Below are positions 1 to 64,000 of a DNA stretch of 64,000 bases, piece by piece (position 1 is the stretch's first letter; every line of letters starts with the position of its first letter). The notes below the pieces were generated by a model. The model ran no database searches and was not told the origin of the DNA. It was given only the letters and a program-made list of their open reading frames with translations. Position numbers and translations under genes: made by a program. The stretch comes from Bacteroides cellulosilyticus (GTDB taxonomy: Bacteria; Bacteroidota; Bacteroidia; Bacteroidales; Bacteroidaceae): assembly GCF_020091405.1 (NCBI RefSeq), contig NZ_CP081903.1, forward strand, positions 372,001-436,000, written 5' to 3'.

Positions 1-1653
1 AAGCAGGTAAAGTTCGGCTTCGGCATGCTGGGGAGTAGCCAGTTCTTTGCCTTCGGTGTCGGTGGTTACACTATTATTCTTATACCAGAAACGTTGCCAG
101 CCGTAACCACCCATAACATTGATGTGATGATCTTTCAGTTCCTTGTCGTAATTGGCATAGAAATCGAGCAAGGTGTTGCGCTTGGTCTGATGGTATTTAT
201 AGCGCTTGCCCGTACCGTCATTCTGATTACCAGTGTACATGGAGGGAGCAAGATCGGGCACATTTTCACGATTGTCATTCTTCTGGATGTCATAGCCCAT
301 ATTCAGATTAAAGCGCAGGTCTTCCAATCCGTGCACCTTGTAGTCGAGGGCAATGTTACCGATAGAACGTTTTGTCTTTTCGAGTTTGTCAGCCAGTTCC
401 AGATCGGCAACCGGATTTGCAGCGGCCAGCGTGATGGGTTTACCGCCATTCATCCATGTATAATATCCCAAACCTACATTACCTTCATAGTCTTCGTAAA
501 CGGGACGGGTAGGATCAAAAGAGATGGCACTGCCAATCACGCCTGTTGAAACCGGTTGATTATTCTCAATACTTCCCTTGACATTGATATCTACAGAAAG
601 ATGTTTATCAAAGAACTTCGGAGACAGACCTACACTGGCGTTGATACGCTCGTAGTTATTATTCTTCAATGTACCATTCTGGTTAGTATATCCTACGGAT
701 ACACGGTAAGGCATATTCTTCAAAGCTCCGGTCATGGACAAGTTATGATCCGTACCCAGTGCCACGCGGTAGATTTCTTTCTGCCAGTCTACATCTGCAC
801 TGCCCAGCTTGAAAGTCTCCGGAGCATTGGCATGCTCGGCAAAAGCCTGACGGAATTCTTCGGTAGAAAGTACATCCATATACTGATATACATTGCTCAC
901 CGTCATGTTTCCGTTATAGTTGAACGACGGACGAGAGGTACCGTCGGCACTTCCCTTCTTGGTAGTGATGATAATGACACCATTGGAGGCACGCGAACCG
1001 TAAATAGCTGTGGCAGAAGCATCCTTCAATACTGTAAAGGAAGCAATGTCATTCGGATTGATGGCACTGATAGAAGTATTGCTTACGGGTACTCCATCGA
1101 TAACAATCAGCGGATCATTATCTGCCGACAAAGAGGCTCCCATACGGATACGGATGGTACCGCCGCTACCCGGTGCACCATTGCCCGGCACGATATTCAC
1201 ACCGGCAACTTTACCCACCAGAGCATCTTCAGCAGTCAATTGCTTACCTTTGTTCAGCTCATCCGGTTTCACGGTCAGCAAAGATCCGGTCACGTCGCCT
1301 TTCTTCACCTGTCCGTAGCCGATGACTACTACTTCGTCCAGCAATTCGCTGTCTTCCTGCATGGTAACTACAATGAGAGGTTTGTTTGTCACGGTGATTT
1401 CCTGCCCTTTATAGCCGATACAGGTGACGGTAAGCACATTTCCGGTAGCCGCCTTCAGTGTAAAATTGCCGTCCACATCGGAAATCGTACCTATAGAAGT
1501 ACCTTTAATAAGAATGTTAGCTCCGATAACCGATTCACCGGTAGCGTCCTTCACATGCCCTTTCACCACGATGTCTTGTGCTGAAAGCGACAGGGATAGT
1601 AGTAATCCCAACAAAGGGAGAAGTCCCTTGACAAGTCTAAAAATGTTTTTCAT
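1..1653 (-). CDS. SusC/RagA-type TonB-dependent outer-membrane receptor (N-terminal 551 residues, 3' end outside window)
   Basis: Imports oligosaccharides or peptides across the outer membrane together with a SusD-like lipoprotein that would lie beyond the left edge. The frame starts at an ATG at 1653 and stays open to base 1, so about half of a usual SusC (about 1000 residues) is visible. Residues 1-25 form a signal peptide ending LSLSAQ. A carboxypeptidase-regulatory-like domain follows (about 27-105), then the SusC signature DEVVVIGYGQ near residue 105 and a plug domain with IRIRMGASLSADNDPLIVID and DPLIVIDGVPV-type motifs and ASATAIYGSRASNGVI. The beta-barrel then begins. A -7-like promoter box and paired AAGTAGA repeats lie upstream, just after the TPR/HTH regulator gene. 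The substrate cannot be inferred. Confidence 0.95.
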   Translation of the reverse strand, partial: MKNIFRLVKGLLPLLGLLLSLSLSAQDIVVKGHVKDATGESVIGANILIKGTSIGTISDVDGNFTLKAATGNVLTVTCIGYKGQEITVTNKPLIVVTMQEDSELLDEVVVIGYGQVKKGDVTGSLLTVKPDELNKGKQLTAEDALVGKVAGVNIVPGNGAPGSGGTIRIRMGASLSADNDPLIVIDGVPVSNTSISAINPNDIASFTVLKDASATAIYGSRASNGVIIITTKKGSADGTSRPSFNYNGNMTVSNVYQYMDVLSTEEFRQAFAEHANAPETFKLGSADVDWQKEIYRVALGTDHNLSMTGALKNMPYRVSVGYTNQNGTLKNNNYERINASVGLSPKFFDKHLSVDINVKGSIENNQPVSTGVIGSAISFDPTRPVYEDYEGNVGLGYYTWMNGGKPITLAAANPVADLELADKLEKTKRSIGNIALDYKVHGLEDLRFNLNMGYDIQKNDNRENVPDLAPSMYTGNQNDGTGKRYKYHQTKRNTLLDFYANYDKELKDHHINVMGGYGWQRFWYKNNSVTTDTEGKELATPQHAEAELYLL

Positions 1654-1703
1654 AAGGTTATTATTATAATTAATAAAAAATAATTCAGTCTTACCTTTGT
1701 ACC

Positions 1704-1736
1704 TGTAGGGGCGAATCTCTGTTCGCCCGCACACGG
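1704..1736. repeat. GTAGGGGCGAAT-type palindromic element in susC leader
   Basis: A short hairpin (GGGCGAA, six-base loop, TTCGCCC) lies between the promoter box and the start of the SusC gene. The same GTAGGGGCGAAT word occurs again near 41690-41725 as an inverted repeat, so this is a dispersed REP-like sequence rather than a locus-specific signal. It would be transcribed in the receptor's leader. Confidence 0.6.
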
Positions 1737-1829
1737 CACAGACTTTTTTTCTATAATTCTCGCGTAACCTGTTTACCCGATAAAAACCAATACCCAAAGA
1801 AAATCTATTGTTAACTTTAATTTCTACGG

Positions 1830-1837
1830 CAAAGGTA
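1830..1837 (-). promoter_or_regulatory. Putative Bacteroides -7 box for the SusC gene
   Basis: Read on the minus strand the bases are TACCTTTG, a perfect match to TAnnTTTG. A TTTC rather than TTTG lies 20 nt upstream, so the -33 element is imperfect, as expected for an activator-dependent promoter. The leader would be about 170 nt. Confidence 0.55.
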
Positions 1838-1864
1838 GAGCATAACTTTCCGGATAAGAAAGTT

Positions 1865-1974
1865 GAGTAGATACGTAAAGTAGATATAAGTAGAAGTTTT
1901 TAAATGATAAGTGATTGAAGTACAACACAAAGTCACTTTCCTACATGAGTCAGGAAAGTAGATTTAAGTAGACA
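1865..1974. promoter_or_regulatory. Paired AAGTAGA direct repeats, candidate operator of the adjacent TPR/HTH regulator
   Basis: AAGTAGA occurs at 1878-1884 and 1888-1894, and again at 1956-1962 and 1966-1972. Each pair has a start-to-start spacing of 10 nt, one helical turn, and the two pairs are 78 nt apart. A fifth related copy, GAGTAGA, is at 1865-1871. The array begins about 28 nt upstream of the -7 box of the SusC gene, the place expected for activator binding. That the neighbouring regulator binds it is inference. Confidence 0.45.
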
Positions 1975-2000
1975 TTTGAGGAAAAAAGAAAGAGGTTTTA

Positions 2001-3620
2001 TTAGCCTATTTGCTGCACCGCTTCCATAAATTCATCCTTGGAAAGCAAAGATTTACTCCGCACTTTCAGACGATAGTTATACACCGTCTGGGCAGAATAA
2101 TGAAGGAAGTTAGCAATCTTCCCACTATCTGTAATGCCCAATCTGATCAGAGCAAAGACGCGCAACTCGGGTGTCAGCAGTTCACCCTCCTTCGGACAGA
2201 TACGCTCATCTTCCTGAAGCAAAGTATTGAACTGTTCTATGAACTTAGGATAGAGTTTCAAGAACACACTATCGAACGTGTAGAAGAATTCTTTCAACTC
2301 ATTGGCAACAAAAGAAGAGGAATTGACAGTCTTATACAAATCATCCAATTGCCCGGTCTTGATTTTACGGGCAAGCATTTTCCGTTGTTCTTCCTGCTTG
2401 TTGATGTAGAGCGAACACATATTGAAGACGTAACCGATGTATTCTTCCTTCACCTGGTTGGACTCCTGCAACTTATCATTCAATGTATGCAGGTTTGCAT
2501 TGATATGCTTGAGCTCCTCGTTCATATCGCTCACTGCCTTCCGGGCAACGTTCAGCCGTTTCATCTGATAGAAAATGAACATCAGGGCAATCAGCAGGAT
2601 TATCAGCAGAACAGAAGTCAGGACGAACAAAGCAACCATCTGTGTTTTCTCCTGCCGCAACTTGTTCTCATAAGTCCGGCTAATAATAGGTAGCATTTCT
2701 GAAATCTCCTGTGTACGGTAGCGGGCATTACAGAATGTGGCATCCTGCATGGAACATTCTATATAGGTATAAGCACGGTTAATATCCCCTTCCTGAAACA
2801 AGAGGTTTGCCAGTTTCCAAAGAGAAATATATTCCTTCGTCGCTGCCTGAATGTCAGCGATAGCGGAAATAATCAGATACTTCTTCTGTAGTTCCGTCTT
2901 TCCCATCACACCATAAGCATTCGCCAGCCCGATGGAAGGAATAGCAACGCTATATCCTTTCTGTTTATGCGTCTCGTAACAACTGTTCAATATCCCAATG
3001 GCTTCATCGTATTTTTCTTCGTACAGAAGTTTCTCACTTTTCATCAGCAGATAGCCCTGCGAACCTGGCTTCCGGATATTGAGAATAGAATCTTTATACT
3101 GATAAGCAAGGCTCCGGTAATGATCTTTCATCTTATCGGAAAAAGCATAATCCGCCATTAACGTGTAAACCTGGTGATACTGATAATAATAGTAAGAAAT
3201 GCCGGAAGCATCCAAGTCGCTGGATTTAATGCCGTCCAGTATCTCCAGCCCTTCCTTATACATGGCCACTCCTATCATGACTTCGGCCACATTCAGTTCT
3301 GCGGAATAAATGTGAAGGGGATTCTTCATGCGCTTGGCAAGCTCCACACGCTGGTTGGCAACCCACAAGGCGGAGTCCATGCGATAAGAACGGTATTTGC
3401 CGAACAATTCGCGATAGACATCAAAGCGTTCCTGGTCCGAATGAGGCAAACGGAGTTTCCGTTGCAAAGCATCTATCTGTTCCTGGCGTTCTAATGTATA
3501 TTGAGGGCGGTTCCTGATAGACATATCAAGTACCCGAAGCAAAGAGTCTGTTTCATTGGCATAAGAATACAGGGACAGGGATACAAAGAAGACTGCCAAA
3601 ATTACTTTCAGTTGCCTCAT
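2001..3620 (-). CDS. Membrane-spanning TPR/HTH regulator, DUF6377-like
   Basis: Probably a one-component regulator that senses something in the periplasm and binds DNA in the cytoplasm. From the ATG at 3620 the protein has 539 residues: a signal peptide (MRQLKVILAVFF to SYA), alpha-helical TPR-like repeats to about residue 320, one transmembrane helix (about 327-350), a charged coiled coil (about 352-400), and a C-terminal LuxR-like helix-turn-helix (LTPELRVFALIRLGITD, then SAQTVYNYRLKVRSK). The N-terminal part resembles DUF6377. A GTG 15 bases upstream is possible, but the ATG gives a proper signal peptide. A TACTTTTG box at 3660-3667 would give a leader of about 30 nt. Its stop lies about 350 bp before the SusC start, which makes the receptor its likely target. 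Confidence 0.8.
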   Translation of the reverse strand: MRQLKVILAVFFVSLSLYSYANETDSLLRVLDMSIRNRPQYTLERQEQIDALQRKLRLPHSDQERFDVYRELFGKYRSYRMDSALWVANQRVELAKRMKNPLHIYSAELNVAEVMIGVAMYKEGLEILDGIKSSDLDASGISYYYYQYHQVYTLMADYAFSDKMKDHYRSLAYQYKDSILNIRKPGSQGYLLMKSEKLLYEEKYDEAIGILNSCYETHKQKGYSVAIPSIGLANAYGVMGKTELQKKYLIISAIADIQAATKEYISLWKLANLLFQEGDINRAYTYIECSMQDATFCNARYRTQEISEMLPIISRTYENKLRQEKTQMVALFVLTSVLLIILLIALMFIFYQMKRLNVARKAVSDMNEELKHINANLHTLNDKLQESNQVKEEYIGYVFNMCSLYINKQEEQRKMLARKIKTGQLDDLYKTVNSSSFVANELKEFFYTFDSVFLKLYPKFIEQFNTLLQEDERICPKEGELLTPELRVFALIRLGITDSGKIANFLHYSAQTVYNYRLKVRSKSLLSKDEFMEAVQQIG

Positions 3621-3659
3621 ATGGATTTCTTTCACGGTTTAACAATAAATCTTCACGGA

Positions 3660-3667
3660 CAAAAGTA
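3660..3667 (-). promoter_or_regulatory. Putative -7 box of the DUF6377-like regulator
   Basis: The minus strand reads TACTTTTG, matching TAnnTTTG, 40 bases upstream of the ATG at 3620. No clear TTTG is seen at the -33 position. Supports the ATG at 3620 over the upstream GTG. Confidence 0.45.
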
Positions 3668-4090
3668 CGGAATAAATATTTGAAAAAGGAAAGTTTCCCT
3701 GTTCTTTCGGCAGAATTTTACCGATAACGTTTGACTTGCTTCGTTCACAATACTCGAAAGTGTAGCTTAGCACAGAAAGTCATTATCCCTCTTATAGCAG
3801 TATGCACATAATAATCTTATCATTAACTGTATCAGTAGACGTTTCTTTATCATCATGTCCTGATACAGTAGTCACTTCTTCCAAAGTCCTGCCGATAGAA
3901 TAGACACAACTACGTGAGTTGTGCTGATTCTGCTGACAATGAATAATACCTGAAAACAAGTTATTTCAAGCAAGTCCGATTCCGCAAACGGAATACGTAA
4001 GAAGTATGTAAAAGCAGGTTATATATATTCACAAACACCCTTTTTATACAAAGGAAAATTATCACTGATTTTCAAGGCGCTACAAAGTAT

Positions 4091-4172
4091 CAATTTCTTG
4101 TCGACAAGAAATTAGGAGTTTGTTTGCAAGAAGTTAACTTCCTGTCGACAAGCTCCTAACTTCCTGCAAAAG
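4091..4172. repeat. Imperfect tandem repeat with 22-nt period (array 1)
   Basis: TCGACAAG at 4101-4108 recurs at 4145-4152 exactly 44 nt later, with the related TTTGCAAG at 4123-4130, halfway between. CTTCCTG occurs at 4139 and 4160. The units include the palindromes TTCTTGTCGACAAGAA and AAGTTAACTT, so each can fold on itself. Two other intergenic tracts (38135-38188 and 51508-51580) have the same period but unrelated sequence. Confidence 0.6.
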
Positions 4173-4284
4173 GAAAAACAGCAGATATTCCGCTTTCCTT
4201 ACAGTGTGTGAACTGCATGATTGATAGATACAATAGGTCCAATATATACAGTTAATATTCGGAACATGAGTTATAAAGCATAGA

Positions 4285-4319
4285 GTATCACAGAGTTTAA
4301 TCAAATTGAAATCAGAATA
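4285..4319. repeat. Truncated copy of the REP-like element found at 51731-51823
   Basis: The reverse complement of this stretch matches 51766-51803 over about 35 bases, including GATTAAACTCTGTGATAC, with one 3-base gap and a single substitution. Only one arm and the loop are present, so it is a partial copy. Its end is only a few bases from the break in the third DUF4249 copy. Confidence 0.65.
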
Positions 4320-4322
4320 AAT

Positions 4323-4403
4323 ATAAGCAAGACTGAGAGAACACACGAGATATAAGAAGCCGACTTTATCATAGTGTACAAGTTCAAAGATATAAGTTAA
4401 TTA
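4323..4403 (-). pseudogene. 5' remnant of a third DUF4249 gene copy
   Basis: From an ATG at 4372 the minus strand encodes MIKSASYISCVLSVLL, identical to the first 16 residues of the downstream-most intact DUF4249 protein, and then diverges and reaches a stop after 24 codons. The upstream bases up to the next gene's stop (4373-4403) also match the spacer between the two intact copies. The breakpoint falls at about 4323, right where the REP-like fragment ends. This is the leftover of a tandem array that once had at least three units of about 1024 bp. Confidence 0.75.
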
Positions 4404-5396
4404 TTAATTTCTTTCCCCTACATATATCCCTTTTTCAGAAGCAGCACTTACCCGAAAACAGCCATATACGCCACCACTTATATTCCCGGTTATTGACGAT
4501 GGAGCCGGAGTGTATGCACCGCCATCCGTACGGAACTGCTTCAACATCTGATCAAAAACATCATAACAACTCTTGGAAATGGTTTGCGCCCACACATATA
4601 CAGAATCGCTCGAATGGTCATAACCCCAGCCATTAGGATAACCAAAAGCATTCTCTCCGTCATCTACGGCAAAGTCTACTACATTCTCCTGCAAGTGTTC
4701 ATCACTTAAAACGGAATATCGCCAACGTGATTCTGCACCAAACAAAGTACCAGGTCTTGTGAATGGTTTAGCACGGGTATACGACCATGGAAAAAAAGAA
4801 AGTAAATAATAATTTTCTCCCGGAGGATTAATGAAGCTGATGCAGGGGGCAAAAGTCTCTCCCTTTTCGCCAAGATCCACTTTAGTTACCTTGAGATCAG
4901 TAATAATAAGAGCCGGTTCCATTTTCTGTACATCCGATTCAAAATGCTTACCAGCATAATATATATCTAATGAATACGAATGACCTTCAATACCATATAG
5001 CTTAGTTGTCACATACACCCCATCTGCTGCATTTTCAGATACACTATTTACATAATCTGTTTCATTCCGCTTCTTATCATAGTTATAATAGTCATAATAC
5101 ACAAAGTTTTCACGACGAGGTTTCACATATTGAAGCGTATCCCTGATACCCTCCGTAATATCTGTAATCACAATTACCGCATCATCTATTCCTTCATAAT
5201 TATAATAATCACCCCCTGTAATTGCAGCAGGCCTGGTAAGATGAAAGAAATAGGGCGGACGCTCATTAGTTACAGTACCTTCAAAAACTATTGCATCCGA
5301 AACATAGCCCGACAAATCCACATCAAACACTTTCTCACAGCCCGACATAAGCAAGACTGAGAGAACACATGAGATATAAGAAGCTGACTTTATCAT
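4404..5396 (-). CDS. DUF4249 family lipoprotein, copy A
   Basis: Outer-membrane lipoprotein of the DUF4249 family, which is usually encoded next to TonB-dependent receptors and probably helps bind their ligand. The ATG at 5396 gives a 330-residue protein with a lipobox ending LLMSGC (Cys20) and then EKVFDVDLSGYVSDAIVFEG, typical of DUF4249; the longer frame from a TTG at 5411 is unlikely. Copy B is the same gene 1024 bp upstream. The last third is nearly base-identical between the copies, while two patches (about residues 95-125 and 205-222) differ strongly. It is the last intact gene of the operon. Confidence 0.88.
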   Translation of the reverse strand: MIKSASYISCVLSVLLMSGCEKVFDVDLSGYVSDAIVFEGTVTNERPPYFFHLTRPAAITGGDYYNYEGIDDAVIVITDITEGIRDTLQYVKPRRENFVYYDYYNYDKKRNETDYVNSVSENAADGVYVTTKLYGIEGHSYSLDIYYAGKHFESDVQKMEPALIITDLKVTKVDLGEKGETFAPCISFINPPGENYYLLSFFPWSYTRAKPFTRPGTLFGAESRWRYSVLSDEHLQENVVDFAVDDGENAFGYPNGWGYDHSSDSVYVWAQTISKSCYDVFDQMLKQFRTDGGAYTPAPSSITGNISGGVYGCFRVSAASEKGIYVGERN

Positions 5397-5427
5397 AGTG
5401 TACAAGTTCAAATATATAAGTTAATTA

Positions 5428-6417
5428 TTAATTTCTTTCCCCTACATATATCCCTTTTTCAGAAGCAGCGCTTACCCGAAAACAGCCATATACGCCACCA
5501 CTTATATTCCCGGTTATTGACGATGGAGCCGGAGTGTATGCACCGCCATCCGTACGGAACTGCTTCAACATCTGATCAAAAACATCATAACAACTCTTGG
5601 AAATGGTTTGCGCCCACACATATACAGAATCGCTCGAATGGTCATAACCCCAGCCATTAGGATAACCAAAAGCATTCTCTCCGTCATCTACGGCAAAGTC
5701 TACTACATTCTCCTGCAAGTGTTCATCACTTAAAACGGAATATCGCCAACGTGAATTCGCGCCAAATAAAGCACTAGGTTTCGAGAAGGTAAAATAAATA
5801 TATGACGCAGGAAAGAAAGAAAGCAAATAATAATTTTCTCCCGGAGGATTAATGAAACTAATACAAGGTGCAAAGGTCTCCCCCTTTTCACCAAGATCCA
5901 CTTTAGTTACCTTGAGATCAGTAATAACAAGAGCTGGCTCCATTTTCTGTACATCCGATTCAAAATGCTTACCAGCATAATATATATCCAATGAATAGGA
6001 ATGACCTTCAATACCATATAGCTTAGTTGTCACATACACCCCACCAGCAGAATTCCTATATATCCCATTCACACTAGCTTCTTCCTTCCGCTTCTTATCA
6101 TAATTATAATAGTCATAATACACATGATTTTCAAAACGAGGTTTCACATATTGAAGCGTATCCTTGATACCCTCCGTAATATCTGTAATCACAATTACCG
6201 CATCATCTATTCCTTCATAATTATAATAATCACCCCCTGTAATTGCAGCAGGCTTGGTAAGATGAAAGAAATAGGGCGGACGTTCATTAGTTACAGTCCC
6301 TTCAAAAACAAGTGCATCCGAAACATAGCCCGACAAATCCACATCAAACACTTTCTCACAGCCCGACATAAGCAAGACTAAAAGAACACACGAGATATAA
6401 GAAGCCGACTTTATCAT
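5428..6417 (-). CDS. DUF4249 family lipoprotein, copy B
   Basis: Tandem paralogue of copy A, 329 residues, with the same signal peptide and lipobox (Cys20) and the same DUF4249 opening. It starts 5 bases after the stop of the TonB-dependent receptor, so receptor and lipoprotein are surely co-transcribed. Compared with copy A, the stretch after YYDYYNYDKKR reads KEEASVNGIYRNSAGG instead of NETDYVNSVSENAADG, and the stretch before SRWRYSVL reads ASYIYFTFSKPSALFGAN instead of WSYTRAKPFTRPGTLFGAE; the remainder is almost unchanged. The role as receptor partner is inferred from the family's usual context. Confidence 0.88.
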   Translation of the reverse strand: MIKSASYISCVLLVLLMSGCEKVFDVDLSGYVSDALVFEGTVTNERPPYFFHLTKPAAITGGDYYNYEGIDDAVIVITDITEGIKDTLQYVKPRFENHVYYDYYNYDKKRKEEASVNGIYRNSAGGVYVTTKLYGIEGHSYSLDIYYAGKHFESDVQKMEPALVITDLKVTKVDLGEKGETFAPCISFINPPGENYYLLSFFPASYIYFTFSKPSALFGANSRWRYSVLSDEHLQENVVDFAVDDGENAFGYPNGWGYDHSSDSVYVWAQTISKSCYDVFDQMLKQFRTDGGAYTPAPSSITGNISGGVYGCFRVSAASEKGIYVGERN

Positions 6418-6422
6418 AACTA

Positions 6423-8645
6423 TCAGAATTTAAATGTATAAGTTAAAGAAGGCACAATGCCGTAAAGATATAATTTATACATAAGAGGCTGTGCAATGGA
6501 AAAGTTTCCATTACGCCCCGCATAAATGGAAAAAACATTTTCCCTGTTATATGCATTAATGATTGAAAGGGAAAGACTCCGATTCTTCCACTTATATGTT
6601 GTGGAGAAATCCAATTGGTGAAATGCCGGAGCACGATACCCGTTTCTACCGGAATAGATATAGAATACAGAGTGATGGAAATAATATTTTCCTACCGGCA
6701 ACGTCAGATTCATTCCCGAAGCATAAGAAAAAGTAGATGACAGCGACCAATGAGAACCGATGTTCCAGTTCAGAAACAGTTTTAAATTATGCGGACGGTC
6801 ATATATCGGTTTATATTTCTCGCCATTGATATTATTTCTTGCACGCGAAAGTGTATAACTAAGCCATCCGGTCAGGGCTCCCTGATTCTTTGAAAAGTAC
6901 AACTCCAGTCCAGTCCCTTCAGCAGTGCCGCTCTCTACTTCCTTTTCAATCCGGTCATTCTGGAATATATTGGCATTTTCCACATAGTCCACCACATGGC
7001 GCATTTTCCGGATGTAAGCTTCTACTGACAAAGTATACTCTCTGTGCGGAAAGTTATATTCATAGCTAAGTGCTACCTGTCTCATAACAGATGGCTCCAA
7101 TAACGCATTGGCAGGTATCCACATGTCCGAAGGGATTCCTACCGAGGAATTTGAGAGCATATGTATGCTTTGTGCCGCCTGTGTATAAGAGACAGCTATA
7201 CGATTGGAAGGATTAAGAGTATAGGATAACTCTGCCCGCGGTTCGGGAACAACATACGTTTTTGCCCCATACGAAGAAGAGGACGGAGCATACAAAACGG
7301 ATAAACGGACTCCGGCATTCAACTGGAAACGGGAAAGGAACTTATATTCACCCTCTGCATAGAAAGCCATATCCCACAAGGCCTTTTTGGGCAAACGGGA
7401 AGGTACCACATTCGATTCATCGCCATACTTTTCTACCGAACCGGGCATAGTGGTAAAGAAGTGTACGCTTGCTCCCGTCTTCAGGCTCAAGGAGTTATTC
7501 AAATGCGTTTCCCAGTCAGACTTCAACTGATAAGACTGCATATCCGATTTCCAAAGATATTGTAATCCGTCTGCCAAAGATTTATACCTATAATAATAAT
7601 TACTGAAAACAGCACTTGTATTTATGTTAGTTCTATCATTCAGAATATGGTTCCATCTCACTGTAGCAGTGGCATTTCCCCAGTCCATACCATATCCCTT
7701 GATCAATTTATTGAAAACAGTATGGTCGCCTCCGCTATACAACGAAAAGAAAAGACGGTTACGGTCATCCAATGCCGTATTCACCTTAGCATTGACATCA
7801 TAAAACCACATCTGTGGCTTAGAGGCCAGATCACCACCTAATAAACTGAGTGTGACTCCCGGATAACCAAATCTGCCGGAAACCAGATAAGAGCCTTTCT
7901 TCAAAGGACCTTCCAGCAATACTTTAGAGGCAATCAATCCCAGACTTGCACTCCGCTTGCGCTCTTTACTATTGCCTTCGCGCATACGGACATCGATAAC
8001 CGATGAAGACCGCCCTCCATATTTCAGTGGAAAATAGGACTTATACAGGTCCACCTTTTGAATGGCATCATTATTAAATACAGAGAAAAAGGATAAAACA
8101 TGAGTAGGATTATAGACCACAGCCTCATCCAGTAAGACCAGATTCCCCCATTGATTGCTTCCTCTCACAGAAATATTGTTAGCCCCTTCATTGCCACTCT
8201 GTACTCCCGGCAAAAATTGTAAAGTCTTTATTAAATCGGGCTCTCCTCCTACAACAGGCAGGGCTTGTATCTTCTGTGCATCCAACATAAATTGTCCGCT
8301 ATGTTTTCGGGCTCCCAGTACTTCAACCCCTTTCAGCAAATAGTCATTAGGCTGCAAAGCTATATCGACCACTGCATTGCCCGATAGTTGCAATGTATCC
8401 GACCAAGTGGTATAGCCCAACATAGAACACTGAAGTACACACCTCCCCGTATGAAGGGTAATGGAATAGAGTCCGTATGCATTTGTAGCCATACCTGTAC
8501 TCGAATTCTTTTCCAGTACATTGGCATCCGAGAGAGTCTCCCCTGTTTTCGCATCCGTCACACGTCCTCGTACTATCACTTTTTGAGCAAAGGCAGTGTG
8601 CAGACAGAAAAAGAGAAGAAACAAATATACAGATAAGACTTTCAT
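6423..8645 (-). CDS. TonB-dependent receptor with carboxypeptidase-like N-terminal domain (non-SusC)
   Basis: Outer-membrane importer energised by TonB. Its 740 residues are shorter than a SusC. There is a signal peptide (ending HTAFAQ), a carboxypeptidase-regulatory-like domain (about 22-105, with GRVTDAKTGETLSDANV), a plug domain (NISVRGSNQWGNLVLLDEAV, then YKSYFPLKYGGRSSSVIDVR) and a 22-strand-type barrel to a C-terminal phenylalanine. Two DUF4249 lipoproteins follow instead of a SusD. The start overlaps the stop of the preceding DsbA-like gene by 4 bases (ATGA), which shows operon membership. The substrate is unknown; the surrounding redox and cysteine-containing proteins hint at a peptide or protein ligand, which is speculation. 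Confidence 0.9.
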   Translation of the reverse strand: MKVLSVYLFLLFFCLHTAFAQKVIVRGRVTDAKTGETLSDANVLEKNSSTGMATNAYGLYSITLHTGRCVLQCSMLGYTTWSDTLQLSGNAVVDIALQPNDYLLKGVEVLGARKHSGQFMLDAQKIQALPVVGGEPDLIKTLQFLPGVQSGNEGANNISVRGSNQWGNLVLLDEAVVYNPTHVLSFFSVFNNDAIQKVDLYKSYFPLKYGGRSSSVIDVRMREGNSKERKRSASLGLIASKVLLEGPLKKGSYLVSGRFGYPGVTLSLLGGDLASKPQMWFYDVNAKVNTALDDRNRLFFSLYSGGDHTVFNKLIKGYGMDWGNATATVRWNHILNDRTNINTSAVFSNYYYRYKSLADGLQYLWKSDMQSYQLKSDWETHLNNSLSLKTGASVHFFTTMPGSVEKYGDESNVVPSRLPKKALWDMAFYAEGEYKFLSRFQLNAGVRLSVLYAPSSSSYGAKTYVVPEPRAELSYTLNPSNRIAVSYTQAAQSIHMLSNSSVGIPSDMWIPANALLEPSVMRQVALSYEYNFPHREYTLSVEAYIRKMRHVVDYVENANIFQNDRIEKEVESGTAEGTGLELYFSKNQGALTGWLSYTLSRARNNINGEKYKPIYDRPHNLKLFLNWNIGSHWSLSSTFSYASGMNLTLPVGKYYFHHSVFYIYSGRNGYRAPAFHQLDFSTTYKWKNRSLSLSIINAYNRENVFSIYAGRNGNFSIAQPLMYKLYLYGIVPSLTYTFKF

Positions 8646-9556
8646 TCGTTTTGCAGTTCTTTATCTAAAAGTTTAGTCAGTTCTTCATAAGAATTCGTAA
8701 TATAAACCAAGCGATTATTAATTATAATGGTAGGAGTGGCAAAAAGTCCCCGTTCCATCAGTTTATCAATAGTATGGTTTACCTTATCATAAGTTTCGGC
8801 GGACAGCACATCTTGCTTATATGCGCCAACGTCCAATCCTAAAGCCCGGGCAAGGTCAAAGATATATGCAGAGTCCGGCAACGCATCATAGGAGAATATG
8901 GCATCATGAAACTCCCAGAATTTACCATATTTACCAGCCGCTTCACAAGCCAATGACGCAAGATTCGGTTCGTCGGCAAAATTAATAAAGCCAAATTTCA
9001 CCCGGTCATGGTATTTATCATAAATACGTTTCAACGTTTTCTCAAATTCAGCACAACGTTTGCAATTGAAATCTGATGCTACTATCAAATGAGTAGCAGC
9101 ATCAAGATTTCCTCTATATTGAACGCATAAATCGGCTACAACACAATTGGGCTGTTTAGGAGGATAGATATACCGCTTGATTTGTGCTCTATTAAATAGT
9201 GAATCTGCCAAATGCCGGATTAAAACACTCCGTACTCTGTTTTTGGCTAACAAATCCTCCATATATTCCTTTGTTGGATCGACCATAACACTATCAATAT
9301 AAGCATTCAGAAACTCATCAGTGAGTACTCCCCGATCAATTGCCTCATACTCTATCAATTTTTGTTTGATTAAGTCGTCCAAGGCTCTTGACTTTATTTC
9401 ATAAGCCATATTCAATAAATCGAAGGTCTCTTGGGTTGTCACCTGAGACAATTCGGATGCATAAAGCTTATGCCCGTTTATTTCTGCTACAACTTCCTTA
9501 TTACCTTTAGAACAAGAGCAGAGTAACACAGTCAGCACTAATAATACATTTTTCAT
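8642..9556 (-). CDS. Lipoprotein with SurA_N-like region fused to DsbA-like thioredoxin domain
   Basis: Probably a periplasmic, membrane-anchored thiol-disulfide oxidoreductase or chaperone. The protein has 304 residues: a lipoprotein signal (LLCSC, Cys15), a helical SurA_N/parvulin-N-like region (EINGHKLYASELSQV, then ALDDLIKQKLIEYEA; about 22-140), and a DsbA-like thioredoxin fold with the active site NCKRC near residue 165 and the cis-proline loop FATPTIII near residue 272. A C-x-x-C with a cis-Pro loop supports redox activity. It abuts the unknown lipoprotein gene (stop directly followed by ATG) and overlaps the receptor gene, so its client is plausibly the neighbouring cysteine-containing lipoprotein. 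Confidence 0.82.
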   Translation of the reverse strand: MKNVLLVLTVLLCSCSKGNKEVVAEINGHKLYASELSQVTTQETFDLLNMAYEIKSRALDDLIKQKLIEYEAIDRGVLTDEFLNAYIDSVMVDPTKEYMEDLLAKNRVRSVLIRHLADSLFNRAQIKRYIYPPKQPNCVVADLCVQYRGNLDAATHLIVASDFNCKRCAEFEKTLKRIYDKYHDRVKFGFINFADEPNLASLACEAAGKYGKFWEFHDAIFSYDALPDSAYIFDLARALGLDVGAYKQDVLSAETYDKVNHTIDKLMERGLFATPTIIINNRLVYITNSYEELTKLLDKELQNE

Positions 9557-10555
9557 TTAATTAGCCATAACCCTCCCAGGATGATACCTATTCTTATTTT
9601 TAAAATAAGAGAGATCTGTATTGAATGTCAAGCTATACCATGTATTCTTTCCGGTATTCAAACCATATTCTCCATAGAAATGATCTGATAATAAATCTTT
9701 AGTAAAGGTATTTCCGGTATATAATTTAGCCCAGTTTTTATTACTTGAGTCTTCATCATCAAAATGGATTTTTCCCATTGTCGCAAGAGGAGAACCACAA
9801 ATTACGCCATAATTTATCCGACTTCTAGGTCCAAAATTCCCACTTGCAATTGTACTCGGCACTCCCAATGCATCAGGGAAGGCCCAAGCTAAAACTGCAT
9901 TATCATCTATCTTTGTATATCCTTTAGAAATAGCCCCTTTACCATTAAATTCAAGATTTGGACTTACCACCCTATTATCAGTATGTTTATCATCACAGTC
10001 ATGATAACGAGCTACTATTTTCATCCAAGGATGATTAAAACTAAACCCCGGTCTGTAATAGTTTATATGATTAACAAGGAATACACCTCCCGGATAATAT
10101 TGACTTGCTTCCGTTAAACAAAATTTCAAACGGACATTACCATTGCTATCAATGTATGAATCTCCTATCACACCCTCTGATTTAGAATTCTGCTTTGTAT
10201 CTTCCGCATCAATATTAACTTCCAACTCCGTATAGACACCACACGAACCAATCTTAAAAACTCCTACGACATCATTAGAAGCACTGTAAACAGTTCGCAT
10301 CACTTTCTCTTTTGCAATAGAGGTACGATTCATCAACTCAGTCACATAATCATCCATAAGCTTCTGAATAGTCTCTTCATCCGCAACTGTTTCAATCTTG
10401 ACAGTATCAGCGTTTTCTTCCATTGACCTGGTTGATACTTCATAATCCGCAGCGGCCTTAGCCAACTCCATATCATTCTCTAATAAATCATAACTGTTAC
10501 TGCATGAGTAGCACGTCAACACTCCTAAAAGAGTGAATAATAAATGTTTTTTCAT
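9557..10555 (-). CDS. Unknown lipoprotein with four conserved-looking cysteines
   Basis: No family recognised. The protein has 332 residues with a lipoprotein-type signal (MKKHLLFTLLGVLTCYSC, Cys18), a charged helical stretch (about 25-95) and a beta-rich remainder. Besides the signal region it has cysteines at about residues 105, 146, 187 and 253, enough for two disulfide bonds, and the next gene encodes a DsbA-like protein. It lies between the DUF3244 gene (45-base gap) and the DsbA-like gene (no gap). It could be a surface-exposed or secreted effector, adhesin or ligand-binding protein; nothing in the sequence decides this. Confidence 0.75.
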   Translation of the reverse strand: MKKHLLFTLLGVLTCYSCSNSYDLLENDMELAKAAADYEVSTRSMEENADTVKIETVADEETIQKLMDDYVTELMNRTSIAKEKVMRTVYSASNDVVGVFKIGSCGVYTELEVNIDAEDTKQNSKSEGVIGDSYIDSNGNVRLKFCLTEASQYYPGGVFLVNHINYYRPGFSFNHPWMKIVARYHDCDDKHTDNRVVSPNLEFNGKGAISKGYTKIDDNAVLAWAFPDALGVPSTIASGNFGPRSRINYGVICGSPLATMGKIHFDDEDSSNKNWAKLYTGNTFTKDLLSDHFYGEYGLNTGKNTWYSLTFNTDLSYFKNKNRYHPGRVMAN

Positions 10556-10600
10556 GTCTTTGAATGGTTAAGCAACACCATAAGCTCTAAATTAAGTAAG

Positions 10601-10978
10601 TCAAATAGTGAAATCTCCGTATAGAATCACCTTTCCAATAGTCATCTCCAAACGGTAATTTTCTCCTCCTTGCAATAGTCCTGCCATATTCAGTACAATA
10701 TTATCCGAAGCTCCATATAGTCCTGAATAAATTACGTCATTGGTTGAAAGATTAGTCACGGAAATAAAAGCATCATCTGAGCAGTTCTCAAAATTAAGTA
10801 ATAGCAATTCATTGCTGAGATCTAAATAGGCGGAAGCAAATAAACCGGCAGAGCGTAATGTTCCATCAGAAGTAGTACTCTTCTTCAGTACAATACTCTT
10901 TCCAGACTCTTGTACAGTTGCACCTCCATTTACAAATGATAATAGAAATAAAAACAGTAATAAAGTTTTTGCTCTCAT
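10601..10978 (-). CDS. Small exported DUF3244-like protein
   Basis: A 125-residue secreted protein: a signal peptide of about 20 residues, then an all-beta domain with the DUF3244 pattern, in which AYLDLSNELLLLNFENCSD is followed by ISVTNLSTNDVIYSGL, a hydrophobic NIVLNMAGLLQGGENYRLEM segment and a terminal ILYGDFTI. Function of the family is unknown; the fold is probably an immunoglobulin-like sandwich. It is the first gene after the TPR/HTH regulator, and the gap contains the GTAACA repeat array, so it is likely the leading gene of the regulated operon. Confidence 0.75.
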   Translation of the reverse strand: MRAKTLLLFLFLLSFVNGGATVQESGKSIVLKKSTTSDGTLRSAGLFASAYLDLSNELLLLNFENCSDDAFISVTNLSTNDVIYSGLYGASDNIVLNMAGLLQGGENYRLEMTIGKVILYGDFTI

Positions 10979-11003
10979 AGGTATGTGATATAAATTATTG
11001 TCG

Positions 11004-11092
11004 CAAATAACTTAATCATTTATATAAGAACAAAAAAACATGAAGTAACAATGGTAACAATAAATATAAAACAGCAGTAACAATGGTAACAA
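11004..11092 (-). promoter_or_regulatory. GTAACA direct-repeat operator and weak -7-like box upstream of the DUF3244 operon
   Basis: The 17-base sequence AGTAACAATGGTAACAA occurs twice without mismatch, at 11044-11060 and 11076-11092. Each contains two GTAACA half-sites spaced 9 nt, giving four half-sites (11045, 11054, 11077, 11086). About 34 nt downstream, 11004-11011 reads GTTATTTG on the minus strand, a weak relative of TAnnTTTG. The layout mirrors the AAGTAGA array at the first regulator. Binding by the adjacent TPR/HTH protein is inference. Confidence 0.5.
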
Positions 11093-11115
11093 ATTGCGTT
11101 CTAAATCACTAATTT

Positions 11116-12747
11116 TCAGCAACCAAAGATTTGTTCAAACAGTTCAATATCCATTTTGGTCCTAATGCGGCTTTTTCTCATTTTTATCGCATCCGGAGTA
11201 GAGTCCATTATATCCCAAATAACATCTTTGGAGGTATTCAGAAGAGTTAAAATACAATATAATAAATCGTCATTAGTCAAGGCCGTACAACGCTCCTTAA
11301 ACCCGGCCATAACATCTATAAAGGTTCTTCGAATATCATTGATAATCTTCATCCTATAATTAGCAACTAACGAAATACGTTTTTTAGGAGATGAGTTCTC
11401 AAGTTCATATAGTTTTTTATAACCGTTAGTCGTTTTAAACAGAGATATGCAAATCTCCAATCGTTCTTCTTCCAACTTGCATAATTCTACCCCCTTATCT
11501 TCAGCTGTAGCATCAGGCTCTTCATTTAATAACATGACCTCAGTACGGTTCTTTGTTAATTGCTGTTGCAAGGATACGTATTTCTTTTGCCGGATCCTAT
11601 CACGCCACAAGTATAGTACAACCAAAATAAATACCAGACACAAAAAAACAACAACTAGGATTACAACTACCTGCTGATTTTTAACAGACAGTTTATATTT
11701 ATGCAATTCAACCAAATGATTGTCCATCAGTTCATCAAGCTCTGCACGGTCATTCATTATCTGAATAGAATCATAGAAGATTATAAAGGAATCAGCATAC
11801 AAGGTAGATTTCTCCCAATCTCTCATTCTTTTACTCTCTTGAAAAAGAGAATGATAAGATGATGTTTTAGCGTATATATTAGATGACCTTGCTCCTATAT
11901 TCCAATAATAAGCGGCAGAATCTTTCTTATTCAGATGATTCATTATATCCCCCTTAACAGAGCAAGCCGCGGTATACCCCTCACCTTCGGATAAATAAAC
12001 CAAGGCTTTCGATATACAGGTATCAGCATCTACGAATTTATTTTGTTCATTATAAAGAGTAGCCATATTTTTATATACAGCCGACACCATAGCCGAATTA
12101 TTCAAAGAAAGAGCTATGGGTAATGCCTTTTTGTAATAATAGTACGTACTGTCCCATTGTTGTCCCAATAAAAAAGCATTTGCTATATTCTTCAGATTAT
12201 AACATGTACGCAAAGAATCTCGGCCTATACACAAGGCATACGCTTCTTTATACATAGATAAGGCAGTCTTATTCAGATCCTGCTCACTATAGCAATCGCC
12301 TAAATGACTATATATCATAGATAAAAATACAGGGTCTTTTCCTTTAGGCATTATATCTAGAGCCTTCAAATAAAAATCAATAGCTGCCGGAAGCTTTCTT
12401 TGCTCCAAATAAACACAACCCAAATAGAAATAAGACTTCGCAAGTCGCTCCTGATTCTTACTGTTTCTATAATAGTCTATTGCTATCTTTATTAAGGAAT
12501 CATTCTGTACCAATATATAATTCTTATACCTCGCCTGTGTTAACAACAAACAGTACAAAGCCCGGTTTCCTTTCTTTATTTTCTGCGGATCGGATATTTG
12601 TTCAAGCAGATAAAGTGAACTGTCAGGACGCGATTGCATCAAAGAGTCAGCTGACAGTAAAATAGAATTAGCAAAATGAGAGTTATTCCTGCATGAATAA
12701 AGTAAAGGCATTATTGTCAATAAGAAAAAAGGCAAGAGCTTCTTCAT
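11116..12747 (-). CDS. Membrane-anchored TPR/HTH regulator (lipoprotein-type signal)
   Basis: Probable one-component regulator of the operon that follows it. The protein has 543 residues: a lipoprotein-like signal (LLYSC, Cys19), TPR repeats (about 60-330; for example SYFYLGCVYLEQRKLPAAID, then SHLGDCYSEQDLNKTALSMY), one strongly hydrophobic transmembrane helix (about 357-380), a basic juxtamembrane coiled coil, and a C-terminal helical domain (about 470-543) ending AIKMRKSRIRTKMDIELFEQ that fits a LuxR-like helix-turn-helix. The architecture equals that of the regulator at 2001-3620, though the two are diverged. Its stop is about 140 bp before the DUF3244 start, with the GTAACA repeats between. 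Confidence 0.8.
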   Translation of the reverse strand: MKKLLPFFLLTIMPLLYSCRNNSHFANSILLSADSLMQSRPDSSLYLLEQISDPQKIKKGNRALYCLLLTQARYKNYILVQNDSLIKIAIDYYRNSKNQERLAKSYFYLGCVYLEQRKLPAAIDFYLKALDIMPKGKDPVFLSMIYSHLGDCYSEQDLNKTALSMYKEAYALCIGRDSLRTCYNLKNIANAFLLGQQWDSTYYYYKKALPIALSLNNSAMVSAVYKNMATLYNEQNKFVDADTCISKALVYLSEGEGYTAACSVKGDIMNHLNKKDSAAYYWNIGARSSNIYAKTSSYHSLFQESKRMRDWEKSTLYADSFIIFYDSIQIMNDRAELDELMDNHLVELHKYKLSVKNQQVVVILVVVFLCLVFILVVLYLWRDRIRQKKYVSLQQQLTKNRTEVMLLNEEPDATAEDKGVELCKLEEERLEICISLFKTTNGYKKLYELENSSPKKRISLVANYRMKIINDIRRTFIDVMAGFKERCTALTNDDLLYCILTLLNTSKDVIWDIMDSTPDAIKMRKSRIRTKMDIELFEQIFGC

Positions 12748-12775
12748 AATAGTTAGTTTTATCGTTATAGGTTCA

Positions 12776-12783
12776 CAAATATA
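12776..12783 (-). promoter_or_regulatory. Putative -7 box of the second TPR/HTH regulator
   Basis: The minus strand reads TATATTTG, matching TAnnTTTG, about 30 bases upstream of the ATG at 12747. No clear -33 element was found. Confidence 0.45.
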
Positions 12784-12963
12784 ATAACAAATCAGAAATA
12801 AACGGAGTCGTAATATTTACTTATTATGATTATTTCATATTTCCACAGAGGAAAGACATACGTATTTCCATATCTAAATGAACTACTTTTAGACAATACA
12901 ACAGAAATCAGAACAAATAAAACTTTCATGTTATCCTTTAACCCATCCAAACAAAATATTTCG

Positions 12964-12971
12964 TATATTTG
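12964..12971 (+). promoter_or_regulatory. Putative -7 box of the aspartyl protease-like gene
   Basis: TATATTTG on the plus strand matches TAnnTTTG. Transcription would begin near 12977, which places the ATG at 12976 outside or at the very end of the message and supports translation from the ATG at 13021. Confidence 0.5.
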
Positions 12972-13020
12972 AAAAATGAATCACCCAGAAGATTGTCTAA
13001 CCCTAAAACAATCTATAGAT

Positions 13021-14463
13021 ATGAAGACAATACTACTTTTTTTACTTCTCTGCATAAGCCTCAGCACATCTGCCCAAACAGCCGATGAACGTGCCGGAAC
13101 TTACATGAATCAGGCAGACTGGTTCAGTCTGCAACGCGAATTCGCTATTAACAAAGACTCCCTACATCCTTTCCTGCAAGAATTCGGTCAGGCACTACTG
13201 GATAATTTCTTCAACCGCCCTGAAGCTGCCTGCGAATCCATAGGCAAATTGCTGAACGAACAACAAAATAATATGGGATTTGAGAATACAGCTTCCATGA
13301 TATACTTACTATCCGAAAACCTAAGCAAACTGGGAGCTAACGACCAAGCTGCCGAAACGCTGAAAAGTTTTTGTGACCAACTGGAAGGTCAGGTGGACAG
13401 CGCTTTCCTTGCCGGCTACCGGACAAGGGAATGTCAATACCGGGCGCTGGCGAAATACGACCTATACCAATGGAACAAAGCGGATAACGATCTTATCCTC
13501 CCCTTCCGCATAGACAGTATAGGAACCAAAGGTTCTACCGCTATTACCCTGCAAGGAGAACTAAACGGAAAAGAACGAAACTATACACTGGATACCGGTG
13601 CCGGAGTCAATGTAGTGACACCCGAAGTAGCGGAAGCCTGCGGTATGAAGATGCTGGATGTGGAGATTACGGCATATGGAATACGAGCGGGCAGTGGGCA
13701 TCTTGCCTTGGCAGAAGAAGTAAGAATAGGTGATCTCGTGATCCGGAACGTACCTTTCTATGTACTGGATATGAAGACCGGAGAAGAAAAAGCAGACCGC
13801 TATATGAAGCATTTGGAAGCTATCATCGGATTGCCTTTACTTAATCAGCTCCAGGAAATCAGACTGGATTTCCTTACCAACCGGCTGACTATTCCCAAAG
13901 TCCTGACTCCCGCACCGACGTTTGCACCGAATATCTGCCATACAGGGAAGAATATTCTTGATCTGGAAGTAGTGTATAACCAAGAACTGTTACGTATGAA
14001 CTTCGACAGTGGTTCCGGCGTCAGCCAACTGAACTACGATTATTTCAAGCGACATAAAGATCGCATTGAGCAAATAGCGGAAAAGGATTCTATGAGAATG
14101 GCAGGTTTCGGCGGAACAACACGAGTTTGTGTCTACAAGATGCCGGGTGGAGGATGCTTCCAGATAGGAGAATATACAGGATGCATCGATAGCCTGAATG
14201 TAGTGGCAACACCCGAAGAAGATGCTCTTCATTTTGTTGGAGACGGAGTAGCAGGAATGGATTTCTTCCGGAGCTTCAACACCATTACTATTAATCTGAA
14301 GGACATGTTCGTAAAAACCACTCCGAAAAAACAAGAGAGAAACGCAATGATCTACGATAGCAAAAAGCTACGCTTAAAGTTACCGGAAGACAAACTGAAT
14401 ATAACGGATATATTATTGGGGATAGCGAATGTATATCTGGACTACTGGAACCAGCATCGCTAA
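13021..14463 (+). CDS. Two-lobed retropepsin-like aspartyl protease family protein, exported
   Basis: Exported protein with two aspartyl-protease-like lobes. From the ATG at 13021 there are 480 residues with a clean signal peptide (MKTILLFLLLCISLSTSAQ); the ATG at 12976 adds 15 residues that would spoil it. A helical segment (about 20-150) precedes lobe one, with YTLDTGAGVNVV (Asp about 191) and the flap-like AYGIRAGSGHL, closing with IIGLPLLNQ and LDFLTNRLTI. Lobe two has MNFDSGSGVSQLN (Asp about 329) and closes with GVAGMDFFRSFNTITINL. Two catalytic-type motifs in one chain allow an internal pseudo-dimer, unlike single-lobe retropepsins. Whether it is proteolytically active is not known. 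It stands alone, opposite to its neighbours. Confidence 0.82.
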   Translation: MKTILLFLLLCISLSTSAQTADERAGTYMNQADWFSLQREFAINKDSLHPFLQEFGQALLDNFFNRPEAACESIGKLLNEQQNNMGFENTASMIYLLSENLSKLGANDQAAETLKSFCDQLEGQVDSAFLAGYRTRECQYRALAKYDLYQWNKADNDLILPFRIDSIGTKGSTAITLQGELNGKERNYTLDTGAGVNVVTPEVAEACGMKMLDVEITAYGIRAGSGHLALAEEVRIGDLVIRNVPFYVLDMKTGEEKADRYMKHLEAIIGLPLLNQLQEIRLDFLTNRLTIPKVLTPAPTFAPNICHTGKNILDLEVVYNQELLRMNFDSGSGVSQLNYDYFKRHKDRIEQIAEKDSMRMAGFGGTTRVCVYKMPGGGCFQIGEYTGCIDSLNVVATPEEDALHFVGDGVAGMDFFRSFNTITINLKDMFVKTTPKKQERNAMIYDSKKLRLKLPEDKLNITDILLGIANVYLDYWNQHR

Positions 14464-14528
14464 ATACTCTACACACAACTCCCCCCTTTCTGTCGAAAGG
14501 CACTTGTAGCCCGTAGCTCGTAGCTACT

Positions 14529-15701
14529 TCATCTTCTGCGACGTCCGAACAAGTCCTTTATCCCATCCAAATCAAAACCTAACGTAAAACGAAGTGTCTG
14601 GTCGAGCGGATTACTTTGTGCCGTAGATACCAGATAAGCAGCATCCAACGAGAATACGCTCATCTTGAATCCTGCACCAAAAGAAAAATATTTGCGGTTT
14701 CCTTTGTTCTCATGTTCCCAGTGATAACCGCCACGAATGGAGAACTGTTCGTGATAAGTATATTCCAATCCCAAAGACCACTGTATCTCCTGCAATTCTT
14801 CCTTGAAGCCACCGGGAGCATCACTGAAAGACTTAAAGATCCCCTTAATGGGAGAAATATCATTATAATCACGGTCCAAACGTTCTTCATACTCTTCCTG
14901 AGACTCATCTTCTCCACGAACAGGACGGGTAGGAACCATATACTTATTGGCATCAAAACTAACTCCGATTGTATTATAATCATCTATCGGGAATAACAGG
15001 GAAGCACCCAAACGTAAGTTGGTAGGCAAGAACTGACTGGTATTACCACTATCATAAGAAATCTTCGTACCGATATTGGAAGCATTCAGCCCGAAAGAAA
15101 GCATACACTCCCGTTGGGCAAGTATGACGTAATTCGTATAATAGAAGGCAATATCGGCAGCAAAAGCAGAGCCGGCGGAAACGTCTTCATCTTCCCTGTA
15201 CGCCAAGTCAGAATAAATGTATCGCAAGGCAACCGCAGCAGAGAAATGTTCGGAAAGCATACGGGAGTACGCCACATCTACCGCCATTTCATAAGGTTTA
15301 ATGGTATATCCGGGAGAATTCTCATCCTGATACGCTACGGGCACTTCACCCAAAGAGAAATAACGCAAAGAGCCGCTGACAGCCTGATAATCTCCGATAC
15401 GGTAGTAGCCTGCCAGATATGCCAGATCAATATCATTCACCAACTTGCGCAACCAAGGTGTATAGGAAACCGCTACTCCGGCACGGCTGATCGTAAACGG
15501 ATACTTAGCCGGATTCCAGTATTGAGAGTTTACGTCCGGATCTGTAGCCGCACCCACATCTCCCATACCACCGCCACGGGAGTCAGGGGCAATACCCAAA
15601 GAGTTAACACCGGTATTAACGGGATTAAACTGATTCTTGTCCTGGGCAAGAAGGTTTGCGGACAAGAAGGCTATGAGTAAGAGTAAGATAGATTTCTTCA
15701 T
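14529..15701 (-). CDS. porV: Type IX secretion outer-membrane protein PorV
   Basis: Outer-membrane beta-barrel of the PorV/LptO family (FadL-like), which carries type IX substrates to the PorU sortase on the cell surface. The protein has 390 residues with a signal peptide (ending ANLLAQ) and the family opening PVNTGVNSLGIAPDSRGGGM, then GDVGAATDPDVNSQYWNPA. Barrel-type alternating strands run to the C-terminus. It follows porU on the same strand after 130 bp containing a strong inverted repeat. The pairing with PorU is the classical arrangement. No other type IX genes are in the window. Confidence 0.9.
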   Translation of the reverse strand: MKKSILLLLIAFLSANLLAQDKNQFNPVNTGVNSLGIAPDSRGGGMGDVGAATDPDVNSQYWNPAKYPFTISRAGVAVSYTPWLRKLVNDIDLAYLAGYYRIGDYQAVSGSLRYFSLGEVPVAYQDENSPGYTIKPYEMAVDVAYSRMLSEHFSAAVALRYIYSDLAYREDEDVSAGSAFAADIAFYYTNYVILAQRECMLSFGLNASNIGTKISYDSGNTSQFLPTNLRLGASLLFPIDDYNTIGVSFDANKYMVPTRPVRGEDESQEEYEERLDRDYNDISPIKGIFKSFSDAPGGFKEELQEIQWSLGLEYTYHEQFSIRGGYHWEHENKGNRKYFSFGAGFKMSVFSLDAAYLVSTAQSNPLDQTLRFTLGFDLDGIKDLFGRRRR

Positions 15702-15715
15702 ACAATATCATTTAA

Positions 15716-15796
15716 TTTTTCATCCGCAGATAACACAGATTTAAAAGCTATGCAAAAGAATATCCGCATAATCTGCGTCATCTGCGGATGAAAAAT
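15716..15796. repeat. Inverted repeat (ATCCGCAGAT family) between porU and porV
   Basis: Arms of about 26 bases (15716-15741 and 15771-15796) pair with two mismatches; the core word is CATCCGCAGAT. It fills most of the porU-porV gap. This looks like a REP-type palindrome; it could act as an attenuator or mRNA stabiliser between the two genes, but has no poly-T tract for a classical terminator. Confidence 0.65.
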
Positions 15797-15831
15797 ATCT
15801 TTTATACTAATAAAACAGAAAATCCCCCTGT

Positions 15832-18800
15832 TTATTGTGACAGGATAATGATTTTCTGTGATTTCGTACTTTCGCGACTACCGTCGGAGACAATAGATGC
15901 ACGATACAGATAAACACCCGGTGCCAGACGTTGCCCGCCATTACTGCACAAATCCCATTCCACATAATAAGTTTGTCCTTCAGATACTCCCTTCTCCAGA
16001 TGTGTCCACATTTCCCGTCCGGCAAAATCGTATACGGACATACGGACCGCAAGCGTGGAACCGGGGCGATTGTGAGAAAGAACGAATGTAGTACTTTCAC
16101 GGGCAGGGCTCTGTGTACAAATAACAGAGAACAGACCGGGACGCAATCCGCGAACCACCTCAAACTCCAAAGTCTTTGTAGAGGAATTATTCAGCAAATC
16201 CCAGGCACGGAACGACAACGTATGTTTGCCCTCAGTGAGTTCGGGCACAGAAAAGTATACCGTTCCCCGGGTATAGTCTCCCGCTACCGGAGTATAATAA
16301 TCATTCAGATTATAAGTCAGCACCGCACTGCCGTCAATACAAAGTGAAAGATCATGCCCGATGCCATTACCAACCGTATTGATACCATCCGCATCTTCCA
16401 ATTCCGCCACAAACAACGGGGTGGTATTGGTTTGTCCACCGGGACTAAAGTCCGGCGTATTCAGATAAACGGTTATCTTAGGTCCTAATGTGTCCGTCAG
16501 AGAAACACCATCATCCGTTCCACCCACCAGGAAGCGGTCGAAAGCTCCACCGGCTTCATGAGAATGAACGGCATCCAGAGCATAAAGGCTCAATAAACCT
16601 TCCTCATCGGAATAGTTGATATCCAACGGCACGGGGAAAGTAAATTCAAACCGTCCCTGACGAACCGAGTCACTGCCGGAGAAAAGAGTTTTGCTGCGCT
16701 CGGTATAAGTGAAAGCTCCCTCATCACGATTATCAAGAGTCGTCACTTCTTCCTTACTATCCAACACTGTAGGATGCACTGTACCGGTAAAGTCTTCAGC
16801 CAAAGCTCCCTCGGGAGTCAGGATACGTCCTTTTACTGTAATCTTGCTACCGGCTTTCACCTGCGGATAGACGCTCGTTTCTTCTGCCACATTCACACCC
16901 GCAAATTCGTCTACCTGCACCTGGTAATCGGGATATGCCAAAGTCAGGGCAGGGTCGCCAATCAGAGAGAAGTTCAGTTTATTCCTATCGTTAGCCAAAG
17001 ATTCATCGCACTTGGAAAGCCGCATGATGTCTCCAAGACGCAAACGTTTACCTTCGGGACGCGAAAAAATATGACGGAGGAAAGCCTGATTCAACGTGGA
17101 GTTTTGCGAAGCATATACCACCCGCGATGTAGTGAGTAAAGCTATAGCACCACCTTTAGTATTCAGGAAAGCCTGCTCTCCGGCAGAAGTTTGTATATCA
17201 TCAAAACGGGTAAAGTCACAGGTGGCGGTAATCCATAGAGGAAGGCGGGGAGACGTCATTTTAGTGATGTCAGCCATCGTCAGCAGATTCTCTGCCGCCC
17301 ATGCAGAAGTACTTCCATGACCTGTATAGTTGACTACCAACATTCCCCTGTTAAATAACTGCAAGAGGCGCTTCGTAGCATCAGGATAAGTTTCTCCGGT
17401 AGCGGAAGATTCACGATGGAAAGCATCGGCATAGATCCGGTTGACAAGCAGAGAAGGATAATTTCTCTCGGTGTAGCTTGCCAATAATTCAGATTGAGAA
17501 GCATGCATATTCTTATCTCCGTCATCAGCTACATAGCAAACTGTATGTTTCCACGGACCCGCCTGTTTATTTTCCATATAAGCAATTGTCTTATCTACAG
17601 CAGCTTTTGCCTCAGCCGCCGTACGAACGGGGAAACGTCCGATGCCAATATCCAACATACCGGTTGTAAGATCATCACCTTCTTCATCATCCAGAAAGCC
17701 GAAGTAATCGTCAGTTACATAGGAAGAAGTCTCTTCCAAAGAAGCTTCCGATTGATAAGATAGCAGAAAGTTTTCAGGCCGGTAACTCTTCCAGGAAGAA
17801 GTCAGCATACGATTGTCGTAGCTGCAATCTCCGAAGAATAACAGGTATTTGGGACGTTCAGCTTCATTCGGAAAGCGATCATACAACATCTTCATCAGAC
17901 GGCGATAAGCCGTTCCATCCGGTGTACCGGAGGAAAACTCATTGTAGATTTGCGGAGCGGTAAGGACAAGGACGGACAATCCGTCTTTCTCACGATGGGC
18001 TTGTGCCAGTCGTTCCGCCTGTGCCAGCAGGTCTTTCCGGTCGGGAGCAATGATAATCATATCCGTAGCTTCCAGAGAATGCAGATTCTGGTTCGCAACC
18101 CCACCTACGTTTTCCACTGTATCAAAGCCTCCCGCTTCGGGAGTGATGGCAACAAACTCACGCAACTCTCCTGCGGGAATGGTAAATGTATAGGTGCCAT
18201 CAGCAAAACTGCCTTCTATCCTGCCAATGTTTGCAGGATTGGTTACATCCCACACAACAGTAGAAGCTGTGGCACCGGAAAGAACGAACGTCGTCTCCTT
18301 ATGAATGGAAGCCAAAGAGCGAAAAGTGAGATAAGGAGTGTTCAACGTAAGTGCACGCATATAGTTTAAGGCGATGTAATCCAGACGCCCCGATGTACCC
18401 GAAGGGCGGGTATGGGTGATGGTTACAACTGTATTTTCCGACTTAGTCCCTTGCCAGGAGCCATTCATCGTTGCAGAAGTAGCTCTGGTATAATATTGAT
18501 TATCGGAATCGATGGATGCCAGTGCGATGTTTCCTTTCTGTTCACCGTTCACTGAAACAGAGTAGCTGGTAGACGCATCAATGGAGCGGGCGGCAAAGAC
18601 AGTAGTCAACCATCCGGCAGCTTCCGGCACAATGCCCGGCAAGTTCAGCGTATAACTTTTCGTATTTCCGGCCACATAGTCATAATCTTCATAAAGCTGC
18701 CTGCCGGTACCTGCCCAACTATATGCATCTTTTTCATAGATAGCAAAGGAATTGAAAGTCGTCAGTCTGTTGGCCGAGGTCTCTTTCAAGGAAGAGAATA

Positions 18801-19668
18801 TTTCAGTTTCCATTTCCGGAATATCCTCCCGATCAGTCAGGAAGTAATACCCTTCATCGGAGTAGAAGTTGCGCTCGCGGACAAAGTAAGTATTTTGGCT
18901 ATCCGGCGTCCAGGATACAGTGCCACGACCATAAAACAACACACCATCTGACAAACGCAACAAAGGCACTTCGGGTAAGTCAGCTGCCGGATGTTCATTG
19001 AAACGTTGGGACAGCAAATAACCGCCATAACCAAATACGCGGACTTTTTCGGGTCTTGAGAATCCCATCTTTTTTAATTCGGCATTCGTGATTTTAAAGA
19101 CTCCGGTATTTCTCACACTTATCTTCGTCCAACGGCCGGAAGCAAGAAGTGATGTTGTACAATCCTTTAGAGGTACTTCGGATAAAGTTGTTTTCAGATT
19201 TCGGGTAGCTGTCTCCTCTCCCATTTTATCTTTCTTAGGAAAAGAATTCACGGATAGTTTGAAAGAATTCAGCCGTTGATAACTTCCTTCACGAAAAACA
19301 ACAGGAACAAAACTTATGGAGAGAAAACCGCGGTGTGTGGAGACCTTGATGGAAGAGTTTATCTGTGGAGATGCCGGCAAGCCTTCCCGGAAAGCCACAT
19401 TTTCATTGGGTAGCTGACGTAAACTGTCGAGTCGCATCTCCAATGCTGCCACCTCACTCCGGTTTAATTTCTGATATTCCGGAAACTCTATTTCCACCTG
19501 ATAGGTAAAGGAACGGAAGTTGGTCCCCAAAGGGAGTTCACGCGTCACTACGGGAAGCGTCTGTGCAGGAGACAATTCCTGCCAGTTCAGCGTAATGAAT
19601 TCTTGCGCTGAAACCGGAAGAAGAAAAGCGATAAAGCAACAAAGCAACCAGCAACGTTTGATAAACAT
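15832..19668 (-). CDS. porU: Type IX secretion sortase PorU (gingipain-like C25 peptidase)
   Basis: Surface cysteine peptidase that in type IX systems removes the C-terminal signal of cargo and attaches it to lipopolysaccharide. The protein has 1278 residues: a signal peptide (ending PVSAQ), long beta-rich N-terminal domains, a C25 catalytic domain with histidine in VNYTGHGSTSAW (about 782) and cysteine in WITATCDFTRFDD (about 816), beta-sandwich domains, and a C-terminal type-A signal-like domain with APGVYLYRASI and a KIIILSQ end. The length and the PorV neighbour favour PorU over a secreted gingipain. Confidence 0.9.
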   Translation of the reverse strand: MFIKRCWLLCCFIAFLLPVSAQEFITLNWQELSPAQTLPVVTRELPLGTNFRSFTYQVEIEFPEYQKLNRSEVAALEMRLDSLRQLPNENVAFREGLPASPQINSSIKVSTHRGFLSISFVPVVFREGSYQRLNSFKLSVNSFPKKDKMGEETATRNLKTTLSEVPLKDCTTSLLASGRWTKISVRNTGVFKITNAELKKMGFSRPEKVRVFGYGGYLLSQRFNEHPAADLPEVPLLRLSDGVLFYGRGTVSWTPDSQNTYFVRERNFYSDEGYYFLTDREDIPEMETEIFSSLKETSANRLTTFNSFAIYEKDAYSWAGTGRQLYEDYDYVAGNTKSYTLNLPGIVPEAAGWLTTVFAARSIDASTSYSVSVNGEQKGNIALASIDSDNQYYTRATSATMNGSWQGTKSENTVVTITHTRPSGTSGRLDYIALNYMRALTLNTPYLTFRSLASIHKETTFVLSGATASTVVWDVTNPANIGRIEGSFADGTYTFTIPAGELREFVAITPEAGGFDTVENVGGVANQNLHSLEATDMIIIAPDRKDLLAQAERLAQAHREKDGLSVLVLTAPQIYNEFSSGTPDGTAYRRLMKMLYDRFPNEAERPKYLLFFGDCSYDNRMLTSSWKSYRPENFLLSYQSEASLEETSSYVTDDYFGFLDDEEGDDLTTGMLDIGIGRFPVRTAAEAKAAVDKTIAYMENKQAGPWKHTVCYVADDGDKNMHASQSELLASYTERNYPSLLVNRIYADAFHRESSATGETYPDATKRLLQLFNRGMLVVNYTGHGSTSAWAAENLLTMADITKMTSPRLPLWITATCDFTRFDDIQTSAGEQAFLNTKGGAIALLTTSRVVYASQNSTLNQAFLRHIFSRPEGKRLRLGDIMRLSKCDESLANDRNKLNFSLIGDPALTLAYPDYQVQVDEFAGVNVAEETSVYPQVKAGSKITVKGRILTPEGALAEDFTGTVHPTVLDSKEEVTTLDNRDEGAFTYTERSKTLFSGSDSVRQGRFEFTFPVPLDINYSDEEGLLSLYALDAVHSHEAGGAFDRFLVGGTDDGVSLTDTLGPKITVYLNTPDFSPGGQTNTTPLFVAELEDADGINTVGNGIGHDLSLCIDGSAVLTYNLNDYYTPVAGDYTRGTVYFSVPELTEGKHTLSFRAWDLLNNSSTKTLEFEVVRGLRPGLFSVICTQSPARESTTFVLSHNRPGSTLAVRMSVYDFAGREMWTHLEKGVSEGQTYYVEWDLCSNGGQRLAPGVYLYRASIVSDGSRESTKSQKIIILSQ

Positions 19669-19684
19669 ATCGTAATAAATTGAC

Positions 19685-20302
19685 TCAACGAATATAAAAG
19701 TCGAGCAACTTATCTTCTCCGAGGTATCCTTCCAAATGCTGTCCTATCTGTACCGGACCTACGCCTGCGGGAGTTCCCGTAAACAACAGGTCGCCTATTT
19801 TCAGCGTCATAAAGCGGCTGACGTATGCAATGATCTCATCCACTTTGAAAAGCATATCCGAGGTATTGCCATGCTGCACTTCCTTGCCGTCTATTTCCAG
19901 ACGGAAATCAAGCTGCTGCAAATCGCCTCCTGCCTGCTCCAAAGGAACAAAAGTTCCGATAGCTGCCGAATGGTCGAACCCTTTGCAAAGTTCCCAGGGA
20001 TTACCCGCTTCACGGAACTTACGTTGTAAGTCGCGTGCCGTAAAGTCGATGCCTACAGTCACTGCGTCATAATAACGGTTGGCAAAGCGCGGCGCAATGT
20101 TTTTTCCCAAACGGCAAATACGTACCACCACCTCAGTTTCGTAATGAACCTCATCCGAAAAATCGGGAATAAAGAAAGGCTTTCCGTCTTTCAATATAGC
20201 CGAGTCGGGCTTCATGAAGATAACCGGCTCTTTATTAACTAACGTATGCCCCAGCTCTTTATTGTGCAGTGCATAGTTCATTCCGACAGCAATAATCTTC
20301 AT
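19685..20302 (-). CDS. Fumarylacetoacetate hydrolase family protein
   Basis: Cytoplasmic hydrolase/decarboxylase/isomerase of the FAH family, which uses a divalent metal. The 205 residues cover only the catalytic fold: YETEVVVRI with the acidic metal ligands, DFTARDLQ, and LFTGTPAGVGPVQIGQ. The exact substrate cannot be told; short FAH proteins often act on oxaloacetate, acylpyruvates or related 2-oxo acids. The start overlaps the stop of rex by one base (TAATG), so the two are translationally coupled, and the gene may be linked to redox control. Confidence 0.88.
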   Translation of the reverse strand: MKIIAVGMNYALHNKELGHTLVNKEPVIFMKPDSAILKDGKPFFIPDFSDEVHYETEVVVRICRLGKNIAPRFANRYYDAVTVGIDFTARDLQRKFREAGNPWELCKGFDHSAAIGTFVPLEQAGGDLQQLDFRLEIDGKEVQHGNTSDMLFKVDEIIAYVSRFMTLKIGDLLFTGTPAGVGPVQIGQHLEGYLGEDKLLDFYIR

Positions 20303-20973
20303 TATTCGATTTCGTTAAAATTCAGGCGGTTGAACATCACCGCCAAATGAGCATATAGAGAAGTATTCTGAACAACAATATTTTCCGGCACACGGATACG
20401 GAACGGGGTAAAGTTCCATACAGCTTTGATGCCACCGGCTATCATGGTATCCGTAATGCATTGGGCTATCTCAATAGGTACAGTCAGCACACCGATGTTC
20501 ACATCATATTCGCGCATCTTCTGCTCGAATTCACTGGAATGAAAGATCGGTATTCCGTTCAATGTAGTGCCTACCAATTCCGGGGTCACATCAAATGCTG
20601 CTACAATTTCCAGCCCGAAGTGCTTCAAACCGGAGTCGCGCAACAATGCACCACCCAGGCTACCTACTCCAAACAGAAATGCTTTATGCATATCGGTAAA
20701 TCCGAGGAAGTCTTCCAGTACGGCTATCAGCGTATCGACTTCGTAGCCCACACGCGTACGTCCGGAGATGTTGACATACGACAAATCCTTGGCTATCTGT
20801 GAAGCATCTATATTGATTTCTTTGGATATCTGTGTAGAAGAGACGTACCGTTCGCCCCGCTGCTTGAGCAGCTTAACATTCGACAAGTACCACGGCAACC
20901 TGCGCAAAGTAGGCTCCGGCACTTTCATGCTATCCTTATATTGAATTGCCTGGTTCGTTGTCATTTTCTTCAT
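20302..20973 (-). CDS. rex: Redox-sensing transcriptional repressor Rex
   Basis: Dimeric repressor that senses the NADH/NAD+ ratio. The protein has 223 residues: an N-terminal winged helix (about 17-90, with RYVSSTQISKEINIDASQIA and GRTRVGYEV), the NAD-binding Rossmann motif FGVGSLGG (about 101-108), and a C-terminal domain-swapped helix (NTSLYAHLAVMFNRL). All key regions are complete. A TATTTTTG box lies just upstream at 20994-21001. FAH-family hydrolase follows in the same message. Confidence 0.95.
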   Translation of the reverse strand: MKKMTTNQAIQYKDSMKVPEPTLRRLPWYLSNVKLLKQRGERYVSSTQISKEINIDASQIAKDLSYVNISGRTRVGYEVDTLIAVLEDFLGFTDMHKAFLFGVGSLGGALLRDSGLKHFGLEIVAAFDVTPELVGTTLNGIPIFHSSEFEQKMREYDVNIGVLTVPIEIAQCITDTMIAGGIKAVWNFTPFRIRVPENIVVQNTSLYAHLAVMFNRLNFNEIE

Positions 20974-20993
20974 TTCTTTCGGTTACGGATGGA

Positions 20994-21001
20994 CAAAAAT
21001 A
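20994..21001 (-). promoter_or_regulatory. Putative -7 box of the rex operon
   Basis: TATTTTTG on the minus strand matches TAnnTTTG, 20 bases upstream of the rex ATG, so the leader would be very short. No clear -33 element. Confidence 0.4.
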
Positions 21002-21061
21002 CGCTTTTTTTGGAAAAGAATACTCCAACAGAAGAAAGTTAACATAATTTCTACAAAAGTT

Positions 21062-23551
21062 TTACTTGTCAGCAAAGAGGGATAACGGCAAACTAAGGGA
21101 AACTCCCACCGAATGGAACTTCAGGCAATCGAAACCGGCAAAGACTCCTATCCGTGCCATATCAGAAAACCCGATCGAATATCCAATCTCCGTATAGGGG
21201 CGCCGACCATATATCACGATGGAACGAAGATGCAAGGCTTCATCAAATGCTTTTCTTGACAGAAAAGGAAGATATTTCAAAAGCAGATATGGAGTATACC
21301 AGGAGACATTAGCCTGTGCCCAGCGGGTATTAGTGGACAAAACGTAGTTATCCAGTAAACTAAACCCGGTATCGAAAGAACGTTCCGTAACCAATATGCG
21401 GGTAGAAGCGAAATGCTTAAAGTCGGGGAACTGAAGATTCTTTGCATCAAAGAATGAGCCTGCATTCACTGACCAATGCAGGCGATTGAACATACCGAAT
21501 TCGATTTTCTGTTTAGCCGAGAATTGCATCAGGTGGTACGAGGTAAGATAACGACTTCCGCTCATAGGGAAAGCTCTGTCATATTTCAAGGCAAATGTAG
21601 GATAACGGGAAGCTTCATACACTTTCTTACCTTGCGACATGTGATAGTAGTGAGCCGGAGTGTACTCCAACTCAAAAGAAGCTTTCAGGATATCATTCTC
21701 CGGCATTGGTCGGAAAGCTGTGTTTTCCGGAATATTCGGTTCGGCATCTCTTTTGAACCAACTTTTACGGATATGGTTATCCAGCATCTTCCTGCGTTGC
21801 CAGGAAAGTGAGGAAGAAAAAAGTAATCCGTTAGCCGGCTCTATCGCATGGCCAACAGTGAAGAAGGCATTCTCATAAAGCTTCAGATGATTATGACCGA
21901 ACAGCGAGCTGGACATACTGTTAATCAAACGGGATTCTCCGCTTTCCGAATTATAATCGGCGGACAGAAGACCTCCGGAAAGAGATAAATAACCACGGTT
22001 CCGGGGAGCATAATCCAGCGTCAGTTCTCCTTGTCCAATCCAGTTTCTGCGGGCAGTGGTATAATAGAAAGAAGGCACAAAACGAAGTGTAGAAGATTCT
22101 GATAACTTCACTCCTGTCTTTAGCTTAACTCCTAACCAGAAGCCATCCACAAAATTATATTCGGGAATATAAGCGGAAAGACCAGGTAAAGTTAACCATG
22201 CATTTTTGTTGGAAGTCCTGAAAGTCTTTCCCCACATAATGGTATTCAGTACTTGCCCGACCGCTGTTTTCTTCTCGGATTTTTCTCCGGGTGATAAATC
22301 TTTCAGCGCAATCTTTTCTTCTTTATATTGATAACTCTGCACTTCTTCCAATCGCAACGGCACACTACGGATAGTGGTCCAATAAAGAGAATCCCGCTTA
22401 TCGGCAAGCGAATCAACCTGAGTATCTTTGCGTCCGATCCGTGCCGGACGTTCAAATTTATGTTTCTTCGGCTGCGCTACTGCAGTGGCAGTTACAGGTT
22501 TTGCCGTTTTATCCGTATTGGTCTCCGGCTGGATATCCGTTTTTACCTCTCTATAGTGTATTGCTGCCAGATAAGAAGCCTCTGCCTTGAAACCCATTAT
22601 ATCAATGGTAGAAGAGGTCGTAATAGAAACCGGCAGAAAAACAGAAGACTGTACTTCCTTGCAAGTGATTTTAATCTTTGCTCTCAACCCGGTAGCACGA
22701 ACATTGACATCAGCAGCCGATATGCACCACAAATCTTCTACAATGAACAGGTCTCCTTCCAGCAAACGGTTATCGTCTTTCTTGGGAATCACACGGATCT
22801 TATTTATCATTTGTCCTTCTTCCACAAAGCAAGCGTCAAGTTTGAAACGATAGTACGAGAAAGCATTTTTATTTAACGGGGAAACTTTACCGAAAAGCTC
22901 GGGGGTATAGAGATTAATCGTAGTTATACCCATGTCCACCCCTATTTCTTCTGGAAAAGAGTTCTTATTGGCCAATACCTTATTATTCCAAACATTGGGG
23001 GCAGTAAAATTCACGATCTGCTGTTGCTCCAAGACAAACAGCTTTCCAAGCCATTCTTTTGCATCTTTCCGCACCTCTTTGGATAATTTCAGGACAGCGG
23101 GAATAGCGGTCCCTTTACCGGTTCCCTTCAGATACGTGCCGGCAGTGTAGCTTTTTATCTGAGTGCGATAATAAGGAGCACGTGCTATCGCTTTACGCAT
23201 CACTGCATAGGCAGGGTCTTCATTTCCCTTGGTGATGTTTACTTCCGGCAGGCTATAGGTACGTTCGGCAAGCACTATATCCTTCTCATAATCACGATTC
23301 AGCATTTGAAAAGTAAAGGTCTGGGATATGAATCCTAAAGAAGAGACCTCACAGGTATATTGTCCGGCAGATAATTTCGTTTGAAACCGCCCATGCTCAT
23401 CGGTAGTTAAACCTGACTTCATTTCTCTCAGATAGAGAGCGGCATAAGGAACCGGCTTTCCGTCAGTATCCGTAACAGTACCCTTGAAAGATTGTGCAAA
23501 AGATAGTATAGTAACCAAAGACAATAGGAATAGCCAGATGATTCTTTTCAT
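21062..23551 (-). CDS. Carboxypeptidase-like domain plus DUF5686 outer-membrane protein
   Basis: Probably an outer-membrane beta-barrel protein of unknown role. The protein has 829 residues: a signal peptide (ending LSFAQ), a carboxypeptidase-regulatory-like domain (about 21-105, KGTVTDTDGKPVPYAALYLR), then the DUF5686 region with AYAVMRKAIARAPYYRTQIK and SYTAGTYLKGTGK, and a long C-terminal barrel with alternating aromatic strands. The pairing of these two domains is a common Bacteroidetes architecture. The gene diverges from the SUI1-like gene. Confidence 0.88.
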   Translation of the reverse strand: MKRIIWLFLLSLVTILSFAQSFKGTVTDTDGKPVPYAALYLREMKSGLTTDEHGRFQTKLSAGQYTCEVSSLGFISQTFTFQMLNRDYEKDIVLAERTYSLPEVNITKGNEDPAYAVMRKAIARAPYYRTQIKSYTAGTYLKGTGKGTAIPAVLKLSKEVRKDAKEWLGKLFVLEQQQIVNFTAPNVWNNKVLANKNSFPEEIGVDMGITTINLYTPELFGKVSPLNKNAFSYYRFKLDACFVEEGQMINKIRVIPKKDDNRLLEGDLFIVEDLWCISAADVNVRATGLRAKIKITCKEVQSSVFLPVSITTSSTIDIMGFKAEASYLAAIHYREVKTDIQPETNTDKTAKPVTATAVAQPKKHKFERPARIGRKDTQVDSLADKRDSLYWTTIRSVPLRLEEVQSYQYKEEKIALKDLSPGEKSEKKTAVGQVLNTIMWGKTFRTSNKNAWLTLPGLSAYIPEYNFVDGFWLGVKLKTGVKLSESSTLRFVPSFYYTTARRNWIGQGELTLDYAPRNRGYLSLSGGLLSADYNSESGESRLINSMSSSLFGHNHLKLYENAFFTVGHAIEPANGLLFSSSLSWQRRKMLDNHIRKSWFKRDAEPNIPENTAFRPMPENDILKASFELEYTPAHYYHMSQGKKVYEASRYPTFALKYDRAFPMSGSRYLTSYHLMQFSAKQKIEFGMFNRLHWSVNAGSFFDAKNLQFPDFKHFASTRILVTERSFDTGFSLLDNYVLSTNTRWAQANVSWYTPYLLLKYLPFLSRKAFDEALHLRSIVIYGRRPYTEIGYSIGFSDMARIGVFAGFDCLKFHSVGVSLSLPLSLFADK

Positions 23552-23609
23552 ATTTTGTATATTTGAAGCTAATTAGCGTTTTCTATTAGACGACAAAAGT
23601 CCCAAAAGA

Positions 23610-23640
23610 TTGCAAAGTTCCATGCAAAATATTACTTTTG
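23610..23640 (+). promoter_or_regulatory. Promoter of the SUI1-like gene
   Basis: TTG at 23610-23612, 20 bases, then TACTTTTG at 23633-23640: both elements fit the Bacteroides primary-sigma consensus. The ATG follows 20 bases later at 23661. Confidence 0.6.
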
Positions 23641-23660
23641 ATTCTTAAAACAGAACGAAT

Positions 23661-24008
23661 ATGAAGAATAATGATTGGAAAGAACGGTTGAATGTTGTTT
23701 ATTCTACCAATCCGGACTATAGTTATGAAATGGAAGATGATGGGGAACAAGTTACCCCGGAAGCTTCCAGGCAGAAGTTGCGTGTTCAGTTGGATCGCAA
23801 AAATCGAGGAGGAAAAGTAGTCACACTTGTCACAGGTTTCGTAGGTACGGAAAATGACCTGAAGGAGTTAGGTAAATTGCTGAAGTCCAAATGTGGCGTA
23901 GGCGGAAGTGCCAAAGACGGAGAAATCATCGTACAGGGAGATTTCAAACAGAAAGTGCTGGAACTACTTAAAAAAGAGGGATATACGCAGACTAAACCGG
24001 TCGGATAA
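23661..24008 (+). CDS. eIF1/SUI1 (YciH) family translation factor
   Basis: Small cytoplasmic protein of the eIF1/SUI1 fold, related to E. coli YciH, thought to affect fidelity of translation initiation. The 115 residues contain the family signature: RVQLDRKNRGGKVVTLVTGF, then KSKCGVGGSAKDGEIIVQGD and a short C-terminal helix. Length is typical. A consensus promoter precedes it and a strong hairpin with T-run follows. Confidence 0.93.
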   Translation: MKNNDWKERLNVVYSTNPDYSYEMEDDGEQVTPEASRQKLRVQLDRKNRGGKVVTLVTGFVGTENDLKELGKLLKSKCGVGGSAKDGEIIVQGDFKQKVLELLKKEGYTQTKPVG

Positions 24009-24076
24009 TCCGGTTCACCGAAACAGACGGTCTATCAGTAAGTATATCACTTCTTCCAAAGGAGGAAAATATGCAT

Positions 24077-24118
24077 AAAAAAACGACCGCAACGGAAATT
24101 CCCGTGCGGTCGTTTTTT
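24077..24118. terminator. Bidirectional terminator between the SUI1-like gene and tsf
   Basis: ACGACCGCA and TGCGGTCGT pair around a short loop, with an A-run on the left and a T-run on the right, so the hairpin can end transcription from both sides. Converging genes flank it. Confidence 0.85.
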
Positions 24119-24135
24119 ATATATATTGAGTTGAA

Positions 24136-25128
24136 TTATTCAGCTTTCAAAGTGAAACGCTTGAAATCTACAATCTTCAATTCAGGGTCAGCTGCTGCCA
24201 ACACTTCTCTTACAGTCTTCTTAGAGTCCATAATATTTTCCTGGTTCAGCAAGCAAACTTCTTTCAAGAACTTAGCCAGACGACCTTTAGCGATGTTCTG
24301 AATCATTTGTTCAGGCAGATGTGCAGCCTTTTCAACAGAAACAGTAGCAATGATTTCTTTTGCTTTTGCTATATCTTCAGCTGTAATCCAACCTTTAGCC
24401 ATATTGCTTTCCATGTGGTCTTCGCTGTCCACGTGAGCCGGATTGATACCTGCTTTCTTCAAAGCAGCCTCAACAGCTTTCTGTACCTGTTCTGCTTTGG
24501 TCTTCTCAATAGCAACTTCAATCTCTTTCTGCTTCACTTCTTCAGAAACACCATCCTCGTCAATTGCAATCGGGTTCATGGCAGCAATCTGCATAGCCAC
24601 TTCCTTAGCCAACTGCTCGTCAACTTCTTTATTGAAAGCAACGATAGTGCAGAGACCATTTCTATTCATATGATTGTAAACAACAGTACTTGCACCCTCT
24701 ACAGTCATGTAGCCGTCAAGTTCCATTTTCTCGCCTGTAATACCGCTACGGTCAGTCACTGCATCCTGTACAGTACCGTTACCCATCGGCAATGCTTTCA
24801 CTTCATCCAAAGTTTTGCAGTTGTTAGCTACAGCAAGATCAAGAACATCCTGAGTCAATTTTATGAAATCAGCATTCTGAGCTACGAAGTCAGTTTCACA
24901 CTTCAATGCAATGATTACGGCAAAGTTACCGGTAGTTTTAGCCAAAACACAACCTTCAGAAGCTTCGCGGTCTGAACGCTTAGCGGCAACAGCCTGTCCC
25001 TTCTTACGGATTATTTCTATTGCCTTGTCGAAATCGCCTTCAGCTTCCGTCAATGCATTCTTACAGTCCATCATACCTGCTCCGGTCATTTTACGGAGTT
25101 TGGTAATATCAGCCATTGTTACAGCCAT
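24136..25128 (-). CDS. tsf: Translation elongation factor Ts
   Basis: Guanine nucleotide exchange factor for EF-Tu. The 330 residues show the N-terminal UBA-like domain (ADITKLRKMTGAGMMDCKNA) and the EF-Tu contact motif ETDFVAQN near residue 78-85, followed by the two-subdomain core. A start at the second ATG (MADITK) four codons in is possible. It is the last gene of the rplM-rpsI-rpsB-tsf cluster. Confidence 0.97.
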   Translation of the reverse strand: MAVTMADITKLRKMTGAGMMDCKNALTEAEGDFDKAIEIIRKKGQAVAAKRSDREASEGCVLAKTTGNFAVIIALKCETDFVAQNADFIKLTQDVLDLAVANNCKTLDEVKALPMGNGTVQDAVTDRSGITGEKMELDGYMTVEGASTVVYNHMNRNGLCTIVAFNKEVDEQLAKEVAMQIAAMNPIAIDEDGVSEEVKQKEIEVAIEKTKAEQVQKAVEAALKKAGINPAHVDSEDHMESNMAKGWITAEDIAKAKEIIATVSVEKAAHLPEQMIQNIAKGRLAKFLKEVCLLNQENIMDSKKTVREVLAAADPELKIVDFKRFTLKAE

Positions 25129-25167
25129 AATATATTTTCTTTTTATAATTAATATTCTAAATGATAA

Positions 25168-25230
25168 AATGGTAAGATGATAGGATGGTAAGACGATATT
25201 ATCATCTTATCATTTTACCATCTTACCATT
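25168..25230. repeat. Imperfect inverted repeat between rpsB and tsf
   Basis: Arms of 30 bases built from the word AATGGTAAGATG (25168-25197 and 25201-25230) pair with several mismatches. The hairpin lies in the 111-bp gap and would be part of the rpsB-tsf message; it may modulate the ratio of S2 to EF-Ts. Confidence 0.55.
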
Positions 25231-25239
25231 CAATTATGA

Positions 25240-26076
25240 TTAAGCCTCTTCGTCTTCCTTCAGGAAAGCAGCAGCTTTAGCTGCATTGATTGCTTCCTCG
25301 TCAGATTTGTCGAGTCTTGCTTTTGTAGCTTTCTTCTTGCCTTTATTGGCAGGAGCTTCACCAGCAGCTTCCATATCTACTTTTTCAGCTTTTCTTTCTT
25401 CCAAGCCTTCCTGCATAGCAGCGCAGCAAGCATCCAGAATTACTTCTATTGATTTAGTAGCATCGTCATTAGCCGGAATTACGAAGTCGATATTAGAAGG
25501 ATCAGAGTTCGTATCAACGATACCGAATACAGGTATACCCAAACGGTTAGCTTCGCGAACTGCAATATTTTCTTTCATAACATCAATAACGAACAGTGCA
25601 GACGGCAGACGAGTCAGGTCAGCAATAGAACCCAAAGTCTTGTCCAACTTAGCACGTTGACGTGAAATCTGCAGAACTTCTCTCTTAGACAGATTAGAAT
25701 ACGTACCGTCATTCGTCAATTTATCGATGGTAGCCATCTTCTTAACAGCCTTGCGGATTGTGGGGAAATTAGTTAACATACCGCCCGGCCAGCGCTCGAT
25801 TACATAAGGCATATTTACAGCAGATGCTTTGTCAGCAACCACTTGTTTAGCTTGTTTTTTAGTAGCAACGAACAGGACTTTCTTTCCTGATTTAGCAATT
25901 TGCTTCAAAGCTTCAGCAGCTTCGTCTACTTTAGCAACTGTTTTGTGGAGGTCAATGATGTGGATACCATTGCGTTCCATGAAAATATAAGGAGCCATTG
26001 CAGGATTCCACTTTCTTTTGAGGTGACCAAAGTGGCAACCGGCTTCCAATAATGTATCAAAATTTGTTCTTGACAT
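25240..26076 (-). CDS. rpsB: 30S ribosomal protein S2
   Basis: Component of the small ribosomal subunit. The 278 residues show the family motifs GCHFGHLKRKWNPAMAPYIF, ERWPGGMLTNFPTI and GIPVFGIVDTNSDP. The C-terminus has an extra Lys/Ala/Glu-rich tail of about 50 residues, common in Bacteroidetes S2 proteins. The 174-bp gap upstream contains two hairpins that may be a regulatory leader. Confidence 0.97.
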   Translation of the reverse strand: MSRTNFDTLLEAGCHFGHLKRKWNPAMAPYIFMERNGIHIIDLHKTVAKVDEAAEALKQIAKSGKKVLFVATKKQAKQVVADKASAVNMPYVIERWPGGMLTNFPTIRKAVKKMATIDKLTNDGTYSNLSKREVLQISRQRAKLDKTLGSIADLTRLPSALFVIDVMKENIAVREANRLGIPVFGIVDTNSDPSNIDFVIPANDDATKSIEVILDACCAAMQEGLEERKAEKVDMEAAGEAPANKGKKKATKARLDKSDEEAINAAKAAAFLKEDEEA

Positions 26077-26130
26077 CTTGTTTTTTCTTTAAATCGTTTA
26101 CTTTCTTTTTTGTTTTTTCTAAACCAACCG

Positions 26131-26176
26131 CCGGGTAGTCTATCAATCCAGAGTCCCGGTAGTTTAGATACTAAAC
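26131..26176 (-). promoter_or_regulatory. Structured rpsB leader (two hairpins)
   Basis: In the rpsI-rpsB gap the minus strand can form GTTTAG/CTAAAC with a three-base loop (26162-26176) and a CCGGG/CCCGG stem (26131-26159). Ribosomal protein S2 represses its own operon in other bacteria through leader structures, so an autoregulatory element is plausible, but no known motif was recognised. Confidence 0.3.
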
Positions 26177-26250
26177 GCTCTTTCAGTTGAGAGTTGAGAG
26201 ATAAAAGTTGAGAATTAAGCAACTTGTCCGCCCCAACATTTCTGCAACTC

Positions 26251-26637
26251 TTAACGTTTACTGAACTGGAATCTTCTACGAGCTTTCGGTTGTCCCGGTT
26301 TCTTACGTTCAACAGAACGCGGGTCACGAGTCATGAAGCCTTCAGCGCGAAGAGCAGCTTTGTCTTCAGCATTCATCTTCACCAATGCGCGGGCAATAGC
26401 CAGACGCAAAGCCTGAGATTGACCGGTGAAACCACCACCGCAAAGATTTACTTTAATATCATATTTTTCAGCAACACCCAGCTTGCTCAGCGGTTGTTTA
26501 ACTACATACTGAAGAATAGTTGATGGAAAGTACTCTGCAAGGTCTCTCTTGTTAATAGTAATCTTTCCTGTACCTTCGGTTACGAAAATGCGTGCAATTG
26601 CACTTTTACGTCTGCCTAATGCATTTACTACTTCCAT
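26251..26637 (-). CDS. rpsI: 30S ribosomal protein S9
   Basis: Small-subunit protein whose C-terminal tail touches P-site tRNA. The 128 residues include ALGRRKSAIARIF, GGGFTGQSQALRLAIARAL and the basic end KARRRFQFSKR. Starts five bases after the rplM stop, in the usual rplM-rpsI pair. Confidence 0.97.
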   Translation of the reverse strand: MEVVNALGRRKSAIARIFVTEGTGKITINKRDLAEYFPSTILQYVVKQPLSKLGVAEKYDIKVNLCGGGFTGQSQALRLAIARALVKMNAEDKAALRAEGFMTRDPRSVERKKPGQPKARRRFQFSKR

Positions 26638-26642
26638 ATCTA

Positions 26643-27104
26643 TTATTTAAGTAAGTTTATATCAATTGATTTCGGGTTCTGAGCATCATGTTTGTGCTCA
26701 CTGCCGGCATATACGTACATATTGCTCAGCAATTTAGCGCCCAATTTGTTCTTAGGCAACATACCCTTTACTACTTTTCTCAACAGTCTGTCATCACCGT
26801 TCGGTTTAGCCTGCAGACGAGCAGGAGTCATTTCTCTCTGACCACCGGGATAACCTGTGTATGACAAATACACTTTGTCAGTCCACTTATTACCTGTCAT
26901 TTTAACTTTGTCGGCATTGATAATGATTACATTATCACCGCAATCTACGTGAGGAGTAAAGTTTGGTTTATACTTCCCTCTCAACAGTTTCGCAACTTTT
27001 GCGCCCAGACGACCCAATACTTGGTCTGTAGCGTCAACAATAACCCATTCTTTGGTTACCGTAGCTTTGTTTGCAGAAATGGTCTTGTAACTTAAAGTAT
27101 CCAC
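26643..27104 (-). CDS. rplM: 50S ribosomal protein L13
   Basis: Early-assembling large-subunit protein. The 153 residues show VIVDATDQVLGRLGAKVAKL, KYKPNFTPHVDCGDNVIIIN and VKGMLPKNKLG. The start is a GTG at 27104; no in-frame ATG is available nearby and homologous proteins begin at this point, so GTG is the likely start. First gene of the ribosomal cluster, with a consensus promoter about 125 bases upstream. Confidence 0.96.
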   Translation of the reverse strand: MDTLSYKTISANKATVTKEWVIVDATDQVLGRLGAKVAKLLRGKYKPNFTPHVDCGDNVIIINADKVKMTGNKWTDKVYLSYTGYPGGQREMTPARLQAKPNGDDRLLRKVVKGMLPKNKLGAKLLSNMYVYAGSEHKHDAQNPKSIDINLLK

Positions 27105-27228
27105 TCTTGATTTGTTTTTTAAATGTTACTACTAAAAAAATCTTCATTACGGATTAGCCACCCCGGACAAAGGTGGATTAACTCGCTCTGAATTAATTGC
27201 TTATCCTTATTAGATAATAATCGGCTTG

Positions 27229-27259
27229 CAAAGGTACGGATTTTCCCAAAACTGGCAAA
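27229..27259 (-). promoter_or_regulatory. Promoter of the rplM-rpsI-rpsB-tsf cluster
   Basis: On the minus strand TTTG (27256-27259) is followed after exactly 19 bases by TACCTTTG (27229-27236), an ideal Bacteroides primary-sigma promoter. The leader of about 120 nt contains a CCACC/GGTGG hairpin. Confidence 0.75.
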
Positions 27260-27321
27260 CGTTTTCTTCTTTTTTTTAAAGAAGCTGACTATCAATCACA
27301 AGCAATGTTAGGACACAAAAC

Positions 27322-27372
27322 AAGCAATGTCCCCATGCAAAAGATTGCTTGCTTTGCATCGGAACATTGCTT
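27322..27372. terminator. Inverted repeat downstream of the DUF4488 gene, possible terminator
   Basis: Arms AAGCAATGTCCCCATGCAAA and TTTGCATCGGAACATTGCTT pair with three mismatches around an 11-base loop. It lies 22 bases after the stop of the DUF4488 gene. A third AAGCAATGT word occurs at 27300, outside the stem. Confidence 0.5.
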
Positions 27373-27393
27373 ATTATATCCGGATAGCCCGTT

Positions 27394-27885
27394 TTAACGA
27401 ACAATATCTTCAGGGAATACAGGCGGCATCGTTACCCGCTTCCAGGTTTCATGATACCAACAGTTCAATTCATTGCCGTTCAAATCTTTAGAAATAAAAT
27501 ACTTCAGATGCATAAGTCCGCCTTCTCCCATCTCAAACTCCAGGACATTATCTTTATTATCCAGCATGGGCAGATGAATATTCTTCTCAATACTTTCCCG
27601 ATAGCTATTGTCCGTCAGCTGGATATAGGTACCATATCCGGTGATTATGGCATCTTTGCCGGGAATAAGAGTGAAATTGACGATACGCCCGTCATCGCTC
27701 AATACCTTGAATGTGTTACTGGGCTTCAAAGCACCGGGAACATCCGGAATTTCGGATACATAGTGACACAGCTGCCAGATACCTTTCAAATCCGCAGGTT
27801 TGAAACTCGCCTTCTTCTGCGCTGCCGCTCCTGTTACCGCCAACAGCATCGCTGCCAACATGGTAATGAAATACTTCTTCTTCAT
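27394..27885 (-). CDS. DUF4488 family exported protein
   Basis: Small secreted, lipocalin-like protein of unknown function. The ATG at 27885 gives 163 residues with a signal peptide ([20 protein letters not shown]); a longer frame would start at 27927 but adds a non-signal extension. After the signal come [23 protein letters not shown] strands (here [20 protein letters not shown]) and [12 protein letters not shown], the pattern of DUF4488. Single gene, divergent context absent; a TATATTTG box is at 27927-27934. Confidence 0.75.
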
Positions 27886-27967
27886 GTTCGTATATATTTG
27901 GTTAACGTATAGGCATCTGACTGTCACAAATATAAGTAATTATTTTAATATTATAACAGTTTCTTAG

Positions 27968-28003
27968 TAAAAAAAGAGCCCGCACAACAAGATTGTGCGG
28001 GCT
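27968..28003 (-). terminator. Rho-independent terminator of asnS
   Basis: AGCCCGCACAA pairs with TTGTGCGGGCT around a five-base loop, followed on the minus strand by a run of seven T. It begins about 24 bases after the asnS stop. Confidence 0.88.
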
Positions 28004-28026
28004 ACTTCACTTATTTATTTTAAGAG

Positions 28027-29430
28027 TTAGAACTCTGCATTACGTGGCGTACGCGGGAAAGGTATTACGTCACGAATATTTGCCATACCTGTCACAAACA
28101 GAAGCAAGCGTTCAAAACCCAGACCAAAACCGGAGTGAGGGCACGTACCGAATCTGCGGGTATCAAGATACCACCACATATCCTTCATCGGAATATGCAT
28201 TTCGTCAATACGCGTCATCAACTTGTCATAATCAGACTCACGCTCAGAGCCACCGATAATCTCACCAATCTTCGGAAATAATACGTCCATTGCACGTACC
28301 GTTTTACCATCTTCGTTCTGCTTCATGTAGAACGCTTTGATTTCCTTCGGATAGTCAGTCAGGATAACCGGACGCTTGAAGTGTTCTTCCACGAGATAAC
28401 GTTCGTGCTCAGAAGCCAAGTCCACGCCCCAGTATACCGGAAATTCGAACTTATGACCTTTAGCAACAGCCTCTTCCAGTATCTTGATGCCATCCGTATA
28501 AGGCAAACGTACGAAAGATTCTTTCAATACATCTTGCAGACGTTCAATCAAGCCTTTGTCAAACATATCGTTAAGGAACTTCACGTCGTCAGCACAGTTA
28601 TCCAAAGCCCACTTCACACAGAATTTGATAAACTCTTCTGCCAGATCCATGTTGTCCGTAATGTCGTTGAACGCTACTTCCGGTTCCACCATCCAGAACT
28701 CAGCCAAATGGCGTGGAGTATTGGAGTTTTCTGCACGAAATGTAGGACCAAACGTATAAATAGCGCCCAGCGCCGTAGCAGCAAGTTCACCTTCCAACTG
28801 TCCGGAAACCGTCAGACTGGCTTGCTTACCAAAGAAGTCGTCATCATAAATGATGGAACCGGCTTCATCCTTCTTCAAATCATAAAGGTTCTTCGTCGTT
28901 ACCTGGAACATCTGTCCGGCACCTTCACAGTCAGAAGCCGTGATGATAGGTGTATGGAAATAAACGAAACCTTTCTGATGAAAGAAAGTATGGATAGCTA
29001 TCGCCATGTTATGACGGATGCGGAACACTGCACCGAAAGTATTCGTACGGGGACGCAGGTGGGCAATCTCACGCAGGAACTCCAGCGTATGACCTTTCTT
29101 CTGCAAAGGATATGTATTATCACAAGTACCCAGCACTTCAATCTCACGAGCTTGAATCTCAGCCTTCTGACCGGAACCTACCGACTCCGTCAATTCACCG
29201 TTCACACTCAGACAGGCACCAGTGGTAATATCTTTCAGCATCTCCTCATCAAAGTTTGCCAAATCTACTACAACCTGCACATTATTTATTGTAGAACCGT
29301 CATTCAGGGCGATAAAATTAACTTGTTTACTACCTCTGCGGGTACGAACCCAGCCTTTCACGTTGACCATAGCGCCGAAATCTTCGCGCTTCAACACGTC
29401 AACAATCTTTGTTCTACTAATCTTTTCCAT
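28027..29430 (-). CDS. asnS: Asparagine-tRNA ligase
   Basis: Charges tRNA-Asn in the cytoplasm; class II synthetase. The 467 residues have the N-terminal OB-fold anticodon-binding domain ([20 protein letters not shown]) and the class II catalytic core with [20 protein letters not shown] and the motif 3 end [20 protein letters not shown]. The asparagine type is favoured over aspartate by length and by close resemblance to AsnS of Bacteroides. It starts 28 bases after the pseudouridine synthase stop, so they form one operon. Confidence 0.95.
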
Positions 29431-29458
29431 AAATTTGTGTTAAACCTATATTATATAA

Positions 29459-30937
29459 TTACTCAAAAGAGCCCATGCGCAGGTAGTTTACTTCCTGTTC
29501 GCTCAAATAGCGCCATTCACCACGACGTAAGCCTTTCTTAGTCAGTCCGGCAAAAAATACGCGGTCGAGTTTCACTACCTTGTAACCCAGTGACTCAAAT
29601 ATACGACGAACAATACGGTTCTTACCTGAGTGGATTTCAATACCCACTTCATCCCGTCTAACATCATCCGTATAACTGATAGCATCTGCATGGATTTCAC
29701 CGTCATCCAACTGAATACCGGCTGCAATCTGATCCATATCAGCTTTCGTCACATTCTTATCTGTATGTACGTGATAAATCTTCTTCTTCAGGAACTTCGG
29801 ATGTGTCAGCTTGGAAGCCAGGTCACCGTCGTTCGTCAGCAATAGCACACCTGTAGTGTTACGGTCCAGACGACCTACCGGATAAATACGCTCATCGCAA
29901 GCACCTTTCACCAAATCCATCACTGTACGACGTGCCTGCGGATCATCCGAGGTAGTCACAGTATCTTTCGGCTTATTCAGCAAGATATAAATCTTACGCT
30001 CAATGCTCACCGTCTGATCGTGGAACTTCACTTCGTCAGCACGTTTGATCTTAGTTCCGAGCTCTGTAACCACTACTCCATTTACTGAAACCACACCTGC
30101 CGTGATAAATTCATCCGCCTCACGACGAGAGCAGACACCTGCATTAGCCAGGAACTTGTTCAAACGGATCGGTTCATTAGGATCCGTAAACTGTTCCTTA
30201 TATTCTATCTGTTTCTTACGGCTGTACTTTGCATTCGGATCATAATCCGGCGTACGGCGCTGTTGGGGACGACCATATCCGCCTCTTCCACCATCCGGAT
30301 TGAAGCGTGGACGCTGCGGGCGGTCGCCATAAGAAGATCCTCCATAAGAAGAGCCACCATAAGGACGTTGTGGACGATCACCACCATCACCGCTATTATA
30401 GCGAGGACGATAAGGACGGTCGTTGTTATAAGAACGCTGTCCGTCACCACTATTGAAACGTGGGCGTTGGGGACGGTCACCATAAGAAGAGCCTCCATAA
30501 GAAGGACGCTGCGGACGATCACCACCATCACCGCTATTATAGCGAGGACGATAAGGACGGTCACCACCACTGTTGTTTCCATAAGAAGGACGTTGCGGAC
30601 GATCGCCGCCTTCACGATTATAGGACGGACGATCACCATACGGGCGTTGCGGACGATCACCACCCTCACGATTGTAAGACGGACGGTCACCATAAGAACG
30701 TTGTGGACGTTCACCACCTTCAGCATTAGGGTTAAAGCGCGGGCGATACGGGCGATCACTGCTGTAAGCACGCTGTGGGCGTTCGCCACTCTCGCTGTTA
30801 AAACGCGGACGATAGGGTCGGTCACCACCTTCACGGTTGTAAGACGGACGGCTGTAATTGTTTTCTCTTTCAAATCTGTTGCCTGAATTCTCCTCACTGG
30901 AAGAATCGTCACGCCAATTTTCGTTTTCTGTACTCAT
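29459..30937 (-). CDS. RluB/RsuA-type rRNA pseudouridine synthase with long Arg/Gly/Tyr/Pro-rich repeat N-terminus
   Basis: Converts a uridine of ribosomal RNA to pseudouridine. The 492 residues split in two. Residues 1 to about 235 are low-complexity, built from units such as GGDRPQRPSYG and RPYRPRYNSGD. Residues about 250-492 hold an S4 domain (IRLNKFLANAGVCSRREADE) and the catalytic domain with GRLDRNTTGVLLLTNDGDL (catalytic Asp) and KNRIVRRIFESLGYKV. The catalytic half is as long as a normal RluB. The basic, glycine-rich extension is presumably disordered and may bind RNA; its DNA includes exact 50-bp repeats. asnS follows. Confidence 0.92.
   Translation of the reverse strand: MSTENENWRDDSSSEENSGNRFERENNYSRPSYNREGGDRPYRPRFNSESGERPQRAYSSDRPYRPRFNPNAEGGERPQRSYGDRPSYNREGGDRPQRPYGDRPSYNREGGDRPQRPSYGNNSGGDRPYRPRYNSGDGGDRPQRPSYGGSSYGDRPQRPRFNSGDGQRSYNNDRPYRPRYNSGDGGDRPQRPYGGSSYGGSSYGDRPQRPRFNPDGGRGGYGRPQQRRTPDYDPNAKYSRKKQIEYKEQFTDPNEPIRLNKFLANAGVCSRREADEFITAGVVSVNGVVVTELGTKIKRADEVKFHDQTVSIERKIYILLNKPKDTVTTSDDPQARRTVMDLVKGACDERIYPVGRLDRNTTGVLLLTNDGDLASKLTHPKFLKKKIYHVHTDKNVTKADMDQIAAGIQLDDGEIHADAISYTDDVRRDEVGIEIHSGKNRIVRRIFESLGYKVVKLDRVFFAGLTKKGLRRGEWRYLSEQEVNYLRMGSFE
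30255..30860. repeat. In-frame repeats in the pseudouridine synthase N-terminus
   Basis: A 50-base block occurs identically at 30372-30421 and 30513-30562, a distance of 141 bases (47 codons), inside a wider field of related units encoding GDRPQRP/GDRPYRP. All spacings keep the frame, so unit loss or gain by slippage would only change tail length. Confidence 0.8.
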
Positions 30938-31082
30938 TGTTTTATTCGAATAAAATTAAACGTTGGCCTCACGGCCATTCTATTATCACTCTTATACCTT
31001 ATATTATATATGTATGCTATATTAACAATCACCGGATTTAAAATGTTGGCTTCATTATACAGCTAAATTTAATGTTTCTATC

Positions 31083-32429
31083 TTAGATTCCTGTATATGT
31101 ATGAGGAGTAATCACACGCAATTCTTTCTTTATTTCCTCATCTACATTCAAACCTTCAATAAATTCCTTTATAGAAGCTTCCGTAATAGCCTGATTAGTG
31201 CGGGTCAAGGCCTTCAATGCCTCGTACGGATTCGGATATGCTTCACGGCGCAGAATTGTCTGAATAGCCTCAGCTACCACACTCCAGCAATTATCCAGAT
31301 CACGATAGATAGCCGTTTCGTTCAGCAACAATTTACGCAAGCCTTTCAATGAGCTCTGAATGGCAATTACGATATGCCCGAACGGAACGCCTACGTTACG
31401 CAATACGGTAGAATCCGTCAGGTCACGTTGTAAGCGGGACACAGGCAGTTTCACCGACAGATGTTCCAGAATGGCACTTGCCACACCCAGATTACCTTCC
31501 GCATTTTCAAAGTCAATCGGATTCACTTTGTGCGGCATGGCGCTGGAACCTACTTCACCGGCTTTAATCTTCTGCTTGAAATATTCCATGGAAATATATT
31601 GCCAGAAGTCACGGTTCATATCGATCATTACCGTATTTATGCGCTTCATAGCATCGAATACAGCAGACAGATTATCATAATTAGAAATCTGCGTAGTATA
31701 TTCTTCACGTTCCAAGCCCAGTTTTTCAGCAACAAACCGGTTACCAAATGCTTTCCAGTCGAACTCCGGATAAGCCACATGATGCGCATTGTAATTTCCG
31801 GTAGCACCACCGAACTTGGCAGTAAGCGGACAAGACTTCAAAGTAGCCAGCTGGCGTTCAAGACGATATACAAATACCATCACCTCTTTCCCCAAGCGAG
31901 TAGGTGAAGCCGGTTGACCGTGTGTCTTGGCAAGCATAGGAATAGCCTTCCATTCTTCCGCATACGTACGAAGTTGCGCAATCAGTTCCTCTATTTGCGG
32001 ATAATAAACCTGTTCCAAAGCCTCTTTGATAGATAAAGGAACGGAAGTATTATTGATATCCTGTGAAGTCAGTCCGAAATGAATAAACTCTTTGTAGTCA
32101 TCCATTCCACCCATTTTATCAAACTCTTCTTTCAGGAAGTATTCTACGGCTTTTACATCATGGTTCGTTACGCTCTCAATATCTTTGATACGCTGCGCGT
32201 CAGCTTCTGAGAAGCTACGATAGATATTTCTTAATGTTTCAAATACGTTTTTGTCTACGCCTTTTAATTGCGGCAAAGGCAATTCGCACAAGGTGATGAA
32301 GTATTCCACTTCCACTTGCACACGGTATTTTATCAAGGCAAATTCCGAGAAGTAAGCTGCCAAAGCATCTGTTTTTCCTCTGTATCTACCATCAATCGGA
32401 GAGATAGCAGTAAGTAAATCAAGTTCCAT
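31083..32429 (-). CDS. purB: Adenylosuccinate lyase
   Basis: Catalyses two fumarate-releasing steps of purine synthesis (SAICAR to AICAR and adenylosuccinate to AMP). The 448 residues carry the superfamily signature GEVGSSAMPHKVNPIDFENA and the motifs TSQDINNTS and KTHGQPASPTRLGKE. Single gene with its own -7 box (TAATTTTG at 32458-32465). Confidence 0.97.
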   Translation of the reverse strand: MELDLLTAISPIDGRYRGKTDALAAYFSEFALIKYRVQVEVEYFITLCELPLPQLKGVDKNVFETLRNIYRSFSEADAQRIKDIESVTNHDVKAVEYFLKEEFDKMGGMDDYKEFIHFGLTSQDINNTSVPLSIKEALEQVYYPQIEELIAQLRTYAEEWKAIPMLAKTHGQPASPTRLGKEVMVFVYRLERQLATLKSCPLTAKFGGATGNYNAHHVAYPEFDWKAFGNRFVAEKLGLEREEYTTQISNYDNLSAVFDAMKRINTVMIDMNRDFWQYISMEYFKQKIKAGEVGSSAMPHKVNPIDFENAEGNLGVASAILEHLSVKLPVSRLQRDLTDSTVLRNVGVPFGHIVIAIQSSLKGLRKLLLNETAIYRDLDNCWSVVAEAIQTILRREAYPNPYEALKALTRTNQAITEASIKEFIEGLNVDEEIKKELRVITPHTYTGI

Positions 32430-32457
32430 ACGTGTATATTAGATAATTATCGAGCCG

Positions 32458-32465
32458 CAAAATTA
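32458..32465 (-). promoter_or_regulatory. Putative -7 box of purB
   Basis: Minus strand TAATTTTG matches TAnnTTTG, about 30 bases upstream of the ATG at 32429. No clear -33 element. Confidence 0.45.
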
Positions 32466-32581
32466 GCTTTTTTTTCTGAGTAATAAGCCATAAAGGGGAA
32501 AGAAAGTTAAGTAAGGAAGTTAACAGATAAAAAAATAGCCTTACAATAACTTGCAAGACCACTCATCACAGAAATCGGATG

Positions 32582-32656
32582 TGGGCGCTGAGGGATTCGA
32601 ACCCCCGACCCTCTGGGTGTAAACCAGATGCTCTGAACCAGCTGAGCTAAGCGCCC
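32582..32656 (-). tRNA. tRNA-Val (anticodon UAC), copy 2
   Basis: A 75-base cloverleaf on the minus strand: acceptor GGGCGCT pairs with AGCGCCC, D-arm GCTCAGCTGGTTCAGAGC, anticodon stem CTGG with loop TTTACAC giving anticodon TAC, and T-arm with GGTTCGAATCC. The CCA end is not encoded. Identical to the copy 104 bases upstream. Confidence 0.95.
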
Positions 32657-32685
32657 TTTTGTTCGAAAGTGTGCGATTTTTAATG

Positions 32686-32760
32686 TGGGCGCTGAGGGAT
32701 TCGAACCCCCGACCCTCTGGGTGTAAACCAGATGCTCTGAACCAGCTGAGCTAAGCGCCC
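32686..32760 (-). tRNA. tRNA-Val (anticodon UAC), copy 1
   Basis: Same 75-base sequence as the copy at 32582-32656; anticodon TAC reads GUA and related valine codons. It is promoter-proximal: a consensus promoter lies about 25 bases upstream. The 29-base spacer between the copies would be removed by tRNA processing. Confidence 0.95.
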
Positions 32761-32785
32761 GTACACTTTCGTTTCAAAAGCGATG

Positions 32786-32816
32786 CAAAGGTACAGCTTA
32801 TTTTGAGATTACCAAA
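32786..32816 (-). promoter_or_regulatory. Promoter of the tandem tRNA-Val genes
   Basis: On the minus strand TTTG (32813-32816), exactly 19 bases, TACCTTTG (32786-32793): an ideal Bacteroides primary-sigma promoter, the same form as at rplM. Confidence 0.75.
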
Positions 32817-32936
32817 ACAATTGCGAACTATTTTCTAAGAAAAATATACAGAAAGATATATACTTATTGAAATTCAGCAATTTAACAAAGAAACTTTTTT
32901 TCATCATCTACGAACCGGTGATATAGAAGCACACCG

Positions 32937-33494
32937 TCATTCCGATATATTCTTTCTGATCACCTTCGCCGGATTTCCTACCGCCACACTATCATCGGGT
33001 ATGTTTTTCGTCACCACACTTCCGGCGCCAATAATACAGCGATCACCAATTGTTACTCCGGGACAAATTACAGCACCACCGCCAATCCAGCAATCCTCTC
33101 CTATCGTCACCGGATAGGCATATTCCTTCGGGGTACGACGTTCTACATAATCCATCGGATGTTGTGGAGTATAAATCTGTACACAAGGTCCCACTAATGT
33201 ATGGGCACCAATCGTGATATAACCTCCGTCCAGAAAAGTACAATTTGCATTCACAAATACGTGTTCACCCAGACGGATACCATCCCCATGATCGCAATGG
33301 AAAGGCGGGCACACAACGGATGTCTCCGGTATTCCCGGTATCAGGTCTTCCAACAATCCTCTGTAAGCCTCATCGTAAGTACTCAGTTTCCGCATTCTTG
33401 CCAGCAACTTCTTGGCATATTCAAACTTTACCTGTACTTCCGGGGCAGACATATCCGCCAGTTGCGAACTACGCATTTTCTCTACTTCATTCAT
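32937..33494 (-). CDS. Maltose/galactoside O-acetyltransferase-like sugar acetyltransferase
   Basis: Acetyl-CoA-dependent acetyltransferase of the left-handed parallel beta-helix type (MAT/GAT/NodL group), cytoplasmic trimer. The ATG at 33494 gives 185 residues (a TTG at 33503 is less likely). The N-terminal Mac domain (AKKLLARMRKLSTYDEAYRG) is followed by hexapeptide repeats: FHCDHGDGIRLGEHVFVNAN, PLDG-like CTFLDGGYITIGAHTLVGP, EDCWIGGGAVICPGVTIGD and the catalytic-type histidine in QIYTPQHPMD. Acceptor sugar unknown. Confidence 0.92.
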   Translation of the reverse strand: MNEVEKMRSSQLADMSAPEVQVKFEYAKKLLARMRKLSTYDEAYRGLLEDLIPGIPETSVVCPPFHCDHGDGIRLGEHVFVNANCTFLDGGYITIGAHTLVGPCVQIYTPQHPMDYVERRTPKEYAYPVTIGEDCWIGGGAVICPGVTIGDRCIIGAGSVVTKNIPDDSVAVGNPAKVIRKNISE

Positions 33495-33747
33495 ATATTT
33501 CAATTACCAGATTATACTCTCAAAAGCGCAATTATTCACCCTTTCGCCATTACACTTTCCACAAAAATAGATATTTATTCCAAACAGCCAACCATACTGA
33601 TAAAAAGAAACAGTAAATGTTTTCAAAAGAATCGCATCTATACTATTTTATATACAAAAAATATTCGTATATTTATTGCAATTTAAACAGAAACAAGCAT
33701 TCGCAATAATACTATTTTAAAGACAAACTGGGAAGTTCCCGCACTTT

Positions 33748-34287
33748 ATGAAAACTATATTCTTTTTTATATGCATATCACTTTGTACTACATATATATA
33801 TGCACAGACAATTTATTATGCTGTAACTAAAACATTCAATGAAAATGGTTACACCTACCAATGCGATGTGGCAGCGTCAAAGACAGTCACACTCTATAAC
33901 AAGAGTAACAAATTACTCTTTACCACTCAAAGTTACAAAAATACAGGAGAAACTTTCTCACAAACAGATGAAGGTATCGTTTTACTCCAATATGACGCAT
34001 GGACACGAGCAGAGCGCCTTTCCATTGTAAACGCTGCATTTTCCGCTAGTGAAAAGCAAAGAGTAAAAGGCCACGAACTCATAATAACAATGTGCATAAA
34101 TTCAGATACCGGCAAGGTTGATGAGGTCGAATTTTCTTTCATGAACTTCGGTACTTATGCCACAATCCCTATCTCTGTTTACCGTAAAATCGAAACAGAT
34201 TTAAAAGAAAAGGTCTGGTATATCCCTACTGAAGAGGGCAAAAAATTAAATTATATATACTATTGGTGGGCACAAGAGCCCCAATAA
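33748..34287 (+). CDS. Exported protein, DUF5043-like
   Basis: Secreted protein of unknown role, 179 residues, with a signal peptide (MKTIFFFICISLCTTYIYAQ). The mature part begins TIYYAVTKTFNENGYTYQCD and ends in YWWAQEP; it looks beta-rich. I recall this opening from the Bacteroides DUF5043 family, with moderate certainty. It stands alone, converging on carB, and shares a bidirectional terminator with it. Confidence 0.65.
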   Translation: MKTIFFFICISLCTTYIYAQTIYYAVTKTFNENGYTYQCDVAASKTVTLYNKSNKLLFTTQSYKNTGETFSQTDEGIVLLQYDAWTRAERLSIVNAAFSASEKQRVKGHELIITMCINSDTGKVDEVEFSFMNFGTYATIPISVYRKIETDLKEKVWYIPTEEGKKLNYIYYWWAQEPQ

Positions 34288-34330
34288 TAAGCCTTATAGG
34301 CAGTGATAGCGCCAGAAAAAAACTAAAGAT

Positions 34331-34373
34331 AAAAAAAGGAGGACACTCTTTCTGATAGAGCATCCTCTTTTTT
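34331..34373. terminator. Bidirectional terminator between the DUF5043-like gene and carB
   Basis: AGGAGGACACTCT and AGAGCATCCTCTTT form a stem with one or two mismatches, flanked by an A-run on the left and T-run on the right. Both converging genes end within 50 bases. Confidence 0.75.
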
Positions 34374-34386
34374 ATTTCCTCTTCAG

Positions 34387-37300
34387 TTACTTATATTCCT
34401 GCCAATTCTTGATAGCAATATCCTCCAACTTCAGTTCGCAGAATGCTTCGATGAAAGCACTTGCCAGACGAGCATTCGTAATCAACGGAATGTTATGGTC
34501 GATAGCACCACGACGGATACGGTAACCGTTCGTCAATTCACGCTTCGTATGATTCTTCGGAATGTTGACAATCAAATCGAACTTGTGTTCGGCAATCATC
34601 TTCATCACGTTGTTCTCTGCATCAGGACGTTCATCGGGCCAGTAAACAGCTTCAGTGCCCACTCCATGAGCATTCAGGAAAGCGGCTGTACCTGCCGTTG
34701 CATAAATCTTATACCCTTTATTGAAGAGCATGCGGCTGGACTCCAGCAAATCTACTTTCGATTTCATGGCACCGGAAGAGAACATCACTCCCTTTTGAGG
34801 AATCTGGAAGCCGGTAGCAATCATGGCGCTCAGCAATGCTTCGGAGAAATCATCACCGATACAGCCTACTTCACCGGTAGAAGACATATCTACACCCAGT
34901 ACCGGGTCTGCCTTGTGCAAGCGGGAGAAAGAGAACTGAGAAGCTTTCACACCAATCCAGTCGATATCGAACGCCGACTTGTCAGGACGAGTATAAGGAG
35001 CATCCAGCATGATGCGGGTAGCAGTTTCAATAAAGTTACGCTTCAGCACCTTAGACACGAACGGGAAACTACGTGAAGCACGAAGGTTACATTCGATTAC
35101 CTTCACCTCATTGTTACGTGCCAGGAACTGAATATTGAACGGACCGGAGATATTGAGTTCCTTTGCAATCTGGCGGCTGATCTTCTTGATACGACGTGCC
35201 GTAGCAAAGTAAATCTTCTGTGCAGGGAACACCAATGTAGCGTCACCGGAGTGTACACCGGCAAATTCCACATGCTCGGAAATAGCATATTCCACTACTT
35301 CACCATTCTGAGCAACAGCATCAAATTCGATTTCTTTTGTATTCTGCAAGAACTGAGAAATTACCACCGGATATTCTTTAGATACTTCGGCAGCCATTTT
35401 CAGGAAGTTCTCCAATTCTTCTTCATCGTAGCATACGTTCATCGCAGCACCCGAAAGTACATAAGACGGACGAACCAGTACCGGATAACCCACTTTCTCT
35501 ACGAAACCTTTCACATCTTCCAGACTGGTAAGCTCTTGCCAAGCCGGCTGGTCGATACCCAGTTGGTCGAGCATAGCAGAGAACTTATTACGGTTTTCAG
35601 CACGGTCGATAGAAAGAGGAGAAGTTCCCAGGATGGGCACTGACTGACGATGCAGTTTCATTGCCAGGTTATTCGGGATCTGTCCGCCTACAGATACGAT
35701 TACACCGCGCGGCTGTTCCAGGTCTATAACATCGAGTACACGCTCAAAAGACAGCTCATCGAAGTAAAGACGATCGCACATATCATAGTCCGTAGATACG
35801 GTTTCAGGGTTATAGTTAATCATGATGGACTTGTAACCCAGCTTACGTGCAGTCTGCACAGCATTTACCGAACACCAGTCGAACTCTACGGAAGACCCGA
35901 TACGGTAAGCACCGGAACCCAGTACAACCACTGACTTTTCATTCTTGTAATAGTTCACGTCATAACCCTCAACGGCATATGTCATGTACAGGTAATTAGT
36001 CAGTTCAGGATGCTCGGAAGCAATCGTATTGATGCGTTTTACAGCCGGCAGGATACCCAATTCTTTACGACGTGCACGCACCATCAGATTTTCTTTCTCC
36101 ATATTGCCTTGTGGTTCGAGTACGAAACGCGCAATCTGGAAGTCAGAGAAGCCCAGCACTTTTGCCTGACGCAATACGTCGGCCGGAATATCTTCCACCT
36201 TATTATATTGGGAAAGTTTCAACTTATAGTCAACAATGTTCTTCAACTTGCCAAGGAACCAGGGATCAATCTTGGTCAGATCGAAGATGCGGTCTATCGT
36301 ATAGCCATTCTCCAAGGCCTCAGCGATAGCGAACACGCGCAAGTCGGTAGGACGTGAGAGTTCACGATCCAGATCATCGAAATGCAGGTCGTTGCCTACA
36401 AATCCGTGCATACCCTGACCGATCATACGCAGACCTTTCTGGATGATTTCCTCGAAAGAACGTCCGATAGACATGATTTCACCTACAGACTTCATGCTGG
36501 AACCGATTTCACGGGATACACCTACGAACTTCGTCAAGTCCCAACGAGGAATCTTACAAATCAGATAATCCAGTTGCGGAGCTGCATACGCTGAATACGG
36601 AGTACCCATTTCGCCAATCTGATCGAGCGTATAGCCTAATGCAATCTTAGCGGCAACGAATGCCAACGGATAACCCGTAGCCTTAGAAGCCAAAGCAGAA
36701 GAACGCGACAGACGGGCATTCACCTCAATCACACGGTAGTCATTAGTTTCCGCATTAAATGCATACTGAATGTTACATTCGCCCACGATGCCCAGATGAC
36801 GGATACACTTCGTAGAAAGATCTTGCAACATCTTCACCTGCTCGTCAGTCAGCGAACAAGTCGGAGCCACTACGATAGACTCTCCCGTATGGATACCCAG
36901 CGGGTCGAAGTTTTCCATGCTTGCCACCGTGAAGCAGTGGTCGTTGGCATCGCGGATTACCTCGAATTCAATTTCTTTCCAACCTTTCAGAGACTCTTCT
37001 ACAAGAATTTGTTTAGAGAAAGCGAAAGAGCTTTCGGCCAACTTCAGGAACTCTTCTTTATCCTGGCAGATACCGCTACCCAAACCGCCCAGTGCATAAG
37101 CGGAACGAACCATAACCGGAAAACCGATGCGTTCAGCAGCAGTGATTGCATCTTCCATACTTTCTACAGCCTGGCTGACGGGAGTTTTCATATCGATCTC
37201 GTCCAGCTTCTTCACGAAGAGGTCACGGTCTTCCGTATACATGATAGCTTCCACCGAAGTTCCTAATACGCGCACACCGTACTTAGCCAACACACCGCTT

Positions 37301-37605
37301 GTGTACAACTCGGCACCGCAGTTCAGAGCCGTCTGACCACCGAAAGCCAACAGAATACCATCAGGACGTTCTTTCTTGATGATTTCTTCTACGAAATAAG
37401 TGGTTACAGGCAAGAAATAAACCTGATCTGCAATACCTTCCGATGTTTGGATAGTAGCAATATTCGGGTTCACCAACACTGAACTGATACCTTCTTCACG
37501 CAGAGCCTTCAATGCCTGCGAACCGGAATAGTCGAACTCCCCGGCCTGACCGATCTTGAGTGCACCTGAGCCCAAGACCAACACTTTCTTCAAATTCTTT
37601 TCCAT
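34387..37605 (-). CDS. carB: Carbamoyl-phosphate synthase large subunit
   Basis: Makes carbamoyl phosphate for arginine and pyrimidine synthesis from bicarbonate, ATP and ammonia supplied by the small subunit CarA. The 1072 residues show two ATP-grasp halves: the first opens KVLVLGSGALKIGQAGEFDY and contains EVNARLSRSSALASKATGYP, the second opens SVVVLGSGAYRIGSSVEFDW and contains ECNLRASRSFPFVSKVLKRN. A C-terminal MGS-like allosteric domain follows (KIYATAGTAAFLNAHGV). carA is not adjacent in this window. Confidence 0.97.
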   Translation of the reverse strand: MEKNLKKVLVLGSGALKIGQAGEFDYSGSQALKALREEGISSVLVNPNIATIQTSEGIADQVYFLPVTTYFVEEIIKKERPDGILLAFGGQTALNCGAELYTSGVLAKYGVRVLGTSVEAIMYTEDRDLFVKKLDEIDMKTPVSQAVESMEDAITAAERIGFPVMVRSAYALGGLGSGICQDKEEFLKLAESSFAFSKQILVEESLKGWKEIEFEVIRDANDHCFTVASMENFDPLGIHTGESIVVAPTCSLTDEQVKMLQDLSTKCIRHLGIVGECNIQYAFNAETNDYRVIEVNARLSRSSALASKATGYPLAFVAAKIALGYTLDQIGEMGTPYSAYAAPQLDYLICKIPRWDLTKFVGVSREIGSSMKSVGEIMSIGRSFEEIIQKGLRMIGQGMHGFVGNDLHFDDLDRELSRPTDLRVFAIAEALENGYTIDRIFDLTKIDPWFLGKLKNIVDYKLKLSQYNKVEDIPADVLRQAKVLGFSDFQIARFVLEPQGNMEKENLMVRARRKELGILPAVKRINTIASEHPELTNYLYMTYAVEGYDVNYYKNEKSVVVLGSGAYRIGSSVEFDWCSVNAVQTARKLGYKSIMINYNPETVSTDYDMCDRLYFDELSFERVLDVIDLEQPRGVIVSVGGQIPNNLAMKLHRQSVPILGTSPLSIDRAENRNKFSAMLDQLGIDQPAWQELTSLEDVKGFVEKVGYPVLVRPSYVLSGAAMNVCYDEEELENFLKMAAEVSKEYPVVISQFLQNTKEIEFDAVAQNGEVVEYAISEHVEFAGVHSGDATLVFPAQKIYFATARRIKKISRQIAKELNISGPFNIQFLARNNEVKVIECNLRASRSFPFVSKVLKRNFIETATRIMLDAPYTRPDKSAFDIDWIGVKASQFSFSRLHKADPVLGVDMSSTGEVGCIGDDFSEALLSAMIATGFQIPQKGVMFSSGAMKSKVDLLESSRMLFNKGYKIYATAGTAAFLNAHGVGTEAVYWPDERPDAENNVMKMIAEHKFDLIVNIPKNHTKRELTNGYRIRRGAIDHNIPLITNARLASAFIEAFCELKLEDIAIKNWQEYK

Positions 37606-38071
37606 ATATTCTCTTGTTGTCTATTAAGTTTCTTCCTATACATTCGGGCACAAAAAAAATGCGTTACCCAACAAAGGATTAACGCATTACCAAAGAACTA
37701 ACAATATCTTCTCAGAGAAAGAGAAATCATCGACTAACGAATGAAATTCATTCGAATGCAGATTATATGTATCTCTTTTCCCGTGTTGTTGCATCGTTGC
37801 TTTAAAATTTGTGCAAAGTAACGACTTATTTCGATAATAAACAAATTATCGTCCACAATATTCTTACAAGTATTGCAACCACACGAGAAAACAGGACCGG
37901 CATGAGATACGCAAAGTCGATGATTCGTTCAAAAAGATCATTATCATCGGAGAAGAAAGTCCCGTCACAAGGGATGAAGCAGGTATTACGACTATAAGCA
38001 TATATGATTTCTTATTGAAGGACAATTCGTTGGAGCTATAAAAAACAAAGAACGATTCTCCCAATAAAAAC

Positions 38072-38102
38072 TTGCTTTCCCAGTTGCAGATAGTTATCTT
38101 TG
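38072..38102 (+). promoter_or_regulatory. Promoter of the HU-like gene
   Basis: TTG (38072-38074), 20 bases, TATCTTTG (38095-38102): both elements match the Bacteroides consensus. The resulting leader is about 200 nt and includes the 21-nt repeat array. Confidence 0.55.
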
Positions 38103-38134
38103 TGCCTGCCAAGACTCAGAGCAAGACTTTCATT

Positions 38135-38188
38135 CTTAAAAACGAAAGCCTTATTCTTAAAAACGAAGATTTCACTCTTAAAAATGAA
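38135..38188. repeat. Imperfect tandem repeat with 21-nt period (array 2)
   Basis: CTTAAAAACGAA starts at 38135 and 38156, and CTTAAAAATGAA at 38177: three units exactly 21 nt apart, separated by variable bases. The flank continues with a small hairpin (AAGACTTCGTTTCAAGTCTT at about 38187-38206). Sequence is unrelated to arrays at 4091 and 51508, but the design is alike. Confidence 0.65.
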
Positions 38189-38311
38189 GACTTCGTTTCA
38201 AGTCTTTCCTGCCATAAAAGGAAGTTTGCATTGTAAGACAAACACCTTTCCACCGCAGGAAGGCAACTAAGCAACCGGATTAATCATCAAACAAGAAAGG
38301 AGAGCCCAACA

Positions 38312-38944
38312 ATGCCCCACTACATAATGAAAGAAATGCCCGATATGCAAGACACAGGCGAACAGACCACCTACCCGCAAATGGTGATGACAGGACAGAC
38401 CAGTACACGAGAACTAGCCGAATACATCGCCATGAAATGCGCCTTCTCCAAAGGAGTGACTGAGGGAGTAATCTGCGAACTGGGCGAAGCACTTGCCCAC
38501 GAAATGGGCATGGGACGCTCCGTAAAAATAGAAGGTCTGGGTATATTTACCCCGGCACTGGCCCTGCGCCCGGACAAGGAACGGGAAGGCATGGGAGAAA
38601 ATGCAACGAAACGAAACGCACAAAGCATTCGTGTGGGTGGAGTGAACTTCCGCGTAGACAAAGACCTGATAAGAGAAACCAACGGTTGGTGCGACCTTAA
38701 ACGCGCTCCCTGGAAGCCCGTACGCTCCTCGCGGAAATATACCGCCGAACAACGCCTGGCACTGGCGAAAGCTTATCTGGAAGAACATCCTTACCTCACC
38801 GTATCGGACTACCGCCAACTGACGGGATTGCTACAAACCGCTGCCACCACCGAACTGCGCAAATGGGCGCATACATCGGGCACTGGCATCGAGACCAGCG
38901 GAAGAGGCAATCATAAAGTGTATGTGAAAAGTGAAGGAAATTGA
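38312..38944 (+). CDS. HU-like DNA-binding protein with C-terminal helical domain
   Basis: Probably a nucleoid-associated DNA-binding protein. The 210 residues include an HU/IHF-like domain (about 28-120: TSTRELAEYIAMKCAFSKGV, then SVKIEGLGIFTPALALRPDK and SIRVGGVNFRVDK) and a second helical, winged-helix-like domain (about 140-210: LTVSDYRQLTGLLQTAATTE). Such two-domain HU-like proteins are common in Bacteroides, often near mobile or capsule loci. The start has a canonical Shine-Dalgarno (AAGGAGA), which is unusual in Bacteroides. Bases and codons are richer in GC than the surrounding spacer. Confidence 0.82.
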   Translation: MPHYIMKEMPDMQDTGEQTTYPQMVMTGQTSTRELAEYIAMKCAFSKGVTEGVICELGEALAHEMGMGRSVKIEGLGIFTPALALRPDKEREGMGENATKRNAQSIRVGGVNFRVDKDLIRETNGWCDLKRAPWKPVRSSRKYTAEQRLALAKAYLEEHPYLTVSDYRQLTGLLQTAATTELRKWAHTSGTGIETSGRGNHKVYVKSEGN

Positions 38945-38989
38945 TCAGACTTTCAATTATTATATCTACTTTTGTAAACTTTTTCAATA

Positions 38990-39127
38990 TTGCAGGATAT
39001 AACTATAAGGAGGTTCTCCATTAAAGAAGACTATCAGGCTATGGATGCCTTTAACCGAAAAATGACGGAAGTACATCGTGACTACGTTGCAAAAGAAAAA
39101 AATCCAGCATCTCTGCGAAAAAATTAG
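38990..39127 (+). CDS. Possible small protein upstream of trpS
   Basis: A frame from a TTG at 38990 to a TAG at 39125-39127 would encode 45 residues ending RKMTEVHRDYVAKEKNP and SLRKN; an internal ATG at 39041 gives 28 residues. AGGAGG at 39009-39014 precedes an in-frame ATT at 39020, so a rare ATT start is also conceivable. A TACTTTTG box is at 38968-38975. Composition looks protein-like and the gene would be co-directional with trpS, but no homologue is recognised and it may be a gene remnant. Confidence 0.25.
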   Translation: MQDITIRRFSIKEDYQAMDAFNRKMTEVHRDYVAKEKNPASLRKN

Positions 39128-39154
39128 TATTAACAGACTAAAGAGAAACGATAT

Positions 39155-40249
39155 ATGACCAAAGAGAAAATCATCCTCACGGGCGACCGCCCTACAGGAC
39201 GCCTGCACATAGGACATTATGTAGGCTCATTAAGAAGAAGAGTAGAGTTGCAGAACTCCGGTTTGTATGACAAGATATTTGTTTTCATAGCCGATGCACA
39301 AGCATTGACGGACAATGTGGACAACCCGGAAAAGGTACGTCAGAATGTTATCGAAGTGGCGCTTGACTATCTGGCATGCGGGCTGGACCCGGCAAAAAGC
39401 ACCATCTTCATTCAATCTCAGATTGCCGAACTGTGCGAATTGAGTTTTTACTTCATGAATATGGTGACCGTAAGCCGCCTGCAACGTAATCCTACAGTAA
39501 AGGCAGAAATTCAGTTGCGCAACTTCGACGCCAGCATCCCGGTAGGTTTCTTCACCTACCCCATCAGCCAGACTGCGGACATTGCCGCTTTCAAGGCAAC
39601 AACTGTCCCTGTGGGCGAAGACCAGGAACCAATGCTGGAACAGGCACGCGAAATCGTTCGTCGCTTCAACTATATTTATGGTGAAACACTGGTTGAACCG
39701 GAAATCCTTCTGCCCGACAACGCCGCCTGCCTGCGCCTGCCCGGAACAGATGGAAAAGCCAAGATGAGTAAGAGCCTGGGAAACTGCATCTACCTCTCCG
39801 ACTCTGCCGACGAAGTACAGAAAAAAGTGAAAGGTATGTATACCGATCCCGACCACTTGCGTGTACAAGACCCGGGTAAAGTAGAAGGCAATCCTGTATT
39901 TACTTATCTGGACGCTTTCTGCCGTCCCGAACACTTCGGTCTTTACCTGCCCGAATATCCGAACCTCGATGAACTGAAAGCACATTATCAGCGTGGCGGT
40001 CTGGGCGATATGAAGGTGAAAGGATTCCTTAACTCCATCATGCAGGAGACGCTGGAACCGATCCGCAATCGTCGCAAAGAATTTGAAAAAGACATTCCTG
40101 CCATCTATGACATGCTGAAGAAAGGTTGTGACGCTGCACGCGAAGTTGCCGCCGCTACATTGGATGATGTACGCAAAGCGATGAAGATTAACTACTTCGA
40201 CGATGCGGAACTGATAGCAGAACAAGTGAAGAAATTCAGCGGAGAATAA
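39155..40249 (+). CDS. trpS: Tryptophan-tRNA ligase
   Basis: Charges tRNA-Trp; class I synthetase. The 364 residues have the HIGH motif in [15 protein letters not shown], the tryptophan-pocket region ([20 protein letters not shown]), and the KMSKS motif in [11 protein letters not shown]. Length agrees with the longer TrpRS of Bacteroidetes. A terminator follows. Confidence 0.96.
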
Positions 40250-40272
40250 AAACAATATCCCCTGTAACGAGT

Positions 40273-40323
40273 AACGCCCTGACCTCCCGTAGAATCTACG
40301 AGAGAACAGGGCGTTCCCTTTTT
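40273..40323 (+). terminator. Rho-independent terminator of trpS
   Basis: AACGCCCTG (40273-40281) pairs with CAGGGCGTT (40307-40315), with an inner stem CTCCCGTAG/CTACGAGAG, followed by TCCCTTTTT. Confidence 0.85.
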
Positions 40324-40339
40324 AATGAAAAGACTATAT

Positions 40340-41530
40340 TTAGTTAGCAGATTTCACTAATACCACACGGTTCAGAATCGGTTGACCAAACTTGTCTACA
40401 CCACCACCGGCTTCCACATTCAAGCGGTCGGCAGCAATACCGTAATTCTTAACCAATGCATTCTTAACAGCCTGTGCACGTTTCAAGCTCAACTCCTTGT
40501 TGAATGCCGGAGTACCGGTTGCAGAGTCAGCATAACCGTTTACGGTGTACGTTGCATTCGGGAACTGTTTCATTTGTTCTGCCAGATAAGACAGGTTCAT
40601 GATTTCACGCGGAGACAATTCAGCGGAACCAATCTGGAAGAATACAGTACGCGGTGCGATATCCGGATCCGGAACAATCACCTGAGTTTCTGTCACTTCA
40701 GCCACCGGCTGGTTTTCAGCCTGTACCAATGCATTCTTCAATTCTGCATTCTGTGCACCCATCATAGCCAACTTATCCTGCATGGCGGCCAGTTCGATCT
40801 GAGAGATCAACTGCGGCATCGGACGACGGAAACCACGAGCCGGGAAACGATAAGTCAAACCAACCGTAGCGCTCAATACGCCATCATATCCGTGATCACC
40901 ACCTACTTCACCATCAAATTTATCTTCAGCAGCCATTGCACTCAATTCCAGGTTAATATCTACCGCATTCGAAATACGGAATTTATTGATAATACCTGCA
41001 TTCACAGACAAAGCTTCGCGATGAGGTTTGGAGTAATTGTGAGTGAAACCGGCACCTACATAAGGAATAATCTCATAAACACGATGCTGATTATAACCTC
41101 CGAAAAGAGCATTCAGATTGAACATCACGTCACCGTGCAAGTTCATATAGTCAAAACGTTGTTTATAGTAACCGTCTTTCAGCTCGGCACCTTTCACGTA
41201 GTCGGCACCTTTATCATAAGTAAAGCCTCTTGCCTGTAAGCCGCTATATTGCAGACGCAATCCCAAACCGGGAGTAAACCATTTACCAACAGAGATATTC
41301 AATGTAGGACTGATACGCTTACCAAAACTTCCTGCACTATCATTATCACCAAAAGTTGCTTCAGCACCGCCGCCGATAGAGAAGAACCAATTGCTCCAGA
41401 AAGGATTGGTGATTACCTGATATTTATCCTGTACCTGGATAATTTCGTATTCGACTACTTCAGTCTTCTGTTGTGCCATAGCAGCAGAAGACAAACCGGC
41501 CAAAGCCAGTAACATTAGAATCTTTTTCAT
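40340..41530 (-). CDS. OmpA-family outer-membrane porin
   Basis: Major outer-membrane protein that links the membrane to peptidoglycan. The 396 residues comprise a signal peptide (ending SAAMAQ), an N-terminal eight-strand-type barrel (about 40-230, with NPFWSNWFFSIGGGAEATFG), a short linker with coiled-coil character (about 240-275), and the OmpA C-terminal domain with FFQIGSAELSP, VNGYADSATG and LSLKRAQAVKNALV. A leader of about 250 bp separates it from mutL; a REP-like hairpin lies there. Confidence 0.93.
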   Translation of the reverse strand: MKKILMLLALAGLSSAAMAQQKTEVVEYEIIQVQDKYQVITNPFWSNWFFSIGGGAEATFGDNDSAGSFGKRISPTLNISVGKWFTPGLGLRLQYSGLQARGFTYDKGADYVKGAELKDGYYKQRFDYMNLHGDVMFNLNALFGGYNQHRVYEIIPYVGAGFTHNYSKPHREALSVNAGIINKFRISNAVDINLELSAMAAEDKFDGEVGGDHGYDGVLSATVGLTYRFPARGFRRPMPQLISQIELAAMQDKLAMMGAQNAELKNALVQAENQPVAEVTETQVIVPDPDIAPRTVFFQIGSAELSPREIMNLSYLAEQMKQFPNATYTVNGYADSATGTPAFNKELSLKRAQAVKNALVKNYGIAADRLNVEAGGGVDKFGQPILNRVVLVKSAN

Positions 41531-41686
41531 ATACCTTAAATAGTTAAGTGGTTAATTTAAATTCATTATTGTAACTGTTTAAATAACACCATCCGAACTA
41601 AAAGGTTTTACGAAGAGAGTTTTTTTTGTTCCGACCGCGCCACAAGCCGGGCAGGAAGGCTTCTATACAGATAAATAAATGATAAT

Positions 41687-41726
41687 TCGCCCCTACAAGT
41701 GCCTTAATAAGTCTTGTAGGGGCGAA
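41687..41726. repeat. GTAGGGGCGAAT-type inverted repeat between OmpA gene and mutL
   Basis: ATTCGCCCCTACAAG pairs with CTTGTAGGGGCGAAT around a short loop. Same word as the element in the SusC leader at 1704-1736. On the minus strand it lies just after the mutL stop and could also end its transcript. Confidence 0.65.
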
Positions 41727-41777
41727 TATCATTCACACGTATGTGCGAAATTGTTTTAACAAATAGATTATACTACT

Positions 41778-43709
41778 TTAACGAGCAAATAGTTTTTCAA
41801 TATCTTCTTCTTTAATCGTTGACAATACGGTACGCCCATCCGGTGTATAATTCGGAGTAGGACAAGCAAACAAATTATCTACCAGATTAGCCATTTCTTC
41901 ATTACTCAACACCTGACCGTAAACAATGGCAGCAGCCTTTGCCAGTGTCAGAGCCAACATTGTTTGTACTTCTTCCTTCACGTCATTTCCCTTTTCCATA
42001 GCCGTATGCACCATATTGCGCACCAGCTCCACCGGATTTAACCCTTCAATGCCGGACGGAATACCATTAATCGCATAGCTTCCTCCTCCCAGTGGTGTCA
42101 GTTCAAACCCAACTGCCGAGAAGTCTTCCATGATACTTTCCAATACCGCAGCTTCCGAAGCAGGCAATTGCACGATTTCAGGGAACAAAACTCCCTGAGA
42201 AACCCCTTGTTTCTGGCGTATTTGATTCATATAGCGTTCAAACAGCACTCGGATATGTGCCCGGTGCTGGTCTATCAGCATCAAACCGGATTTTACCGAA
42301 GTCAGGATAAAGCGCCCTTTGAATTGAAAATGCTGCGCACCTTTCTCCACTGCCGGTTCGTTGGTATACAACGATGCAGATGGAGAGGATACAGTTTCCG
42401 TCTCCTGAACATACGGAGTACGTTCTTCGCCCATATCTACCGATGCAGGTGCGGAAGTCCAGTCCGTTTCGTCTACAAAAGGTTCTTCTTCCATAGGCGT
42501 ATTCATCTTGCTGGCTTTCTCCAGACCATCATACAGTCCCTCCCAATCCACTTTCGGTCGGGAATAACTGCCACCACCACTATAAGAGGAAGCGGAAGAA
42601 GTCTTGAACGGGTTGAAGTCCGAATTATAATGCACCTTCGGAGGCTCTATCGGACGAGTCTGATCGAATGCGGGAATATCCGGCATACCTTCCGTATCGA
42701 AATCAATGGACGGCACAGCATTGAATTTACCCAATGACTCTTTTACCGCTGCGGAAACGATCTGCCAAATTGCCTGCTCGTTTTCAAACTTAATCTCGGT
42801 CTTGGTAGGATGTATATTCACATCAATGTTGGCCGGGTCCACATCAAAGTAAATGAAATAAGAAATCTGTTCGCCTGCCGGAATCAATTGTTCATAAGCA
42901 TCCATCACCGCTTTATGGAAATACGGATGACGCATATAACGCCCGTTCACAAAGAAATACTGATGAGCTCCTTTCTTACGCGCCGTCTCCGGTTTGGCAA
43001 CAAAGCCGGAGACCTTCACCATAGTAGTATCCACATCTACCGACAGCAGATGCTGGTTCAGCTTCTTGCCAAATACGGCAAGAATGCGTTGGCGAAGCGG
43101 CATCGCAGGCAGGTTGAATAATTCGGTATCATTACTATATAAGTAGAAAGCCACTTCGGGATGTACCAGAGCTATGCGTTCAAATTCAGTAAGGATATTA
43201 CTCAATTCCGTCGAGTTCGCTTTCAGGAACTTGCGGCGGGCAGGTATATTAAAGAATAAGTTCTTAATGGAAAAGTTACTTCCTTTAGGACACGAAACGG
43301 CTTCCTGACTCTCTACTTTAGAGCCGGCTATCACAATCCGTGTACCCAGTTCCTCATTTGCAGTACGGGTTTTGAGTTCTACTTCCGCCACCGCAGCAAC
43401 AGAGGCCAACGCCTCTCCACGGAATCCCATCGTACGCAAGGCAAATAAATCGGCAGCCTGCCTTATCTTAGACGTGGCATGGCGTTCGAAAGCAAGGCGC
43501 GCATCCGTTTCGGACATACCTTTGCCATCGTCAATCACCTGTATGCAGGTTTTCCCTGCATCTGTCACCAATACGTGTATTTCTTGTGCTTCGGCATCAA
43601 TCGCATTCTCTACCAATTCCTTAATGACGGATGCCGGACGCTGAATCACCTCTCCGGCAGCAATCTGATTGGCAACCGAATCGGGCAGCAGATGAATTAT
43701 GTCGCTCAT
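41778..43709 (-). CDS. mutL: DNA mismatch repair protein MutL
   Basis: Links MutS mismatch recognition to strand removal. The 643 residues have the GHKL ATPase N-terminus ([46 protein letters not shown]), a transducer domain, a long low-complexity linker (about 340-440), and the C-terminal dimerisation domain. The usual endonuclease motif DQHAxxExxxxE reads [12 protein letters not shown] here: the alanine and first glutamate are replaced, and the zinc-site region reads [14 protein letters not shown], with an insertion. Endonuclease activity is therefore uncertain. First gene of the series mutL, small membrane protein, OstA-like when read by position; transcription enters from the right. Confidence 0.95.
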
Positions 43710-43711
43710 GA

Positions 43712-43802
43712 TAATTACAAATTATGAATTATGAATTACAAATAACGAATAACAACAGGTCCATGATGCTACATTGTAATTCGTAATTTGTAATTCGTAA
43801 TT
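43712..43802. repeat. Inverted repeat of ATTACAAATTA words between mutL and the small membrane protein gene
   Basis: Arms of 29 bases (43712-43741 and 43774-43802) pair with four mismatches and are made of repeated AATTAC/GAATTA words. It occupies the whole 96-bp gap. Similar low-complexity palindromes sit in other intergenic gaps of this window. Confidence 0.6.
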
Positions 43803-43805
43803 AAA

Positions 43806-44096
43806 TTAAATGATTCCGGTGCTTATGGCATACCACAAGTATATCAGCAAAGCAATAATCACCAGTATCACCCCCAGGTGTACCGGTTTACGCCCGCTTT
43901 CCTTACGTCGTTTCAAGTGGGTAGTGCCTTCTACGAACTTTCCCCGGATATCTTCCGGTGAAAATTCCTTCTCAGGCAACATTCCCAATTCACGTTTGGC
44001 GCTTTCTTCCATCTTCGCCAACTTCTCTTTCCGCTCATCCACATATATATATGGATGATTAAAGCCGCGAGGCTTTCTCATTGTGAACATTCCCAT
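43806..44096 (-). CDS. Small conserved-looking membrane protein
   Basis: No family recognised. A 96-residue protein with a charged cytoplasmic-type N-terminal part (motif KPRGFNHPYIYVDERKEKL, then SPEDIRGKFVEGTTHLKRRK) and one C-terminal transmembrane helix (about 73-92, HLGVILVIIALLIYLWYAIS). It starts 5 bases after the OstA-like stop, so it belongs to that operon, which handles outer-membrane building. A tail-anchored helper of lipopolysaccharide or outer-membrane assembly is possible but unproven. Confidence 0.8.
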   Translation of the reverse strand: MGMFTMRKPRGFNHPYIYVDERKEKLAKMEESAKRELGMLPEKEFSPEDIRGKFVEGTTHLKRRKESGRKPVHLGVILVIIALLIYLWYAISTGII

Positions 44097-44101
44097 AGCG
44101 C

Positions 44102-45763
44102 TTATTTATTTCTTTTTATATTCATATTCCTTGGTGAAACGATAGGCTTACGATCTGATTTCTGCAATTGTTCGCCAGCCCTTTTACCTCTCCACTCAAA
44201 TATATCTTCCTTATTCCTCGGTCGGATATAGTCGAACCAGACAAAAGACGGCAGCTTATATTTGTCAGCCGGAATCTGATCCATCGGATAGAGCGTACCA
44301 TTCGCTTTCCCTATAAAGGCTCCTTGCTCCATACGCCTTTCTTTGAGCAACATACGCAGGAAACTGCCCTCAGAATAGTTCAATCCTATCATGGTACTGT
44401 CTTTATCATCTATCGGATAGAAGACAACCAGCACATTACCGTTCACATCCACCTGACGCATATCTCCGCCGACAAAAAAGCCTTTCATCTCTTTGCCCGT
44501 CACCTGGTTGTAGTGAACAGAGTCTTTCTGCTCCACAGCTAAAGCCTGATTGATGATATGCGCCCAGTCTATGGTACTGTCATTCATATAGACTTTAATT
44601 TCCTCACCCAACAGTTGCTGTGAGCCATGCCACAAGATAGGATCAGTATACATAGTCATGCAAGAGTCTTTAGAATTATACACCAAAGAATCGCATACAG
44701 CCTGAACATCCGTACGATAAGCACGTACTTTATGATACACCCTCATCTCACGGAACATGGAGTCCGTATTTATATGATAGGTAATCAACCGCAGTGTATC
44801 ACCATGCATAAACAAACTGTCACCTTGCGAATAATCAATGGCAACTGCACGTTGAGTGGCAAGTGCACTTCCCGTGATCTCATTATAGAAACAATAGTTA
44901 CCCGTGAGCATATTCCTGTTAATGGTATCATTCATCTGCACATTGTCAAATGCTTCGCCATATCCCAAAACACGATCATAGAAAATACTGTCACCAGTCA
45001 GTTTCTTGCCTTCGTTGGTCAGCACGGAACGATCCAGCAGTTCAGCCTGCTCTGTAGTGGTGTTATAAATACCTCGTTCGGAATAGATGTGGTTCTTATC
45101 ACTCACAATATCCGAAGGGCCCAGAATCGTAGCAATCTTCGTATCGGTGCTATATTTCAGGGTATCCGAAGTCAATACGAATTTCGGATTAACCAGCTTC
45201 ACATCATGGTTGAATACGGATATTTTCGTGGCCGGACTATATTCTCCCCACTCGGAAGTCAGCACGTTCTCTTCATCAGTCAGTGTACCGCCATCGAAGT
45301 AATAACCCAGATTATACAAACGGTCGTAGTTTAAACTATCCGTTGTCAATACCGTATTCCGGTTAATCATGCGGACATTCTCACGAAGCATTGCCAACTG
45401 CGACATACCGTCATAATACAGATAATCTCCATAAATAAAGAGCGTATCCCCCTGTTCCATACGGACGTTACCGAAAGCTTCCACCGAATTTGTCTTCTCG
45501 TAAATCAACGCACTGTCACAGTACATATACATACTGTCATGGCGCAGCTTTACCGACCGGATCAGAATCTGAACATCCGGAAGCAGGATTTTATCCGCCT
45601 GCGCCTCCTCAGCGTGAAGCAAATCAACCCGGGTTTTCTTCTTTTCCGGCTGTTTTTGCTTATCCTGGGCACTCAGCAAACAGATGCCAAACAGGCATAG
45701 AAGGCCCGTGAGAAGGAATCTATGCCTGTTCAGAAAATTATTTCTTGTATTTTTCTTCTGCAT
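44102..45763 (-). CDS. OstA-like protein (LptA/LptD-N domain family)
   Basis: Periplasmic beta-jellyroll protein of the OstA/LptA family, likely part of lipopolysaccharide transport. The 553 residues have a signal region (FLLTGLLCLFGICLLSAQ), then repeated OstA-type strands, such as LRHDSMYMYCDSALIYE, EAFGNVRMEQGDTLFIYGDY, LTSEWGEYSPATKISVFNH. It lies between SurA-like chaperone and the small membrane protein, consistent with an outer-membrane biogenesis operon. Confidence 0.88.
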   Translation of the reverse strand: MQKKNTRNNFLNRHRFLLTGLLCLFGICLLSAQDKQKQPEKKKTRVDLLHAEEAQADKILLPDVQILIRSVKLRHDSMYMYCDSALIYEKTNSVEAFGNVRMEQGDTLFIYGDYLYYDGMSQLAMLRENVRMINRNTVLTTDSLNYDRLYNLGYYFDGGTLTDEENVLTSEWGEYSPATKISVFNHDVKLVNPKFVLTSDTLKYSTDTKIATILGPSDIVSDKNHIYSERGIYNTTTEQAELLDRSVLTNEGKKLTGDSIFYDRVLGYGEAFDNVQMNDTINRNMLTGNYCFYNEITGSALATQRAVAIDYSQGDSLFMHGDTLRLITYHINTDSMFREMRVYHKVRAYRTDVQAVCDSLVYNSKDSCMTMYTDPILWHGSQQLLGEEIKVYMNDSTIDWAHIINQALAVEQKDSVHYNQVTGKEMKGFFVGGDMRQVDVNGNVLVVFYPIDDKDSTMIGLNYSEGSFLRMLLKERRMEQGAFIGKANGTLYPMDQIPADKYKLPSFVWFDYIRPRNKEDIFEWRGKRAGEQLQKSDRKPIVSPRNMNIKRNK

Positions 45764-45789
45764 ACAAAAAGTTAGTGTATCACCCGGGA

Positions 45790-47154
45790 TCAGTCTTTAA
45801 TCCAACCCGGATACTTAAATGTACAGTTCTTCCAATTTTCGTTGATACGCACGTACGTATGCTTTTGTTTTTCGCGAATCCATTTATCCAGCATCTCGTC
45901 ACGACGTTTCTCCAATACAATTTCCTTCAGGTTCTGATAGTCTTCCGAAATAGTTGCTTTGTGTCCGTTGATGCGGCTTTTCAGTTTCACGATTACACAT
46001 TCTTCTTTACCGGTCTTCTGCGGAATCATAGTGAATGCCTCGGAGATTTCTCCTACTTTCATCTTATCCACCACTTTAGCAATCTCGGGCGGAAGTTCCT
46101 GCATCTCAAACTTTGATGTATTGGTTTGAGGGTTAGGTAACAGACCGTGATTGTTACGTGTATCCTTATCCTGTGAAAGTACGGAAGCTGCTTCTTCAAA
46201 AGTAAACTTACCGTTACGGATATCATCGGCAATAGAGTCCAAACGGGCAGTACCTGCCATCAACGCTTCTTCCGGTACGTGGGGCTTCAACAAGATATGG
46301 CGTACTTTGATACGGTCACCACGTTTTTCCATCAACTGGATAATGTGGAAGCCATATTCAGACTCTACAATCTTGGAAACCTTATTGGGGTCTTGCAGGT
46401 TGAAAGCCACATTAGCAAATGCAGGATCCAGATAACCGCGTCCCGTAAATGGCATTTCACCACCATTGATAGCCGTACCACGGTCGTCGGAGTACAAACG
46501 TGCCAACATAGAGAAGCTTTCTCCCTTATTCACACGATCCGTATATTCGCGCAGACGACTTTTTACATCTTCAATTTCCTCCAAAGGAATTTTCGGTTGC
46601 TGTGTGATGATCTGCACCTCTACCTGAGTAGGGATATAAGGAATACTGTCCTGCGGCAAATCCTTGAAGTGACGGCGCACCTCTGCCGGAGTGATTTTAA
46701 TCTCTCCTACCAGTTTCTGCTGCATTCTCTGCACTTTCAATCCTTCACGGGCATTGTCGCGCAAAGCTTCGCGAATCTGACTGGATGTCTTATTGAAGTA
46801 TTCCTCCATCTTTTCACGCGAACCGATATTGGCGATATACATATTCGTCATCTGGTCCACACGTTGGATTACCTCACTTTCAGAAACTTCGATACTATCG
46901 AGAGCAGCCTGATGCAAAAACAGCTTTTGTACTGCTATTTCTTCAGGAATCACACAGTAGGGATCACCGTCAAATTTACGCCCTTCGTACAGAGCACTCA
47001 TCCGAGCTTCTTCTACTTCAGACTTCAATATAGCCTCGTCGCCCACTACCCAAACTACTTCGTCAATCACGTTGTCTTGTCCATAAACGGCAGAACCGGT
47101 CATCAGCGCCAAGGCACATAAAACTACAAACTTAAAGTTCATAAAATTTTTCAT
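45790..47154 (-). CDS. SurA-like periplasmic chaperone with two parvulin domains
   Basis: Chaperone and peptidyl-prolyl isomerase for outer-membrane proteins. The 454 residues comprise a signal peptide (ending SAVYGQ), a SurA_N domain (DNVIDEVVWVVGDEAILKSE), and two parvulin domains: the first with GGEMPFTGRGYLDPAF and VSKIVESEYGFHIIQLMEKR, the second with KVRHILLKPHVP. SurA-like proteins next to OstA/LptD homologues are a familiar pairing. Confidence 0.92.
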   Translation of the reverse strand: MKNFMNFKFVVLCALALMTGSAVYGQDNVIDEVVWVVGDEAILKSEVEEARMSALYEGRKFDGDPYCVIPEEIAVQKLFLHQAALDSIEVSESEVIQRVDQMTNMYIANIGSREKMEEYFNKTSSQIREALRDNAREGLKVQRMQQKLVGEIKITPAEVRRHFKDLPQDSIPYIPTQVEVQIITQQPKIPLEEIEDVKSRLREYTDRVNKGESFSMLARLYSDDRGTAINGGEMPFTGRGYLDPAFANVAFNLQDPNKVSKIVESEYGFHIIQLMEKRGDRIKVRHILLKPHVPEEALMAGTARLDSIADDIRNGKFTFEEAASVLSQDKDTRNNHGLLPNPQTNTSKFEMQELPPEIAKVVDKMKVGEISEAFTMIPQKTGKEECVIVKLKSRINGHKATISEDYQNLKEIVLEKRRDEMLDKWIREKQKHTYVRINENWKNCTFKYPGWIKD

Positions 47155-47168
47155 TCTGTGTATCTAAA

Positions 47169-48011
47169 CTAATTATATTTAATCTCATTCTTCTTCACTG
47201 CCTGCTGATACAAGTCATCTTTCACTTTTCTCATAAACTCCACTTGCTTCAGGTTCAGCATCATATCTTTCACTTTAGGACGAGCAAACTCATAAGGTTC
47301 CTGCTCGCCCACCGAACGAAAATCGCTCACATTCAGGAAATAATAAAACGCCGTATCTTTCAATTCGATATGACGGTTCTTATTCACATAATCTTCTACT
47401 TCGGGTACTTTCAACGGTATCAGATCAAGCACATCTGCCATCGGTACCCATTTATCATAAAAGTACTCGTACTTCACGGCATTCTGCAAGCTATACTTTT
47501 CCAGATGTTCTACTGCATCTTGCGTAGCTGCTTTATACCAACGACGTACATTGTTTAGTTGTGGTGCGGTGAGGGGGACTTTGATGAACAACCCCTGCAT
47601 CAGCGGCCGTTCCAACCTGAAAAGCTCTTTATTCTTTTCATAATAGTCCGCCAACTCTCCCTCTGAAATTTCATTCGAGAGTCTTTGGTGAATCAATGCC
47701 TGCTGATAGGTGTGCATAATCAGCGCCTTGCGATAATTCTCCACAAGTTTCTCAATCTCCCCGTTATCGGGAATATTACTCTGCGCTTTCTCATATAATA
47801 AGACATCTTCCACCCAATTGCGGATGTAATGTTCTGCGAACAGTAAACTATCATCTTTCGACAATCTCGCCGGAAGCGCAGATTGCAGGTCTTCCCGGTA
47901 AAGGAAATTGCCGTCCAATTCCACCAGTGGTGTCTTCCCTTTATGGTCGTGTTGCTCGCTACAGGCCACACACAAAAGGATGGAGAGGAGTCCCAGGAAA
48001 AATATTCGCAT
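47169..48011 (-). CDS. SurA_N-like lipoprotein without recognisable isomerase domain
   Basis: The 280-residue protein has a lipoprotein signal (LLCVAC, Cys17), a SurA/PpiC N-terminal-like helical region (LVELDGNFLYREDLQSALPA, then ISEGELADYYEKNKELFRLE) and a C-terminal helical part. No parvulin motifs (GHIL-type or F.xxGxxG) are visible. It may act as a pure chaperone or as a partner of the two flanking PPIases. Fifteen-base gap to the SurA-like gene. Confidence 0.82.
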   Translation of the reverse strand: MRIFFLGLLSILLCVACSEQHDHKGKTPLVELDGNFLYREDLQSALPARLSKDDSLLFAEHYIRNWVEDVLLYEKAQSNIPDNGEIEKLVENYRKALIMHTYQQALIHQRLSNEISEGELADYYEKNKELFRLERPLMQGLFIKVPLTAPQLNNVRRWYKAATQDAVEHLEKYSLQNAVKYEYFYDKWVPMADVLDLIPLKVPEVEDYVNKNRHIELKDTAFYYFLNVSDFRSVGEQEPYEFARPKVKDMMLNLKQVEFMRKVKDDLYQQAVKKNEIKYN

Positions 48012-48068
48012 TACCGATTGATATTTACTTTATTTCAAGGTACGAAGATAACGGTTTAATCGGTTGCA

Positions 48069-49610
48069 TCAGTGCTTATTAACGGTTTTTAAAACCTCTT
48101 GGTTTATTTCAACCTTAGCGGTGCTCCGTAATTGTGCAATCCAACGCTCCTCCAAATAGTTCTGATAATCGCCTACAAGCAGTCCACGCACCTCTTGATA
48201 AGTCTTCGGGCCCTTCACCTTTTCACCCAGAAAAGTGGTAAAAGGAAATGACGTCATAGGTTCAGTTTTCCCCTTTTTGAAGATTTCTTCATCTACATAA
48301 GCATTATCTCCGGGAGCAAATAAGCCTTGTTCTGCCTGCACTTGCCGCATCTTTGCATTAAACGTCAGCCGGATGGCATCCTGCCACTCCTCTTCCGGCA
48401 GAGATTTCAGGAATTTACGGGCTTGCTTTCCAAGCTTTTTCGTTGTAGTATGTAACACAATTCCTTTATAACGGGGGACTTTCCAATGATAATCCGAACG
48501 ATGCTTTTCAAAATAGGCCGCCAGTCCGACCTCATCTGAAGGTACACGTTCCCAAATCTCCCGGTTACTGATTTCAAACAGTAACATTCCATTCCGATAC
48601 TCTTGCATGAGCATACGGAATTCCGGATATTTATCTTCCAGACGACTATACTCATAATCCAGTACGGACTTCATGATAAATCCTTTCAGCTGGCGTTGCA
48701 CACCCTGAGGGTGGGAAGCTGCAAAACCGGCAAACATCTTTCCTGTATATTCCCTGCCGTCAAGTGTAAACAGTCTCTTATCCGTCTGCCCTTTTGACAG
48801 CAGTTCATCCACTCCAGTCTTATCTGCCGTATATTGATATTCCTTTTTCAGTTTTTCCACTAGAGCCTCCGTCCCTCTGTCCATTCCGTAACGACGGCTC
48901 TGGCGACGCATGATTTCATCCTTCACTTTTTCAAAGGGCAGGATTTCTTTCCGTTCAATCGCCTTGACAATATGAATGCCTTGCGGTGTAAAAAAAGGTC
49001 GGGATATCTCTCCTTGTTTTAATGCAAATGCAACATCTTCAAACTCGACAGGCATCTGTAACCAACTTACCCAAAAAGATTTTTTTTCATCGGAGAAATT
49101 ACGTACACACCCATCAAAGTCCGCCTGCCCATTCTGCAATGCGGCATAAAGAGAATCCATCCGAGCTTCCGCAGAACGCAGCACATGACTGGTTACTGTT
49201 TGGGGAAGAGATTTAAAGATATGACTTACCCGTATCTGTCCGGCACGATTGTTAGCTTTCATTTTATCATATACCTGACGGGCTGCAAGCTCTGATACAG
49301 ACTCATCCGTCAAATAAGCTTTTGCCAACTGGCGACGGTATCCCTCCAGTTCTTCACGAAAAGCCCGGGTAGTATCCAATCCGGCAGCTTCGGCTGCAGC
49401 GACTTTCAGCTTAAAATTCACAAACAAATCAACATATTCACTCAATGTTTTCTGTTCGATACCAGCAAGGGCATTATTCTTATTATAGATATATTCGAAC
49501 TCCGAACGGAGAATTTCTTTCCCGTTAATACGCATCAGCACCGGATCTTGCTGAGCAAAAACTGCCAATCCCAGGCAAAGGAGAATTATTGTCAATCCAC
49601 TTCTTATCAT
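48069..49610 (-). CDS. PpiC/SurA-type peptidyl-prolyl isomerase
   Basis: Periplasmic folding factor, first of three related genes in a row. The ATG at 49610 gives 513 residues with a signal peptide (MIRSGLTIILLCLGLAVFAQ); a longer frame from 49676 would bury it. A SurA_N-like region (MRINGKEILRSEFEYIYNKN) is followed by a parvulin domain with IRVSHIF, FWVSWLQMPVEFEDVAFALK and ISRPFFTPQGIHIVKAIERK, then a long C-terminal helical region. Confidence 0.88.
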   Translation of the reverse strand: MIRSGLTIILLCLGLAVFAQQDPVLMRINGKEILRSEFEYIYNKNNALAGIEQKTLSEYVDLFVNFKLKVAAAEAAGLDTTRAFREELEGYRRQLAKAYLTDESVSELAARQVYDKMKANNRAGQIRVSHIFKSLPQTVTSHVLRSAEARMDSLYAALQNGQADFDGCVRNFSDEKKSFWVSWLQMPVEFEDVAFALKQGEISRPFFTPQGIHIVKAIERKEILPFEKVKDEIMRRQSRRYGMDRGTEALVEKLKKEYQYTADKTGVDELLSKGQTDKRLFTLDGREYTGKMFAGFAASHPQGVQRQLKGFIMKSVLDYEYSRLEDKYPEFRMLMQEYRNGMLLFEISNREIWERVPSDEVGLAAYFEKHRSDYHWKVPRYKGIVLHTTTKKLGKQARKFLKSLPEEEWQDAIRLTFNAKMRQVQAEQGLFAPGDNAYVDEEIFKKGKTEPMTSFPFTTFLGEKVKGPKTYQEVRGLLVGDYQNYLEERWIAQLRSTAKVEINQEVLKTVNKH

Positions 49611-49701
49611 AACTATTATCTTAGAAAAGAACAATGTAATAACGGGGAAACATCTTTTATATTGCCTCAACACCAAACAGATGATGCCTTTTCTTTAAAC
49701 G

Positions 49702-49742
49702 AAAAATACCCGGAAAAGTATTTGTTACTCCCCGGGTATTTC
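49702..49742 (-). terminator. Rho-independent terminator of guaB
   Basis: AAATACCCGG and CCGGGTATTT pair; on the minus strand a T-run (TTTTT) follows. It begins 24 bases after the guaB stop. Confidence 0.85.
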
Positions 49743-49765
49743 TATATAAATTGCCTATATTTATT

Positions 49766-51253
<1,488 letters not shown>

Positions 51254-51270
51254 TTAAAATTTATTGCGTG

Positions 51271-51278
51271 CAAATATA
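51271..51278 (-). promoter_or_regulatory. Putative -7 box of guaB
   Basis: TATATTTG on the minus strand, 30 bases upstream of the ATG. No good -33 match. Confidence 0.5.
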
Positions 51279-51423
51279 CGGTTTTTCTTGTTTAACCACA
51301 CTATGTCTGCATAAAAAGCTTATAACAGTTCACTTTTTTTAAACCGTATAGCCTCAAAATCCCTTTATTTCCTTTCGGAAAAGAAAATGAATCAAACTTT
51401 TGATGCGGTTGTTCTGATTAGGA

Positions 51424-51660
51424 ATAACTAACTTCAAGCTGTGCATCAATTAACTTCCTACAGTGCAATAATTATTTTTCTTTCATACAAGAAATTAATA
51501 AGATGTTTATAGCCATCCAATAAGCTGTCTATAGCCGACTTATTGGCTGTCTATAACCAACCGATAAGTTGCCTATAAACATCTTACTTATTTCTTGTAT
51601 GAAAGAAAAATAATTATTGCACTGTACGAAGTTAATTTAGGCATCGCTTGAAGTTAGTAA
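51424..51660. repeat. Long inverted repeat (arms about 88 nt) with a 22-nt periodic loop (array 3)
   Basis: Bases 51424-51512 and 51571-51660 are reverse complements with about ten mismatches; the inner 33 bases around TGCAATAATTATTTTTCTTT are perfect. The loop carries TATAGCC, TATAGCC, TATAACC and TATAAAC at 51508, 51530, 51552 and 51574, each exactly 22 nt apart. No coding frame runs through it. It could form a large cruciform or, if transcribed, a long hairpin RNA. Confidence 0.75.
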
Positions 51661-51730
51661 CGCTTAGGTGCGCAAACTAATCATGCGAATCAGAAGTTGA
51701 AACGGATTCATAACGATTTAGTAATGAGTT

Positions 51731-51823
51731 CTCACCACAGAGTAACACAGAGTCTCACGGAGTTCTATTCTTTTGATTTCAAATTGATTAAACTCTGTGA
51801 TACCCTGTGTTACTCTGTGGTGA
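51731..51823. repeat. REP-like inverted repeat downstream of the GH92 gene
   Basis: TCACCACAGAGTAACACAG and its partner CTGTGTTACTCTGTGGTGA form arms of about 33 bases with four mismatches around a 26-base loop. A partial copy lies at 4285-4319, about 47 kb away. It sits 46 bases after the GH92 stop and may stop or protect the PUL transcript. Confidence 0.7.
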
Positions 51824-51868
51824 ATTAATTCATAACCGAAAAGAAAGAAATTAATTCCGCCAACAAGT

Positions 51869-54097
51869 TTATTTATTATAGGAATACGGAGCGTCTTCAG
51901 GCTTTACTCCTCTTTCTTTATCAGGAACACAATCCATGATCAGTTTAAGTTCACCACCTTGCATTAGTTCTTCATGTTTCAGGAAATTATGGGAGAAATT
52001 CTTCCCATTCAGAGTTGCCGAACGAATATAGCAATTATCCTCTGAAGCGTTTTCTGCATGAATTACAAACTGTTTTCCTCCGGGCAAGGAAAGAGTTGCC
52101 TTATTGAACAACGGACTTCCCAGTACATATTCGGAAGCACCGGGGCATACGGGATAAAATCCCAATGCAGTGAATACGTACCACGCCGAGGTTTGACCGT
52201 TATCTTCATCTCCGCAATAACCTTGCGGACCGGAGTTATACAATTTGTTCAGCACATTGCGTGTATGGTATTGTGCTTTCCAAGGTTGACCTACATAATT
52301 ATACAAGTAGATAGCATGTTGCACGGGTTGATTTCCATGGGCATACTGCCCCATATTGAGTGCCACCATCTCAGCTATTTCATGGATAACGAAACCATAA
52401 GTACCATAATTAAAGGTATTAGGAGCCGTAAACATGGAATCAAGTCGTTCTGCCATTTGTTCATGACCACCCAGAAGCGTAGACAAACCTTCCGGATCAT
52501 GAAATACGCTCCAGGTCCAATGCCAGGAACAGCCTTCAGTGAAAGGTCCTCCCCACTCGGTGGCGTCAAAGTTGCCACGCCACTTACCATTGGCATCCCT
52601 TGCCCACATGAAACCTTTTTCGGGATAAAACAAATTGCGATAGTTCTGTGCCTTTTTATAATAGGCTTTCGCAATTTCCTGGTTTCCCGTAGCTTCTGCA
52701 AAACGTGCCAGACACCAGTCAGCATAAGCATATTCCAGAGTTTTGGCTGTGGCCTCGGGCACTTCAGGATAAGGCACATAGCCTAAACGGTTGTATTCCT
52801 CATATCCGTCGCGTCCTACCGACGCTATTTCTCCGCGTGCCTGCGTCTGATGTAACATGGCTTCCAAAGCTTTGTCTTTATCAAATGTCCGTATCCCTTT
52901 CATCCAGGCATCGGTAAGCAAAGAAATTGAATTGTTTCCGATCATACAGCCACGATGTCCGGGACTGGCCCACTCTGGCATAAATCCACTTTCATCGTAT
53001 GCATTCACTATGGACTGCATGATTCGTCCGCTGACCTCGGGATATGCCAGAGTAAACAACGGATGTACCGCACGGAAAGTATCCCAGAATCCGTTATCAG
53101 TATACATATATCCGTCATGCAATTGTCCGTCGTAAGGACTGTAATAAACAGGGTTGTTGTCCGAATCAAATTCATAGAACTCACGTGGAAATAAAAGGGT
53201 ACGGTATAAGCATGAATAGAATGTTTTCTGCTGCTCATGTGTCCCGCCTTCCACCTGAATACGTCCCAATTGGTCATTCCATATTTTTTTCGCTTCTGCT
53301 GAGACTTCTGCCAGTGAGCGCCCAGCCACTTCACGATTGAAATTCAGACGTGCCTGATCGTGACTAATAAAGGAGGAAGCTGTACGGACAGTCATTTTTT
53401 CGCCAGCTTCCAGTTGAAACTTAACGTACGCACAAGAATTTTCATCGGTACCGGACTCAACAACGGGTTTATCAAATTCGATAATAAAGTAATTAGCAAA
53501 GTTTTCGGGCACTCCACCATTATTATAATGAGTGATACCATAGATGCAGTTCTCTTCTTTGTCCCATACCACACTTCCACCGTGCTGATAAGCATCCACC
53601 ACGATATACTGCCCTTGTTCCGAAGGATATGTAATCTCAAAAACAGCTCCGCGTGAAGTAGCGGACAATGCTGTACTGACTCCATTATCGAACTTTACCT
53701 GATAACAATCGGGAGCCGCTTTCTCATTTTCATGCAAAAAATGCATTCCACGTTTCTGATTATCCATAGTCAGTTCACCCCATACGGGCATAATGGCGAA
53801 TGTTCCATAATCATTGATCCACGGACTGGGCTGGTGTGTCTGGCGAAAGCCTCTTATCAAGCTATCCTTATATGTGTACATCCAGCCACTTCCATTTTCT
53901 CCTGTCTGCGGACTCCAGAAATTCATCCCCCAGGGTACAGCCACTGCCGGATAAGTATTGCCATGTGAGAACTCGAAAGTCGACTCAGTTCCCATCAGTG
54001 GATTCACCAGAGATACTAAAGATACCTGAGACTTCTGTCCGCACGAAACGAGCAGAAGGCAAAGGTTGAAAAAGCAAATCAATTTCTTCATAAGCAT
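51869..54097 (-). CDS. GH92 family exo-alpha-mannosidase, lipoprotein
   Basis: Calcium-dependent alpha-mannosidase (commonly alpha-1,2) that trims mannose from glycans. The 742 residues have a lipoprotein signal (LLLVSC, Cys19) and GH92 landmarks: VNPLMGTESTFEFSHGNTYP, PWGMNFWSPQTGENGSGWMY, NDYGTFAIMPVWGEL, MPEWASPGHRGCMIGN, GCSWHWTWSVFHDPEGL and the catalytic-base region GYCGDEDNGQTSAWY (about 628-640). The first ATG overlaps the upstream stop by one base (TAATG); MKK two codons later is an alternative. Last gene of the PUL. Confidence 0.93.
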   Translation of the reverse strand: MLMKKLICFFNLCLLLVSCGQKSQVSLVSLVNPLMGTESTFEFSHGNTYPAVAVPWGMNFWSPQTGENGSGWMYTYKDSLIRGFRQTHQPSPWINDYGTFAIMPVWGELTMDNQKRGMHFLHENEKAAPDCYQVKFDNGVSTALSATSRGAVFEITYPSEQGQYIVVDAYQHGGSVVWDKEENCIYGITHYNNGGVPENFANYFIIEFDKPVVESGTDENSCAYVKFQLEAGEKMTVRTASSFISHDQARLNFNREVAGRSLAEVSAEAKKIWNDQLGRIQVEGGTHEQQKTFYSCLYRTLLFPREFYEFDSDNNPVYYSPYDGQLHDGYMYTDNGFWDTFRAVHPLFTLAYPEVSGRIMQSIVNAYDESGFMPEWASPGHRGCMIGNNSISLLTDAWMKGIRTFDKDKALEAMLHQTQARGEIASVGRDGYEEYNRLGYVPYPEVPEATAKTLEYAYADWCLARFAEATGNQEIAKAYYKKAQNYRNLFYPEKGFMWARDANGKWRGNFDATEWGGPFTEGCSWHWTWSVFHDPEGLSTLLGGHEQMAERLDSMFTAPNTFNYGTYGFVIHEIAEMVALNMGQYAHGNQPVQHAIYLYNYVGQPWKAQYHTRNVLNKLYNSGPQGYCGDEDNGQTSAWYVFTALGFYPVCPGASEYVLGSPLFNKATLSLPGGKQFVIHAENASEDNCYIRSATLNGKNFSHNFLKHEELMQGGELKLIMDCVPDKERGVKPEDAPYSYNK

Positions 54098-55899
54098 TAA
54101 TAGATTTTATTCAAATAGTCCAGAGTTTGTTCAGAACGTCGACTCATACGTAAACGCCAAACCAATTCCTGCATATTAACCGCCTCAAAACGGTCGTCCA
54201 ATCGTTCGGCACACCGCTTGGCAGCCGAGGCTCCATAAGTATCGCCTTCAAAACGACTCCAGGCGTGCACACATACCACTGAAAAGCTTTCTTCCTGCGC
54301 TTCGTCTTTCAGCTTCGAAGCTATAAAGTCGGGAGAACCTTCACGTTCATGTATTCTGTCCCAGAGAGAATATTTCACCGTAATAACCGGAATATCATAT
54401 CCTGCCTTATTAGTCACCCAGAAGACTTCTCCCTCACCTCCGGCATACGGAGAATATTGCAAAACAATGATACCTTCCAACTGGTCATTAGCGTCCACAT
54501 AAACTTGATAGGCTTCTTTGGCCGCTTCCGACTTCACATCCATAGCCATTATTCCCAATAACTTGATCTGATATTGACGCATAGAAACCGCCAGGCGTTT
54601 TGCCGCCACTCTCAGATTGGTTTTCCGGTTATTATCCTGACTGTACGTATCTACATAATAATAGCCTCCGCCCAGCATTTCCATAAGCGAGCAATTCTGT
54701 TTCTGCAAGCCCATCAGATTGTTGAACTGTACAGGAGCCATCATCGCCAACGTAGCAACCGGCAATCCAAAAGTCATCTTCACATCTTCAGCCTCCGGAA
54801 CATCATAATACCGGGAAGCAAAATCCTGCATCATCCACTGAATGTTATCACCATCGGAAAGGAAAAAAGAAACAAAGTTTTTCTTTTTCTTGAAATCAAT
54901 AGACCGGGGATCGAAAATCCGAGGCAACACCTGTTCCCGACCTTTTTCATAAAGCAGGGACAGTAACGAATGATTATAGCTCCAATCACAGGGAATCATC
55001 GGATGTCCGCTTTTGGATACACGGGCTACAAATTGATCTTCACTCACTCCTTGCTCCCAGCCGTATACCGGAGCATTGGGTTCCAGCCAGGCAAGCACTT
55101 CTTCGAGTAATGAAATGTTTTGTCCGGCCTCAGCGTCTCCCAGTTCCTTGTTCAGGTTCAATACAAACAGATTGTTCTTGATGGCAAATTCGCGCAATTC
55201 TCCGGTTTGCACCGGCATTATGACCAGTGCCTTTTTACTGCATTTATTTCTGAATTCACGCCAGGCATCCACTGTAGTCTTTCGGGTGGCATCATATTTC
55301 ATCTTATACCCCGCTTTCTCAAAATACTCCTTATCACGAATATCCACAATAATGGAATTGTACACATGAGAAGCGACAGATGCCACTACACCACTTTCCG
55401 GATTATTCTTCACATCGGTCAATACATATCCATCGAACATTCCTTTTAACTGGACTTTTACACCATCCACAGAGGAGTATTCATTGCATGCCAGTTCAAG
55501 ACCATTCTGCATGCCTTGTTCATGTATCCCCATATCTTCCAAAGCCTGTCTGGAAAGTTTATAAGAAGTCTTTCCACCGTGGTCGCACAACCAGACCGCT
55601 ATTTCGCTCTTGCCTTTTTCTACCGCACGGTTCGTCAGTCCCGCCAAGGACTGACACAAGAGATGGTATTGCAATCCGCGCATCTCATCTGTTTCGTCTA
55701 CACTATTACGGCTATCCACAGGGATTACACCCACACAACTCCAGTACTTCTTCGGCTTAGCCTTCATTCCGGGCATGTGATATTTTCCCTCATCTGCCAC
55801 AGATTCAGATATCCATGGACTTTCAGAGAAACGATAAGGAACACTGCCAATCGCTTTCAGCCCAGCAAAAAGCAACAGGAAACCAATAATAAACTTCAT
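54097..55899 (-). CDS. GxGYxYP family putative glycoside hydrolase
   Basis: Exported protein of the GxGYxYP family, usually found in PULs and suspected to act on glycans. The 600 residues have a signal peptide (MKFIIGFLLLFAGLKAIGS) and the N-terminal domain with VIPVDSRNSVDETDEMRGLQ, then the C-terminal domain with FLSDGDNIQWMMQDF and GGGYYYVDTYSQ (about 405-416), the family's namesake region in slightly altered form. Catalytic residues of the family are not established to my knowledge. Confidence 0.85.
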   Translation of the reverse strand: MKFIIGFLLLFAGLKAIGSVPYRFSESPWISESVADEGKYHMPGMKAKPKKYWSCVGVIPVDSRNSVDETDEMRGLQYHLLCQSLAGLTNRAVEKGKSEIAVWLCDHGGKTSYKLSRQALEDMGIHEQGMQNGLELACNEYSSVDGVKVQLKGMFDGYVLTDVKNNPESGVVASVASHVYNSIIVDIRDKEYFEKAGYKMKYDATRKTTVDAWREFRNKCSKKALVIMPVQTGELREFAIKNNLFVLNLNKELGDAEAGQNISLLEEVLAWLEPNAPVYGWEQGVSEDQFVARVSKSGHPMIPCDWSYNHSLLSLLYEKGREQVLPRIFDPRSIDFKKKKNFVSFFLSDGDNIQWMMQDFASRYYDVPEAEDVKMTFGLPVATLAMMAPVQFNNLMGLQKQNCSLMEMLGGGYYYVDTYSQDNNRKTNLRVAAKRLAVSMRQYQIKLLGIMAMDVKSEAAKEAYQVYVDANDQLEGIIVLQYSPYAGGEGEVFWVTNKAGYDIPVITVKYSLWDRIHEREGSPDFIASKLKDEAQEESFSVVCVHAWSRFEGDTYGASAAKRCAERLDDRFEAVNMQELVWRLRMSRRSEQTLDYLNKIY

Positions 55900-55948
55900 G
55901 ATTCAACTAAAAAAAATACCTATTGAAAACTGTTATCCTACCTACTAA

Positions 55949-56695
55949 CTATAACTGTATCTCAAAAACCGGAGAATAATTATACTTAGCCTGTATACCT
56001 TCACCCAGATCTTTGGGCAGTGCACCGATACGGAAGAAGTACTTCTGTCCGGCTTTCAACTTCTTACCTTCGTCAGAGTTCAAGTCCAATGTCAATGTAA
56101 AGACTTTATTCGCATTCCGGCTATTATTCTCAAAATTGATATCATCGCCTTCAATATTAGCCGTTACATGTGCCAGATTGAAAGAGTTGGACGGATTCTG
56201 ATCCGATTGAGCAAACAGGGCCACCTTTTCGGCTTTACCTGTTCTGTGACCATACTGTAATTTAAAGGTGGCAACAATAGCATTATTCTCTTTCTTCACA
56301 ACGGGCTCTTTGATACGGATATTCGGAATCACCCTGAAATCAAGCTTATTTTCTCCTTTGTCGAAACGATATCCTTTAATCGTATCCAGCTTCACAAAGT
56401 TGCCATTATTCATAATGACATCATAAGTACCGGAGAAAACAAGATTATTTCTGTATTCCCCATTCAGCATGAGCTTCCATTGCTGCACCTTGCGGATAGC
56501 ATATCCATACTCTATAACCTGCACACAAGCTGCATCACCACTGGTACCAATTTCCTGCTGAATCAACTCTTCTGTTTCGGCATCAATTACCGCACCATAT
56601 ACTTGTGCATCCGGACCATCAAAATTATCCAGTTCGCAGCTTACCATGAAAACCGCTGCACTGATTCCGGCTATTATATATTTAATCTTTCTCAT
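55949..56695 (-). CDS. DUF3823 lipoprotein
   Basis: Surface lipoprotein often encoded after SusD, possibly a glycan-binding component. The 248 residues have a lipobox (VFMVSC, Cys20), then ELDNFDGPDAQVYGAVIDAE, an N-terminal transthyretin-like domain, and a C-terminal beta domain. DUF3823 is typical for GxGYxYP-containing loci. Gap of 20 bases to SusD. Confidence 0.88.
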   Translation of the reverse strand: MRKIKYIIAGISAAVFMVSCELDNFDGPDAQVYGAVIDAETEELIQQEIGTSGDAACVQVIEYGYAIRKVQQWKLMLNGEYRNNLVFSGTYDVIMNNGNFVKLDTIKGYRFDKGENKLDFRVIPNIRIKEPVVKKENNAIVATFKLQYGHRTGKAEKVALFAQSDQNPSNSFNLAHVTANIEGDDINFENNSRNANKVFTLTLDLNSDEGKKLKAGQKYFFRIGALPKDLGEGIQAKYNYSPVFEIQL

Positions 56696-56715
56696 ATTCT
56701 GTACTAATTTAAAAG

Positions 56716-58647
56716 TTAAGGATTCTGAATCATTTGGTTAATGGCATTGCGTGGTACATCTTCATAGTATTCGGAGATTGAATAGCTATTGGGACCATTC
56801 AGGCTTGCTCCCATAGTGGTTTTACGCACAAATATCAGGGAAGGATTCGTATCACGCAAATCAAGCATAGGCACCAGAATGTCATGAGAGAAATTATTCA
56901 TCAACGTATGCAGCACTCTCCAACGACGCAAATCCCAGATACGGATGTTCTCAAAAGCGAGTTCTACAAAGCGTTCGTTTCTCACATTCTCTCTTGTTAA
57001 TTCTATTTCATTGGTATGTGCGGCTCTCTTACGAATATCATTCAACGCTTTTGCTGCAATAGTCTTATCCCCCAACCCGCTTTCGCAGACTGCTTCTGCA
57101 TAATTCAGCAACACTTCCGCATAGCGGAATACGATATAATCCAACGTCGTCTTATGATATTGTGCCGGCATGCTTTCACTGATCATCTTTCTCATGAGAA
57201 AACCAGACATGGAATGAGTTCCGTCTCCCGGCCAGAAACCGGACACCTGATGCTTTTCACCTCCTAAAGAATAGTAAGTCTTACCGTCTTTTCCGGTCAC
57301 TGTAGTCGGAACACGATACAGTTCTGTTCCATCCGGTTGAATCACACCGCCTTGCATCACAATCTTAGTCCCTTTCCATTCGGTACCGGGAAGTATGATG
57401 GAAGCCCACAGACGAGCATCCTTCGCTTTTTTCTCATCTCCATAAGCGATGCCATTAAACAAATCATAAGGGGTATCCTTATTTACTTTGATATAATCAG
57501 TATAGCCAGTATCAAAACCTGCATTGGAATAATTGTCATTGACACGAGTCTTGACCTTTGCATCCGAACGGACACCCGGCAGGTCCGTATAATCTTCATA
57601 AGCATCTACCAAATTAAGAGCTGGAGACATTTTACCCTGTCCCTGTGTCTGGTAAGGCTCGATAAAGTAATTTAAACTACTGGCAAACTCAGATCCTTCT
57701 TTTACAATACCTTTAATAAAAATAGCCTCTCCGTCTGTTTGGTTCGGATTAACAAAGATACTACGATAGTTCTCCTCCGCTTCCTTCGGACTGGCAGGAT
57801 TCGGTTTATACAGTTTATGGTTCGATTCTGTCATAATGGCCAGGGAAGCATCAATGCAATGTTGATAGAAATAGGCTGCATTTTCGGGTTTCATTCCGGC
57901 TAAACCTTTTGTCACAGCCTCTCCTTCCATCGGCGCCAGTTCTCCGAATTTGGCAATAGAAGCAGCATACAAAGCAGCACGAGATTTTAAAGCCAATGCC
58001 GCCCATCTAGTCGCCCGCCTGTCCGAACGCTCTTTGGGAAGTTGCGCAGCTGCAAGATCACATTGCTGCATTACATAATCCCATGTTTCATACTCTGTGC
58101 TGCGTGGAACCACCAAAGCTCCCGGATTGGCCGGATCATACTCCTGCAATTCCCTGATCAGCGGTACTCCACCAAATTTTTCTGCCAGGTAGAAATATAC
58201 ATAAGCAGTCATGAAAGCAGCCTCTCCTTCCAGTTCTTTCTTTTCACTGTCACAAATATCCAGTGTAGGGATGATGCTTTTCAGCAAATTGATATTACGA
58301 AGCGTTTCATAGCCATGATTAAAATAATCCGCACGAATAACGTATCCCGGTGATTGCTCACCCCACTGACTTTGTACAGCTTCCTCACAGATATTGGCAT
58401 ACCATAATAAACCGATATTCCCCGTCGGATTATTGAAACCTCCTTCTCCGCTGGTACCCGGCATAAACATGTAATCCTCAATAGGCAAATCGCGATAAAT
58501 AGTTGCCATAAAAGCTTTTGCCCCATTAGGGTTATTAAACAGCTCATTGGGAGTGATCTTGTTATTAGGCTCAATGTCCAGCAAGTCCGTACATGCCGTA
58601 AACACAGCTGATAGACCGATAACCAAATAATATTTTATATTTTTCAT
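56716..58647 (-). CDS. SusD/RagB-like outer-membrane lipoprotein
   Basis: Surface glycan-binding lid of the SusC importer. The 643 residues have a lipoprotein signal (SAVFTAC, Cys19), DLLDIEPNNKITPNELFNNP, TPR-like helices (EGEAAFMTAYVYFYLAEKFG GV-type motif) and the typical C-terminal end VRNERFVELAFENIRIWDLR. It follows SusC after 17 bases. Confidence 0.96.
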   Translation of the reverse strand: MKNIKYYLVIGLSAVFTACTDLLDIEPNNKITPNELFNNPNGAKAFMATIYRDLPIEDYMFMPGTSGEGGFNNPTGNIGLLWYANICEEAVQSQWGEQSPGYVIRADYFNHGYETLRNINLLKSIIPTLDICDSEKKELEGEAAFMTAYVYFYLAEKFGGVPLIRELQEYDPANPGALVVPRSTEYETWDYVMQQCDLAAAQLPKERSDRRATRWAALALKSRAALYAASIAKFGELAPMEGEAVTKGLAGMKPENAAYFYQHCIDASLAIMTESNHKLYKPNPASPKEAEENYRSIFVNPNQTDGEAIFIKGIVKEGSEFASSLNYFIEPYQTQGQGKMSPALNLVDAYEDYTDLPGVRSDAKVKTRVNDNYSNAGFDTGYTDYIKVNKDTPYDLFNGIAYGDEKKAKDARLWASIILPGTEWKGTKIVMQGGVIQPDGTELYRVPTTVTGKDGKTYYSLGGEKHQVSGFWPGDGTHSMSGFLMRKMISESMPAQYHKTTLDYIVFRYAEVLLNYAEAVCESGLGDKTIAAKALNDIRKRAAHTNEIELTRENVRNERFVELAFENIRIWDLRRWRVLHTLMNNFSHDILVPMLDLRDTNPSLIFVRKTTMGASLNGPNSYSISEYYEDVPRNAINQMIQNP

Positions 58648-58664
58648 ATCTAACGTTTTTTATA

Positions 58665-61600
58665 TTAGAAGCTAACATTTACACCGAAGTTGATAGAAGA
58701 CGATAACGGATAATTCATCATACGATTATCCTGACCGGCTGTTTTCTCCGGATCCAGTTTCAAATCCTTCTTCAAATAAGAGTCACAGAATGTGAAGATG
58801 TTATAAGCATTTACATAAACACGCAGGTTTTGCAAGCCTACATGACTGGCCCAACGTTGAGGTAACGTATAACCGACTTCAAGACTCTTCAGACGAAGAT
58901 AGCTTCCATCCACCGTATTGCGGTCTGTCTCCTGTGCATTGTTCCCCATCGGATTGTAGTTGGCCACACGGGCTGCCGGGAATCTTCCCGGAATCCAGTT
59001 GCTGTTTGCATCAAACGGATCTTCACGATGCCATCTGTCATACAGATAAGCAGATGAATTACCTTCCCAAGGTGCATAATTGCGCAGGTTGTCGGGGATC
59101 TGGATAGAATAACAGGCTGCTCCTTGGAATAAAGCCATGAAATCGAACCATTTCCATTCAGCTGTCAGAGTGATGCCATAATTCAGAGCCGGCATATTCA
59201 ATCCATAATATTTAGGCTTCATGTCATTGCCATCGATGTATCCATCACCATTTACATCTTGCAGGTAATAGTCTCCCGGAAGAATCATGGTGTTACCTCT
59301 ATCACCGCTTTGCACAGGCGCATTATAAATCTGATCATAGTTCTGGAATTGCCCAGCTGTTGTATATCCCCAGCCGATACCACTCCAACGCCCTTCGGTA
59401 GCGGATTTCCAAACATCCCAACTACTTTCGTATTCACCATGTATCTGGCGGGTCATCTTACTGCGGGCAAAGTTGAAGTTTCCTTGTACACCGTATGAAA
59501 CCTGACCGATCTTGTTCCGGTGCCCCAAGGTAAACTCAATACCTTCGGTACGGTCGGCATTCAGATTCTCTTCCGGCAGGGAAGCTCCGAATGTATTGGT
59601 CAGTTGACTGCCTCTGGTAGCCAGCAGCCCATCTCTGTCACGACGATAGACATCAAATGTGAAATCCAACAAGCCGTCCCACAAGGTTATATCCACACCA
59701 AGGTCATAAGTACGTGTCGTAATCCAGGTCAGGTTCTTATTGATAAGTGCCGGAGTCAGTACTCCATTGGTTTGTGTACCGTCAACGAACTCATACCCCT
59801 TTGATCCCATTGTAAAGCCTTCTATGAACTGGAATTCATTACCGGCATCAATACCGGTTTCTCCATAACTGGCTCTTATCTTCAAGTTACTGACAAACGG
59901 TATATTATCCTTAATAAAGGATTCCTCGGACATTCTCCAGCCTGCACTGACAACCGGGAAAAATCCCCAACGACTCCCCGGAGCATAACGATAAGAACCA
60001 TTATAACGGAAAGCACCTTCCAACAGATATTTGCCTTGGTAGTCATAATTCAGACGCCCCAGATAAGAGATGTTTGCCGTCTCTCCATAGCCGCCAGAAT
60101 TCTGGATGTTCGTTTGAGAGCCTAAGTCAAGAATAGGTTTAGAGTAAATCTCATACTCGCGGGTAGCAGAAACATTATCATTCCAGCCATGATTCATTTC
60201 GTACATAGCCATCAAAGAAATGTTATGGTCGCGCGCAATAGTAGTACTATAAGACAATTGCGCCTGAATATTGAGATTATTACCATTATTCATATTCACA
60301 TACAAACTGCTCGGGTCATTAATTGTCTTTGATACATCATACGATTCATTCTGCGAATTATAACTGTACAATTGGTAGAGTTTTCTCTCATGCGAAGTAC
60401 GGTTATCACTGGCATCATACGAAGTCATTAATTTAGCTTTCAATCCCTTTACCCAAGGAACATCATAGGTCAATGTGGCAGTTGACTGTAAGCTACGTCC
60501 TCTACTGGTATTCATACCGGTAAGATCACCATTCATTGCTGCCACTGGATTGTCCAGGAAAGGATAAGCTGCATTGTAGTATTCGGAATTGTTATTGGCA
60601 TACACTCCGGATGTCGGTCTCATCAATGTAGATTTGAACAGTAAGTCAAAGACTCCTTGGATAGGGGCATTCGTCACGTCATATCTTCCGGAAACATTAA
60701 CTTCCGCTTTGAGATACTTAGACAACTGGGCTGTAAAATTACTACGCATAGTATATCTTTCGTAGTTGAAATCGCCTCCTCGTGTCAAGTCGCCATCGTG
60801 AGCATAGCCAAAACTGGCGTAATAGGTCATCTTATCACTACCACCTTCGACAGAAAGAGTATGTTGCTGGCTACCTGCACTTTTTTTAAATACGGCATCC
60901 AACCAGTCAGTACTTTCATAGCCGGGACCACCGGCCTTCCATTTAGCAAGTTCTTCAGGAGTGGTAGTAGGACCAGTACCTGCATTCATTGACAATTCAT
61001 TGGAAATCTCCGCATATTGGGCAGCATTCATAACCTTCATCATGGAAGTGGGGAAAATAGCAGTGAATGAACCGTTGTAATTAAAACGGGCTTTACCTTT
61101 TCTTCCTTTTTTAGTGGTAATAATCACGACTCCATTAGCTGCATTCATACCATAGATTGCCGCAGCACCATCTTTGAGTACAGAAATATTTTCAATATCT
61201 TCCGGATTCAAGCGCTGAAATTCAGAACCACCGTCACCACTATCGCGGACAACGCCATCGATTACATACAGCGGACTACCAAAGCCACGAATTTGTACCA
61301 TAGAACTGAACGAACCTGGTTGACCGTCCTGTTGACGGATCTGTACACCGGCAATCTTTCCCTGCAAGCTCTGAGCCACACTTGTGCTTTTGGTCGTCAG
61401 CACTTTGTCACCACTAAGAGTAGAAATAGCTCCAGTCAGTGTCTGTTTCTTCTGAGTGCCATATCCCACAACTACAATTTCGCCCAAAACGGCTTCATCT
61501 TCCTTTAACACCACTCTTACTGAGTTTTCGGCTCCTATTCTGACTTCCTGAGTCTGAAAACCAATATAGGATATCTGAAGAACAGCGTTCTTCTCAAGAT

Positions 61601-61808
61601 TTTGTAGTACAAATTCACCCGACATATCTGCCACGGCATTCTTATTATTGGCTCCTTTCACTACAACTGTTGCACCAACCAGCGGATTCCCTTCCTGGTC
61701 TATCACCTGTCCTTTAAACTGTGCATGTTGCGCATATACCATTGTGGTACAGAGTAACATGATGCATCCCAACAAGGTGCGTGCTAAATGATTCATGTGT
61801 TTTATCAT
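58665..61808 (-). CDS. SusC/RagA-type TonB-dependent receptor
   Basis: Outer-membrane importer forming the barrel under the SusD lid. The 1047 residues include a signal peptide (ending MVYAQ), a carboxypeptidase-like domain (GQVIDQEGNPLVGATVVVKG), the EIVVVGYGTQKK motif (about 107-118), the plug with VQIRGFGSPLYVIDGVVRD and AAAIYGMNAANGVVIITTKK, and a 22-strand barrel ending NFGVNVSF. Complete. Starts 139 bases after the stop of the GH116-like gene. Confidence 0.96.
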   Translation of the reverse strand: MIKHMNHLARTLLGCIMLLCTTMVYAQHAQFKGQVIDQEGNPLVGATVVVKGANNKNAVADMSGEFVLQNLEKNAVLQISYIGFQTQEVRIGAENSVRVVLKEDEAVLGEIVVVGYGTQKKQTLTGAISTLSGDKVLTTKSTSVAQSLQGKIAGVQIRQQDGQPGSFSSMVQIRGFGSPLYVIDGVVRDSGDGGSEFQRLNPEDIENISVLKDGAAAIYGMNAANGVVIITTKKGRKGKARFNYNGSFTAIFPTSMMKVMNAAQYAEISNELSMNAGTGPTTTPEELAKWKAGGPGYESTDWLDAVFKKSAGSQQHTLSVEGGSDKMTYYASFGYAHDGDLTRGGDFNYERYTMRSNFTAQLSKYLKAEVNVSGRYDVTNAPIQGVFDLLFKSTLMRPTSGVYANNNSEYYNAAYPFLDNPVAAMNGDLTGMNTSRGRSLQSTATLTYDVPWVKGLKAKLMTSYDASDNRTSHERKLYQLYSYNSQNESYDVSKTINDPSSLYVNMNNGNNLNIQAQLSYSTTIARDHNISLMAMYEMNHGWNDNVSATREYEIYSKPILDLGSQTNIQNSGGYGETANISYLGRLNYDYQGKYLLEGAFRYNGSYRYAPGSRWGFFPVVSAGWRMSEESFIKDNIPFVSNLKIRASYGETGIDAGNEFQFIEGFTMGSKGYEFVDGTQTNGVLTPALINKNLTWITTRTYDLGVDITLWDGLLDFTFDVYRRDRDGLLATRGSQLTNTFGASLPEENLNADRTEGIEFTLGHRNKIGQVSYGVQGNFNFARSKMTRQIHGEYESSWDVWKSATEGRWSGIGWGYTTAGQFQNYDQIYNAPVQSGDRGNTMILPGDYYLQDVNGDGYIDGNDMKPKYYGLNMPALNYGITLTAEWKWFDFMALFQGAACYSIQIPDNLRNYAPWEGNSSAYLYDRWHREDPFDANSNWIPGRFPAARVANYNPMGNNAQETDRNTVDGSYLRLKSLEVGYTLPQRWASHVGLQNLRVYVNAYNIFTFCDSYLKKDLKLDPEKTAGQDNRMMNYPLSSSINFGVNVSF

Positions 61809-61947
61809 ATAAAAAAAGATTTTTAACTTTACAATTACATAAAAGATTTCTAAATGTTACGTTTCCAACTTTTTTCTGTGGATACATTCCTGGGGTCATT
61901 TAATCTTTTCTTTCAACATAGGCATTTTCTTTTAAGGGTTAACATTC

Positions 61948-64000
61948 TTATTTTATTGTTACGTAACGAAAGTCATGTTTATCTGCCTCCGGAAGTACCG
62001 GGGCTTCCAGACGATTGTCAATAATACGATCCCAATACGGACTCAGATCCAACGTTTTTCCCTCTTCCACCACAAACTCTTTAATTTCGATTTCTCTCTT
62101 TTCGGAAGTGGAAAGTCCTGCAGGTTCCGATATCACTTTATTGAAACTGATCCGCTCTTTACCATATTTCTTCGTTATTTTGAAAGTGATGGATTTCTTC
62201 TGAGGATCAGCAGTTACTACTCCCCAAAAGTTAGGATAAAACAGAGGGATGCTGATTACTTTATCATCGGCCACTACAGGAGCCAAACGCAATTCTTTTC
62301 GGGGAATGTTAACGCCTGCACCAGCCAATACATCTGTAGAGAACCAAGTTACCGGAGCTGTCATATAAGTAATGTCACTGGGGTTCCACAAATTTTGAGT
62401 CCATGTCCAGCCTTTACGCAGATGTACTAATTGAATGTGTTTCATAATGTCCATAGCATCTTCATAAAATCCGGCCTGCATACCGGCCAAAGCAGTATAG
62501 CTTTCCAGATAGAAGGGCCAGCATTGTGATCCCCTATTATCAATGCCCCGGTTCAGATTGATATCCCACACTTTATTAGCGTAATAATCAGGAGACTTGG
62601 AAAGAGAAATCTTGCATTGAGACATCATAGATGCCTTCACTATATCCATAGGATACACATCTCCCCATCCACAGTAACGGCTCAGGAACTGGCCTGCCAA
62701 CTGTCCCGTAAACAATACATTATCCAGTCTTTTGGAACCATCCGGTTCACAGCCGTAGGCAAAAAAACGTCCGTTCCACAACTTCTCAAGAGCCTCTTTC
62801 TGAGAGGTAGCAAACTGTTGTTGCGCCTGTTTCACAATGCTTTCATCTCCAATAGCTTTTCCTATAGCTTCGTAAGCCTTGAGTGTAGCCAGCCATACAC
62901 CTGCATAGTAAGAATACAAAGGGGGATGAGTAAAATCATCGTACGTAGTAGGGCCTACAGGTATTGTACTGCCTTGGGGCATACGACTATATAAGAATTT
63001 CATGGCTCTTTTAACTCCCGTAAGATGCGCTTTCAAGTACTCTGCATCACCAGTCTGCTCATAGTCTTTAACAAGTTGTATGATCCAGCCGGAAGCATTG
63101 TCCAACATCCAACCCTTTTCCGTTGGCACACGGCCACCTACGGTACCCATACCTACATAGTAATGTCCGATGAAATGAAGTATATAACCTTCCGGATCCA
63201 TTGCATCTGCAAAAATATCCATCTCCGAACGATCCAGTTGAGTGAAAAATTTCTGGTAAAAAGGATGTGAACTCAAACGTTGATCCATTGTTCCGGCAAA
63301 GCCGCCCATGGCTCCCTCATTAACCATAACATCACCTCCTTTAGTAAGCACCATATTGGTATAAATGACATATCCACTATTAATAAGCTTAAACTTATAC
63401 CAGTCAGGAAGGCTACTCTCAAGAACCGGGATCTGCCACTCCGTAGTCTGTCGGGCAATTCTTGTCCTATTGGATACAGCATAGCTCACCAGAGAATTCA
63501 TACTATTAAAATAATTATGATAGTATTTATTGTAGTCAGCCCCACAAGGCCAGTAGCTACCAATAGGAAGGGCTTCCGCATCAATCTGCAGTTCAGGAGC
63601 ATACCATGCCAACATAAAACGAATTGTTTTCTTTTGACCTGCTTTCAACTGTGTCTTAACAGCCAGTGCAGAAGCAGAAGAAGTTTGAGATTGCTCCGTC
63701 AGTACATTTTTAGTTAGTGAAGAAGTGAATTCTCCATTATTTCTAAACTGATCCCATGCTTCAGAATTCGAACGATAAGCTGGAAGATAAGATACATTCT
63801 TTTCTTCTTCCACTGCAATCACCACTTGATTCACATAGTTCTGAAAAGTCAATTTACGAGGTTGCAAGCTATCTGCAGCATATTGTATCAACCCTTTCAG
63901 GCTTCCCATCTGATAAGGTTCTACATAGGTTTTAGCCTTCTCACGCAACGGCCAGTTCTCTCCATTATTTATATTAGCTCTACCTTCACTCAATAGCTGG
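61948..64000 (-). CDS. GH116-like glycoside hydrolase (5' end outside window)
   Basis: Member of the GH116/DUF608 group (non-lysosomal glucosylceramidase relatives: beta-glucosidase, beta-xylosidase or similar). The frame is open at the right edge; 684 codons including the stop are visible. Family landmarks: NEGAMGGFAGTMDQRL, HHF-type region ILHFIGHYYVGMGTVGGRVP, TTYDDFTHPPLYSYYAGVWL (the Asp after Tyr fits the acid/base position), LFTGQLAGQFLSRYCGWGD, and RGSQCWPFYLES. The exact specificity is unknown. It is the upstream-most visible gene of the PUL. Confidence 0.82.
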   Translation of the reverse strand, partial: QLLSEGRANINNGENWPLREKAKTYVEPYQMGSLKGLIQYAADSLQPRKLTFQNYVNQVVIAVEEEKNVSYLPAYRSNSEAWDQFRNNGEFTSSLTKNVLTEQSQTSSASALAVKTQLKAGQKKTIRFMLAWYAPELQIDAEALPIGSYWPCGADYNKYYHNYFNSMNSLVSYAVSNRTRIARQTTEWQIPVLESSLPDWYKFKLINSGYVIYTNMVLTKGGDVMVNEGAMGGFAGTMDQRLSSHPFYQKFFTQLDRSEMDIFADAMDPEGYILHFIGHYYVGMGTVGGRVPTEKGWMLDNASGWIIQLVKDYEQTGDAEYLKAHLTGVKRAMKFLYSRMPQGSTIPVGPTTYDDFTHPPLYSYYAGVWLATLKAYEAIGKAIGDESIVKQAQQQFATSQKEALEKLWNGRFFAYGCEPDGSKRLDNVLFTGQLAGQFLSRYCGWGDVYPMDIVKASMMSQCKISLSKSPDYYANKVWDINLNRGIDNRGSQCWPFYLESYTALAGMQAGFYEDAMDIMKHIQLVHLRKGWTWTQNLWNPSDITYMTAPVTWFSTDVLAGAGVNIPRKELRLAPVVADDKVISIPLFYPNFWGVVTADPQKKSITFKITKKYGKERISFNKVISEPAGLSTSEKREIEIKEFVVEEGKTLDLSPYWDRIIDNRLEAPVLPEADKHDFRYVTIK

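Follow-up and report, generated by a model that had tools for sequence, protein, structure and literature searches.

A TonB transporter is accompanied by a surface lipoprotein in the BtuB-BtuG and XusA-XusB systems, as these are described in PMC10404256 and PMC13142918. Price et al. (cited in PMC11003636) put forward the pairing of TonB receptors with DUF4249 proteins. In systems of the BT2172-BT2173 type, the DUF4249 protein is the putative lid. According to PMC5080379, surface lipoproteins are marked by an acidic export signal, and a lipoprotein surface-export route common to Bacteroidetes has been proposed. In Bacteroides thetaiotaomicron, the TPR protein BT3442 adjoins BT3441, a homologue of PDB 3d33, in the account of PMC2954219.

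The operon described here lies in a window of 64,000 nucleotides, the whole stretch analyzed, from Bacteroides cellulosilyticus (contig NZ_CP081903.1, positions 372,001 to 436,000). Seven minus-strand open reading frames were confirmed at positions 4404..12747, with spacings of 45, 0, −4, and 5 bases after the DUF3244 gene and 16 bases between the two DUF4249 genes (per the listed TTG start). The initial annotation had placed a packed operon here and had held that it is not a standard PUL, that it lacks a carbohydrate enzyme, and that its receptor has a non-SusD lipoprotein partner. The open reading frame list bore out the layout, and none of the seven genes was assigned by Pfam or NCBIfam to a carbohydrate enzyme, a C39-peptidase ABC exporter, or a radical-SAM enzyme. 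The assignment as a standard PUL was rejected, since no SusC, SusD, or enzyme is found among the seven genes. Scans for sigma-70 promoters and terminators did not exceed shuffled sequences. The TonB-dependent receptor (positions 6423-8645, minus strand) contains CarbopepD_reg_2 and Plug domains and, as in the BT2172-BT2173 type, adjoins a DUF4249 gene in Pfam scans. It gave no match to TIGR04056 (SusC family), which the window's other receptor (1-1797) does match. The expected non-SusD partner was encountered twice, as DUF4249 lipoprotein copy a (5428-6417, minus strand; Pfam), a candidate transporter lid, and copy b (4404-5411, minus strand; Pfam); in Pfam, the operon lipoproteins match DUF4249 or no family, and none matches SusD. 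The two copies share 93% DNA identity, with the differences clustered in two patches. The remaining two DUF4249 genes of this genome likewise follow a TonB receptor.

Lipoprotein X (9557-10555, minus strand) has no Pfam family. Its N-terminal helices are followed by a C-terminal β domain (residues 93-332) containing three D-x-[ED]-D motifs and the invariant C105 and C146. Indeed, X carries the four cysteines claimed for it, beyond the lipobox cysteine (105, 146, 187, and 253), of which only C105 and C146 are conserved, in 29/29 aligned homologues. The AlphaFold2 model of X has a pLDDT of 79.5, and that of the β domain alone has a pLDDT of 90.8 and a pTM of 0.91. Profile comparison of the D-x-[ED]-D segments gave probabilities of 85, 61, and 22%, values that are suggestive of internal repeats. 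A solved relative of X was sought by sequence and rejected, the best E value (1.5) being chance-like. X as a MACPF toxin was also rejected, with no PF01823 match; one of the 29 members touched Ntox11 (E = 0.042), and the toxin families gave no convincing match in X.

The neighboring gene product, S (8642-9556, minus strand; Pfam Thioredoxin_4 and DSBA), is a lipoprotein in which a SurA-like N-terminal region is fused to a DsbA/Thioredoxin_4 domain. Its CXXC (C165-C168) and T274-P275, at the cis-Pro position, are invariant among six aligned homologues, and these features together are those of a DsbA-type protein, in agreement with the redox folding factor named in the initial annotation. SurA_N_3 scores 21.3 in the window S, below the cut-off of 27.2, which among four scanned homologues was exceeded just in that of L114 (28.8).

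The genes had further been regarded as one coherent system. When co-occurrence was examined, homologues were found adjacent, not scattered, and S, whole or as a remnant, lies in the same gene run at 19/20 X loci. Since X, S, TonB, and DUF4249 recur in other genera, the gene set is more than chance; gene orders differ at the six non-Bacteroides loci that hold all four (L011, L012, L013, L044, L046, and L050, with L011 and L044 from one genome). The part of the claim that did not stand is a fixed unit of seven genes, because the regulator-DUF3244 head is general, TonB-DUF4249 is absent from 8/20 X loci, and X is replaceable by an unrelated lipoprotein, Y. Sequence statistics instead show three joined modules, regulator-DUF3244, X-S, and TonB-DUF4249, each of which was also seen without the other two. 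The TonB and DUF4249 families are both present at 12/20 X loci (weak N-terminal X matches in G507, G480, and G575 were left out). Of the eight loci without them, two are on contigs <7 kb and one has a mere remnant of X; X is thus probably able to work without the importer.

Within the set, X and S appear most closely linked. Over the nine complete loci, identities correlate more strongly for X and S than for any of the other five gene pairs (Spearman 0.86 vs. 0.50–0.60; Pearson 0.92 vs. 0.80–0.87), each correlation being computed from 36 non-independent pairs. At 4/4 further S loci with a visible neighbor, S lies beside Y, which has 5–8 cysteines in all; at G476:C688, S is at the contig end and its partner is not visible. 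X and Y are treated as unrelated because their profile alignment is confined to the signal peptides (74%, 30 columns). S is rare: at E ≤ 1e-15, it was found in 15/393 Bacteroidales genomes, the present one among them, and four of these match the DsbA part only. Matches to that part only (G032, G871, G873, G875, G459, G687, G631, and G406) were excluded from the S loci, and neither X nor TonB-DUF4249 was seen in the inspected G032 neighborhood. A first scan of the genome contigs with S as the query found nothing. Collectively, these statistics show a linkage of X to S and an exchange of X for Y.

The N-termini suggest where these lipoproteins reside. At least two acidic residues at +2 to +6 occur in 0/16 S, 12/13 DUF4249, 4/4 Y, and about 10/26 X, counted over distinct N-termini after proteins without a lipobox had been dropped (5/45 X, 1/23 S, and 1/23 DUF4249). 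DUF4249 copy a has an acidic N-terminus (CEKVFDVDL), and the window X has a weak acidic export signal (CSNSYDLLE). The counts thus define predicted localization signals for S and DUF4249, and a surface position may be proposed for X.

The TPR regulator (11116-12747, minus strand; open reading frame with Pfam TPR_12) has a lipobox-like N-terminus followed by TPRs, a single transmembrane stretch read from the sequence at about residues 362-384, and a C-terminal SusR-like region. This architecture, with one membrane span and a SusR-alignable C-terminal region, is SusR-like. In a profile comparison, 11 such regulators and the window's protein of the SusR family aligned across 295 columns with a probability of 93%; the C-terminal piece alone gave just 8%. 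The neighbor at 2001-3635 matches NF058541 (SusR equivalog) with 613 bits (cut-off 480), a family for which no NCBIfam match is listed for the TPR regulator, and the regulator scores 107.5 bits against the BT3442 family NF053779, under the cut-off of 940. The profile comparison and a candidate operator support the membrane sensor-regulator originally proposed.

The DUF3244 gene (10601-10978, minus strand; PF11589, 31.6 bits, cut-off 25) encodes a small secreted protein whose solved relative is 3sd2 (E = 4e-4). In this genome, 8/8 DUF3244 genes lie ≤0.8 kb behind a regulator homologue, seven directly and one, in L079, with an intervening gene, and the regulator precedes DUF3244 in 41/41 other Bacteroides loci examined. 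The own-genome heads stand before a C10 peptidase and MACPF locus (L076), radical-SAM and C39-exporter loci (L077 and L079), VKOR-C39 genes (L078 and L080), and an Rhs-repeat protein (L075). Downstream of the 41 further heads (400-base gap limit) are peptide export or maturation genes in 10 cases, MACPF in two, and C10 in one; a further C10 gene was found in L172 by Pfam. By phmmer, 25/41 heads are without reference families, which leaves a general link between the head and competition unproven. To judge from these counts, regulator and DUF3244 are a general head before many unrelated operons.

Repeat analysis revealed a candidate operator between the two genes, with TGTTACCATTGTTAC at 11077..11091 (copy 1) and again 32 bp away at 11045..11059 (copy 2), both on the minus strand. 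Words close to TGTTACCATTGTTAC precede the DUF3244 genes of L075 (a paralogue regulator), L009, L010, and L038, and an unrelated module has the repeat word TCGTACAA. Exact 7-mer direct repeats with a period of 9–12 bp occur in 18/45 regulator-DUF3244 gaps (shuffle mean 1.0, max 5) vs. 1/55 control gaps. Five near-duplicates of 50 gaps had been removed, and gaps <60 or >300 bases were left out (L156, L173, L185, and the 759-base L079 region). Nine of the hits come from the 12 gaps seen first, the source of the repeat idea; the 33 independent gaps contain nine (shuffle mean 0.8, max 4 of 500). A looser test (8-mer, one mismatch) was much weaker (20/45 vs. 11/55 controls, shuffle mean 6.5). Since 27/45 gaps, including 24/33 independent ones, have no exact repeat of this kind, the operator form is not universal. 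Regulator pairs with ≥35% C-terminal identity share period and 5-mer in 25/25 cases, a threshold taken from the bins themselves and with close pairs included; a 5-mer is common to 14/19 pairs at 25–35% and 66/187 under 25%. In short, the repeat word tracks the C-terminal domain of the regulator and is a likely operator.

The best reading makes S the folding factor for X or Y and gives that lipoprotein, once folded, a surface role, usually together with the lidded transporter. For this operon, we assign a probability of about 0.5 to a scheme in which the regulator switches the operon, S folds X, and X and the transporter capture a ligand for import. The SusR-like one-component regulator would sense a signal through its TPR domain on the periplasmic side, bind the tandem sites with its cytoplasmic C-terminus, and turn on the operon, which starts with DUF3244. 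S, a periplasm-facing lipoprotein, would hold X and make the conserved C105-C146 disulfide. X would then act on the cell surface next to the TonB transporter, with the tandem DUF4249 lipoproteins as alternative lids, and all of these would jointly take up the ligand. Against this scheme, the operon encodes neither a ligand-processing enzyme nor an inner-membrane importer. A broader reading of the head, offered tentatively, is a reusable Bacteroides signalling cassette: a SusR-like activator whose TPR domain reads secreted DUF3244 in the periplasm, as ligand or feedback, would drive its own operon through a lineage-specific operator, here an operon around a disulfide-bonded lipoprotein without recognized relatives and a lidded transporter. 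Should the preferred reading be right, there would be a readable rule by which a regulator's lineage indicates its direct-repeat operator, and the operator the operon it controls, across many uncharacterized Bacteroides loci, peptide-export and MACPF loci among them, whose triggers then become testable.

A serious rival, though on balance an unlikely one, casts X (or Y) as an antibacterial protein or some other effector, secreted or retained at the surface, that is folded by S. TonB-DUF4249 would then be the target receptor in the form carried by the producer, or else linked immunity, and the head would be one common to other competition loci. The C10-MACPF, radical-SAM-C39, VKOR-C39, and Rhs-repeat genes behind own-genome heads, and the 10 peptide export or maturation, two MACPF, and one C10 cases among the 41 others, speak for it. 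So do the position of BT3442 within a MACPF cluster (as described in PMC2954219) and the BSAP-class Bacteroidales antibacterial proteins, which are surface lipoproteins according to PMC12853789. However, 25/41 heads lack any reference family, X has no MACPF or convincing toxin match, the head-less cassettes L011-L013 retain the TonB-DUF4249 pair, and no separate immunity gene was recognized.

That the operon is a loose neighborhood of three independent units sharing a promoter or place, with S serving envelope proteins generally, is improbable: each module does exist without the others, but X-S-TonB-DUF4249 recur in different orders at the six non-Bacteroides loci and S is rare (15/393 genomes). 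Outward transport, in which the TonB transporter would assist the passage of the folded lipoprotein, X or Y, through the outer membrane, is very doubtful. In Myxococcus, secretion of PopC depends on Oar, as reported in PMC6434023, and here the transporter pair stays in place although X and Y alternate next to a dedicated folding factor; yet 8/20 X loci lack the transporter, and PMC5080379 already proposes a surface-export route for Bacteroidetes lipoproteins.

In the literature searched, no description was found of a TonB transporter operon that encodes a disulfide folding factor of its own along with cysteine lipoproteins that can replace one another; if the preferred reading holds, this would be such an operon. 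Compared with the BT2172-BT2173 type, it adds a tandem DUF4249, a disulfide folding factor, and lipoprotein X. A SusR-like membrane regulator, a TonB receptor, and surface lipoproteins recall a Sus-like PUL, but members of the SusC and SusD families and a carbohydrate enzyme are absent. The BT3442-BT3433 locus is similar in that a TPR protein adjoins a candidate DUF3244-type gene, 3d33 being presumably a DUF3244 protein. Its cargo, as given in its description, is predicted trefoil and MACPF proteins, in contrast to X-S-TonB-DUF4249, and the window regulator falls far under the BT3442 family cut-off. BtuB-BtuG and XusA-XusB have vitamin B12 and ferric siderophores as ligands, respectively; in the present operon, DUF4249 replaces their lipoproteins. 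Finally, S shares the Thioredoxin_4/DsbA domain, CXXC, and cis-Pro position with BdbD/DsbA-type thiol oxidases, but is distinguished from them as a lipoprotein with a SurA-like fusion that is tied to an adjoining cysteine-lipoprotein gene.

The operon comprises seven minus-strand genes, running in the ORF listing from 12747 to 4404 of a host genome assembled as one contig of 6.94 Mb. The families that the initial annotation had assigned to these genes were borne out by a Pfam scan. They are a TPR/SusR-like membrane regulator, a DUF3244 protein, a cysteine lipoprotein (X), a lipoprotein with a SurA-like region fused to a DsbA/Thioredoxin_4 domain (S), a TonB-dependent receptor, and two tandem DUF4249 lipoproteins, candidate lids of the transporter. 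At one end, a SusR-family regulator (2001–3635, minus strand; 613 bits, cut-off 480) adjoins a SusC-type receptor (1–1797, minus strand), and this pair is a separate Sus-like locus abutting the operon. Just past the other end lie two genes of Type IX secretion, encoding PorV (528.6 bits against a cut-off of 250) and the PorU sortase (1180.4 bits against 420), both on the minus strand within 14529–19668. The intervening plus-strand gene (12976–14463; PF13650, PF13975), encoding an aspartyl-protease-like protein, is divergent, points away from the regulator, and adjoins the operon in the related locus L037 too.

X is a lipoprotein of 332 aa that matched no Pfam family. A database of ~5.8 billion protein sequences yielded 50 relatives, and a wider profile gave 62 proteins, all of them lacking Pfam domains; in the few cases with a source name, it read "hypothetical protein". 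Genome scans with X gave matches in 9 of 158 Bacteroides genomes, in 10 of 393 Bacteroidales genomes (own genome included; three matches weak), and in 1 of 395 Bacteroidota genomes, with five candidates scored per genome. Among the 20 distinct X loci examined, to which the named loci L012 and L013 had been added, S or an S remnant lies within the gene run of X in 19; the exception, L042, retains X only as a 65-residue remnant with stops. One or two DUF4249 genes separate X and S in L041 and L050, and two or three small secreted proteins, barrel-like by eye, do so in L045, L047, L048, and L049. Some copies are incomplete: X is partial and S split over two frames in L041, and in B. faecis (L009, 10001–10775) X is shortened and S reduced to its end, with the receptor and DUF4249 genes intact.

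The S profile revealed five more loci among the 393 Bacteroidales genomes, full or partial, that lack X. One stops at a contig end; at the other four (L114–L117), S is preceded by an unrelated lipoprotein, Y, with 5–8 cysteines in all, although in L117 the contig end cuts Y and S is in two frames. No Pfam family was found in the three Y proteins scanned. A LytTR protein lies upstream at three of these four loci. Downstream of S, L114 and L117 carry both the receptor and DUF4249 genes, L116 has a fragment of DUF4249 where its contig ends, and L115 has neither. The association of S with two unrelated cysteine lipoproteins is the pattern expected of a dedicated oxidase. Both domains of S are supported by sequence comparison: the second half of its profile matches DsbA relatives whose structures have been solved, and SurA_N scores over the cut-off in L114, below it in the window protein. 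A table in PMC10434189 places BT2221 (a DUF3244 gene) near BT2225 (a DsbA-family gene) in B. thetaiotaomicron, possibly another such locus.

The receptor and DUF4249 genes are present at 12 of the 20 X loci, with DUF4249 on the opposite strand in L046, and absent at L014, L039, L040, L042, L045, L047, L048, and L049, where L047 and L048 are contigs of only 6.6 and 4.0 kb. The tandem DUF4249 copies, a pair also found in L037, share 93% DNA identity, and their differences cluster in two patches, which we guess to be alternative ligand-facing loops. At least two acidic residues at +2 to +6 after the lipid cysteine occur in 12 of 13 DUF4249 proteins, 4 of 4 Y, about 10 of 26 X, 0 of 16 distinct S, and 0 of 8 regulators. 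Together with the export signals proposed in PMC5080379 (SDDDD in B. fragilis; C-X-K-(D/E)2-X in Capnocytophaga), these counts predict that S is periplasmic and that DUF4249 and Y are on the surface.

In this genome, a same-strand homologue of the window regulator precedes each of the eight DUF3244 genes that pass the Pfam cut-off, directly so for seven; in L079 a 207-codon ORF intervenes. The 120 DUF3244 matches listed in 60 Bacteroides genomes include 114 over the cut-off, eight of them own. Forty regions, mostly from the top of this list, with some already-seen or own-like loci skipped, contained 41 DUF3244 genes; a script placed the regulator directly upstream of 40, and tblastn did so for the last (L185). 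A profile of 11 regulators aligned with the SusR-family protein of the window over TPRs, membrane span, and C-terminus (probability 93%); the C-terminal piece alone scored poorly (8%). Exact 7-mer direct repeats with a period of 9–12 occur in 18 of 45 non-redundant regulator–DUF3244 gaps, peaking at 11 (12 counts) and 9 (5 counts), versus 1.0 on average, and never more than 5, in 200 dinucleotide shuffles and 1 of 55 control same-strand gaps in the fetched loci. The idea was drawn from 12 regions seen first, nine with such repeats; of the remaining 33 non-redundant gaps, nine carry repeats versus a shuffle mean of 0.8 and maximum of 4 (500 shuffles). A looser test was much weaker (20/45 gaps versus 11/55 controls), and some gaps without close repeats show, by eye, wider TTGTCC or CTGATTATCA arrangements. 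When the 22 repeat-bearing modules are compared in pairs, period and a 5-mer agree in all 25 pairs whose regulators are at least 35% identical at the C-terminus; a 5-mer is common to 14 of 19 pairs at 25–35% and 66 of 187 below 25%. This relation links the regulators to the candidate operators. TGTTACCATTGTTAC occurs in the gap behind the window regulator and also in that of L075, whose regulator is a paralogue with 52% identity.

Besides this operon, own-genome heads, i.e., regulator plus DUF3244, precede a gene for an Rhs-repeat protein (L075), a locus with C10 peptidase and MACPF genes (L076, 10383–16420), radical-SAM and C39-exporter genes (L077, 9383–15263; L079, 4118–17778), likely peptide (RiPP) loci, and two proteins that each combine C39 peptidase-like and VKOR domains (L078, 15128–16678; L080, 3573–5111). 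The latter are 44% identical and directly behind DUF3244, with a weak thioredoxin match in L078 only. A head in L078 precedes a lipoprotein pair. Four TCGTACAA repeats at 11–12 bp stand before the C10 peptidase and MACPF gene of L076. For 41 other heads, phmmer against reference families within a 400-base gap limit assigned 10 to peptide export or maturation, 2 to MACPF, 1 to C10, and 3 to other reference families, and found no reference family for 25, including L172, which has a C10 gene by Pfam; in L180 an Rhs match lies beyond the limit. A scan of ten further downstream proteins gave a mixture of families or none; a TolB-like propeller and an O-antigen ligase-like protein were among them.

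We favor a capture-and-import operon: its expression would be controlled through the candidate operators, S would fold X, and X and DUF4249 would act at the surface together with the TonB-dependent receptor. Peptide uptake is one possibility among others. The weak points of capture and import are the X loci without a transporter, the unclear location of X, and the competition flavor of several sister operons; they leave a quarter of the weight with an antagonistic role. Among known systems, BT3442 (TPR) and BT3441 are described as part of a MACPF cluster of B. thetaiotaomicron (PMC2954219), and PMC10352776 mentions TPR genes in two RiPP clusters of Bacteroidales.
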